Below are positions 1-29,709 of a stretch of 29,709 bases of DNA, piece after piece; the stretch's first letter is position 1, and the number at the start of each line of letters is the position of its first letter. Source of the DNA: a virus; IMG/VR virus record IMGVR_UViG_3300027763_000176, positions 1 to 29,709 of that record, one strand, 5' to 3'. The notes beneath the pieces are model-generated. The model was not told where the DNA came from. It was given only the letters and a program-made list of their open reading frames with translations, and made no database searches. The translations under genes were made by a program, and so were the position numbers.

Positions 1-193
1 ACTTCTTAAAAAAGGAGTCTATATTGAGGTTGAGGATTTAAACAAAGAAAATCAACTTGCTTACGGAAAAGGAATTCAAGCTATTGTTGAAATAGGTAAA
101 ATTGTTTTGACTAATGGAACTTATGATTCAGACTTTAAAGAAGTAACTGCACCTGTTTACGCTGACGGATATGCTTATGATATTATGAGTGAT
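1..193. repeat. Left copy of imperfect terminal overlap
   Basis: These bases recur at 29516-29709 with seven substitutions and one A insertion or deletion in the poly-A run at 8-13. Five of the substitutions are synonymous and two change an amino acid (Asn/Lys and Ser/Ala) in the gene that both copies encode. Such overlap at contig ends is usual for a circularly permuted or circular phage genome. The mismatches point to two coexisting alleles rather than a simple duplicate end. Confidence 0.85.
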
Positions 194-313
194 ATTGAAT
201 ACAAGTTTGAAAGCGAAATATTTCCTAATAATCCAAAGCATAATTTTGCAGGATGCGAGCCAATTAAAGAAATTGATTTTAATTTATTAAGCGATGAGCA
301 GACAACAATTTGA
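2..313 (+). CDS. Hypothetical phage protein, 3' part (gene crosses the genome join)
   Basis: The reading frame is open from the left edge and ends at TGA 311-313. Joining the end of the window (29470-29709) to position 194 keeps the frame and gives a complete protein of 119 residues. The left-edge copy differs from the right-edge copy at two residues. The protein is acidic, has no membrane segment and shows no motif I recognise. It lies between the tail-fibre gene and the lysis genes, so it may be a late accessory or distal-tail protein, but no function can be assigned. The next gene starts inside its last codons (ATG 294), which suggests translational coupling. Confidence 0.8.
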   Translation, partial: LLKKGVYIEVEDLNKENQLAYGKGIQAIVEIGKIVLTNGTYDSDFKEVTAPVYADGYAYDIMSDIEYKFESEIFPNNPKHNFAGCEPIKEIDFNLLSDEQTTI

Positions 314-476
314 TGTTATATTAAACAAGTTAATTAGCAGAAAATTATTAGTTTTTGCTATTGCTTGTTTTGGATTGTTTAACCAAAGTTTAACCTCTTC
401 TGATTGGGTTGTTATTGCTACAGCTTATATAGGAATTGAAGGAGTTACAAATATAGTTGAACGATTAAGAAAATGA
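294..476 (+). CDS. Small membrane protein, probable holin
   Basis: The protein has 60 residues and two likely membrane segments, about residues 18-34 and 38-54, followed by a short basic tail (ERLRK). Small two-helix membrane proteins placed just upstream of an endolysin are typically holins, which puncture the inner membrane to release the lysin. The pattern SRKLLVF, then DWV, then YIGIEG resembles small membrane proteins I associate with lysis regions of Bacteroidota phages. The start at 294 overlaps the preceding gene by 20 bases, and the stop overlaps the next ATG (ATGA at 473). The holin role rests on size, topology and neighbourhood, not on a catalytic motif. Confidence 0.65.
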   Translation: MSRQQFDVILNKLISRKLLVFAIACFGLFNQSLTSSDWVVIATAYIGIEGVTNIVERLRK

Positions 477-649
477 AACAATACATTTTAGATTTAAGGC
501 AATCAGTTATTACAGGTGGATATTTTATGTTTACATTTGCAAACGTTGATGTTATTATGAAAGTAATAGCTTTTGTAATAGCTACAGGATATACAGCAAG
601 AAGATGGTATCTAATGGAAAAAAACAAGAACAATGAAACTCAACAATAG
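473..649 (+). CDS. Small single-span membrane protein, possible holin or antiholin partner
   Basis: This 58-residue gene begins in the ATGA overlap with the preceding gene and runs 17 bases into the endolysin gene. It has one hydrophobic stretch at about residues 17-41, followed by a basic RRWYLMEK segment and a polar tail. Position and size suggest a second lysis membrane protein, such as a holin partner or antiholin. The two small membrane genes, endolysin and spanin all overlap, so they are probably translated as one unit. No family motif proves the role. Confidence 0.6.
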   Translation: MKQYILDLRQSVITGGYFMFTFANVDVIMKVIAFVIATGYTARRWYLMEKNKNNETQQ

Positions 650-1079
650 TGGTTATTTGCTTATAACAGAATTTGAAGGTTTTAGTGCAAAGCCTTATTT
701 ATGTTCTGCAAAGATTCCTACCATTGGATATGGGAACACATATTATAGTGATAACAAACGTGTGACTATGTTAGATAAAGAAATCACTAAAGTACAAGCA
801 TTTGAAATGTTTAAAACAATAGCAGATAGATTTGCAAGTGCAGTTTCTAAACTAATAACAAGTCCTTTAAATCAAAATCAATTCAACGCATTAGTTTCTT
901 TAGCATATAATATCGGAACAGGTAACTTTGCAAGTTCTACTATATTAAAAAAAGTAAACAAAAACCACAATGACACTTCTATAGAATTAGAATTTAAAAA
1001 ATGGAATAAAGTAAATAAAAAAGAAGTAGCAGGTTTAACAAGAAGAAGAAATTATGAAGCACATATTTATTTTAGTTAG
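633..1079 (+). CDS. Endolysin, GH24 (T4/P22-type) lysozyme
   Basis: This 148-residue protein should cut the glycosidic bonds of peptidoglycan in the periplasm during lysis. It has the lysozyme active-site spacing Glu-8-Asp/Cys-5-Thr: Glu15 (in TEFEGF), Cys24 and Thr30 (in IPTIGYG). Cys at the middle position is a known natural variant of the family. A second conserved region follows (QFNALVSLAYNIG, near residue 82 onward), and the C terminus has the typical GLTRRR motif. There is no signal peptide or SAR helix, so export should depend on a holin, which fits the two small membrane proteins upstream. Its last 26 bases overlap the spanin gene. Confidence 0.93.
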   Translation: MKLNNSGYLLITEFEGFSAKPYLCSAKIPTIGYGNTYYSDNKRVTMLDKEITKVQAFEMFKTIADRFASAVSKLITSPLNQNQFNALVSLAYNIGTGNFASSTILKKVNKNHNDTSIELEFKKWNKVNKKEVAGLTRRRNYEAHIYFS

Positions 1080-1533
1080 TTTATTTTTAATTGGGTGTGC
1101 ATCGCGCAAAGTAGATATAAAAACAACAGATATTAAAAAAGATAGTTTAGTTGAAACAAAAATAGAATTAACTGAAAATAAAGTTAAAGATTCTACTGCA
1201 GAAACAAATACAAAGACTATTATAAATATTGATGAAATTATAATTAAACCTTTAGATAGTTTAAAGGAATTTATTGTAGAAGGTAAAACTTATAAAAACG
1301 TTGTTTTAAGCTATAAAAAAACTAAAAGCAATACTTTATATAACAATAAGATTAAGTTATCAGAAAACACGTTAAAACACGTTAAAACTGATAGTAAGAT
1401 AAAAACATCAGTTAAAGAAAACATTAAAGAAAAGCAAATAGATAAAAAGGCTAATTACTTTGTTTATTTGTGGTTTATTTTAGGAATAATAATTTTATAT
1501 TTAATATGGCGAAGCAAACGACTGTTCTTGTAA
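1054..1533 (+). CDS. Probable unimolecular spanin (outer-membrane lipoprotein with C-terminal membrane anchor)
   Basis: The 159-residue protein starts with a short lipoprotein signal ending in the lipobox Leu-Ile-Gly-Cys (Cys15). It continues as a long lysine-rich polar region and ends in a hydrophobic span at about residues 135-152 followed by RSKR. Lipidation would place the N terminus in the outer membrane while the C-terminal helix sits in the inner membrane. This is the architecture of u-spanins such as T1 gp11, which join the two membranes in the last step of lysis. It overlaps the endolysin gene, where Rz/Rz1 equivalents normally lie. The alternative is an ordinary lipoprotein with an incidental hydrophobic tail. 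Confidence 0.75.
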   Translation: MKHIFILVSLFLIGCASRKVDIKTTDIKKDSLVETKIELTENKVKDSTAETNTKTIINIDEIIIKPLDSLKEFIVEGKTYKNVVLSYKKTKSNTLYNNKIKLSENTLKHVKTDSKIKTSVKENIKEKQIDKKANYFVYLWFILGIIILYLIWRSKRLFL

Positions 1534-1640
1534 AAGAAGATAAACATATATCAAGACCTAATATACATAGTAAAAGTAAAAGTTCTAAATTAAAATCCTC
1601 AAAGAACTATAAAAAAATCTATAAAGGTCAGGGTAGATAA
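1506..1640 (+). CDS. Small basic hypothetical protein
   Basis: This is a 44-residue protein with a very basic, serine- and lysine-rich C-terminal half (KSKSSKLKSSKNY, then KGQGR). It starts inside the end of the spanin gene and is the last gene of the lysis group. I recall similar short basic proteins near the lysis or tail end of Bacteroidota phage genomes, but no function is known to me. The coupled start and clean stop before a T-rich intergenic region support it as a real gene. It could bind nucleic acid, given its charge, but that is only inference. Confidence 0.6.
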   Translation: MAKQTTVLVKEDKHISRPNIHSKSKSSKLKSSKNYKKIYKGQGR

Positions 1641-1654
1641 AAGCATAGCTATCC

Positions 1655-1675
1655 GCAACACATTTTGCTTTTTTT
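1655..1675 (+). terminator. Weak candidate terminator after the lysis genes
   Basis: A short GCAA...TTGC stem (1655-1658 with 1665-1668) is followed at once by a run of T. The stem is only four pairs, so this is weak, but it lies where the late transcript should end. Confidence 0.3.
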
Positions 1676-1833
1676 GTTTTGTATTTTAAACTTTTTTTGT
1701 TTATTTTTTGTATACTTATTTTGTTTTTTTGAAACTTATTTGAAAAAAGTACTTGGCAAAGTTATAAGAAATATTTTACAATATTGCAATATCTTAAATT
1801 TACTTTTTAACAGCTTTGTTAATATCCTATTTT

Positions 1834-1841
1834 TATATTTG
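1834..1841 (+). promoter_or_regulatory. Candidate Bacteroidota -7 element TATATTTG
   Basis: The octamer matches TAnnTTTG. A TTTG lies upstream at 1815-1818, but the 15-base spacing is shorter than usual. The element ends only four bases before the NinG start codon, so use of this promoter would give an almost leaderless transcript or one starting inside the gene. The surrounding 1641-1845 stretch is T-rich and holds no convincing gene. Confidence 0.35.
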
Positions 1842-1845
1842 ACAA

Positions 1846-2220
1846 ATGAAAAAACCAACACGTAAAAGTTTAGTTACAAAATTAGATACAATCTTTAGCC
1901 AATACATAAGGCGTAAAGATGCTATTAATGAAATAGCTACTTGTGTTACTTGTGGTAAAAAAGACCATTATAAAAAGCTACAATGCGGTCACTTTCAATC
2001 ACGCTCACATTATTCAACAAGATGGGATGAAAGAAATGTAGGGGTTCAATGTTACGGATGCAATATATCACGTTCAGGTGAACAATATAAATTTAGTCAA
2101 TATCTTGGTAATAACTTATCTGAAGAATTACATATTAAGTCAAAGCAAATAGTTAAATTTGCAGATATAGATTTGATAGAGTTAATAGAACACTATACTG
2201 ATAAAGTTAATAGTTTATAA
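1846..2220 (+). CDS. ninG: NinG/Rap-like recombination nuclease
   Basis: The 124-residue protein has the layout of lambda NinG (Rap), a structure-specific nuclease acting on branched recombination intermediates. Visible features are a first zinc pair Cys33-x2-Cys36, the CGHF motif at 47-50, a basic stretch through Arg59-Trp60-Asp61 and a second pair Cys69-x2-Cys72 followed by Asn73 (CYGCN), an HNH-like arrangement. The N terminus (KKPTRKSLVTKLD) is typical of the family. It opens the early region upstream of ERF and SSB genes, which fits a role in phage recombination and replication. Length and motif order agree with the family. Confidence 0.88.
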   Translation: MKKPTRKSLVTKLDTIFSQYIRRKDAINEIATCVTCGKKDHYKKLQCGHFQSRSHYSTRWDERNVGVQCYGCNISRSGEQYKFSQYLGNNLSEELHIKSKQIVKFADIDLIELIEHYTDKVNSL

Positions 2221-2247
2221 TTGTTTCTTGTTTTTCTTTGTTTTAAG

Positions 2248-2275
2248 ACCCTGTATTAATAGTGCAGGGTTTTTT
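2248..2275 (+). terminator. Rho-independent terminator after ninG
   Basis: A stem ACCCTG (2248-2253) pairs with CAGGGT (2265-2270) and runs into a T tract at 2270-2275. Flanking A and T bases extend the stem. Confidence 0.85.
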
Positions 2276-2343
2276 ATTTGTTAAAATTATCATAAAATTA
2301 TGTTAAAGTTTTAGATTGTAGTTTTTTATATCAAAAACATTTA

Positions 2344-2351
2344 TACATTTG
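2344..2351 (+). promoter_or_regulatory. Candidate Bacteroidota -7 element TACATTTG
   Basis: This octamer fits TAnnTTTG and lies between the ninG terminator and the 2381 gene, which puts the start codon 29 bases downstream. A TTG at 2316-2318 is too far upstream to be a good -33 element. The leader after it is rich in AAACA repeats. Confidence 0.5.
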
Positions 2352-2380
2352 TACTCAACAAACAAACAAAAACAAACATT

Positions 2381-2470
2381 ATGAAACAAACATTAAAAAA
2401 TTTCGGATTAGCCTTACTTTTATGGGCAGGTTTATTTACTATGCAATTATTAATTTCAAACTTTATTTAA
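2381..2470 (+). CDS. Tiny membrane peptide
   Basis: This is a 29-residue open frame whose product is mostly one hydrophobic helix (about residues 9-26) with a basic N terminus (MKQTLKN). It is the first gene after a promoter-like element and has an A-rich AAACAAACATT leader typical of starts in this genome. Function is unknown. Its size makes it uncertain, but the start context and tight spacing to the next gene support expression. Confidence 0.5.
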   Translation: MKQTLKNFGLALLLWAGLFTMQLLISNFI

Positions 2471-2471
2471 A

Positions 2472-2651
2472 ATGAAAGATTTATTAGATTACAACAGATT
2501 TAGATTAGAAGCGATGCAGGAACAAATTTGCAAATTAGAAAGTCATATTTCAACATTAGAAACTTATATTTTTGAACTTGCAGATGTAGAATGTCCTGAT
2601 GAATACAAAACAATTATTAAACAAGAACTTTACAAATCAAAAACAAATTAA
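2472..2651 (+). CDS. Small helical hypothetical protein
   Basis: This 59-residue protein begins one base after the previous stop and ends two bases before the ERF gene. It is probably all helical, with heptad-like spacing in the middle (LESHISTLETYIFEL), so a short coiled coil is likely. I do not recognise a family. The position directly before the annealing protein gene suggests co-expression with the recombination genes. Confidence 0.6.
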   Translation: MKDLLDYNRFRLEAMQEQICKLESHISTLETYIFELADVECPDEYKTIIKQELYKSKTN

Positions 2652-2653
2652 AA

Positions 2654-3223
2654 ATGGAAACAAAAGAATTAACATTAAACAAGAAATTATCTTTAATTCA
2701 AAAAGAATTTAAAGCAAGTAAGTCAAAGTTTAACAGCTTTGGAAAATACAATTTTAGAAGTGCAGAAGATATATTAGAAGCACTAAAACCATTTAACGAA
2801 AAGTACCAAGTGAATTTTACAATTACAGAAACAATAGAACACACACAATTTTTACAATTCCCAATGTTGCGTTCTACGGCTTCAATTAACGATGATTACG
2901 ATTCAATTTCTGCAACTGCTATAGTTGGTATTGATTTAGAACAAAAAGGAATGCAAATGCCCCAAAAGTTTGGTTCTGCATCAAGTTACGCAAAGAAGTA
3001 CGCATTAGGTAACTTACTTTTAATTGATGATACACAAGATTCAGATGCAGTTAATAAGCACGATAAAGAACCTGTAGCTGATGATTTAAAATGGTTAAAT
3101 AAAAATACACCTGAATTTAATAAAGCTATTGAATATTTAAAAAATGGTGGTAATATTGCAACTATTGAAGGTAAATATAAAATGAGTAAAGTAGTAAAAG
3201 ATGAATTGTTAAAAGTTAAGTAA
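2654..3223 (+). CDS. erf: ERF-family single-strand annealing protein
   Basis: This 189-residue recombinase should bind single-stranded DNA ends and pair complementary strands during phage recombination. The ERF signature is visible as GKYNFRSAEDILEALKP (30-46) and the motif around 104-126, KFGSASSYAKKYALGN followed by LLLIDD. The C-terminal third (about 135-189) is a lysine-rich extension, as in other ERF proteins. It sits two bases after a small helical protein and ends before a hairpin terminator. It probably works with the PD-(D/E)XK exonuclease encoded at 9739 and the SSB at 3881, although those genes are not adjacent. Confidence 0.93.
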   Translation: METKELTLNKKLSLIQKEFKASKSKFNSFGKYNFRSAEDILEALKPFNEKYQVNFTITETIEHTQFLQFPMLRSTASINDDYDSISATAIVGIDLEQKGMQMPQKFGSASSYAKKYALGNLLLIDDTQDSDAVNKHDKEPVADDLKWLNKNTPEFNKAIEYLKNGGNIATIEGKYKMSKVVKDELLKVK

Positions 3224-3234
3224 ATTATAACGTT

Positions 3235-3273
3235 TTGCACCTCGTGTAACTGCTGTTGTGCAATGTTTTTTTT
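3235..3273 (+). terminator. Candidate terminator after erf
   Basis: TTGCAC (3235-3240) pairs with GTGCAA (3258-3263), followed by TG and eight T. The 17-base loop is large, so efficiency is uncertain. Confidence 0.6.
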
Positions 3274-3304
3274 AAATTCAAATTATTTAATATAAATTTA
3301 CATT

Positions 3305-3805
3305 ATGAAACAAATAGATACAAAAAAATTCACAAAATATACGCTTGAAGTTATACTTTCGGAATCAGACAAGCATTTTACTGAAATTTCAGAATCAATA
3401 AATAAAATTTCTGAACGCTCTTTTTTTTTATTTGCGTTATACTTGTCTTTAATTACATATTCATTTTATGAAATAATAAAAGAAGATTATAAATATTTAA
3501 TTTTATTATTTGGTTCAATAATTAGTTGTCTTATCTTAAAGAATAATTTATTCCCATTAAGAAAAGAATTAAAAGGAGCTAAACCTTCAGATTTGGTTAT
3601 TGAATATTTTGAAAAATTTAAAAATGAAGATTTAGAAAAAGAATATTTAGCAACTATTATAGAAAGTTATAATACATCAATTGATACAAATAAAGATTTA
3701 ATAAAAAAAATGGTCAATAGATATTCTAATTCATTTAAAAACTTAATTCTATTTATAATTCTATTTTTTATTTTCTTTCTTTATGTACTTATTAAGTGTA
3801 ACTAA
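3305..3805 (+). CDS. Three-helix membrane protein of unknown function, possible moron
   Basis: The 166-residue protein has a polar N-terminal helix (1-38), a hairpin of two membrane segments at about 40-58 and 64-80, a charged helical region (about 84-143) and a C-terminal membrane segment (147-163) ending in KCN. The N-terminal two-span hairpin plus helical domain recalls SLATT-like or other small effector membrane proteins, but no motif confirms this. It is not coupled to its neighbours: a terminator lies upstream and a promoter-like element starts just after its stop. Such an isolated unit within replication genes suggests an accessory gene, perhaps for superinfection exclusion or host takeover. 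Function is inference. Confidence 0.75.
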   Translation: MKQIDTKKFTKYTLEVILSESDKHFTEISESINKISERSFFLFALYLSLITYSFYEIIKEDYKYLILLFGSIISCLILKNNLFPLRKELKGAKPSDLVIEYFEKFKNEDLEKEYLATIIESYNTSIDTNKDLIKKMVNRYSNSFKNLILFIILFFIFFLYVLIKCN

Positions 3806-3816
3806 GTTATAATTAT

Positions 3817-3824
3817 TATATTTG
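3817..3824 (+). promoter_or_regulatory. Candidate Bacteroidota -7 element TATATTTG before ssb
   Basis: This exact match to TAnnTTTG lies 57 bases upstream of the SSB start. No clear -33 TTTG is seen. It leaves room for an untranslated leader of about 50 bases. Confidence 0.5.
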
Positions 3825-3880
3825 TAAAACTGAATAGCTGACAACAGTAAAAAAAGGTAAGCAAATTAAAAACAAATAAT

Positions 3881-4180
3881 ATGAGTGCATTAATTAATGT
3901 AAGTTTAAGAGTTGACAAATTACCAAAAGAAAAATTTGTACAGGGTAAAGATGGAGCAGTTTATTATAACTTTACAGTTGCAGTAAACGATGAATCTAAT
4001 CAATGGGGGCAAAACGTTTCTTTAACAGATTCTCAAACTAAAGAAGAGCGTGAAGCTAAAAAACCTAAATCATATTTAGGAAACGGAACAGTTGTTTGGA
4101 CTAATGGAACTATCCAATTAGCAGAGAAAAAAGAAGGCGTTGCTACTAAAGAAGTGGTAGAATCAGATTTACCATTTTAA
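3881..4180 (+). CDS. ssb: Short single-stranded DNA-binding protein
   Basis: This 99-residue protein ends in ESDLPF, the acidic-hydrophobic tip by which SSB proteins recruit replication and repair partners. The body carries the alternating hydrophobic pattern of an OB fold (for example YYNFTVAV at 28-35), short compared with the roughly 110 residues of a bacterial SSB OB domain. It should coat single-stranded phage DNA in the cytoplasm. It lies just after the erf unit and before a strong terminator, so it may be made in excess over downstream genes. The SSB call rests mainly on the tail and context. Confidence 0.82.
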   Translation: MSALINVSLRVDKLPKEKFVQGKDGAVYYNFTVAVNDESNQWGQNVSLTDSQTKEEREAKKPKSYLGNGTVVWTNGTIQLAEKKEGVATKEVVESDLPF

Positions 4181-4187
4181 ATTAATC

Positions 4188-4211
4188 AGGGGTGTAAAAG
4201 CCCCTTTTTTT
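4188..4211 (+). terminator. Rho-independent terminator after ssb
   Basis: GGGG (4189-4192) pairs with CCCC (4201-4204), extended by an A-T pair, followed by seven T. It probably attenuates transcription into the PAPS-reductase-like gene. Confidence 0.8.
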
Positions 4212-4229
4212 AAACAAACAAAATAAACA

Positions 4230-5105
4230 ATGAAAACAGTAAATAGTATTAGTGGTGGTCAAACTTCTGCATACATAGCAGCTAATTATCCTGCAGATTA
4301 TAATATTTTTGCTTTGGTTACTACAGACGATATTAAATGTCAATATCCTGATGCAAAAGTTAGACAAATTGTAAGTGATAAAATTGGAAAAGAATTTATA
4401 GGTACTTTAGAAGAAGATATAATAATTAAAACAATTTTAGATTTAGAACAATTTATAGGAACTAAAATAGATTGGGTATCAGGTAAATCATTTGATGAAC
4501 AAGTAAAAAGATATAAATTAAATGGTGAAATTAAAATACATTTACCATCAGTTATGCGAAGAACTTGTACTGTTGAAATGAAAATTGAACCTATATTTGA
4601 ATTTTGGAAAAAAAATATTGGAGAAATTACAGAAACAAGAATAGGATTTAGAGCAAACGAAACTTCAAGAGCAAATGCAATGATAGAAAGAGCAAACGAA
4701 ACAAATGGAATTTTAACATTTAAAAGTATTGTTGGAAAATCAGATAATGGTAGAAACAAATGGAAACATATTCCTTATCAAATACCAAGATTTCCTTTAA
4801 TTGAAGATAATATTTATAAAGATAGCATTGTTGAATTTTGGAAAAACAAACCTGTTGAATTTGCTTATATGAATAATTGTGTAGGTTGTTTTCATAGAAA
4901 TCCTGTTGTTCTTAAACATATGTCAGATAGACATCCTAATAAATATCAATGGTTTGTAGATACTGAAAATCAAGGTATGAAACACTTTACAGGTAATAAT
5001 TGGAAACAAGGTATGACTTATGAAAAAATAAGAAGTTCATTTAAACAAATGGAATTGTTTGATACAGATTTTAATGAATGTGATTCAGGATATTGCGGAT
5101 TATGA
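4230..5105 (+). CDS. PAPS-reductase/PP-loop family enzyme
   Basis: The 291-residue protein starts with the PP-loop SGGQTS (8-13), which binds ATP in adenine-nucleotide alpha hydrolases such as PAPS reductase, ATP sulfurylase and DndC. It has a conserved-looking RRTCTVEMKIEP segment (110-121) and several cysteines that could hold an Fe-S cluster or do sulfur chemistry: Cys37, Cys113, the pair Cys217-x2-Cys220, Cys284 and Cys289. PAPS-reductase-like genes are common in phages, and their role is rarely known. Candidates are sulfur modification of DNA or RNA, or activating another substrate. No DndD/E or IscS partner is visible here. It overlaps the next tiny gene by ATGA. Confidence 0.85.
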   Translation: MKTVNSISGGQTSAYIAANYPADYNIFALVTTDDIKCQYPDAKVRQIVSDKIGKEFIGTLEEDIIIKTILDLEQFIGTKIDWVSGKSFDEQVKRYKLNGEIKIHLPSVMRRTCTVEMKIEPIFEFWKKNIGEITETRIGFRANETSRANAMIERANETNGILTFKSIVGKSDNGRNKWKHIPYQIPRFPLIEDNIYKDSIVEFWKNKPVEFAYMNNCVGCFHRNPVVLKHMSDRHPNKYQWFVDTENQGMKHFTGNNWKQGMTYEKIRSSFKQMELFDTDFNECDSGYCGL

Positions 5106-5176
5106 AAGATTGGAAAGAATTATTATGGGAAAAAATTAAATACTTACCTTATCCTGAATGGATAAAAAAATTATAA
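5102..5176 (+). CDS. Tiny hypothetical peptide coupled to the PP-loop enzyme
   Basis: This 24-codon frame starts at the ATGA overlap with the preceding stop and ends three bases before the next gene. The product is aromatic and basic (WKELLWEKIKYLPYPEWIKK), possibly one amphipathic helix. The tight spacing on both sides is the only support. It could be a true micro-protein or a translational bridge that carries ribosomes to the ATPase gene. Confidence 0.4.
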   Translation: MKDWKELLWEKIKYLPYPEWIKKL

Positions 5177-5179
5177 AAT

Positions 5180-6022
5180 ATGGATATAGAAGCACAAAGA
5201 CTATTAATGCAAATGTTTGAAGAAGATTGCTTTATAAATCCATTAGAAAAGATAGAATATCCTAAACCTGCAATATCATTTGGAACTAAAACTTATGAAA
5301 CAAAAGATGGTTCAAAAGAATATCCTGTACCTTTAGGAACATATGGAAACTTTAGCTTTGTACAAGCACCGCCAAAATCAAAGAAAACATTTTTTGTAAG
5401 TTTATTATCAGCAGTTTATTTAGCAGAACATTTAGAATCATTTTGTGGTGAATTAAAAGCCAATAGAGATAAACAACACATTATACACTTTGACACTGAA
5501 CAAGGTAATTTTCACGCACAAATGGTATTTAAACGACCATTAGATATGACTGCTTTAAAAACTGATAGATATCATACTTTAGCATTACGCCAATTATCAT
5601 TTAAAGAACGTGTTGATTTTATAGAATACTATCTTTATGATAAATTAGAAGCAAAAGAAATAGGTTTAGTTATCATTGATGGTATTGCTGATTTATGTTC
5701 TGATGTAAATAATATAGAAGAATCAAATGCTGTAGTTCAAAAATTAATGAAATGGTCAAAAGAATTAAATTGCCACATAGTAACAGTTATACACTCAAAC
5801 TTTGGTACAGATAAACCTACAGGTCATTTAGGTTCATTTTTAGAAAAGAAAGCAGAAACACAAATACAATTAGAATTAAATACAGTTAACAAAGGTTTAG
5901 TAACAGTATCTTGTAAACGTTCACGTAATGCACCATTTGAAAACTTTAGTTTTAAAGTTAATAGTTTTGGATTGCCACAAGTTGAAGGTGCTTTTTACGA
6001 CCCACTAAAAGATATATTTTAA
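5180..6022 (+). CDS. RecA-fold ATPase, RepA/DnaB-helicase-like, with unusual P-loop
   Basis: The 280-residue protein looks like the RecA/RepA-type ATPases of phage replication modules. The P-loop position reads APPKSKKT (63-70). The lysine and threonine that bind phosphate are kept, but two glycines of the classic GxxxxGK[TS] are replaced by Ala and Lys. Further motifs are HFDTEQG (103-109), a Walker B strand LVIID (163-167), the sensor-like VIHSN (203-207) and GHLGS (215-219). A RepA-type replicative helicase or helicase loader fits the neighbourhood (SSB, DnaA-like protein). It overlaps the next gene by TAATG. The fold is fairly certain, the precise role is not. Confidence 0.8.
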   Translation: MDIEAQRLLMQMFEEDCFINPLEKIEYPKPAISFGTKTYETKDGSKEYPVPLGTYGNFSFVQAPPKSKKTFFVSLLSAVYLAEHLESFCGELKANRDKQHIIHFDTEQGNFHAQMVFKRPLDMTALKTDRYHTLALRQLSFKERVDFIEYYLYDKLEAKEIGLVIIDGIADLCSDVNNIEESNAVVQKLMKWSKELNCHIVTVIHSNFGTDKPTGHLGSFLEKKAETQIQLELNTVNKGLVTVSCKRSRNAPFENFSFKVNSFGLPQVEGAFYDPLKDIF

Positions 6023-6309
6023 TGGAAACAATAATTAAAACACACTTAGATGAATTACAAATATCTGCAACAAGAATGCTTGTATTAAATTCAGATAATA
6101 AAATGTTAATAAGTTTCTTTAAAGACTTAACAGAAAAGTTAATATATTTACAGCAGTTAGTAGAAATGGATTCTAAATATAATTGGATTGAAATAGAAAA
6201 TCTAATTGTAAAATTAAAAGAAGTAGATACAGAATTAACACACGTTAATATAGAAGTTCAAATAGCAGAAGTAAAAACAGAAAAGAAATCAGCATATATA
6301 AAAAAATAA
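6022..6309 (+). CDS. Helical hypothetical protein
   Basis: The 95-residue protein starts on the last base of the previous stop (TAATG), a sign of coupled translation with the RecA-fold ATPase. It is predicted by eye to be almost fully helical and rich in Leu, Ile, Glu and Lys, with no cysteine or membrane segment. I recognise no family. Coupling to the ATPase suggests a partner role, for example as a loader or regulator, but this is a guess. Confidence 0.65.
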   Translation: METIIKTHLDELQISATRMLVLNSDNKMLISFFKDLTEKLIYLQQLVEMDSKYNWIEIENLIVKLKEVDTELTHVNIEVQIAEVKTEKKSAYIKK

Positions 6310-6313
6310 AATT

Positions 6314-6538
6314 ATGGAATTATTTACAGCAGTATTAGTAGTTATTTTAGCAGTAGTATTTTTAGCAACAAGTTTCTTTACTTGTGATGTAATTATTACA
6401 CCAATCAAAGGAATAATGTTCGGTGCTTTATATAATGATGATGTATATGATATTGAAACAGACCACACAATACAAATAGTAATATTATTTATATCATTTA
6501 ACTTTTTATGGACAACTTCAAATGGCTTGAACAAGTAG
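6314..6538 (+). CDS. Two-span membrane protein
   Basis: The 74-residue protein has hydrophobic segments at about residues 5-31 and 53-66, separated by an acidic loop (YNDDVYDIETDH). Similar small membrane proteins with the VIITPIKG...MFGALYNDD pattern seem familiar from Bacteroidota phages, always without known function. Its last 31 bases overlap the start of the sigma-factor-like gene, so the two are co-translated. A role at the host membrane early in infection is possible. Confidence 0.65.
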   Translation: MELFTAVLVVILAVVFLATSFFTCDVIITPIKGIMFGALYNDDVYDIETDHTIQIVILFISFNFLWTTSNGLNK

Positions 6539-7050
6539 CAAAGCACCACAAGGAATGGGTTAAAACAATCCAAAAACTTGGTGAGTACGATTACGCTGAA
6601 GATATAGTGCAGGAATCTTATATTGCTTTAATGAAGTATGCAAATGCAGAAAAGTTAATAGATGATAAAGGTAATGTACGCAAAGGTTATATGTTTTTTA
6701 CGCTACGTTCTTTATATTACCAATATTATAATAAAAAGAAAACAATTCAAAAAGTATCTTTTGATGGATGTTGGGAGTTATTTGATGATTCAAACGTCGA
6801 AGAGCATAATGCGTACAATGATATTTGTTTAATGATTGATGAAGAAATAGATAATTGGCATTGGTATGATAAAAAATTATTTAAATTATATCGTGATACA
6901 GATATGTCTATGCGTGATATTGCAAGTGAAACCAATATTAGTTTAATTTCAATATTTCATAGCATAAAAAACTACAAAGAAATACTTAAAAATAAGTTTG
7001 AAAAAGATTACCAAGATTACATAACAAATGATTACACAAATATTTATTAA
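6508..7050 (+). CDS. Sigma-70/ECF sigma-factor-like protein
   Basis: The 180-residue protein has two parts like a small group-4 sigma factor. Residues 8-75 resemble region 2, with the core motif YDYAEDIVQESYIALMK (27-43), which in sigma factors contacts the beta-prime clamp and the -10 element. Residues 120-163 resemble region 4, with a helix-turn-helix around MSMRDIASETNIS. It could redirect host RNA polymerase to phage late promoters. The late leaders at 14748 and 25146 share a sequence unlike the TAnnTTTG elements of the early genes, which fits that idea. It may instead be a DNA-binding regulator that has lost core binding. Confidence 0.78.
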   Translation: MDNFKWLEQVAKHHKEWVKTIQKLGEYDYAEDIVQESYIALMKYANAEKLIDDKGNVRKGYMFFTLRSLYYQYYNKKKTIQKVSFDGCWELFDDSNVEEHNAYNDICLMIDEEIDNWHWYDKKLFKLYRDTDMSMRDIASETNISLISIFHSIKNYKEILKNKFEKDYQDYITNDYTNIY

Positions 7051-7066
7051 TTAAAATCAAATTAAA

Positions 7067-7447
7067 ATGGCAAAACAAAAAGCAAAAGGTTTAGGTGACA
7101 CTGTAGAACAAATCACCGAAGCAACAGGAATTAAAGCGGCAGTAGAAATGTTTAGCAAAGCAACAGGTATAGATTGCGGATGCGAAGAACGTAAAGCAAA
7201 ATTAAATGAATTATTTTCTTATTCAAGAAAAGTTAATTGTTTAACTGAAAAAGATTACAATGCACTTACAGATTTAATTTCACCAAATAAAAGTACTTTA
7301 ACTATTGAAGAGCAACAAATAATTAGTGAAATTTACTACAACGTATTTAATTATAGATTGCAGTTAAGTTCTTGTGGTTCTTGTTGGGCAGGTAAAGTAC
7401 AAGAATTAAGAAAAGTTTACAACGAATATAAAGTAGATGCTAAATAA
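7067..7447 (+). CDS. Cysteine-containing hypothetical phage protein
   Basis: The 126-residue protein has repeated ATGI segments (19-22 and 32-35), then a Cys-x-Cys pair (37, 39) within DCGCEERKAKLN, Cys58, and a second pair Cys103-x2-Cys106 (SCGSCW). The cysteine pairs could form a metal site. The CGCEERKAKLN motif is one I recall in unassigned small proteins of many phages. It overlaps the start of the MjaI-like endonuclease gene by 11 bases. No function can be given. Confidence 0.7.
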   Translation: MAKQKAKGLGDTVEQITEATGIKAAVEMFSKATGIDCGCEERKAKLNELFSYSRKVNCLTEKDYNALTDLISPNKSTLTIEEQQIISEIYYNVFNYRLQLSSCGSCWAGKVQELRKVYNEYKVDAK

Positions 7448-8081
7448 ATACAGGTTTGAAGTATCATTAAGTAAAGATGAGTTTTCTAAACTTAATAAAG
7501 ATAAAAAAATATCTTATTTATTTAGAAGTTCATCAGTTGGTAAATGTGCTAAAATATTTGATGATTACTACAAATCAACTATAGAATTAAAACCTGCAGA
7601 ATGGTATTTATTCTATGAATCAGTAATGGGAATTACTATTTTAAAAGAAGTAACAAATAAACTAACTTTATTGACTCAATTAAGTGAAGAAGATTGTTAC
7701 AATTATGTTAAATTTAGGGTACTTGGGCAAACTTGGAACGGAATGCTAAACGAAATAAGTTTAATAGAAGAACTAAAACAGGAATTCCCATACATTGATT
7801 TTAAAAAAGCTGATTATAATTTAGATGAAAACTATTTTACTGATTGGGAAGCATATTCAAATGGTACTTTGTTTTTAGGTTTACAGATTAAACCAATAAC
7901 ATATAAGTATATGAGTACTCCATATCAAAATCAGGCTAAATTAAATCACGAAAGGCAAAGAACAAACTACAAAGAAAAATTTAAAGTACCGCATTTTTTA
8001 ATATACTATGAAAATGGTAAATTATATGAAAAGCAAAAGGTACTTAATCAAATAAATATATTACTAACAAATTTAATATAA
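7437..8081 (+). CDS. MjaI-like restriction endonuclease (PD-(D/E)XK-type) candidate
   Basis: The 214-residue protein has a C-terminal core resembling the MjaI restriction endonuclease family. It has an acidic residue in TDWEAY (Asp136), a beta strand ending in LGLQIKP (147-153, Lys152 as the catalytic lysine) and then ITYK (154-157). An upstream helix, GQTWNGMLNEISLIEEL (97-113), supplies further acidic residues. MjaI itself cuts CTAG. The gene is coupled to its neighbours (11-base overlap before, TAATG after) and has no methyltransferase beside it, though an N6-adenine-type one is encoded at 10509. It may cut host or rival DNA, or be a nuclease of other specificity. Family assignment is from motif memory only. 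Confidence 0.5.
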   Translation: MLNKYRFEVSLSKDEFSKLNKDKKISYLFRSSSVGKCAKIFDDYYKSTIELKPAEWYLFYESVMGITILKEVTNKLTLLTQLSEEDCYNYVKFRVLGQTWNGMLNEISLIEELKQEFPYIDFKKADYNLDENYFTDWEAYSNGTLFLGLQIKPITYKYMSTPYQNQAKLNHERQRTNYKEKFKVPHFLIYYENGKLYEKQKVLNQINILLTNLI

Positions 8082-8440
8082 TGGAAAACAATTTAATACA
8101 ACAAGAATACCTAAAATCAGTATTGTTGAGTCAATTACTTTTAGAAGCAAACGAAGGTTTATTTTTTACAACACAATACAAGCAACAAATTAAACATAAA
8201 ATAAATAGTTTAAATAAAGATTTGGAAGAAACTGTAAGAAATGAATACAAAATAATTTACAACACAGATCCTGAAACAACAACTAATATTTTAAATAGCA
8301 TTGAAGAAATAATTAAAAAGCTTCAAACAAGTTCAATAGATGAATTAGTATTTATAAATGCAGTAATAGATAAATATAAAGAAAACAAAGAATGGTTTAC
8401 TGAGTATGTAGAAACTGAATTTTTAAAATTAAATGGCTAA
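8081..8440 (+). CDS. Helical hypothetical protein
   Basis: The 119-residue protein starts on the final base of the preceding stop (TAATG), so its expression is tied to the MjaI-like endonuclease. It looks wholly alpha-helical and rich in Glu, Lys and Leu, with no cysteine and no membrane span. Because it is coupled to a putative nuclease it could be an inhibitor, specificity partner or unrelated early protein. Nothing in the sequence decides. The last 8 bases overlap the next gene. Confidence 0.65.
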   Translation: MENNLIQQEYLKSVLLSQLLLEANEGLFFTTQYKQQIKHKINSLNKDLEETVRNEYKIIYNTDPETTTNILNSIEEIIKKLQTSSIDELVFINAVIDKYKENKEWFTEYVETEFLKLNG

Positions 8441-8696
8441 GAAACAAGAAATAATATATAGTCCTAAAGAACAAGAAATACAGGCACAGTATATTTGCAA
8501 CAAAAATGATTTAGCATACGTAATACAACCAATACAATATACAAAGAAATATAAGGTAGTTAAGTTTAAAATATCAAATAGAATAGAAGTACACAATTAC
8601 AAAGAAAATAATATTGATGTTGAATTTACAGAACACGATGCTTTAAAAAAAACAATGGAACTTTATACATTACACTCAAAAAGATTTAACAAATGA
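8433..8696 (+). CDS. Hypothetical protein, mixed alpha/beta
   Basis: This is an 87-residue basic protein. Alternating hydrophobic stretches (YVIQPIQY, YKVVKFKIS, RIEVHNY) suggest a small beta-rich domain followed by a C-terminal helix. Both ends overlap neighbouring genes, the last by ATGA, so it belongs to the same translational chain. I do not recognise it. Confidence 0.6.
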   Translation: MAKKQEIIYSPKEQEIQAQYICNKNDLAYVIQPIQYTKKYKVVKFKISNRIEVHNYKENNIDVEFTEHDALKKTMELYTLHSKRFNK

Positions 8697-8785
8697 AATT
8701 TATATTAATAATAGCATTTTATGAATTAATAAGGTCAAAACTAATTTGGCTTTGGTATTACTTAATCAAACAAGCAAACAAATGA
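8693..8785 (+). CDS. Tiny membrane peptide
   Basis: This 30-codon frame is joined by ATGA to both the gene before and the gene after. The product has a hydrophobic N terminus (MKFILIIAFYELI) and a second aromatic stretch (LIWLWYYLI), ending in basic residues. The double overlap supports translation. Function is unknown. Confidence 0.5.
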   Translation: MKFILIIAFYELIRSKLIWLWYYLIKQANK

Positions 8786-8973
8786 AAGATACAATAGTAG
8801 AATCAGTTATAGAACAATTTAAACAACGTTCTAACGTAGGAATAAATAAATATGGCGTAACATTAGATAGAGAAGATTTAAACGCTTTAGAATGGCTACA
8901 ACATCTTCAAGAGGAATTAATGGATGCAACACTTTACGTTCAGAAACTAAAAGAAAAATTAAATGACAAATAG
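8782..8973 (+). CDS. Small conserved-looking phage protein
   Basis: ATG 8782 is chosen because it overlaps the previous stop as ATGA. An in-frame TTG at 8746 would only add residues encoded inside the preceding gene. The 63-residue protein contains NKYGVTLDREDL and the helical motif HLQEELMDATLYVQKL, which I recall from small unassigned proteins in many phages. It is acidic and probably all helical. No function is known to me. Its end overlaps the next small gene. Confidence 0.7.
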   Translation: MKDTIVESVIEQFKQRSNVGINKYGVTLDREDLNALEWLQHLQEELMDATLYVQKLKEKLNDK

Positions 8974-9088
8974 CAAATACTTTAAACCAATTACACGTAT
9001 AAAAAAAGTAATGGAATTTTACTACAATAGAGGAATTAATTCCGAAAGAGTAAACGAACTATATAGAAAAATTATTAATCAAAAATAA
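8963..9088 (+). CDS. Tiny basic hypothetical protein
   Basis: This 41-residue frame overlaps the previous gene by 11 bases and ends five bases before the next one. The product is basic and probably helical (ITRIKKVMEFYYNRGINS). No family is recognised. Support comes from tight packing in the operon and consistent codon use. Confidence 0.5.
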   Translation: MTNSKYFKPITRIKKVMEFYYNRGINSERVNELYRKIINQK

Positions 9089-9093
9089 AAATT

Positions 9094-9237
9094 ATGCCAA
9101 TACCACAATCAAAACAAGGAGAACATCAAAAAGAATTTATACAACGCTGTATGATAGATGAAAAGATGAAAACAGAATATCCTGATATAGACCAAAGATA
9201 TACAGTATGTAGAAGTCAAATTAAGAGTAGTAAATAG
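9094..9237 (+). CDS. Small two-cysteine protein related to a virion-associated module
   Basis: The 47-residue protein reads MPIPQSKQGEHQKEF, then RCMIDEKM, PDIDQRY and TVCRSQ. This two-cysteine helical motif (Cys19 and Cys39) recurs in phage genomes, often fused to prohead proteases or portal proteins. Here it stands alone at the end of an early operon, far from the head genes. Its stop codon lies inside the hairpin of the following terminator. The module's role is unclear to me. Conservation of the two cysteines suggests a metal site or a disulfide. Confidence 0.7.
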   Translation: MPIPQSKQGEHQKEFIQRCMIDEKMKTEYPDIDQRYTVCRSQIKSSK

Positions 9238-9250
9238 CTACTTTTTTTTT
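9226..9250 (+). terminator. Rho-independent terminator ending the first early operon
   Basis: AGTAG (9226-9230) pairs with CTACT (9238-9242), extended by A-T and G-T pairs, followed by about nine T. The hairpin contains the stop codon of the preceding gene. Confidence 0.75.
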
Positions 9251-9311
9251 GCTTAAAAGTTAATATTTTGTTAATTTTTAATAAAAAGTTTTTTAATGTA
9301 AATAACTTGTT

Positions 9312-9319
9312 TATATTTG
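9312..9319 (+). promoter_or_regulatory. Candidate Bacteroidota -7 element TATATTTG
   Basis: This exact TAnnTTTG match lies directly after a terminator and 24 bases before the 9343 start codon. It probably drives the second early operon (9343-12689). No clear -33 element is seen in the AT-rich upstream stretch. Confidence 0.55.
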
Positions 9320-9342
9320 TATAACAATTTAAAACAAACACT

Positions 9343-9552
9343 ATGACACAGCAAGAAATTATTGACAGATTAGAAAACATTACTTGGTTAATGGCAGAAG
9401 TAGAAAACACTTATGTTAAACACGAATTAGAAGAGATTACAGAAGCTATAAAGGCACAATTTAATTATTCTGATACGTATGAACAAGAAGTAAAAGATGT
9501 ATTAAATTACGATGAAACAATGTTTAATTTAAATAATATAAAAATAAGATAA
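9343..9552 (+). CDS. Small acidic hypothetical protein
   Basis: This 69-residue acidic, probably helical protein is the first gene after a promoter-like element, with an A-rich AAACAAACACT leader. Its stop overlaps the next start as TAATG. No recognised domain. As the first early product of this operon it could be a host-takeover factor, but nothing in the sequence shows that. Confidence 0.65.
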   Translation: MTQQEIIDRLENITWLMAEVENTYVKHELEEITEAIKAQFNYSDTYEQEVKDVLNYDETMFNLNNIKIR

Positions 9553-9755
9553 TGAACGAACTCGCATTAGTTAAGATACAATCTAAAATACTTGGTTTAG
9601 ATAGGGAATTAAAACAATATGTAGATGAACTATTAACAGGTAAAACTGATTTAAATGATGACCAATTAAGTATAATGATTAATAGCACAACAAGAGAAAT
9701 AAGTATTTACGATTATATTTTAAAACTAATAATAAAAGATGGAAACAACAATTAA
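9552..9755 (+). CDS. Small helical hypothetical protein
   Basis: This 67-residue protein starts in the TAATG overlap and runs 17 bases into the exonuclease gene. It is predicted by eye to be helical with a short polar loop in the middle (TGKTDLNDD). The TGKT is too isolated to be a P-loop. No family recognised. Coupling to the exonuclease suggests joint expression. Confidence 0.6.
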   Translation: MNELALVKIQSKILGLDRELKQYVDELLTGKTDLNDDQLSIMINSTTREISIYDYILKLIIKDGNNN

Positions 9756-10512
9756 AACATTTGACAACAAAATTTGGGATAAGCAAGAACTATTAGATAA
9801 TATGTATGATGATAGTTTCTATTATGGTTATCTTGGTAAACAAGCATTGAGTAGTTCAAGTTTAAAGATGCTTATACAATCACCAAAGACCTATAAATAC
9901 GTAACTAAATATGGTTCAGGTGAATCACAGGCATTACGTGATGGTAAACTATTTCACACAATGATATTAGAACCACATAAGATAGATGACTTGGTAATTG
10001 TAGATGTAGCAACAAAAGCAGGAAAAGCATACAAAGAAGCAAAGGCACAAGGATTAGAAGTTTACACAACAAAAGAAATTAAAGATGCAGAACGTTTAGC
10101 AGATGCACTATTAAGAAATGATGAAGCAGTTCACTATATGAATAAATCACAATTTGAAATACCTGCAATAACTATGATAGATGATATACCATTTAGAGCA
10201 AAAGCAGATATACTAAAAGAGAATATGATTATAGATTTAAAAACTACTACAGGTTTAAATGATTTTAGATATTCTGCTGCTAAATACAGTTATGATTTAC
10301 AAGCATATTTATATCGTGAAATGTTTGGAGTAGATAACTTTGTATTTGTTGCAATAGACAAAGGAAGTTTAGATATTGGAATCTTTGAATGTAGTGATGA
10401 ATTCTATGAAAGTGGTAAGAGAAAGTTAGAACAAGGTATAGCAAACTATAAATACTTTTTCGGTGAAGAAGAAATAGATTTAAATCAATATGTATTAAGA
10501 GGTGTATTATGA
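9739..10512 (+). CDS. PD-(D/E)XK exonuclease, RecE/RecB-like
   Basis: The 257-residue protein shows the core of RecB-type phage exonucleases. There is a G-x3-H motif in GKLFHT (Gly69, His73), the catalytic acid in RAKADIL (Asp157), the Asp-x-Lys of IIDLKTT (Asp166, Lys168), and the motif YDLQAYLY (Gln188, Tyr192). Such enzymes resect double-stranded DNA ends to give single strands for annealing. Together with ERF (2654) it makes the classic exonuclease plus annealing-protein pair, although the two genes are about 6.5 kb apart instead of adjacent. It overlaps the methyltransferase gene by ATGA. Confidence 0.9.
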   Translation: METTIKTFDNKIWDKQELLDNMYDDSFYYGYLGKQALSSSSLKMLIQSPKTYKYVTKYGSGESQALRDGKLFHTMILEPHKIDDLVIVDVATKAGKAYKEAKAQGLEVYTTKEIKDAERLADALLRNDEAVHYMNKSQFEIPAITMIDDIPFRAKADILKENMIIDLKTTTGLNDFRYSAAKYSYDLQAYLYREMFGVDNFVFVAIDKGSLDIGIFECSDEFYESGKRKLEQGIANYKYFFGEEEIDLNQYVLRGVL

Positions 10513-11156
10513 AAGTAACAGATAAAATTACAATAACAAATGAAGATAATATGTTATTGATGGCAAGATATCCTGATAACTATTTTGATTTAGCTATTGT
10601 AGACCCTCCTTATGGGATTAATGCCGAACAAGGAACAAACAGAAAAAGCAGAAAACAATTTTCTGATAAAAAATCAGGTTGGGATTCTAAACCTCCTGAA
10701 TTAATATATTTTAATGAATTAATTAGAGTAAGTAAAAATCAAATTATTTGGGGTGCAAATCATTTTATAGAATTAATACCAAATGCAAATAGTAAAAGTT
10801 GGTTAGTTTGGGATAAAAAAAACCCTGATAGAAATTTTGCAGATGCAGAGTTAGCTTGGTGTTCAAATTTAGAAGTAGTTAGAATTATTAATTTAAAAAG
10901 AGTTCAGGAATTAAATAGAGATGATAATGGTAAAATTCACCCAACACAAAAACCTGTAGCTTTATATAAATGGATGCTTGATAAATATGCTAAAGAAGGT
11001 GATAAAATATTAGACACACATTTAGGTTCAGGTTCAATAGCAATAGCAGCACACGATTATAAATATGAATTAACAGCTTGTGAATTAGATAAAGAATACT
11101 ATGACAAAGCAATACAAAGAATAACAAATCACACAAACCAACAAAAACTATTTTAA
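10509..11156 (+). CDS. DNA adenine-N6-type methyltransferase, beta class
   Basis: The 215-residue enzyme should transfer a methyl group from S-adenosylmethionine to adenine in DNA. The catalytic motif DPPY (32-35) comes before the SAM-binding motif ILDTHLGSGS (167-176), an order that defines the beta class. HPTQKP (144-149) is the usual motif just upstream. DPPY favours N6-adenine over N4-cytosine. The target-recognition region between the motifs is short, and its specificity cannot be read. In phages such enzymes often protect against host restriction. It starts in an ATGA overlap with the exonuclease and ends directly before the DnaA-like gene. Confidence 0.93.
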   Translation: MKVTDKITITNEDNMLLMARYPDNYFDLAIVDPPYGINAEQGTNRKSRKQFSDKKSGWDSKPPELIYFNELIRVSKNQIIWGANHFIELIPNANSKSWLVWDKKNPDRNFADAELAWCSNLEVVRIINLKRVQELNRDDNGKIHPTQKPVALYKWMLDKYAKEGDKILDTHLGSGSIAIAAHDYKYELTACELDKEYYDKAIQRITNHTNQQKLF

Positions 11157-11678
11157 ATGGAAATAACTGAAAGATTAAAAGAAATAATTAAGCAAGAGAC
11201 AAATACAAATATAGATATAAGAACACGCAAAAGAGAAACAGTAGAATTACGTTCACTATATTGTAATGTATTAAAAGAACTTAAACCTAATAAAACACTT
11301 CAAGCAATAGGTGATACATTAGACTTAAACCACGCTACAGTAATACACGCACTAAAGAATTATAAAATGTATGAAGAATATAATCCTGAATTAAAGAAGT
11401 TTAAACAAACTGTATTAAGTTACTTTACAATGGATGATTCAGGTTTAAAAGAACTATCTGATATTGAAAAAGCAAAACACGAAATACATAAACTTACATT
11501 GGAAAACTTTAATCTAAAAAGAGAACTAAAAGAACAAATAGAAAAACCAAGATACGAACACAAAATAATAGATGACCTAAACAACCTTATGTTAAACACT
11601 AAAGGAACACCACAACACAATTTAATTCAAGATAGACTTGAAGCATTTTACCTAATGAACAAAAACATAAAACTATGA
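11157..11678 (+). CDS. DnaA C-terminal-domain-like DNA-binding protein
   Basis: The 173-residue protein begins with a domain like DnaA domain IV, which binds DnaA boxes. Residues 24-46 resemble the leading helix and 47-69 contain TLQAIGDTLDLNHATV, close to the DnaA signature around DHTTVxHA. A long charged helical region (about 98-130) follows and probably forms a coiled coil. There is no AAA+ ATPase domain, so it is not a full DnaA. It may bind the phage origin or block host DnaA boxes. It starts immediately after the methyltransferase stop and overlaps the next gene by ATGA. Confidence 0.82.
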   Translation: MEITERLKEIIKQETNTNIDIRTRKRETVELRSLYCNVLKELKPNKTLQAIGDTLDLNHATVIHALKNYKMYEEYNPELKKFKQTVLSYFTMDDSGLKELSDIEKAKHEIHKLTLENFNLKRELKEQIEKPRYEHKIIDDLNNLMLNTKGTPQHNLIQDRLEAFYLMNKNIKL

Positions 11679-11779
11679 AACCAAAACAAGAAAAGATAAC
11701 AGTAGAAACATTTTCAATTATAGCATCGTTTATAGTTGCATTAGCAATAGTAATAATAATTAAATCTATAGTATTATGA
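11675..11779 (+). CDS. Tiny single-span membrane protein
   Basis: This 34-residue protein is joined to the DnaA-like gene by ATGA and to the next gene by another ATGA. A polar N terminus (MKPKQEKITVE) is followed by one membrane helix (about residues 13-33). Function is unknown. The double overlap is good evidence for translation. Confidence 0.6.
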   Translation: MKPKQEKITVETFSIIASFIVALAIVIIIKSIVL

Positions 11780-12015
11780 CACCAAAAGAAAAAGCAAAAG
11801 AATTAGTAAATAAATATTATAAATTATTTAGTGTTGATTTAGAAAACACAATATGCATATATGAATCTAAACATTGTTCATTATTATTAGTTGATGAAAT
11901 AATTAGTTCAAGTCCATCTTTACCAATTTTAGGTGATGGCGGAACTTATGGAGAAGATATTGAATTATCAAATAAATATTGGCAAGAAGTTAAACAAGAA
12001 ATAGAAAAATTATGA
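11776..12015 (+). CDS. Small hypothetical phage protein
   Basis: The 79-residue protein starts MTPKEKAKELVNKYY, a beginning I associate with unassigned small proteins of Flavobacterium phages. Helices flank a glycine-rich loop (LGDGGTYGED). Both ends overlap neighbours by ATGA. No catalytic motif. Confidence 0.65.
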   Translation: MTPKEKAKELVNKYYKLFSVDLENTICIYESKHCSLLLVDEIISSSPSLPILGDGGTYGEDIELSNKYWQEVKQEIEKL

Positions 12016-12170
12016 ATACAATAGAGCAAATAACACCATACGAGAGAGCAGTAATACTTTACAATAAATATACTAAAGAATATAACCGAAGTGTATGTAT
12101 GGGCGATATGCAACAGACAGAGCATTGGAAGGAAGTAACAAGAGAATTAGCAAAGCTTTATAAAAGATAA
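12012..12170 (+). CDS. Small hypothetical protein
   Basis: The 52-residue frame starts in an ATGA overlap and ends two bases before the next gene. The product is basic and probably two helices (PYERAVILYNKYTKEY and EHWKEVTRELAKLYKR). No family recognised. Confidence 0.55.
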   Translation: MNTIEQITPYERAVILYNKYTKEYNRSVCMGDMQQTEHWKEVTRELAKLYKR

Positions 12171-12172
12171 TT

Positions 12173-12256
12173 ATGAATATAGTTATATTTTTAATATTAG
12201 GTTTATTCGCACAAACAATTATAAAATTTATTATTAAACAATTTAAAAAGAAATAA
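12173..12256 (+). CDS. Tiny membrane peptide
   Basis: This 27-residue product is one hydrophobic helix (residues 3-22) with a basic tail (KQFKKK). Tight spacing (two bases on each side) and the TTATG/CTATG start context shared with neighbours support it. Several such micro-membrane proteins occur in this genome, and their role is unknown. Confidence 0.45.
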   Translation: MNIVIFLILGLFAQTIIKFIIKQFKKK

Positions 12257-12258
12257 CT

Positions 12259-12459
12259 ATGGAACAAACAGCAGTAGAATGGTTAATTAACCAAATGATA
12301 CAATCAACAACAATGAAAGGTTGGATTGAAATATTTGATAAAGCAAAAGAAATGGAAAAGAAACAAATTGAAGACGCTATGGACATTTGTCAAAGAACTG
12401 ATTTTTATGTAAAATACGAAAGTTCAGAACAATACTACAATCAAACATATAACAAATAA
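12259..12459 (+). CDS. Small helical hypothetical protein
   Basis: The 66-residue protein starts MEQTAVEWLINQM, a pattern I recall from many small Flavobacterium-phage proteins. It is acidic and helical, with a tyrosine-rich C terminus. Its start lies two bases after the previous stop. No function known. Confidence 0.65.
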   Translation: MEQTAVEWLINQMIQSTTMKGWIEIFDKAKEMEKKQIEDAMDICQRTDFYVKYESSEQYYNQTYNK

Positions 12460-12461
12460 CT

Positions 12462-12689
12462 ATGTCAGATATAACTAAATGCGAAGATAACCTTTGCCCT
12501 TCAAAAGAAACGTGTTATAGATATACAGCACCTGCATCAGAACATTATCAATCTTACGGTAAATTCAATCGTGAAGAAGATGAGAATAATTGTGATATGT
12601 ATTGGGATAATAAACCTATTAAAAAAATAGATGATAAAGAATTTATAGAATTAGTTGAACAATTAAAAGTAATTAATTTAAAACTTTAA
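12462..12689 (+). CDS. Small cysteine-containing hypothetical protein
   Basis: The 75-residue acidic protein has Cys7, Cys12, Cys18 and Cys44, with KETCYRYTAP and HYQSYGKFNREED motifs that seem familiar from unassigned phage proteins. The four cysteines could bind a metal. It is the last gene before the terminase block and may end the early operon, although no hairpin terminator follows at 12690-12739. Confidence 0.65.
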   Translation: MSDITKCEDNLCPSKETCYRYTAPASEHYQSYGKFNREEDENNCDMYWDNKPIKKIDDKEFIELVEQLKVINLKL

Positions 12690-12739
12690 ACAACAATAGA
12701 TTTTATTTATTACTAAATTAATAATAATATTTTTTAATT

Positions 12740-13000
12740 ATGGAAGATAAAAGAAAATTCAACGGTGGGCATACAACTGCAGGTAGAAAATCGAAAGCAG
12801 AAGAAGTACAGTTAATAGAAAAGTTAGGTGCATTAGAGCCTTCAGCTTTTATGGCTTTAGAGCAAGGATTAGAAAGAGGCGATTTTAAATTCGTTCAGTT
12901 GTTTTATAATTACTATGCAGGTAAGCCACGTGAAACAAAAGATATAACTGTAACCAATGAACAGCCTATATTTAACATAGATGATTTAGATATCATTTAA
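12740..13000 (+). CDS. terS: Putative terminase small subunit
   Basis: The 86-residue protein lies 11 bases before terL. It begins KRKFNGGHTTAGRKSKAEE, resembling the N terminus of small terminases of Bacteroidota phages, and ends in an acidic tail (NIDDLDII) that could contact TerL. It would recognise the packaging site and regulate the large subunit. At 86 residues it is short compared with typical small terminases. The call depends on the basic N-terminal pattern and position. Confidence 0.65.
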   Translation: MEDKRKFNGGHTTAGRKSKAEEVQLIEKLGALEPSAFMALEQGLERGDFKFVQLFYNYYAGKPRETKDITVTNEQPIFNIDDLDII

Positions 13001-13011
13001 GCCACGATTAT

Positions 13012-14178
13012 ATGGAATTTATACTTACTACTGCAATTAAAAAGTTATTGCGTTTAAAGCAGCGTATTAAAGTTATTAGAGGTGGAACATCAGCAGGTAA
13101 AACTTTTGGAATTCTACCTTTACTAATTGACAAAGCAATAAAAGAGCCAATGCTTGAAATAAGTGTAGTATCTGAATCAATACCACATTTACGCAGGGGT
13201 GCATTAAAAGACTTTTTAAAAATTATAATGGCACTTGGCAGGTACACTGATGCAAACTTTAATAAGTCTACTTTAAAATATACATTTGCAAATGGTAGTT
13301 ATATAGAATTCTTTAGTGTAGACCAACCTGATAAATTACGTGGTGCAAGAAGAAATATATTATACGTAAACGAATGTAATAATATAGACTTTGATTCTTA
13401 TTACCAAATGGCAATTAGAACAAGTGGCGATATATGGTTAGACTATAACCCTGCATCTTCTTTTTGGGTAGATAAAGAAATACTAACTCAAGATAATGTA
13501 GACTTTATAACTTTAACATATTTAGACAACGAAGCATTATCGGATACTATAATAAAAGAAATAGAATCAGCAAAGGTAAAAGCATTAACATCTTCTTATT
13601 GGGCTAATTGGTGGCAAGTATATGGACTTGGGCAAACAGGTAGTTTAGAAGGCGTATGTATTACAGATTGGAACGAAATAGATTTACCAACAGATGCAAG
13701 GATACTTTGTTATGGAATGGACTTTGGGTATAGTAATGATCCAACTTCATTAGTAGCTATGTATAAATATAACGATGCTTTTATATTTGATGAAATAATC
13801 TACAAGAAAGGTTTATTAAACAACGATATAAGCAACCTATTAAAAGCAAACAATGTTAATGATATAATTTACGCTGATAGTGCAGAGCCAAAATCAATAG
13901 CTGAATTAAATACATACGGACACAATATATTACCTGTATCAAAAGGTAAAGATTCAATTATATATGGTATTAATTTAATGAATCAAAATAAAATATATGT
14001 TACATCAAGAAGCAAGAACTTAATTAATGAATTAAGAAACTACATTTGGCTAACTGATAAAACAGGTGTTAAGATGAACAAACCTATTGATGCTTACAAT
14101 CACGCTATAGATGCTATGCGTTACGCTATAATGAGCCAATTAGAGAATCCAAATAAAGGGAACTATTTTATTTATTAA
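13012..14178 (+). CDS. terL: Terminase large subunit
   Basis: The 388-residue packaging motor has both expected domains. The ATPase part shows Walker A RGGTSAGKT (23-31) and Walker B ILYVNE (116-121, catalytic Glu121). The nuclease part shows Asp237 in GMDFGYSNDPT, Asp289 in YADSAEP and Asp367 in NHAIDAMRYA, the metal-binding acids of the RNase H-like fold. It cuts concatemeric DNA and drives it into the prohead. A start at 13012 gives the full ATPase domain with only 19 residues before the P-loop region, typical of this group. A strong inverted repeat follows its stop directly. Confidence 0.96.
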   Translation: MEFILTTAIKKLLRLKQRIKVIRGGTSAGKTFGILPLLIDKAIKEPMLEISVVSESIPHLRRGALKDFLKIIMALGRYTDANFNKSTLKYTFANGSYIEFFSVDQPDKLRGARRNILYVNECNNIDFDSYYQMAIRTSGDIWLDYNPASSFWVDKEILTQDNVDFITLTYLDNEALSDTIIKEIESAKVKALTSSYWANWWQVYGLGQTGSLEGVCITDWNEIDLPTDARILCYGMDFGYSNDPTSLVAMYKYNDAFIFDEIIYKKGLLNNDISNLLKANNVNDIIYADSAEPKSIAELNTYGHNILPVSKGKDSIIYGINLMNQNKIYVTSRSKNLINELRNYIWLTDKTGVKMNKPIDAYNHAIDAMRYAIMSQLENPNKGNYFIY

Positions 14179-14207
14179 TGTCGCAAATTAATACTATACT
14201 TGCGACA
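14179..14207. promoter_or_regulatory. Perfect inverted repeat after terL, operator or hairpin
   Basis: TGTCGCAA (14179-14186) and TTGCGACA (14200-14207) are perfect 8-base arms around a 13-base centre. No T tract follows on either strand, so it is not a standard terminator. A near -7 element TATACTTG (14195-14202) overlaps the right arm, which would suit an operator on a promoter. ACTTGCGACAAAGT at 14198-14211 is echoed as ACTTGACAAAGT at 14226-14237. Confidence 0.6.
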
Positions 14208-14243
14208 AAGTAAATGATGGCAAAAACTTGACAAAGTGGTATG

Positions 14244-14260
14244 TAAGTAATTCTTACTTA
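14244..14260. promoter_or_regulatory. Second perfect inverted repeat
   Basis: TAAGTAA (14244-14250), a TTC centre and TTACTTA (14254-14260) form a 7+3+7 palindrome in the leader of the 14274 gene, whose ATG is 14 bases downstream. It could be an operator or a leader hairpin that limits translation. Confidence 0.5.
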
Positions 14261-14273
14261 ATAAATTAAAACT

Positions 14274-14423
14274 ATGACTTACGGACAAATGATTGCTGCA
14301 ATACAATGTTACATACACCATAGTACAGGTAAAGAGGTAAATATAAACTTACCACGTAATATAGGTGAAATTAAAAAGATGCGATTGATGTACGATGTAG
14401 CAGTAGAGAATTTAAAAAGTTAA
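14274..14423 (+). CDS. Small hypothetical protein after terL
   Basis: This 49-residue frame starts MTYGQMIAAIQCYI and has helix-loop-helix character (KEVNINLPRNIGEIKKM). Its leader contains two inverted repeats and has the usual A-rich start context (ATTAAAACT). I do not recognise a family. It sits in a short non-structural island between terminase and tail genes and could be a small regulator, given the palindromes upstream. That is inference only. Confidence 0.55.
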   Translation: MTYGQMIAAIQCYIHHSTGKEVNINLPRNIGEIKKMRLMYDVAVENLKS

Positions 14424-14460
14424 ATTTATGTTAAAACTAATTTATGTAACAAATTAATAT

Positions 14461-14468
14461 TATATTTG
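14461..14468 (+). promoter_or_regulatory. Candidate Bacteroidota -7 element TATATTTG
   Basis: This exact TAnnTTTG match lies 30 bases before the 14491 start. The same octamer precedes early genes at 3881 and 9343, so this small unit inside the late region may be expressed early. Confidence 0.55.
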
Positions 14469-14490
14469 TTAAAAATTTAAAACAAACAAA

Positions 14491-14697
14491 ATGGAAAAAG
14501 TAAACGTAACAGTAAATTATTGTACAGTAGAATTTGAAGTAGCAGGATATTATATCAAAGGTGATTCATATGATAATACAAAAGCTTGTTTAGATGATAC
14601 AGAAATAACTATTCAGGGTGTAGATATGTGGGAAATATTATCTACAAAACAATGGAACGATATTGTTGATTTAGCAATACAAGAAATAGAAAGTTAA
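14491..14697 (+). CDS. Small acidic beta-rich hypothetical protein
   Basis: The 68-residue protein opens with alternating hydrophobic residues (VNVTVNYCTVEFEV), suggesting a beta sheet, and ends with a helix (IVDLAIQEIES). Similar short beta-rich acidic proteins are common and unassigned in phages. It has its own early-type promoter element upstream and a strong terminator downstream, so it behaves as an independent unit between the terminase and tail operons. This is typical of a moron or of an early gene displaced into the late region. Confidence 0.7.
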   Translation: MEKVNVTVNYCTVEFEVAGYYIKGDSYDNTKACLDDTEITIQGVDMWEILSTKQWNDIVDLAIQEIES

Positions 14698-14719
14698 GTT
14701 AGGTTAAATTTGGTTAAAG

Positions 14720-14747
14720 AGGTGTACAGAAATGTACGCCTTTTTTT
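14720..14747 (+). terminator. Rho-independent terminator before the tail operon
   Basis: AGGTGTAC (14720-14727) pairs with GTACGCCT (14734-14741) over eight pairs including one G-T, followed by seven T. Confidence 0.9.
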
Positions 14748-14794
14748 GTTTAATACAATTTGAACAAATAGTTATTAATATAAAAAACAATAAT
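14748..14794 (+). promoter_or_regulatory. Candidate late promoter/leader, shared with 25146-25193
   Basis: After the terminator come ACAATTTGA and then TTATTAATATA (from 14772), 23 bases before the ATG. The leader at 25146-25193, also just after a terminator, has ACAATTTTGA and TTATTAATATA at the same distance from its ATG. The shared layout suggests a late promoter. AT-richness alone could explain part of it. Confidence 0.4.
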
Positions 14795-15478
14795 ATGAAA
14801 TTAGAGATTAGCATACCAACAGAATTAAAAGAAATTAAGTTAGCGCAATATCAGGCTTTTTTAAAGATAGCCAAAGATAATGATGATAATGAATTTCTGA
14901 ATCAGAAAATGGTTCAAATATTCTGCAATATAGATTTAAAAGATGTGGCAGAAATTAGATTTAAGGATGTATTAGAAATAACTGCATCACTATCTAAAAT
15001 GTTTAACGTAACATCACATAGGTTTATAAACAGATTTAAACTTGGTGGTGTTGAGTTTGGGTTTATTCCTGAATTAGAAGAAATGACCTTTGGAGAATAT
15101 ACCGATTTAGATTCATACATAGGCGATTGGGATAATATGCATAAAGCTATGGCTGTATTATATAGACCGATTACAAAGAAAGGTTTAAATGACACATATG
15201 AAATAGAAAAATACAATGGTAGTATAACCTATAGTGATGTAATGAAACACGCACCTTTAGATGTTGTATTTGGTGCTAATGTTTTTTTTTACTCTTTAGG
15301 CAACGACTTATTGAAAAGTACGATGACCTATTTGGAGAACAACAAGGAGATGCAGACTATTCTGCAACAGCACAATTCGGTAAACGATGGGGTTGGTATT
15401 CATCAATCTATGCTATTGCTCAAGGAGACCTTACAAGATTTGATAGAGTTACCGAACTACCGATTAACCAATGTTTAA
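14795..15478 (+). CDS. Tail assembly chaperone, short (G-like) form
   Basis: The 227-residue frame-0 product starts at ATG 14795 (MKLEISIPTELKEI). The longer frame from ATG 14732 is rejected because it would translate through the terminator hairpin. The gene lies at the head of the tail operon, and a second, ATG-less frame overlaps its 3' end, which is the layout of lambda G/GT. In lambda these proteins help the tape measure and tail tube assemble and are absent from virions. The product is acidic and helical in its first two thirds. The assignment rests on position and the frameshift more than on sequence motifs. Confidence 0.75.
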   Translation: MKLEISIPTELKEIKLAQYQAFLKIAKDNDDNEFLNQKMVQIFCNIDLKDVAEIRFKDVLEITASLSKMFNVTSHRFINRFKLGGVEFGFIPELEEMTFGEYTDLDSYIGDWDNMHKAMAVLYRPITKKGLNDTYEIEKYNGSITYSDVMKHAPLDVVFGANVFFYSLGNDLLKSTMTYLENNKEMQTILQQHNSVNDGVGIHQSMLLLKETLQDLIELPNYRLTNV

Positions 15479-15540
15479 CATACTTAACATTTGAAAAACA
15501 AAAGAACAAAATAGAAGCTGATTTAATTAAAAAAAGATAA
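14795..15540 (+). CDS. Tail assembly chaperone, -1 frameshifted long (GT-like) form
   Basis: The -1 frame opens after a stop at 15277-15279 and stays open to TAA 15538-15540. It has no ATG in 83 codons yet encodes a convincing sequence (FGKRWGWYSSIYAIAQGD, then LPINQCLTYLTFEK). Its stop overlaps the next start as TAATG, as expected for a genuine gene end. A run of nine T at 15282-15290 offers the slippery heptamer T TTT TTT in the right frame. Slipping there joins 14795-15289 to 15289-15540 and gives 248 residues. A slip further downstream cannot be excluded, because frame 0 still looks protein-like just after the T run. Confidence 0.75.
15282..15290 (+). other. Programmed -1 frameshift slippery site (T9)
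   Basis: Frame 0 reads GTT TTT TTT TAC. The heptamer T TTT TTT lets both tRNAs re-pair after a one-base backward slip, moving ribosomes into the open -1 frame. The -1 frame has a stop just upstream (15277-15279), so this run is the first slip site at which entry is possible. Confidence 0.7.
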
Positions 15541-15995
15541 TGAGTACATTTTACGAAATAACACAAGTGATTAAAAACAAACTGCAAGAGGATTTGTTTG
15601 TTAATACAGTAACTACAGGTGATATATTTAAAGTTGATTTAAACAAGCAAACTATATTTCCATTAAGTCATATTATTATTAATTCAGTTACTTATGCAGG
15701 ACCTGTATTGAATTATAATATATCTATTCTATGTATGGATATTGTAGATGAAAGCAAGTCTAAAACAACAGATATATTCTTGGGTAATGATAACGAGCAG
15801 GATGTATTAAATACACAATTAGCAGTTGCAAATAGATTTTTAGAAGTATTAAGTAGAGGTGCTTTAGCTGAAGATTATGAATTAGTAAATGGTTCTGCAA
15901 ATATTGAATTCTTTACAGAACGTTTTGAAAATAAAATAGCAGGTGTTACAGTTACATTTGATATGGCTATTCAAAATACAATGACAAAATGCTAA
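15540..15995 (+). CDS. Tail completion/terminator-like structural protein
   Basis: The 151-residue protein starts in TAATG with the end of the frameshifted chaperone. It contains a motif I recall from Bacteroidota phage tail proteins (DIFLGNDNEQDVLNTQLAVA, about residues 78-97), with a beta-rich N-terminal half. It sits next to an HK97 gp10-like gene, where tail terminator proteins usually lie, so a role in finishing the tail tube or joining it to the head is likely. The exact role is inferred from order. Confidence 0.65.
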   Translation: MSTFYEITQVIKNKLQEDLFVNTVTTGDIFKVDLNKQTIFPLSHIIINSVTYAGPVLNYNISILCMDIVDESKSKTTDIFLGNDNEQDVLNTQLAVANRFLEVLSRGALAEDYELVNGSANIEFFTERFENKIAGVTVTFDMAIQNTMTKC

Positions 15996-16528
15996 AACTT
16001 GAAAAAGTAAATAAGACTATTGAAATGTTTCGTGATTATGTAATCAAAGAAGCAAAAGATAATTTAACACGTTCAGGTCATAATAATACAAGTTCATTAG
16101 CAAATAGTATTAAAGGAGAAGTAATAATAGATGATAAATATTCTATTGTAGGATTTACAATGAATGATTACGGAACGTTTGTTGATTTAGGTGTTAAAGG
16201 AAAAACAAGTTCTAATAAAGCACCTAATAGTCCGTATCAATTTGGTAGTGGTAAAGGTAGAAAAGGTGGTTTAACTCAAGGTATAAATCAATGGGTTAAA
16301 CAAAAAGGTTTTCAATTTAGAGATAAAAAATCAGGCAGGTTTTTAAGTTATGAATCAACAGCTTATTTAATTACACGTTCTATATTTCATAAAGGTATAA
16401 AGCCTTCTTTATTCTTTACTAAACCATTTGAAGCAGGATATAAAAAATACATAGATATAGATTTAGTAAAAGCATTTGGTCAAGATGTAGAAACAATTAT
16501 AGATTACAATTTAAAAGATATAAAATGA
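15989..16528 (+). CDS. HK97 gp10-like tail/neck component
   Basis: The 179-residue basic protein resembles gp10-type neck or tail completion proteins. It has an N-terminal helix, then SLANSIKGEVII, YGTFVDLGVKGK (glycine-rich core, residues about 61-72), and a conserved-looking stretch GFQFRDKKSGRFLSYESTA. Such proteins act at the head-tail junction during tail completion. It overlaps both neighbours (7 bases before and ATGA after). The family call is from pattern and neighbourhood. Confidence 0.7.
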   Translation: MLKLEKVNKTIEMFRDYVIKEAKDNLTRSGHNNTSSLANSIKGEVIIDDKYSIVGFTMNDYGTFVDLGVKGKTSSNKAPNSPYQFGSGKGRKGGLTQGINQWVKQKGFQFRDKKSGRFLSYESTAYLITRSIFHKGIKPSLFFTKPFEAGYKKYIDIDLVKAFGQDVETIIDYNLKDIK

Positions 16529-17637
16529 AAGTAGTAAAAGTTAGAAGTCCATTTATGATTCAAGTAAATGAATCTACACAAATAGGAAGCAAGATAGAAT
16601 TATTTATTTGGCGTAATGGTGAAACAGAACCAACTGTACCAACATACACATTAAGCAAACCTATTCCAACTTCAAATCAAAGATTAACAGCTTATAATGT
16701 ATCAAACTTTGTAAAAGAATATATAGAGAATATTGCACCTACTTATGTTAATTATCCTGCTAATAATGAAGCTAATAATAACTATGCAAGATTTAAAGTA
16801 AAAAGATATTGGAACAATGCAGGAACTTACACTTTATTAGATACTATATCTTATGTAGGTGTTAATGGATATTCAGATTATATGGATGGATTGCAAGTAC
16901 CTACAGAAAAGAATATTGAGTTATTATTTAATCCTACTATTCAAAATAATTATCAGATTAAAACTTCTTATTCTCCTGACACAATTCAATACTTAAATGT
17001 ATTGATAGATTTTACTGATTTTAACGACCAACTTACAATTACTTATAATAGATTAAGCGGTGGATATTCTGCACCTGTTTATTTTGATGGTTATACAGGA
17101 ATTTATTTATTTAAAGTTCCAATCACATTAGCTAAAGTAGATAACAATTTTATTAAAGGTGCTAATATCAGTTTAAGTTATTTAGTAGATTCAACAGGAG
17201 TTTCTACAACGTTCAATAATATTTATACTTATCCAATAGAAGAATGTAAATACACGCCTGTATTATGTGATTTTATAAACTCTTATGGTGGATGGCAAAC
17301 ATTAACATTATACAAAGCACAAACAAACACGCTACAAGCTAAAAAAGAAAGTTATAAGCTAATGCCTGAAGCGGTTAATTATAACACGTTAAGAGGTCAA
17401 TCTAAATCGTTTAATCACTCGGCAACTAAATCAATAAAAATTAATACAGGGTTTGTAGATGAAAACTATTCTCAATTACTTACTGATTTACTATTATCTG
17501 AAACTATTTTATTGGATAGAAAACCTGTTAAAATAAAAACAGAAAGCTTGGAATTGAAAAATGTTTTAAAAGACAAATTAATTAATTACGAATTAGATTT
17601 TGAATACGCTTACAACTCAATAAACGATGTACTATGA
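16525..17637 (+). CDS. Virion structural (tail) protein, unassigned
   Basis: The 370-residue protein starts in an ATGA overlap and ends in another. It is beta-rich with many Thr, Asn and Tyr residues, begins with MKVVKVRSPFMIQV and carries RSPF- and LSGGYSAPVYFDGYTG-like turns. No catalytic motif is visible. The composition and location between tail completion and tail-tip genes suggest a distal tail or baseplate component. Similar proteins occur next to the 721-residue protein type in Bacteroidota phages as far as I recall, always unnamed. Confidence 0.65.
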   Translation: MKVVKVRSPFMIQVNESTQIGSKIELFIWRNGETEPTVPTYTLSKPIPTSNQRLTAYNVSNFVKEYIENIAPTYVNYPANNEANNNYARFKVKRYWNNAGTYTLLDTISYVGVNGYSDYMDGLQVPTEKNIELLFNPTIQNNYQIKTSYSPDTIQYLNVLIDFTDFNDQLTITYNRLSGGYSAPVYFDGYTGIYLFKVPITLAKVDNNFIKGANISLSYLVDSTGVSTTFNNIYTYPIEECKYTPVLCDFINSYGGWQTLTLYKAQTNTLQAKKESYKLMPEAVNYNTLRGQSKSFNHSATKSIKINTGFVDENYSQLLTDLLLSETILLDRKPVKIKTESLELKNVLKDKLINYELDFEYAYNSINDVL

Positions 17638-19799
17638 TTTTAAATTTAGCTTTATATTTAGAGAGCAATCAATATATAGATACTACACAGGATTTTGAAA
17701 ATAAATTTATTACAAGAATAAAAGCGGATGGTGGAACATTTGAAAATTATAATTGTTTAAATACTACTTTACTTGGTTTAGGTGGTACTCAAAATTTTGC
17801 AAGTAAATATCAACGAACAGATTTGTTTGCTGATGAATCTATTTCTATTACCCAAGTAATTCAGGATGTAAAAGATATATCTAAAATATTTACAGACTTT
17901 TCTAAAACGTTTACAATACCTGCAACATCAGAAAACAATAGACTATTCAAACATTATTATAATTATGATATTGATAATGGCTTTGATGCACGTATTAAAA
18001 TAAATGCTTACATAGAAATAAACGCAGTTAGATTTAATACAGGTAAAGTAAAGTTAGAAGGGGTTGATTTAAAGGACAATAAACCTTACGCCTATAGAAT
18101 AACATATTTTGGTAATACTGTTAACTTAAAAGACTTAATAGGAGAAGATAAATTGAACGCTTTAGATTTATCTGCATACAATCAAGTTTATAATGCAACA
18201 AATGTATTATCTAAATTTCAATTAAACCCTACAACAAACGATGTAATAGTTCCATTTATATCGCACACAAATAGATATTATTACGATAGTAGTTCAGGAC
18301 ACGCTGAAAATGATAATAATTTATATTATCAAAGTGGTAGTGGACATCATCACGGCTTGTTATGGAGTGATTTAAAGTATGCTATTCGTTTAAATAATAT
18401 TATACAAGCTATTGGTACTAAATACGGATTAACGTTTAGTACAGACTTTTTTAATAGTTCTAATTTAGACTATTATAATTTATTTATGTGGTTGCATCGT
18501 GCTAAAGGGGATGTTCAAGGTGCTGATAGTGCAATTAAACCGCCTGTAATTATAAACACTTGGAGTGGTACAGGAGTAATTAGTTATTTTTCAAGTAATA
18601 GTAATTTAGTTGTAAATGAAACTACAAATGCAGGTAATGTAATTTTAAATACTGTAACTGCATCAACAAGCGATTATAAAATTAGTGCATATAGAAATGG
18701 AGAATTATTTTATCAAAGTAATACTTTAAATGGAAATCAAACTCTTGATTTAGGTCTTTTTGATGTAGCACAATATACTTTTTATATCCAAAGTCAAGTT
18801 ATAATTAGTATTTCATTATCATTAGATTTACCACGTTATGATTACCCTGATAATCCAAGTAGTATTGTTTATGATAATTATAATACAGGAAGTTTTAATA
18901 CAAATAATAATTTTGTTTTTGATATTGCTCAACAAGTACCTGAAATAAAAGTAATAGACTTCTTAACAGGTATTTTTAAAATGTTTAATCTAACTGCATA
19001 TTTAGAAAATGGTATTGTAGTAGTTAAAACATTAAATGATTTCTATGCAACTTCTAATGTTTATGATATTACAAAATACATAAGCATTGATACAAAAGCT
19101 GTAAACGTGGCTTTACCATATAAGCAAATTGAATTTGGATATGAAGATACTAAAGAACTTTTAGCTTTAAAACATAATCAGCAATTTAACTATGAATGGG
19201 GTACAGAATTATTTAATGAATCACCTGAAATAGATGGAGAAATATACAAAGTAACTTTACCATTTTCTCATTTTAAATATGAAAGGTTGTATGATATTAA
19301 TGGTAATGTTTTAAAAAATATACAATGGGGATATTCTGCAACAGATAATTTTAATGCTGCTACAGGTAATTATGAATCTGCACTTTGTAAACCATTATTG
19401 TTTTATCCAATATTGCAAACAGGTATAAGTATGTCATTTAAACCAACACTTACTACGCATCAAGAAATTACTTCTTATGTTTTACCTTCTAATAGTAGAA
19501 GTTTAAGTTCATCAACAAGTACAAGCAATATTAATTTTAAAGCTGAATTAAACGAGTGGACAAACACAAATAACTTTACAGGAACTTTATTTGATTTGTA
19601 TTATAAAGATTACATAATGCACGTGTTTAATCCTAAAAATAGATTGACTATTTTAAAAGCATATTTACCATTATCAGTTTTATTAAATTTTAAATTGAAT
19701 GATAGAATGAAAATAAATGATAGGCTATTTTTAATTAATAAGATAACTACAAATTTAACAAAAGGTGAAAGTAACATTGAATTATTAAACGAATTATGA
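17634..19799 (+). CDS. Large virion structural protein, probable tail-tip/baseplate component
   Basis: The 721-residue protein is the longest in the genome. After about 65 variable residues comes a recognisable stretch (ADESISITQVIQDVKDISK, FTDFSKTFTIPATSENN, LFKHYYNYDIDNGFDARIK) that I associate with structural proteins of Flavobacterium phages. The middle is rich in Asn, Ser and Tyr (about 215-440), like receptor-facing regions, and the C terminus (LTILKAYLPLSVLLNFKLND) is conserved-looking. A baseplate hub or tail-tip role is likely, because it lies two genes before the tape measure. No enzymatic motif seen. Confidence 0.65.
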   Translation: MILNLALYLESNQYIDTTQDFENKFITRIKADGGTFENYNCLNTTLLGLGGTQNFASKYQRTDLFADESISITQVIQDVKDISKIFTDFSKTFTIPATSENNRLFKHYYNYDIDNGFDARIKINAYIEINAVRFNTGKVKLEGVDLKDNKPYAYRITYFGNTVNLKDLIGEDKLNALDLSAYNQVYNATNVLSKFQLNPTTNDVIVPFISHTNRYYYDSSSGHAENDNNLYYQSGSGHHHGLLWSDLKYAIRLNNIIQAIGTKYGLTFSTDFFNSSNLDYYNLFMWLHRAKGDVQGADSAIKPPVIINTWSGTGVISYFSSNSNLVVNETTNAGNVILNTVTASTSDYKISAYRNGELFYQSNTLNGNQTLDLGLFDVAQYTFYIQSQVIISISLSLDLPRYDYPDNPSSIVYDNYNTGSFNTNNNFVFDIAQQVPEIKVIDFLTGIFKMFNLTAYLENGIVVVKTLNDFYATSNVYDITKYISIDTKAVNVALPYKQIEFGYEDTKELLALKHNQQFNYEWGTELFNESPEIDGEIYKVTLPFSHFKYERLYDINGNVLKNIQWGYSATDNFNAATGNYESALCKPLLFYPILQTGISMSFKPTLTTHQEITSYVLPSNSRSLSSSTSTSNINFKAELNEWTNTNNFTGTLFDLYYKDYIMHVFNPKNRLTILKAYLPLSVLLNFKLNDRMKINDRLFLINKITTNLTKGESNIELLNEL

Positions 19800-19942
19800 T
19801 AAAAAACATTTTAGAATTATTAGCACTTCAAGAACATTACGGACAAAGTGAGGCGATAGAAATAGCAAAAGGAAAATATAAATTAGTAACTTCTTGGAAA
19901 CAAGGTTTTGAACAAGTAAAAAGACTATGGAAAATAAGATAA
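19796..19942 (+). CDS. Small basic helical protein before the tape measure
   Basis: This 48-residue frame starts in ATGA with the preceding stop and overlaps the tape-measure start by 16 bases. The product is helical and basic at the end (VKRLWKIR). Its length and place suggest a small tail assembly factor, but no motif confirms this. Confidence 0.6.
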   Translation: MIKNILELLALQEHYGQSEAIEIAKGKYKLVTSWKQGFEQVKRLWKIR

Positions 19943-21762
19943 TAAATCTTCAAGTTAATGACAATATTAACAATACTGAAAATTCAGTTAAATCATTAAA
20001 GGCTCAATTACGTGAAGCACAAAATGAGGTTAATGCTTTATCTGAAAAGTTTGGTGCAACATCACGTGAAGCGGTACAAGCTGCAAAACAAGCTGCAATA
20101 TTAAAAGATAGAATAGGTGATGCAAAAGCTTTAACTGATGCTTTCAATCCTGATGCTAAATTTCGTGCTTTAACAAGTTCTTTATCAGGTGTTACAGGTG
20201 GATTTGCTGCTGTTCAAGGTGGTATGGCTTTATTTGGAAAAGAATCTGATGATGTTCAAAAGACTTTATTAAAGGTTCAAGCTGCTATGGCACTTTCACA
20301 AGGTATACAATCTGTTGGTGAAAGCGTTGATTCATTTAAGCAATTAGGTGCTGTTATTAAAAGTACCGCAGTAGGTCAAGGAGTTTTAACGGCTGCTACT
20401 GCAGCTTATAATTTTGTTAATACTGCAGCTACTACAGGTTTAAAGTTATTTAGAGCAGCTTTAATAAGTACAGGAATAGGTGCATTAGTTGTTGGTGTTG
20501 GTTTATTAATTTCAAACTTTGACAAAGTAAAAACTGTTATATTAAATCTAATTCCGGGACTTGCAAATGTAGGTAAATTTATTGGTGGAATTGTTGATTC
20601 AATAACTGATTTTGTAGGTGCAACTTCGGATGCTTCACGTGCTTTAGATAAACTTAAAAAGGATGCAGATAAAACATTATCTGTAAATAAAAAGTTTATG
20701 CAGGAACACGGCGACCAAGTTGATGAATATACAAAGAAAAAAATAGATGCTAAAAACGCTTATGCTACTGCAGTAAAAGAAGATGGTGCAGACCAAGTTG
20801 CACTTGCTAAAAAATTAAATAGAGAATTAAGTGATATTGAATTTTCACGTGGAGATGAAGCAAGAAAAAAACAAAAAGAAGCAAATGAAAAAGCATCTGC
20901 AGATAGAAAATCAGAAAATGCAAGAATCAAAAAAGAAGCACAAGCAGAAGCAAAAAGATTAAAAGAAGAAGAGGCTAAAAATATAATTTCAGATGCAGAA
21001 GCCTATAGAAATAAATTAGAAGAAGCTATGAAAGTTGAAGCAGATGCTAAAAAAGCAAATGCCGATGCATTATTAACTGAACAACAATTAGCAATACAAA
21101 ACGAAAATCTTGCATATCAAGCAAAATTAGATAATGCTAAAAGATTTGGTGTTTCAACAGAAGAAATAGAATTACAGCATTTAAATACTATAAATGATAT
21201 AAATAGAACTGCACAAAAGAAAAAGTATGATGATGATAAAGCAGCTGCAGATGCTGAAATGAAAATTGATGAATTAAAAACACAAGCTAAAATTGAACAA
21301 GCACAAAGAGGTGCAGCATTATTAACTAATATTTCTGATTTAATTGGTAAAGATACAGCAGCAGGAAAAGTAGCAGCCGTTGCAGCCACAACAATTAACA
21401 CTTATGCAGCCGCACAAGCAGCGTTTTTAAATGCACAAAAGAATCCAATATCTATACTTGGGCCTGCTTATCCTTATATATCTGCAGGTTTGGCTATTGC
21501 AGGTGGTTTGAAAAACGTACAGGCAATATTATCAGTTCCTACTCCAAGTGGCGGCGGTGGTGGTTCTGCTCCAAGTGGTGGTGGAATGGGTTCTGCTCCT
21601 GTTGCTCCACAATTTAATGTAGTAGGCGCAAGCTCAACAAGTCAATTAGCACAAACAATAGGTAACCAACAAAACACACCTGTACAAGCTTATGTAGTAT
21701 CAAACGATGTCACGACAGCTCAAGCTTTAGACAGATCGATTATACGTGGAGCAAGTTTATAG
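19927..21762 (+). CDS. Tape measure protein
   Basis: The 611-residue protein sets tail length and leads DNA ejection. The first 80 residues are a helical, coiled-coil-prone segment. Residues 80-235 are rich in Ala and Gly with a strongly hydrophobic span (about 177-197, ISTGIGALVVGVGLLI) and a second weaker one (about 205-230). Residues 290-465 are a long charged coiled coil rich in Ala, Lys and Glu. The tail end has alanine-rich helices, a glycine-serine linker (about 539-558) and a polar C terminus. At 611 residues it predicts a tail of roughly 90 nm by the usual 0.15 nm per residue. Direction and composition fit the family well. Confidence 0.9.
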   Translation: MENKIINLQVNDNINNTENSVKSLKAQLREAQNEVNALSEKFGATSREAVQAAKQAAILKDRIGDAKALTDAFNPDAKFRALTSSLSGVTGGFAAVQGGMALFGKESDDVQKTLLKVQAAMALSQGIQSVGESVDSFKQLGAVIKSTAVGQGVLTAATAAYNFVNTAATTGLKLFRAALISTGIGALVVGVGLLISNFDKVKTVILNLIPGLANVGKFIGGIVDSITDFVGATSDASRALDKLKKDADKTLSVNKKFMQEHGDQVDEYTKKKIDAKNAYATAVKEDGADQVALAKKLNRELSDIEFSRGDEARKKQKEANEKASADRKSENARIKKEAQAEAKRLKEEEAKNIISDAEAYRNKLEEAMKVEADAKKANADALLTEQQLAIQNENLAYQAKLDNAKRFGVSTEEIELQHLNTINDINRTAQKKKYDDDKAAADAEMKIDELKTQAKIEQAQRGAALLTNISDLIGKDTAAGKVAAVAATTINTYAAAQAAFLNAQKNPISILGPAYPYISAGLAIAGGLKNVQAILSVPTPSGGGGGSAPSGGGMGSAPVAPQFNVVGASSTSQLAQTIGNQQNTPVQAYVVSNDVTTAQALDRSIIRGASL

Positions 21763-21800
21763 TAATTAAAACAAAACAAAATTTAATTTATTTTAATAAT

Positions 21801-22697
21801 ATGAAGATAATAGAACTAATAATAGACGAAAACGAACAACTTTCAGGGGTTGATGCAGTTTCAATAGTAGAATTTCCTGCAATAGAATCTAATTTTATTT
21901 CATTAAACAAGCAATTAGCACTTGCTAAAGTTGATGATGAAAAAAGAATTTTAATGGGAGCAGCTTTAATTCCTAATAAACAAATTTATAGAAGAAATGG
22001 AGAAGATGAATATTACATTTTCTTTTCACCTGAAACTGTACGCAAAGCAAGTGAGTTATTTTTGATGAATTCAAATCAAAATAACGCTACATTAGAACAC
22101 GAAAAAGAATTGAAAGATTTAAGTATTGTAGAAAGTTGGATTGTTGAAGACACTGAAATGGATAAATCTAAAAAGTATGGTTTAGACGCACCTGTGGGTT
22201 CTTGGATGGTTTCAATGAAAGTAAACAACGATGCTATTTGGAATGACTTTGTAAAAACAGGGAAGGTTAAAGGATTTTCGATTGAAGGATATTTCAGCGA
22301 CAAATTAGAAATGTCTTTGCAAAAAGAAAAAGAATTGGAATTGCTAAATAAAATAAAGGACATTATTTTAAATGGTGAAAAAAAAAAGACTAATTTAGAA
22401 TCTTATACAGATTATCCTGAACAAGCTACTGAAAATGCAAAGATAGCTTTAAGATATGCCGAAGAGAATGGTTGGGGTGATTGTGGAACTCCTGTTGGAA
22501 AAGCAAGAGCAAATCAATTAGCAAATAGAGAACCAATAAGCGAAGATACAATTAGTAGAATGGCTTCTTTTGAAAGGCAAAGACAAAATTCAGATAGACC
22601 ATTAGGCGAAGGATGTGGAAGATTAATGTGGTTAGCTTGGGGCGGAGATGCAGGTATTGAGTGGGCGAGTAGAAAACTAAAACAAATAAGAAAATAA
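21801..22697 (+). CDS. XkdF-like prohead protease with C-terminal extra domain
   Basis: The 298-residue protein has two parts. Residues 1-170 resemble the XkdF serine protease (RILMGAALIPNKQIYR, YYIFFSPETV, ESWIVEDTEMDKS, then VKGFSIEGYF). Candidate catalytic residues are His100 and Ser160, with Glu162 nearby. It should trim scaffold and capsid during head maturation. Residues 201-298 form a separate module (YTDYPEQATENAKIALRYAE, then GWGDCGTPVGKARANQL and GCGRLMWLAWGGDAGIEWA) that I recall attached to head proteins of Flavobacterium phages. The scaffold and capsid genes follow directly. The fusion may bring a virion module to the prohead. Confidence 0.85.
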   Translation: MKIIELIIDENEQLSGVDAVSIVEFPAIESNFISLNKQLALAKVDDEKRILMGAALIPNKQIYRRNGEDEYYIFFSPETVRKASELFLMNSNQNNATLEHEKELKDLSIVESWIVEDTEMDKSKKYGLDAPVGSWMVSMKVNNDAIWNDFVKTGKVKGFSIEGYFSDKLEMSLQKEKELELLNKIKDIILNGEKKKTNLESYTDYPEQATENAKIALRYAEENGWGDCGTPVGKARANQLANREPISEDTISRMASFERQRQNSDRPLGEGCGRLMWLAWGGDAGIEWASRKLKQIRK

Positions 22698-22906
22698 TGT
22701 TAAACTTTTTAAATAAAATTATGGGAAATAAAACAAGTTCGCCAAAAGGCGGTAAAAGAGGATGTCTTTGTAAAGACGGAAAGTATAGTGCAGAATGTTG
22801 TCAAGGCGAATTGCAAGAACAAGGAGTTGGAGCAACTGTAGGCCAACAATCAAGCTCGGTTACAAATACAAATGCACCACGAACGATCGTTACAAATAAC
22901 GGCTAA
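22697..22906 (+). CDS. Small cysteine-rich protein
   Basis: The 69-residue protein starts on the last base of the protease stop (TAATG). Its core GCLCKDGKYSAECCQG holds Cys23, Cys25, Cys34 and Cys35, which could form a compact metal or disulfide site, followed by a Gln/Ser/Thr-rich tail. The same core seems familiar from small proteins near head genes of Flavobacterium phages. It may be a minor virion or assembly protein. Function unknown. Confidence 0.7.
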   Translation: MLNFLNKIMGNKTSSPKGGKRGCLCKDGKYSAECCQGELQEQGVGATVGQQSSSVTNTNAPRTIVTNNG

Positions 22907-22956
22907 TTTATAACAAAAACAAATAATAATAATTTAACTAATAAATACTTATTAAT

Positions 22957-23514
22957 ATGAATGTAATCAATGAAATTAAAACTCTTTTGGGTATGGATGT
23001 AAATCTTGCTCAAATGAAACTAATGGATGGCGTTACTGTTTTAGAAGCTGATGCTTTTGAAATGGACAACGCTGTTTTTATCGTTAATGGCGAGGAAAAG
23101 ATTCCTGTGCCTGTTGGGGAATACGAATTAGAAGACGGTATGATTTTAGTAGTATCTGTTGAGGGTGTTATTGCTGAGATTAAAGAAGCTGTTGTTGAAA
23201 TGCCGGAGGTTGAAGAGCCTGAAGCAGAAGTAGAAGTTGTTGTTGAAGCGCAAGCTGAAGCGGTAGCTGCCCCAAAAAGAATTGTAGAATCAGTTTCAAA
23301 AGAAATGTTCTTTGCTGAAATTGAAAAATTAAGAACTGAAATTGCTGAATTAAAATCAGTAAAAGAAGTTGTTAAAGAAGAATTAAGTTCAGAAGTTGTT
23401 GTTGAACCATTAACACATTCTCCTGAAGTTAAAAACGAAGTTAAACTAAATAAATTTTCACCTAATCGCCCAATGACTACACAAGATAGAGTTATGGCAA
23501 AACTTTTTAATTAA
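22957..23514 (+). CDS. Probable capsid scaffold protein
   Basis: The 185-residue, very acidic protein lies between the prohead protease and the capsid gene, where scaffolds belong. An N-terminal beta-like domain (MDGVTVLEADAFEMDNAVF, PVPVGEYELEDGMILVV) leads to a low-complexity Glu/Val/Ala stretch (about 80-105), then a coiled coil (about 115-150, FFAEIEKLRTEIAELKSV) and a basic C-terminal end (KLNKFSPNRPMTTQDRVMAK) that could bind capsid subunits. The layout is that of a cleavable scaffold. The next gene starts seven bases later. Confidence 0.75.
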   Translation: MNVINEIKTLLGMDVNLAQMKLMDGVTVLEADAFEMDNAVFIVNGEEKIPVPVGEYELEDGMILVVSVEGVIAEIKEAVVEMPEVEEPEAEVEVVVEAQAEAVAAPKRIVESVSKEMFFAEIEKLRTEIAELKSVKEVVKEELSSEVVVEPLTHSPEVKNEVKLNKFSPNRPMTTQDRVMAKLFN

Positions 23515-23521
23515 ATATAAT

Positions 23522-24475
23522 ATGGCTACTACTACAAGTATTACAACAACTTACGCAGGTGAGTTTGCAGGAAAATATCTTTCTGCTGCATTATTATCAG
23601 GTTCTACTATTGCAAATGGTGGAATTGAAGTAATGCCAAACGTTAAATTCAAATCTGTTATCCAAAAAATCGCTACTGATGCAATCGTTAAAGATGCAAC
23701 TTGTGATTTCGATGCAACTTCTACAGTTACTTTAACTGAAAAAATTCTACTTGCCGAGGAATTCCAAGTAAATTTGAGCCTTTGCAAGAAAGATTTCCAT
23801 TCGACGTGGCAAAGTTTAGAGATGGGGTATTCTTCTTTTGATTCTTTACCTACATCTTTCGCTGATTTCTTGATTTCTCACGTTGCTGCTAAAGTTGCTG
23901 AAAAAACAGAACAAAACATTTGGAGAGGTGCTACAGCTAATGCAGGTGAATTCAATGGATTTACTGCTTTATTAACTGCTGATGCAGGTTTACCTTCTGC
24001 ACAAGAGGTTGCAGGAACTACTGTAACTGCTGCAAACGTAATTGCTGAACTTGGAAAAATCGTTGATGCTATCCCTGCTAAACTTTACGGAAAAGAAGAT
24101 TTGTATATCTACGTTTCTCAAAACATCGCAAGAGCTTATGTTAGAGCTTTAGGTGGATTTGGAGCTTCAGGTTTAGGAGCTAACGGTTCTAACGCACAAG
24201 GAACACAATGGTATAACAACGGTTCTCTTTCTTTCGACGGAGTTAAAATCTTTGTTGCAAATGGTTTAGCTTCAAACGTTGCTATTGCTGCTGAAAAATC
24301 TAACTTATTCTTTGGAACAGGTTTATTATCTGACCAAAATGAAGTGAAAGTTATTGATATGGCTGATCTTGACGGATCACAAAATGTAAGAGTAATTATG
24401 AGATTTACTGCAGGTGTTCAATACGCTATTGTAGAAGATATTGTAACTTACGGAATTACAAACTCTGCTAACTAA
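23522..24475 (+). CDS. Major capsid protein, HK97-fold
   Basis: The 317-residue protein follows protease and scaffold genes and precedes a strong terminator, as expected for the most abundant head protein. It begins with an extended segment (TTYAGEFAGKYLSAALL) and has a middle region with FADFLISHVAAKVAEKTEQN and a C-terminal part (VIMRFTAGVQYAIVEDIVTY) typical of HK97-type capsids of Bacteroidota phages. Its codons end in C (TTC, AAC, ATC) more often than in neighbouring genes by eye, which suggests selection for high expression. No N-terminal delta domain is evident, which fits a separate scaffold. Confidence 0.85.
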   Translation: MATTTSITTTYAGEFAGKYLSAALLSGSTIANGGIEVMPNVKFKSVIQKIATDAIVKDATCDFDATSTVTLTEKILLAEEFQVNLSLCKKDFHSTWQSLEMGYSSFDSLPTSFADFLISHVAAKVAEKTEQNIWRGATANAGEFNGFTALLTADAGLPSAQEVAGTTVTAANVIAELGKIVDAIPAKLYGKEDLYIYVSQNIARAYVRALGGFGASGLGANGSNAQGTQWYNNGSLSFDGVKIFVANGLASNVAIAAEKSNLFFGTGLLSDQNEVKVIDMADLDGSQNVRVIMRFTAGVQYAIVEDIVTYGITNSAN

Positions 24476-24499
24476 TATTAACTTAGTTTAATTAAATAA

Positions 24500-24526
24500 G
24501 GGGAGGTAAAGTGCCTTCCCTTTTTT
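24500..24526 (+). terminator. Rho-independent terminator after the capsid gene
   Basis: GGGGAGG (24500-24506) pairs with CCTTCCC (24514-24520) over seven pairs with one G-T, followed by six T. It would set capsid mRNA well above downstream messages. Confidence 0.9.
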
Positions 24527-24549
24527 ATTAACTTTAAAAACATAAAACT

Positions 24550-25092
24550 ATGCCTTGTGATATTTCTTTAGGACGTGCCGAACAATGTAAAAATAGCATT
24601 GGAGGTTTAAGAGCAGCATACTTCATTAATTGGGGTGATGCTACAACGGTAACTTATTCTGCAACTGCAGGACAAGAGGATGTAATTACAGCTTTAGGGG
24701 GAACTCCTGTTGGTTACAAATATGAATTAAAAGGGACTTCAACATTTGAACAAACTGTTACTTCATCAAGAGAAAATGGAACTACATTTGTAGACCAAAA
24801 ATTAACTTTAAGTATTAAGAAATTATCTATTGCAGACCACAAGCAGTTGAAATTATTATCTTATGGTAGACCACAAGTTATTATAGAAGATAACAACGGA
24901 AACTTCTTTATGGCAGGTTTAACTAAAGGTATGGATTTAGTAACTTCTACTATTTCTACAGGTGCTGCTATGGGTGATATGTCAGGATATTCTTTGGAGT
25001 TTCAAGGTATGGAACCTGTACCTGCAAACTTTGTAACAGGACCATTAACTACAAGTATTTTAGCTTCTATTGTTGAAGGAACTGTAGCATAA
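24550..25092 (+). CDS. Major tail (tube) protein
   Basis: The 180-residue protein resembles tail tube proteins of Flavobacterium phages: an N-terminal CDISLGRAEQCK, GGLRAAYFINWG, then GTSTFEQTVTSSRENGTTF, LSIKKLSIADHKQLKLLSYG, and EDNNGNFFMAGLTKGMD. Beta-rich composition and Gly/Thr content fit the tube fold. It is bracketed by terminators at 24500 and 25118, so it is probably transcribed as a strong single-gene unit. It is unusual in lying between the capsid and portal genes and not with the tape measure. Confidence 0.82.
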   Translation: MPCDISLGRAEQCKNSIGGLRAAYFINWGDATTVTYSATAGQEDVITALGGTPVGYKYELKGTSTFEQTVTSSRENGTTFVDQKLTLSIKKLSIADHKQLKLLSYGRPQVIIEDNNGNFFMAGLTKGMDLVTSTISTGAAMGDMSGYSLEFQGMEPVPANFVTGPLTTSILASIVEGTVA

Positions 25093-25117
25093 TATTATTG
25101 TTTGTTTTTTTTAAAGA

Positions 25118-25145
25118 GGGTGCTATTTATTTAGCATCCTTTTTT
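25118..25145 (+). terminator. Rho-independent terminator after the tail tube gene
   Basis: GGGTGCTA (25118-25125) pairs with TAGCATCC (25132-25139) over eight pairs, followed by six T. Confidence 0.9.
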
Positions 25146-25193
25146 GTTTTAAAACAATTTTGAATATTAATTATTAATATATAAAAATAGTTT
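25146..25193 (+). promoter_or_regulatory. Candidate late promoter/leader, shared with 14748-14794
   Basis: ACAATTTTGA is followed by TTATTAATATA starting at 25171, exactly 23 bases before the ATG. The same arrangement occurs before the tail chaperone gene. It differs from the TAnnTTTG elements of early genes. Confidence 0.4.
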
Positions 25194-25523
25194 ATGATAA
25201 TTTTAAGGAAACAAACTACAGCACAAAGTTTAACATTTATACCAAGAGTAATGAGTGCAAACACTATTGTTTTAAGAAATGAAACTACAAATGTTGAAAC
25301 TACAATTTCTGCTACATTTAGTTTATCAAGTTATTATTTAACAACGACTACTGTTTTTGATTTAGATGAAAATACATTTTATAATTTAACTATTAAAAAT
25401 GGTGCTAATATAGTTTACAAAGATATTATCTTTTGCACAAATCAAGCTAACGATACATATACAGTAAACCAAAATCAATACATAGCAAACGTTACAACAA
25501 ACGAATTTAAAATTTATGAGTAA
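25194..25523 (+). CDS. Small structural protein, beta-rich
   Basis: The 109-residue protein is almost all beta-type with a high Thr and Asn content (TTAQSLTFIPR, FYNLTIKNG, IVYKDIIFCTNQ, then YTVNQNQYI). I recall similar small proteins next to tail tube or portal genes in Bacteroidota phages. A virion or tail accessory role is likely. Its last 8 bases overlap the portal gene, so the two are co-translated. Confidence 0.65.
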   Translation: MIILRKQTTAQSLTFIPRVMSANTIVLRNETTNVETTISATFSLSSYYLTTTTVFDLDENTFYNLTIKNGANIVYKDIIFCTNQANDTYTVNQNQYIANVTTNEFKIYE

Positions 25524-27393
25524 TATATCAATATTAAATTTAAGTGCTTACACAAGCCCTGTAATACAAGAAAATAAAAAGAATAGTTACATTGAATATG
25601 GAAGTGATAACAATTACTTTCAATATTTAATTGATCGTTATTTATATTCAGCTACCAATGGAGCAATTATTACAGGTGTTGCTAATATGATTTACGGTAA
25701 AGGTTTAGAAGCATTAGATTCTAATCAAAAGCCAAATGAATATGCACAAATGAAGTCTATAATTAAAGATTCAGATTTGCGCAAAGTAGCTTTAGAACGT
25801 AAACTATTAGGAATGGCTGCTATGCAAGTTGTAATGCAAGGTAAAATGGTTAAGCAAGTGCTTCATTTTCCTATGCAAACATTAAGAGCTGAAAAATGCA
25901 ATGATAAAGGACAGATAGAAGCTTGGTATTATCATCCTGATTGGGCTAAAAAGAAACAATCTGAAGACGCAAAACGTATTCCCGCTTTTGGTTTTGGTAA
26001 TGGTAATGAAGTTGAGATATATGTAATACATCCTTATGTGAGTGGATTTGATTATTATAGCCCAATAGATTATTCAGGTTCTTTACCTTATGCTTTGCTT
26101 GAAGAAAATATTGCAGACTATCAAATTAACGATGTTCAGAATGGCTTTAGCGGAACAAAAGTAATCAACTTCAACAATGGTATTCCTTCTGAAGAAATGC
26201 GTGATAAAATGAAGCGTGATGTTATGGGTAAATTAACAGGTGCAAGAGGTGAAAAAGTAATTGTAGCTTTTAACTCTAATGCAGAATCTAAAACAACCGT
26301 TGAAGATTTACCTTTAAACGATGCTCCGGCGCATTATGAATACCTATCTAAAGAATGTTTTGAAAAACTAATTGTTGGCCATAGAATTACAAACCCAATG
26401 TTGTTAGGTATTAGAGAAACAGGTAGTGGCTTAAGTAGCAATGCGGATGAAATAGAAACTTCTACTTTAATGTTTTTAAATTTAGTTATTAAACCATATC
26501 AAAATGAATTAATAACTGCATTAGATGCTATATTAGCTGTTAATGGTATATCTTTAGATTTAAGATTTGTAAGATTACAACCATTAGATAACGAACAAAT
26601 AATAAGTTCTTCAAATCCTATTATTGAAGCGGTAAATAGTTTGTCTCCTTTGGTTGCTAATAAAGTATTAGAATCAATGACTGCAAATGAAATAAGAAGT
26701 TTGGTTGGTTTAGTTCCTGAGCCGGGCGGTTCTGATTTAAATCCAAGTGTTGTATCTAATTTATCTAAAGATTTAACAGATGAAGAAGGAGATAGCATAC
26801 TTAATTCATTATTAGGTGAAGGAATTGATGATGAGTGGGAATTAGTTGACAAAAGAGAATATTCTGAATCTAATATTTCAATTGAAGAATGGGCAAATTC
26901 TAAAATAAAAAACAAAGAAAACCTATTTCAAAAATTAGCGGGAGTTATAAAATCAAACCCAAACGCAAAAAGTTCTTTAGATAAAGACAATTACAAAGTA
27001 CGATATGAATATATTGAAAAATATTCAAGTGGTAATTCAAGAGACTTTTGCAAAAAAATGATGACAAGAACTGCTAATGGAGTTGTATATAGAAAAGAAG
27101 ATATAGATCAAGCAAGTTTTCAAGGCGTGAATATGGAATTCGGACATAATGGTCAAAATTATTCACTCTTTAAATATAAAGGAGGAGTTAGCTGCGGCCA
27201 TGTATGGGGAGAAAACCTATATAGATTAAAAACTAAAACTGATGGAACGCCATATGTAGATAAAGCTTTAAGCTCAAGTGAAGAAGTAGGATTTATTGAA
27301 GGATACAATCCAAATCCAACCGGATGGAGTGAAGCACAAATAGCACCAATAGATATGCCAAATAACGGACATCACCCAAATTATAAAGGATAA
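25516..27393 (+). CDS. Portal protein with extra C-terminal domain
   Basis: The 625-residue protein has a portal-like body (1 to about 430) with NGAIITGVANMIYGKGL, ALERKLLGMAAMQVVMQG, PYALLEENIADYQINDV and the helical HRITNPMLLGIRETG segment. Portals form the 12-part ring through which DNA enters and to which the neck binds. From about residue 491 a second domain begins (NSRDFCKKMM, VVYRKEDIDQASF, LFKYKGGVSCGHVWGENLYR) that I recall fused to portals of Bacteroidota phages. Its role is unclear. The gene lies at the end of the head region, far from terL, which is unusual. The connector gene follows after three bases. Confidence 0.87.
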   Translation: MSNISILNLSAYTSPVIQENKKNSYIEYGSDNNYFQYLIDRYLYSATNGAIITGVANMIYGKGLEALDSNQKPNEYAQMKSIIKDSDLRKVALERKLLGMAAMQVVMQGKMVKQVLHFPMQTLRAEKCNDKGQIEAWYYHPDWAKKKQSEDAKRIPAFGFGNGNEVEIYVIHPYVSGFDYYSPIDYSGSLPYALLEENIADYQINDVQNGFSGTKVINFNNGIPSEEMRDKMKRDVMGKLTGARGEKVIVAFNSNAESKTTVEDLPLNDAPAHYEYLSKECFEKLIVGHRITNPMLLGIRETGSGLSSNADEIETSTLMFLNLVIKPYQNELITALDAILAVNGISLDLRFVRLQPLDNEQIISSSNPIIEAVNSLSPLVANKVLESMTANEIRSLVGLVPEPGGSDLNPSVVSNLSKDLTDEEGDSILNSLLGEGIDDEWELVDKREYSESNISIEEWANSKIKNKENLFQKLAGVIKSNPNAKSSLDKDNYKVRYEYIEKYSSGNSRDFCKKMMTRTANGVVYRKEDIDQASFQGVNMEFGHNGQNYSLFKYKGGVSCGHVWGENLYRLKTKTDGTPYVDKALSSSEEVGFIEGYNPNPTGWSEAQIAPIDMPNNGHHPNYKG

Positions 27394-27396
27394 AAA

Positions 27397-27897
27397 ATGG
27401 CAAAAGCATTATTCATAACAACAAACGATTTAGTTAAACATACTATTATAAATGGTAATGTAGACCCTGATAGCTATACACAATATATCTTTCAAGCGCA
27501 ACAGGTACACATACAAAACTATTTAGGAACTAAACTCTACAATAAGATTAACGATGGTATTGTAGCAGGTAATTTAGCAAGTCCTTATACAACGCTTTTA
27601 AGCGACTATATTAAAATGATGGTAATACATTGGACTATGGTAGAATATTTGCCTTATGCATCTATTAAAATCAGCGAGAAAGGTGTATTTAAACATAATT
27701 CTGAAAACAGTACTGTAGTTGAGAAATCAGAAATAGATTTTTTAATTGAAAAAGCACGTGATACTGCACAAAGTTATACTAATAGATTTATAGATTATAT
27801 GACTTTCAATCAATCTTCTTTTCCTGAATATAATTTGAATTCAAATGCAGATATGTATCCTGATAAAGATGCAAATTTTTCAGGATGGGTGCTATAA
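27397..27897 (+). CDS. Head-tail connector-like protein
   Basis: The 166-residue protein follows the portal by three bases. It is helical, with QYIFQAQQVHIQNYLGTKLY, IKMMVIHWTMVEYLPYASI, GVFKHNSENSTVVEKSEIDFL and TAQSYTNRFIDYM, a pattern that resembles the adaptor (gp6-type) proteins that sit under the portal. It would open the neck for tail attachment. The family call is from pattern and position. Confidence 0.75.
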   Translation: MAKALFITTNDLVKHTIINGNVDPDSYTQYIFQAQQVHIQNYLGTKLYNKINDGIVAGNLASPYTTLLSDYIKMMVIHWTMVEYLPYASIKISEKGVFKHNSENSTVVEKSEIDFLIEKARDTAQSYTNRFIDYMTFNQSSFPEYNLNSNADMYPDKDANFSGWVL

Positions 27898-27980
27898 AAG
27901 AAACATATAAACCAAAAGAAACTAATGTTAAAAAATTAGAAATCTTTTTAAATAAATTAGAAAAGCAAAATGGCAAATAA
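27885..27980 (+). CDS. Tiny basic hypothetical protein
   Basis: This 31-residue frame overlaps the connector by 13 bases and the next gene by 11. The product is lysine-rich and helical (ETNVKKLEIFLNKLEKQ). The double overlap supports translation. Function unknown. Confidence 0.5.
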   Translation: MGAIKETYKPKETNVKKLEIFLNKLEKQNGK

Positions 27981-28215
27981 TATCGATTGGGGTCAAGGTG
28001 CAAATAACAACACGATTGGATGGGGTCAAGGTGCTGCAAACAATTCTATTAATTGGGGTTATTCTCACTATGTAAGTTATGCAGGTGAAACAGAAATAGT
28101 AGGAAATGAAAGTATTATAAACACTGATTTTAGAACAAGAGTTACAACTGATTCAGGATATTATGAAGCAGAATCTTGTTTATTACAAACATTAGAAAAT
28201 TTAGATAGATTATGA
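27970..28215 (+). CDS. Small repeat-containing protein upstream of the fibre
   Basis: The 81-residue protein has an N-terminal repeat in which WG recurs three times: NNIDWGQGA, NNTIGWGQGA and NNSINWGYS. This short repeat is familiar to me from small proteins near tail fibres in Bacteroidota phages. The second half is acidic (TEIVGNESIINTDFRTRVTT). It overlaps the fibre gene by 4 bases. It may be a minor tail or fibre-assembly protein. Confidence 0.65.
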   Translation: MANNIDWGQGANNNTIGWGQGAANNSINWGYSHYVSYAGETEIVGNESIINTDFRTRVTTDSGYYEAESCLLQTLENLDRL

Positions 28216-29468
28216 GTTTATTAGATAAAGCGAGTTTAGTAGTTACGCCAAACGCGTATAAAGAAAGCAAGTTATATTCAGTTGTTCCTTCAAGTGGTGC
28301 AGGTGATATGTCGGTTGTTCGTGCTACAACAGCAACGAGGGTAAATAGTTTTGGATTGATTGAAAGCGTAGCTGTAAACGTACCACGTATTGATTACACA
28401 AACGGAAGTTGTCCGAGTTTATTGGTAGAGCCACAGAGAACGAATTTATTTACTTATTCAGAGCAATTTGATAATGCAGCTTGGAGCAAAATAAATTCAA
28501 GTATAACTGCAAATTCTGCAATATCTCCTGATGGTAGTATGAATGCAGATAAAATTGTTGAAAATAATATTAATGCTGCACACTTTGTTTTAAAATCTTC
28601 TTCTTATACAGGTACAAATACTTTAAGCGTTTTTTTAAAAAAATCTGAAAGAGATAAAGTTATAATTCAGTTAGCTACTGCATCGTTAGTTTATTATGCT
28701 AAATTAGTTGATTTAACAAATGGAACTTTATTAACACCTCCTTCTCCTTTTACAAATATAACAACTTCAAGTATTAAAAATTTTGGTAATGGTTGGTTTA
28801 GAATTGATATGACTTTAACTGATACGATTATTGAAACTGCTTTTTTCTTATATAATGGTTCTTCATATTCTTATACGGGTGATGGAACTTCAGGTTGTTT
28901 TATTTATGGTGCTCAATTAGAAGTAGGAAGTTATGCTACTTCATACGTGCCGACTGTAGCCACCGCTGTAACTCGTAACGCTGATGTTATTTCTAAAACA
29001 GCAATAAGTAGTTTAATAGGGCAAACAGAGGGAACTATTTTCTTTGACGGTATAGTTAATAATATTCAAAATGCTTTTTCAAATATATTAAGTACAAATA
29101 AAGAAGTTTTATCTAATTCAAATATTCAATTAGGAAAACAACAATCAACAAATAAATTTATTTTTGATTTATTTTTAGGTAATGGAACTTATAACTCAAT
29201 AAAATTAACTTCAACTAATGCTTTTGCAAATGGAGTTAGAACAAAGGTAGCAATTAGATATAAAAGCGGTGATTTTGCTATGTATATTAATGGAGTTTTG
29301 CAAGCTACAAGTTCAAGCACATATACAAATAACGGTACAAAATCAGAATTATTTTTAAATGATATTACTACTTATTTTGGATATCAAGAAAGCGTGAGTT
29401 TCAATTCCGCACAATTATATAAAACTCCTTTGACAAATTCTGAATTACAATCTTTAAGCACAATATAA
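28212..29468 (+). CDS. Tail fibre / receptor-binding protein with LamG-like domain
   Basis: The 418-residue protein starts with a fibre-type region (KASLVVTPNAYKESKLYSVV, VARATTATRV-like strands) and a hallmark segment PRIDYTNGSCPSLLVEPQRT, then NLFTYSEQFDNAAWSK, which I recognise from phage head- or tail-fibre proteins. The C-terminal part (about 260-418) has the beta-sandwich rhythm of LamG/concanavalin-type carbohydrate-binding domains (EGTIFFDGIV, KVAIRYKSGDFAMYINGVLQ). It probably binds a cell-surface glycan and sets host range. It is the last large late gene before the genome join. Confidence 0.78.
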   Translation: MSLLDKASLVVTPNAYKESKLYSVVPSSGAGDMSVVRATTATRVNSFGLIESVAVNVPRIDYTNGSCPSLLVEPQRTNLFTYSEQFDNAAWSKINSSITANSAISPDGSMNADKIVENNINAAHFVLKSSSYTGTNTLSVFLKKSERDKVIIQLATASLVYYAKLVDLTNGTLLTPPSPFTNITTSSIKNFGNGWFRIDMTLTDTIIETAFFLYNGSSYSYTGDGTSGCFIYGAQLEVGSYATSYVPTVATAVTRNADVISKTAISSLIGQTEGTIFFDGIVNNIQNAFSNILSTNKEVLSNSNIQLGKQQSTNKFIFDLFLGNGTYNSIKLTSTNAFANGVRTKVAIRYKSGDFAMYINGVLQATSSSTYTNNGTKSELFLNDITTYFGYQESVSFNSAQLYKTPLTNSELQSLSTI

Positions 29469-29469
29469 A

Positions 29470-29709
29470 ATGATATATAAATTAAACTATACAGACAAAG
29501 AAACTGCAATAAAAGACTTCTTAAAAAAAGGGGTTTATATTGAAGTTGAGGATTTAAACAAAGAAAAGCAACTTGCTTACGGAAAAGGAATTCAAGCTAT
29601 TGTTGAAATTGGTAAAATTGTTTTGACTAATGGAACTTACGATGCAGACTTTAAAGAAGTAACTGCACCTGTTTACGCTGACGGATATGCTTATGATATT
29701 ATGAGTGAT
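29470..29709 (+). CDS. Hypothetical phage protein, 5' part (gene crosses the genome join)
   Basis: ATG 29470 follows the fibre stop by one base. The 80 codons up to the edge (MIYKLNYTDKETAIKDF onward) continue in frame into position 194 at the left edge, giving 119 residues in total. This copy has Lys and Ala where the left-edge copy has Asn and Ser. No domain is recognised. It is translated directly after the fibre and may be a fibre accessory protein or the first gene of the lysis group. Confidence 0.8.
   Translation, partial: MIYKLNYTDKETAIKDFLKKGVYIEVEDLNKEKQLAYGKGIQAIVEIGKIVLTNGTYDADFKEVTAPVYADGYAYDIMSD
29516..29709. repeat. Right copy of imperfect terminal overlap
   Basis: This matches positions 1-193 with seven substitutions and one extra A in the poly-A run. 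In this copy the frame through the run is intact from ATG 29470. Confidence 0.85.

Follow-up and report, generated by a model that had tools for sequence, protein, structure and literature searches.

The locus

The DNA analysed here, referred to as the window, comprises the 29,709 bases of the virus record IMGVR_UViG_3300027763_000176. At 7437–8081 on its plus strand lies an ATG-initiated gene for a 214-residue protein that we predict, from the Pfam RE_MjaI profile, residue counts and an AlphaFold2 model, to be an MjaI-family PD-(D/E)XK endonuclease. This gene overlaps the open reading frame at 7067–7447 (plus strand; 126 residues; phrog_32048, PHROGs 5.6e-8) and meets the one at 8081–8440 (plus strand; 119 residues; phrog_9957, 2.6e-9) by a single base; these two neighbours, to which no function is assigned, form the left and right borders of a slot. 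A sigma-factor-like gene upstream (6508–7050, plus strand; Pfam UPF0122 above and Sigma70_r2 below cut-off) belongs by synteny to the conserved gene order around the slot. Downstream on the same strand are a RecE/exonuclease VIII-like gene (DUF3799; 9739–10512; Pfam 5.8e-18, phrog_412 1.2e-41) and an N6/N4-type DNA methyltransferase gene with a DPPY motif (10509–11156; Pfam N6_N4_Mtase, 4.6e-17).

Further upstream, an AAA_25 (RecA-like) ATPase is encoded at 5180–6022, and genes resembling ATPases stand ahead of the slot in further lineages too (L297, L318). A phosphoadenosine phosphosulfate reductase-like gene at 4230–5105 (phrog_424, 3e-18) is of the kind found among host-takeover or auxiliary metabolic genes. 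The best terminase matches listed are to phages of Flavobacterium psychrophilum (54% identity), so the virus infects bacteria and its host is likely to lie within the Flavobacteriia. Positions 5000–20000 gave no megablast match among 50,697 phage records, and tblastn of the window nuclease and its Paenibacillus relative against the INPHARED phages gave none either. An Rfam scan of 6500–9000 was empty, and promoter and terminator signals in 6400–8800 did not exceed those in shuffled sequence.

An MjaI-family nuclease under purifying selection

An initial annotation, made from the letters and reading frames, had taken the product for an MjaI-like restriction endonuclease. The profile search bears out this family assignment: Pfam PF09568 (RE_MjaI) matches residues 23–170 with E 5e-6 and 26.9 bits, above the curated cut-off of 22.7. 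PADLOC REase_II also matches (3.4e-13), and an NCBIfam scan of the protein returned no restriction-enzyme match. Nine of 12 aligned relatives match RE_MjaI at E ≤0.01; the L047 nuclease scanned alone does not. Used as a query, the window protein retrieved 48 viral loci with relatives, and a wider alignment retrieved 117 distant MjaI relatives, of which 80 were examined.

Residues E106, D136, Q150 and K152 are invariant across 84 viral rows (83 of which extend to positions 150 and 152, with four contigs entered twice), 2 plasmid rows and 42 cellular rows, and the resulting E...D...QxK pattern of the viral proteins is that of the cellular RE_MjaI members. Asp136 and Lys152, singled out beforehand as the catalytic residues, are thus conserved in every viral, plasmid and cellular row that reaches them. 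Between the window gene and four close copies dN/dS is 0.09–0.22, indicating that the gene is under purifying selection.

Structure prediction of the 214-residue product, also proposed at the outset, yielded a model with a pLDDT of 91.8 and matches of PD-(D/E)XK type covering C-terminal residues ~100–214. Within residues 83–214, VIA-align places the model closest to the Holliday junction resolvase Hjc (Z 8.9, rmsd 2.8, 101 residues aligned), followed by Vsr (Z 7.9, 3.2, 100), BsaWI (Z 7.8, 3.3, 122) and BstEII (Z 6.8, 3.4, 106). These fold matches are generic, and a Pfam scan of the protein lists no resolvase at E ≤1. Foldseek alone found no match below E 0.001, so the fold evidence is supportive, short of decisive; with Z values near 8, which are modest, the model supports a PD-(D/E)XK fold in the C-terminal half. 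Sequence searches of solved structures with the nuclease returned nothing relevant.

CTAG is absent from phages that carry the gene

R.MjaI cleaves at CTAG, and this word is missing from every viral contig of our carrier set. Word counts are given hereafter as observed/expected. Across 83 contigs with the MjaI-like gene (the window plus 48 and 34 loci, with the duplicate contigs L285, L292, L293 and L296 dropped and three members, L031, L040 and L049, holding a partial nuclease gene), CTAG was found in none, where 2128 occurrences are expected. A further partial carrier outside the set, L334, has 0/18. Over its full length (1–29,709) the window contains neither CTAG (~62–65 expected) nor CCAG/CTGG (82 expected), and ten other long carrier contigs each have no CTAG, with 51–87 expected. 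Each of the 83 contains the control words GTAC, TGCA and AGCT, and a scan of all canonical tetranucleotides ranks CTAG first among carriers, absent from 81 of 81 contigs in which at least 8 were expected.

Phages without the gene present a mixed picture. Ten gene-free relatives contain 13, 18, 2, 49, 1, 5, 14, 1, 1 and 3 CTAG sites (57–94 expected). Among 80 freshwater relatives examined out of 551 found by terminase, the gene-free loci total 121/1529, with zero in 44 of 80, mostly short ones. CATG and GATC are low in freshwater carriers and non-carriers alike, and the word pressure in this group must therefore have more than one source. Within one lineage, delimited by an upstream gene 88–95% identical, carriers stand at 0/62 and 0/50 against 26/41, 10/25, 57/67 and 33/51 in gene-free phages, with one close gene-free sister at 1/59; more distant gene-free phages have 61/56 and 15/10, and those of a further lineage 89/100 and 39/45. 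Twenty-eight gene-free contigs have a readable slot (those among L052–L131 and L322–L343 with a homologue of the 7067 gene and at least 700 bases beyond it). Nine of these lack CTAG in the examined locus; one, L101, has 5 sites across the whole contig, leaving 8 of 28 without CTAG, and 3 of 28 also lack CCAG.

General palindrome avoidance as the sole cause was considered and rejected, since some carriers have normal CATG or GATC; the L291 carrier, for instance, has CATG 60/65 and GATC 44/45, near normal despite its loss of CTAG.

The principal alternative to an effect of the gene itself is that the hosts' restriction systems removed CTAG and that the MjaI-like gene is a passenger in purged genomes, inactive or of another specificity. 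It accommodates the low CTAG, CATG and GATC of gene-free freshwater relatives and the 8 of 28 readable-slot contigs without CTAG, and it has a precedent in the HF1-like haloviruses, whose complete CTAG loss is attributed by the authors of PMC7230728 to host systems. Yet all 83 carriers stand at exactly zero, and the word has come back in several sisters that share the backbone. Together with the tree-based contrasts, purifying selection, invariant catalytic residues and plasmid relatives considered in the following sections, this leads us to regard host purging as unlikely.

An exchangeable slot

Between the 7067 and 8081 genes or their counterparts, other phages carry unrelated small genes or none, the slot being empty in two (L075 and L085). 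The bordering genes had been suggested as partners or inhibitors of the nuclease, a suggestion that fails because both are found where the slot has another occupant or is empty: the 7067 gene accompanies MjaI, other occupants and none, and the 8081 gene flanks the slot in the freshwater and L291 lineages but not in the L318 lineage, so that neither is nuclease-specific. The alternative occupants show D...(E/Q)xK-like motifs, as read by eye.

One occupant, type B, is a 131-residue slot protein (L100:3044–3436, L128:3324–3713, relatives L423–L500). CATG is absent from all 80 type B loci examined out of 279 relatives (0/1877), and GATC (12/1303) and CTAG (54/1426) are low as well; with these other words also reduced and two independent pairs on the tree (below), type B may be tied to the absence of CATG. 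Its AlphaFold2 model is poor (pLDDT 49.9), and we therefore claim no fold for it. The type B contig G015, which is outside the 80 loci, has 7 CATG, all within its last 1.8 kb (L179:12230–14004), where 5 of its 7 GATC also lie; this contig end may be foreign or misassembled.

Type D is a 130-residue protein with the motif D31...E45-x-K47, found at L327:11693–12082 and in 81 further contigs, mainly L344–L422. These contigs, for which 80 of 165 relatives were examined, have GATC at 10/1527, with zero in 77 of 82, and retain CTAG (1347/2253) and CCAG (1843/2468). GATC is likewise missing altogether from 39 of the 83 MjaI carriers and from 72 of the 80 type B loci. Neither the type B nor the type D protein has a Pfam match above cut-off. 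The type E slot gene, at 3 loci, has too few relatives to judge. Two more unrelated slot families with PD-(D/E)XK-like motifs occur at L101:3806–4201 (phrog_13596), L322:10373–10837 and L342:8579–9100, and no clear missing word accompanies them.

The order of events can be glimpsed in L286, which carries the MjaI-like gene, and L337/L338, which carry type D: their exonucleases are 99% identical, and all lack both CTAG and GATC. Purging can thus precede a swap, a point that also favours host purging. The comparison suggests that an incoming slot gene enters a genome from which its site has already gone, and that the site of the gene it replaces reappears afterwards.

An interchangeable position beside a RecE-like gene invites another explanation, in which the slot holds a recombination or packaging nuclease, for example a Holliday junction resolvase, that works with the exonuclease; any nuclease would serve, and site loss would be a side effect or unrelated. 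The Hjc resolvases among the nearest structural neighbours and the exchange of unrelated nuclease-like genes are what it would predict. It sits poorly with an empty slot in two phages and with a gene that matches a restriction enzyme family, and a structure-specific nuclease would not cause three slot genes to correspond to three missing tetranucleotides. We consider this explanation very improbable.

Gene and missing word change together on the exonuclease tree

Many contigs are fragments, and near-identical contigs are not independent, which is why the association was evaluated in phylogenetically independent pairs. A FastTree phylogeny was built from the downstream RecE-like exonuclease of 186 contigs with a long match; contigs without one were left out, and L049 was not among the candidates. 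On this tree the slot type changes at least 19 times, counting unsupported branches.

For CTAG, 11 independent pairs could be formed, of which a mean of 8.6 go with the gene, 0.0 against it and 2.4 show no difference (median p 0.004, range 0.002–0.016). CCAG behaves similarly, with a mean of 7.8 of 10 pairs with the gene and 0.0 against (median p 0.008, range 0.004–0.07). The control word GTAC gives 0 pairs with and 0 against. CATG has no tie to the MjaI-like gene (2.1 with, 1.5 against), and GATC leans the opposite way (0.8 with, 5.0 against; median p 0.22). Type D tracks GATC in a mean of 5.5 of 7 pairs, with 0.0 against (median p 0.03, range 0.03–0.125), and for type B and CATG 2 independent pairs are available. 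The 8.6 against 0.0 seen for CTAG speaks against a passenger gene in host-purged genomes.

Solitary relatives on megaplasmids

Relatives of the gene, likewise solitary, reside on two megaplasmids, one of 414,359 bases in Brevibacillus halotolerans and one of 510,118 bases in Paenibacillus polymyxa; a further record that matches, NZ_CP139199.1, is equal in length to the latter. Both complete megaplasmids contain no CTAG, with 598+23 and 539+148 expected and piece borders included. Over the first 400 kb of each, CTAG is the only tetranucleotide missing from every 20-kb piece, and CATG and GATC are near normal on both. The MjaI-like gene is found on none of three related megaplasmids scanned, which have CTAG at 285/377, 167/261 and 36/48 (200, 160 and 40 kb sampled). 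That megaplasmids from another phylum are CTAG-free, with nearly all other tetranucleotides present throughout, again argues against purging by the hosts of the phages.

On both carrier megaplasmids an ASCH-domain gene lies directly upstream of the MjaI-family gene (L050:5114–5464 and L051:5120–5488).

Other words can be lost from such replicons. The Aneurinibacillus megaplasmid (L519–L526, NZ_CP116888.1) has GATC 0/575 and CCGG 0/195 in 160 kb sampled, and the Pontibacillus megaplasmid (L527–L528, NZ_CP062975.1) has CCGG 0/68 in the part sampled. Searches of five megaplasmids with the DpnII- and HpaII-family profiles (PF04556, PF09561) gave no match, and the Aneurinibacillus losses show that a replicon can be purged although no enzyme is recognised on it; the losses on these two megaplasmids are possibly due to host pressure or to an orphan nuclease that escaped recognition. 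Given such purges, the absence of a word proves nothing by itself, and what carries our argument is that gene and word match repeatedly.

Recognition specificity

CCAG/CTGG is zero in 73 of the 83 carrier contigs, compared with 1 of 80 type B and 6 of 82 type D contigs. The ten carriers that contain it are the six of the subclade L041–L046 together with L008, L021, L301 and L313 (1, 5, 1 and 1 occurrences). The fourth word of the CYRG set, CCGG, is somewhat low over the 83 carriers (91/144), normal in some (11/10, 31/29) and low elsewhere (3/15, 3/11). Across 34 scored reading frames of the window, C never directly precedes any of the 73 tryptophan codons, and it occupies 605 of 7955 third positions. 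These word counts suggest that most phage members recognise CTRG, with one half-site read strictly and the other relaxed.

The megaplasmid relatives have lost CTAG only, with CCAG at 1514/1486 and 1731/1779. Members of the subclade L041–L046 are likewise CTAG-free yet have CCAG at 38/37, 39/43, 12/15, 61/54, 7/11 and 12/20. Their differences from the CCAG-free neighbour L047 include one residue missing in the turn after S141 and a leucine at the position of R175, which makes position 175 and the one-residue turn deletion candidates for the specificity change. With a CTAG-only subclade next to CTRG relatives, the family provides a natural experiment on changes of restriction-enzyme specificity.

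No cognate methyltransferase found

The reading-frame list and the Pfam scan agree with the first observation that no methyltransferase gene adjoins the nuclease gene. The nearest is the DPPY-bearing N6_N4_Mtase match at 10509, 2.4 kb downstream, and homologues of it occur in at least 23 of the 82 other carrier loci, many of which are partial. We considered this enzyme as the cognate protector and rejected it, as PF01555 is missing from 8 of 10 other long nuclease-carrying contigs; in both megaplasmids it is below cut-off or absent. By the adjacent genes and PF01555, the endonuclease is not encoded with a cognate methyltransferase as a type II restriction–modification system would be.

The cellular family members are organised differently. 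A motif scan, as distinct from a profile search, finds an SPPY-type (N4-cytosine-like) methyltransferase within 2.5 kb in 29 of 42 cellular RE_MjaI loci, and in 11 of the remaining 13 the gene lies ≤600 bases from the contig end on the methyltransferase side. Cellular loci with a nearby methyltransferase retain some CTAG (64/602), and the 13 without one in view have 5/171. That the M.MjaI partner is of the N4-cytosine kind, as the initial annotation supposed, agrees with PMC5867850, which describes M.MjaI as a 4mC methyltransferase acting on CTAG. The archaeal contig L240, one of these 11, carries two MjaI-family reading frames (3–425 and 5172–5774); around the second, the 2.5-kb scan shows no methyltransferase motif.

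An ordinary restriction–modification pair with separated genes, in which the 10509 enzyme or a host methyltransferase protects the phage, would account for a DPPY methyltransferase 2.4 kb away and for its homologues in other carrier loci. Methylation would, however, make total site loss needless; the cellular pairs retain some CTAG, the family's cellular partner is of the SPPY type, and PF01555 is missing from most of the other long carriers and does not pass the cut-off in either megaplasmid. This arrangement appears to us barely tenable. Cellular genomes with the family are themselves low in CTAG (64/602), a point that weighs against the reading proposed below.

A proposed case of restriction without modification

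Taking these observations together, we think it probable that the window encodes an orphan, sequence-specific double-strand endonuclease of the MjaI family that practises restriction without modification, its carrier protected by the absence of the site and its activity aimed at host or rival DNA. The initial annotation, which did not remark on the missing CTAG, had suggested an attack on host or competing phage DNA, and this suggestion fits the evidence. The predicted site of the enzyme is CTAG, broadened in the window's subgroup to CTRG by the addition of CTGG/CCAG. We propose that the phage needs no methyltransferase because its own genome is without any CTRG site and that, for the same reason, every such site inside the cell belongs to foreign DNA. 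Upon expression of the enzyme, the host chromosome would be cut, and so would those competing phages and plasmids that still hold the site. The slot exchanges unrelated nuclease-like genes, and for two or more of these a different tetranucleotide is missing in each case. Family membership, conserved catalytic residues, the failure to find a cognate methyltransferase, site absence, slot swapping and the association of gene and site across independent lineages come from the sequences themselves; cleavage, its exact specificity, its timing and the choice between host and rival DNA as chief target are at the level of deduction.

A broader reading, on which our judgement is evenly poised, is that the slot is an exchangeable weapon cartridge of orphan restriction enzymes, with the MjaI-like protein directed at CTAG/CTRG, type B at CATG and type D at GATC. 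Each would lack a cognate methyltransferase, sit in a carrier purged of its own enzyme's site and attack host or rival DNA, and the scarcity of CTAG, CATG and GATC common to the population may then be a record of phage warfare, not host defence. For the freshwater population as a whole, the scarcity of all three words would be compatible with rivalry between phages and with host systems alike.

The usual view is that a restriction enzyme is survivable only together with a methyltransferase. Here a mobile element seems to keep such an enzyme without that protection, its target missing from its own DNA, which, if the reading holds, is an unusual way of telling self from foreign DNA. If so, the specificity of an enzyme could be read from its carrier genome, with predictions for two small families (GATC and CATG), and part of the site avoidance in phages may be caused by the phages' own or their competitors' nucleases.

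Relation to known systems

T4 endonuclease II and related nucleases attack host DNA and spare phage DNA, which in T4 is achieved through modified cytosine. The window nuclease resembles them as a phage nuclease sparing phage DNA; it differs in that T4 uses the modified base and not the loss of sites. With R.MjaI/M.MjaI and PF09568 it shares the profile match, the E...D...QxK residues and CTAG as the word missing from carriers, whereas it has no adjacent N4-type methyltransferase, resides on phages and megaplasmids and, in its subgroup, seemingly reads CTRG.

The chlorovirus enzymes (CviAII and others) are likewise site-specific endonucleases encoded by viruses, with degradation of host DNA as their supposed role (PMC7019647). 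According to that source, host chromatin breakdown is ascribed to the packaged enzymes, and the same enzymes proved not to be responsible for exclusion, a precedent that favours host DNA as the target here. Chlorovirus restriction genes always adjoin a methyltransferase gene in that account, whereas for the window phage we propose protection by absence of the site.

Type II endonuclease genes without a linked methyltransferase are also known from prokaryotes, where 272 solitary genes include 99 likely fragments and 57 with a predicted distant partner (PMC3488263); intact viral genes accompanied by site purging are not part of the account drawn on here from that work. Genomes devoid of a palindromic tetranucleotide have likewise been described for phages (PMC6286503, PMC7230728), and in what these sources say of it the avoidance is assigned to host systems, whereas here the loss tracks the phage's own gene. 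Our search of a library of PMC papers brought up no description of an orphan restriction enzyme that is encoded by a phage and whose site has been lost from the carrier genome. The protein belongs to a known family; what would be new is the proposed combination of restriction without modification, protection by site loss and an exchangeable slot, an arrangement that would constitute a new kind of system if the slot model is confirmed.

Follow-up and report, generated by a model that had tools for sequence, protein, structure and literature searches.

A conserved T9 run followed by a dual-coded stretch points to a slippage-made pair of probable tail-assembly chaperones in Bacteroidota phages

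In this article, I will describe a locus in a phage of Bacteroidota-type bacteria at which a slip in decoding a run of nine T's very likely yields, judging by comparative sequence evidence, two proteins with a common start, G (227 aa) and the fusion GT (165 + 83 = 248 aa). The window referred to below is the whole stretch of DNA that was analysed, an IMG/VR record of 29,709 bases. Ordinary decoding from the shared start would give G, and a one-base slip on T9 into the -1 frame would give GT, composed of the first 165 residues of G and an 83-residue domain called T; residues 1-165 would thus be common to both products and residues 166-227 would form a tail specific to G. The programmed -1 frame change giving such a pair, which had been proposed from the letters of the window (the original prediction), is strongly supported by comparison across 403 unique relatives; that both proteins are made, in what ratio and with what role, I infer. 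Slip-dependent synthesis of G and GT by either RNA polymerase or the ribosome, taken together with a chaperone role, appears likely. A bolder reading, to which I would assign a probability of about 0.48, is that of a Bacteroidota phage chaperone family in which GT would arise when RNA polymerase, and not the ribosome, slips on the conserved T9 run, with a dual-coded stretch lying behind the slip.

G is the frame-0 gene at 14795..15478 (+ strand; 227 aa plus stop), with relatives that are 31-91% identical to it and a match to phrog_32199 (E 2e-17), a family listed there with function unknown. Its start at 14795 matches the conserved first Met of the relatives, and 14732, the upstream start given in the list of open reading frames, is not the start; that position falls within a hairpin with a T tail resembling an intrinsic terminator (14716..14745, + strand) directly 5' of G, 2 such sites being present in the region against 0.2 expected. 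The slippage run occupies 15282..15290 (+ strand) and is read in frame 0 as GTT TTT TTT TAC, so that the in-frame heptamer T_TTT_TTT announced by the original prediction can be read directly at 15283-15289. The two TTT codons are invariant in all 46 non-redundant sequences, where other conserved Phe columns contain 13-33% TTC. The same prediction had left the exact slip point open; comparison places it at the T run, which no relative covering that site lacks.

The -1 frame is closed by a TAA at 15277-15279, open from 15280 to 15537 and closed again by a stop at 15538-15540, which forms a TAATG with the ATG of the next gene in the tail module (15540..15995, + strand, 151 aa), an equivalent of which, encoding about 140-160 aa, also follows T in host contigs and in the Nonlabens phage P12024L. 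T itself (15289..15537, + strand) comprises 83 codons, among which there is no ATG, as had been noted earlier, and no GTG or TTG either; an ordinary list of open reading frames therefore omits it, and the concern that standard gene calling would miss the C-terminal part proved justified in the program's own list. The further claim that this frame encodes a convincing protein has held up, given that T, with its K/R-W-G-W-Y motif, is kept wherever the DNA of relatives extends that far and is predicted by AlphaFold2 as a confident helical domain (pLDDT 87). It was also correctly observed that the -1 frame opens just before the run, at least in this window, but the feature is incidental, since in many relatives that frame opens much further upstream and the total overlap of the G and T frames reaches 337 nt.

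The relatives were gathered in seven scans of viral contigs, one genome scan and a search through 397 genomes belonging to a single family, and amount to 403 unique loci in 163 sequence clusters, with one truncated locus set aside. Every one of the 403 retains G, a run of T's and a T that lies in the -1 frame, at identities that fall to about 31% for G and about 25% for T. Because the scans included G-only seeds, which are blind to T, and T-only seeds, which are blind to the run, conservation of the run and of the -1 frame is not a selection effect. Alignment of both frames with relatives, which had been suggested as a check, thus finds the -1 frame conserved rather than missing. Three loci that seemed to lack the run were not genuine exceptions, as the locus ends in L072 and L528, and the search stretch had been too short in L208, where T9 is present. 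Contigs from Flavobacteriaceae genomes also carry G, the T run and T. Of the 397 genomes surveyed, those of the family to which Flagellimonas onchidii belongs, just 3 have the locus. The Nonlabens phages P12024L and P12024S are the only named phages with a match to G.

Behind the slip, the overlap at 15290..15478 (+ strand) is coded in both frames, as seen in positional entropy and in two-frame substitution classes, and the distance from the slip to the frame-0 stop is 186 nt in most members, whereas it averages 26 nt in the annotated frameshifts from SEA-PHAGES that PRFect uses (PMC10885494). When entropy was computed per codon position over 61 relatives, frame-0 third positions before the run carried 0.675 bits against 0.19 and 0.13 at the other positions, variability after the G stop shifted to the third positions of the -1 frame (0.673 bits), and inside the overlap both third positions were depressed (0.33 and 0.36 bits); these codon-position patterns mark three zones, G-only, dual-coded and T-only. 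Substitution classes counted in 55 sequence pairs add direction to this picture. Rates, given per 1000 opportunities, were 83 for changes that are silent in both frames (109 where set against the class of the first 20 codons); for changes that alter G but leave T unaffected they were 7.7 over the 20 codons that follow the slip and about 30 over the remaining 42, and for changes that alter T but leave G unaffected they were 25, then 10 and 16. It follows that T is constrained along its whole length, and that constraint on G is strong over some 20 codons and weak beyond them. The double coding exceeds what chance would give: with the T protein fixed and synonymous codons drawn at random, about 2% of draws keep frame 0 open to this point, and with frame 0 fixed 0.3% keep the -1 frame open. 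The earlier remark that frame 0 stays protein-like for about 20 codons past the run captured the strongly conserved part, but the protein-like extent is 62 codons. AlphaFold2, run on alignments that left out the P12024L row, predicts G well to about residue 188 and with very low confidence after that, with one helix (residues 155-182) spanning the slip point at residue 165, a modelled picture that agrees with constraint on G fading past about 20 post-slip codons. The locus is in effect a natural experiment in two-frame coding, with strong selection acting at once on both frames of some 20 codons.

What slips is a closer question. Ribosomal and polymerase slippage would give the same GT protein sequence. 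Judged from the runs and their flanks, the odds are tipped slightly toward an RNA polymerase that adds one T: T9 transcripts would give full-length G, T10 transcripts would give GT, and T8 transcripts would lead into the third frame, where a stop would truncate G immediately. That stop is a TAG at 15297..15299 (+ strand), closing the +1 frame two codons past the run, and a +1 stop within three codons of the run is found in 120/125 clusters compared with 29% at control positions; as a sign of two-way slippage it was given little weight, being largely forced by the dual coding of Leu-Gly and Phe-Arg.

The evidence for this lean lies in the length of the run. Among the 403 unique relatives, 377 have nine T's, 24 have ten, one has 12, one has eight and none has seven. 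The run usually starts at codon position 2, in some clusters at position 1 (TTT TTT TTT followed by GTG, GCG, CTG or ATC) and in others at position 3 (GGT or AGT, then TTT TTT TTG), so all three codon phases occur, with at least 16 phase changes on a FastTree phylogeny built without the slip columns. Clusters in which the codon after the run has lost its T all have TTT as the codon before (6/6; Fisher 4e-8); of those in which the codon before has lost its second T, 5/6 have a following codon that starts with TT, against 11/157 (Fisher 3e-5); and permuting the flanks predicts 10.7 clusters with a run below nine where one is observed, these Fisher and permutation tests counting related clusters as independent. 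A pairwise test on the tree fell short of significance, with too few independent pairs. The lack of T7 runs and the compensation between flanks point to run length, more than the heptamer, as the conserved property. A run of at least about nine A's or T's regardless of codon phase, the feature associated with transcriptional slippage, is present in 402/403 relatives, and in many bacteria nine is both the slippage threshold and the length at which the genomes start to avoid such runs (PMC1088944). No downstream RNA structure (mean folding z of about 0) and no upstream Shine-Dalgarno-like stimulator (GGAG, AGGA or GAGG in 10/46 sequences) was detected around the site. A downstream stem-loop or pseudoknot, or an upstream element of that kind, frequently accompanies ribosomal -1 sites but is not required, and in Citrobacter tssM the absence of stimulators was itself an argument for transcriptional slippage (PMC4256274).

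Strict ribosomal -1 frameshifting, in which two Phe-tRNAs would slip on T_TTT_TTT with the extra T's being incidental, comes somewhat below even odds and was tacitly assumed by the original prediction. Phage chaperone frameshifts in the literature are ribosomal (PMC5009743), as in lambda G/GT, and the in-frame X_XXY_YYZ heptamer T_TTT_TTT exists in the window and in all unique relatives; the sole T8 relative (locus L523, GGT TTT TTT TCT), whether an assembly error or a tolerated exception, retains that heptamer and not T9. However, any T9 run holds such a heptamer, U_UUU_UUU is far less shift-prone in E. coli than A_AAA_AAG (PMC5009743), and ribosomal slippage would have to act here with neither of the stimulators sought and would leave the near absence of runs shorter than nine, kept up by flanks that make good each other's losses whatever the phase, pointing at least equally to RNA polymerase. 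Conversely, a need for hydrophobic residues in the two frames could account for part of the flanking T's. Setting the run-length evidence against the ribosomal precedent and these constraints, I place RNA polymerase a shade above even and the ribosome not far behind.

That G and GT form a tail-assembly chaperone pair, with G predicted to coat the tape measure and GT predicted to bring in the tail-tube protein as well, is likely by analogy, drawing on their architecture and their neighbourhood of tail genes. The terminase large subunit gene, identified by Pfam and PHROG matches, lies at 13012, shortly before G, and a probable tape-measure protein (19927..21762, + strand; PHROG tape-measure families, best E 3.5e-5) is encoded downstream in the same module, with four genes of 151, 179, 370 and 721 aa between it and T. 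A chaperone pair of this type is expected to sit between the gene of the major tail protein and that of the tape measure. Further along are a match to a head maturation protease at 21801, a probable tail-tube gene at 24550-25092, which no family match identifies, and a portal protein at 25516-27393, whose first ~370 residues match portal families and which has a long C-terminal extension. The putative head protease gene (21801-22697) contains an A10 run at 22378-22387, a second slippage-prone coding run in the window, and elsewhere, at 4230-5105, there is a gene resembling phosphoadenosine phosphosulfate reductase (phrog_424, E 3e-18).

A slippage pair with another role, such as a head-tail joining or terminator factor that occurs with two different C-termini, is unlikely, though several observations would suit it: the locus follows shortly after the terminase gene and sits four genes ahead of the tape measure, neither G nor T matches a chaperone family above the cut-off in Pfam, PHROGs or NCBIfam, and comparison of their folds with the PDB gave weak rows only (Z <= 2.8), PDB sequence comparison giving no informative match. 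Yet a -1 fusion pair 5' of the tape measure in the tail block is the classic chaperone arrangement, 11/45 G members weakly match phrog_166 'tail protein' (best E 3e-5), and BFVD gives one weak match (E 0.2) that bears the annotation 'tail assembly chaperone'. The chaperone identity originally proposed is consequently favoured by architecture and neighbourhood and finds no homology to a known chaperone family in those libraries. The top PDB row for T, Crov588, was probably an artefact of composition and was dropped, and phrog_166 does not identify the pair as Mu-like or lambda-like, Mu gp41 and lambda G and T falling in other PHROGs. Flavobacterium phage 6H gp10, whose fold match has an E of 1.5e-5 but a TM of 0.32, was likewise set aside; it has a candidate T-like region in a different frame, but its reading is interrupted at more than one point. 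After gp10, phage 6H has an unannotated stretch (L316:10040-10927, minus strand) with a long out-of-frame open reading frame and a TTTTTTC close by, which may represent a further frameshift pair or reflect an error in sequencing.

Two further explanations would dispense with the slip altogether, and both are highly improbable, given that there is no conserved start for T and no run length that fuses the frames in DNA. Separate translation of T from an internal start, with no fusion, could draw on ATT, a rare bacterial start codon, which occurs at T codon 6 in 63/124 clusters and at codon 7 in 32/124 (codons numbered from 0), and on P12024L gp41, which is annotated from an internal ATG; but a conserved ATG, GTG or TTG is absent (one lies within 25 codons of the slip in 11/124 clusters), ATT is not invariant and encodes a conserved aliphatic residue, the annotated gp41 start removes the first 26 residues of T, and the invariant T run would be left without explanation. 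Phase variation or sequencing error, by which the run length in the DNA would switch between G and an in-frame GT, could appeal to the proneness of 9-10 T runs to replication slippage and misreading (PMC1088944), but in 0/403 unique sequences is the run of a length that would join G to T within a single frame, and although lengths of 8, 9, 10 and 12 and all three phases occur, the flanks always keep T at -1. Separately, BFVD holds single proteins of 226-280 aa (e.g., A0A6J5N0W0 and A0A516L5A8) that match both the G and T models, which suggests natural in-frame G-T fusions; none turned up in the scans seeded with G.

The family is widespread in IMG/VR, and its halves are filed apart as 'unknown function' (phrog_32199 and phrog_38404). 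Recognising the two as one slippage pair corrects how many genomes of Bacteroidota phages are annotated. In the open-access papers searched, I found no report of the G/T family or of a transcriptionally slipped tail chaperone. If RNA polymerase is indeed the agent, a textbook translational switch would have been rebuilt here at the level of transcription.

A true homologue with a name is gp40/gp41 of Nonlabens phage P12024L, which has T9, a -1 extension (LSFRERLRDLYPELY...KWGWY...) and a position after the terminase gene, with a G identity of about 31%, and which differs in its shorter frame-0 tail of 75 nt past the slip. In that genome (L157:7001-7695), gp40 and gp41 were deposited as separate hypothetical proteins, gp41 being 26 residues short at the start of T. 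The same division seems to have carried over into PHROG families 32199 and 38404; phrog_38404 has 55 positions, the length of the truncated gp41.

Among bacteria, transcriptional slippage at runs of at least nine A's or T's is described for IS elements, Citrobacter tssM (A11), Yersinia tssM3 (A9) and Thermus dnaX (A9), and these genes share with the phage locus a homopolymer of at least nine, a lack of added stimulators and alternative C-termini (PMC1088944; PMC4256274). Tail chaperones are not described there, whereas here the T run is kept across a whole phage gene family. HK97 gp13/gp14, annotated '-1 frameshift', similarly supplies a second product fused in the -1 frame upstream of the tape measure, but shows no detected homology and nearly adjoins the tape measure.

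The closest model in design is lambda gpG/gpGT, where, as here, two genes overlap, a -1 shift near the end of the first fuses a second domain to it, and the block lies 5' of the tape measure. The slip site of lambda is G_GGA_AAG in place of T9, and its annotated T overlaps G by 19 nt, unlike the 186-nt dual-coded stretch seen here. There is no detected sequence relation between the two, four genes separate T from the tape measure in the present phage, and its probable tail-tube gene is downstream of the tape measure, unlike that of lambda. The original observation is well supported, and G/GT here would work like lambda G/GT, from which it differs in the T9 run, the long distance from slip to stop and a sequence with no detectable relation to that of lambda.
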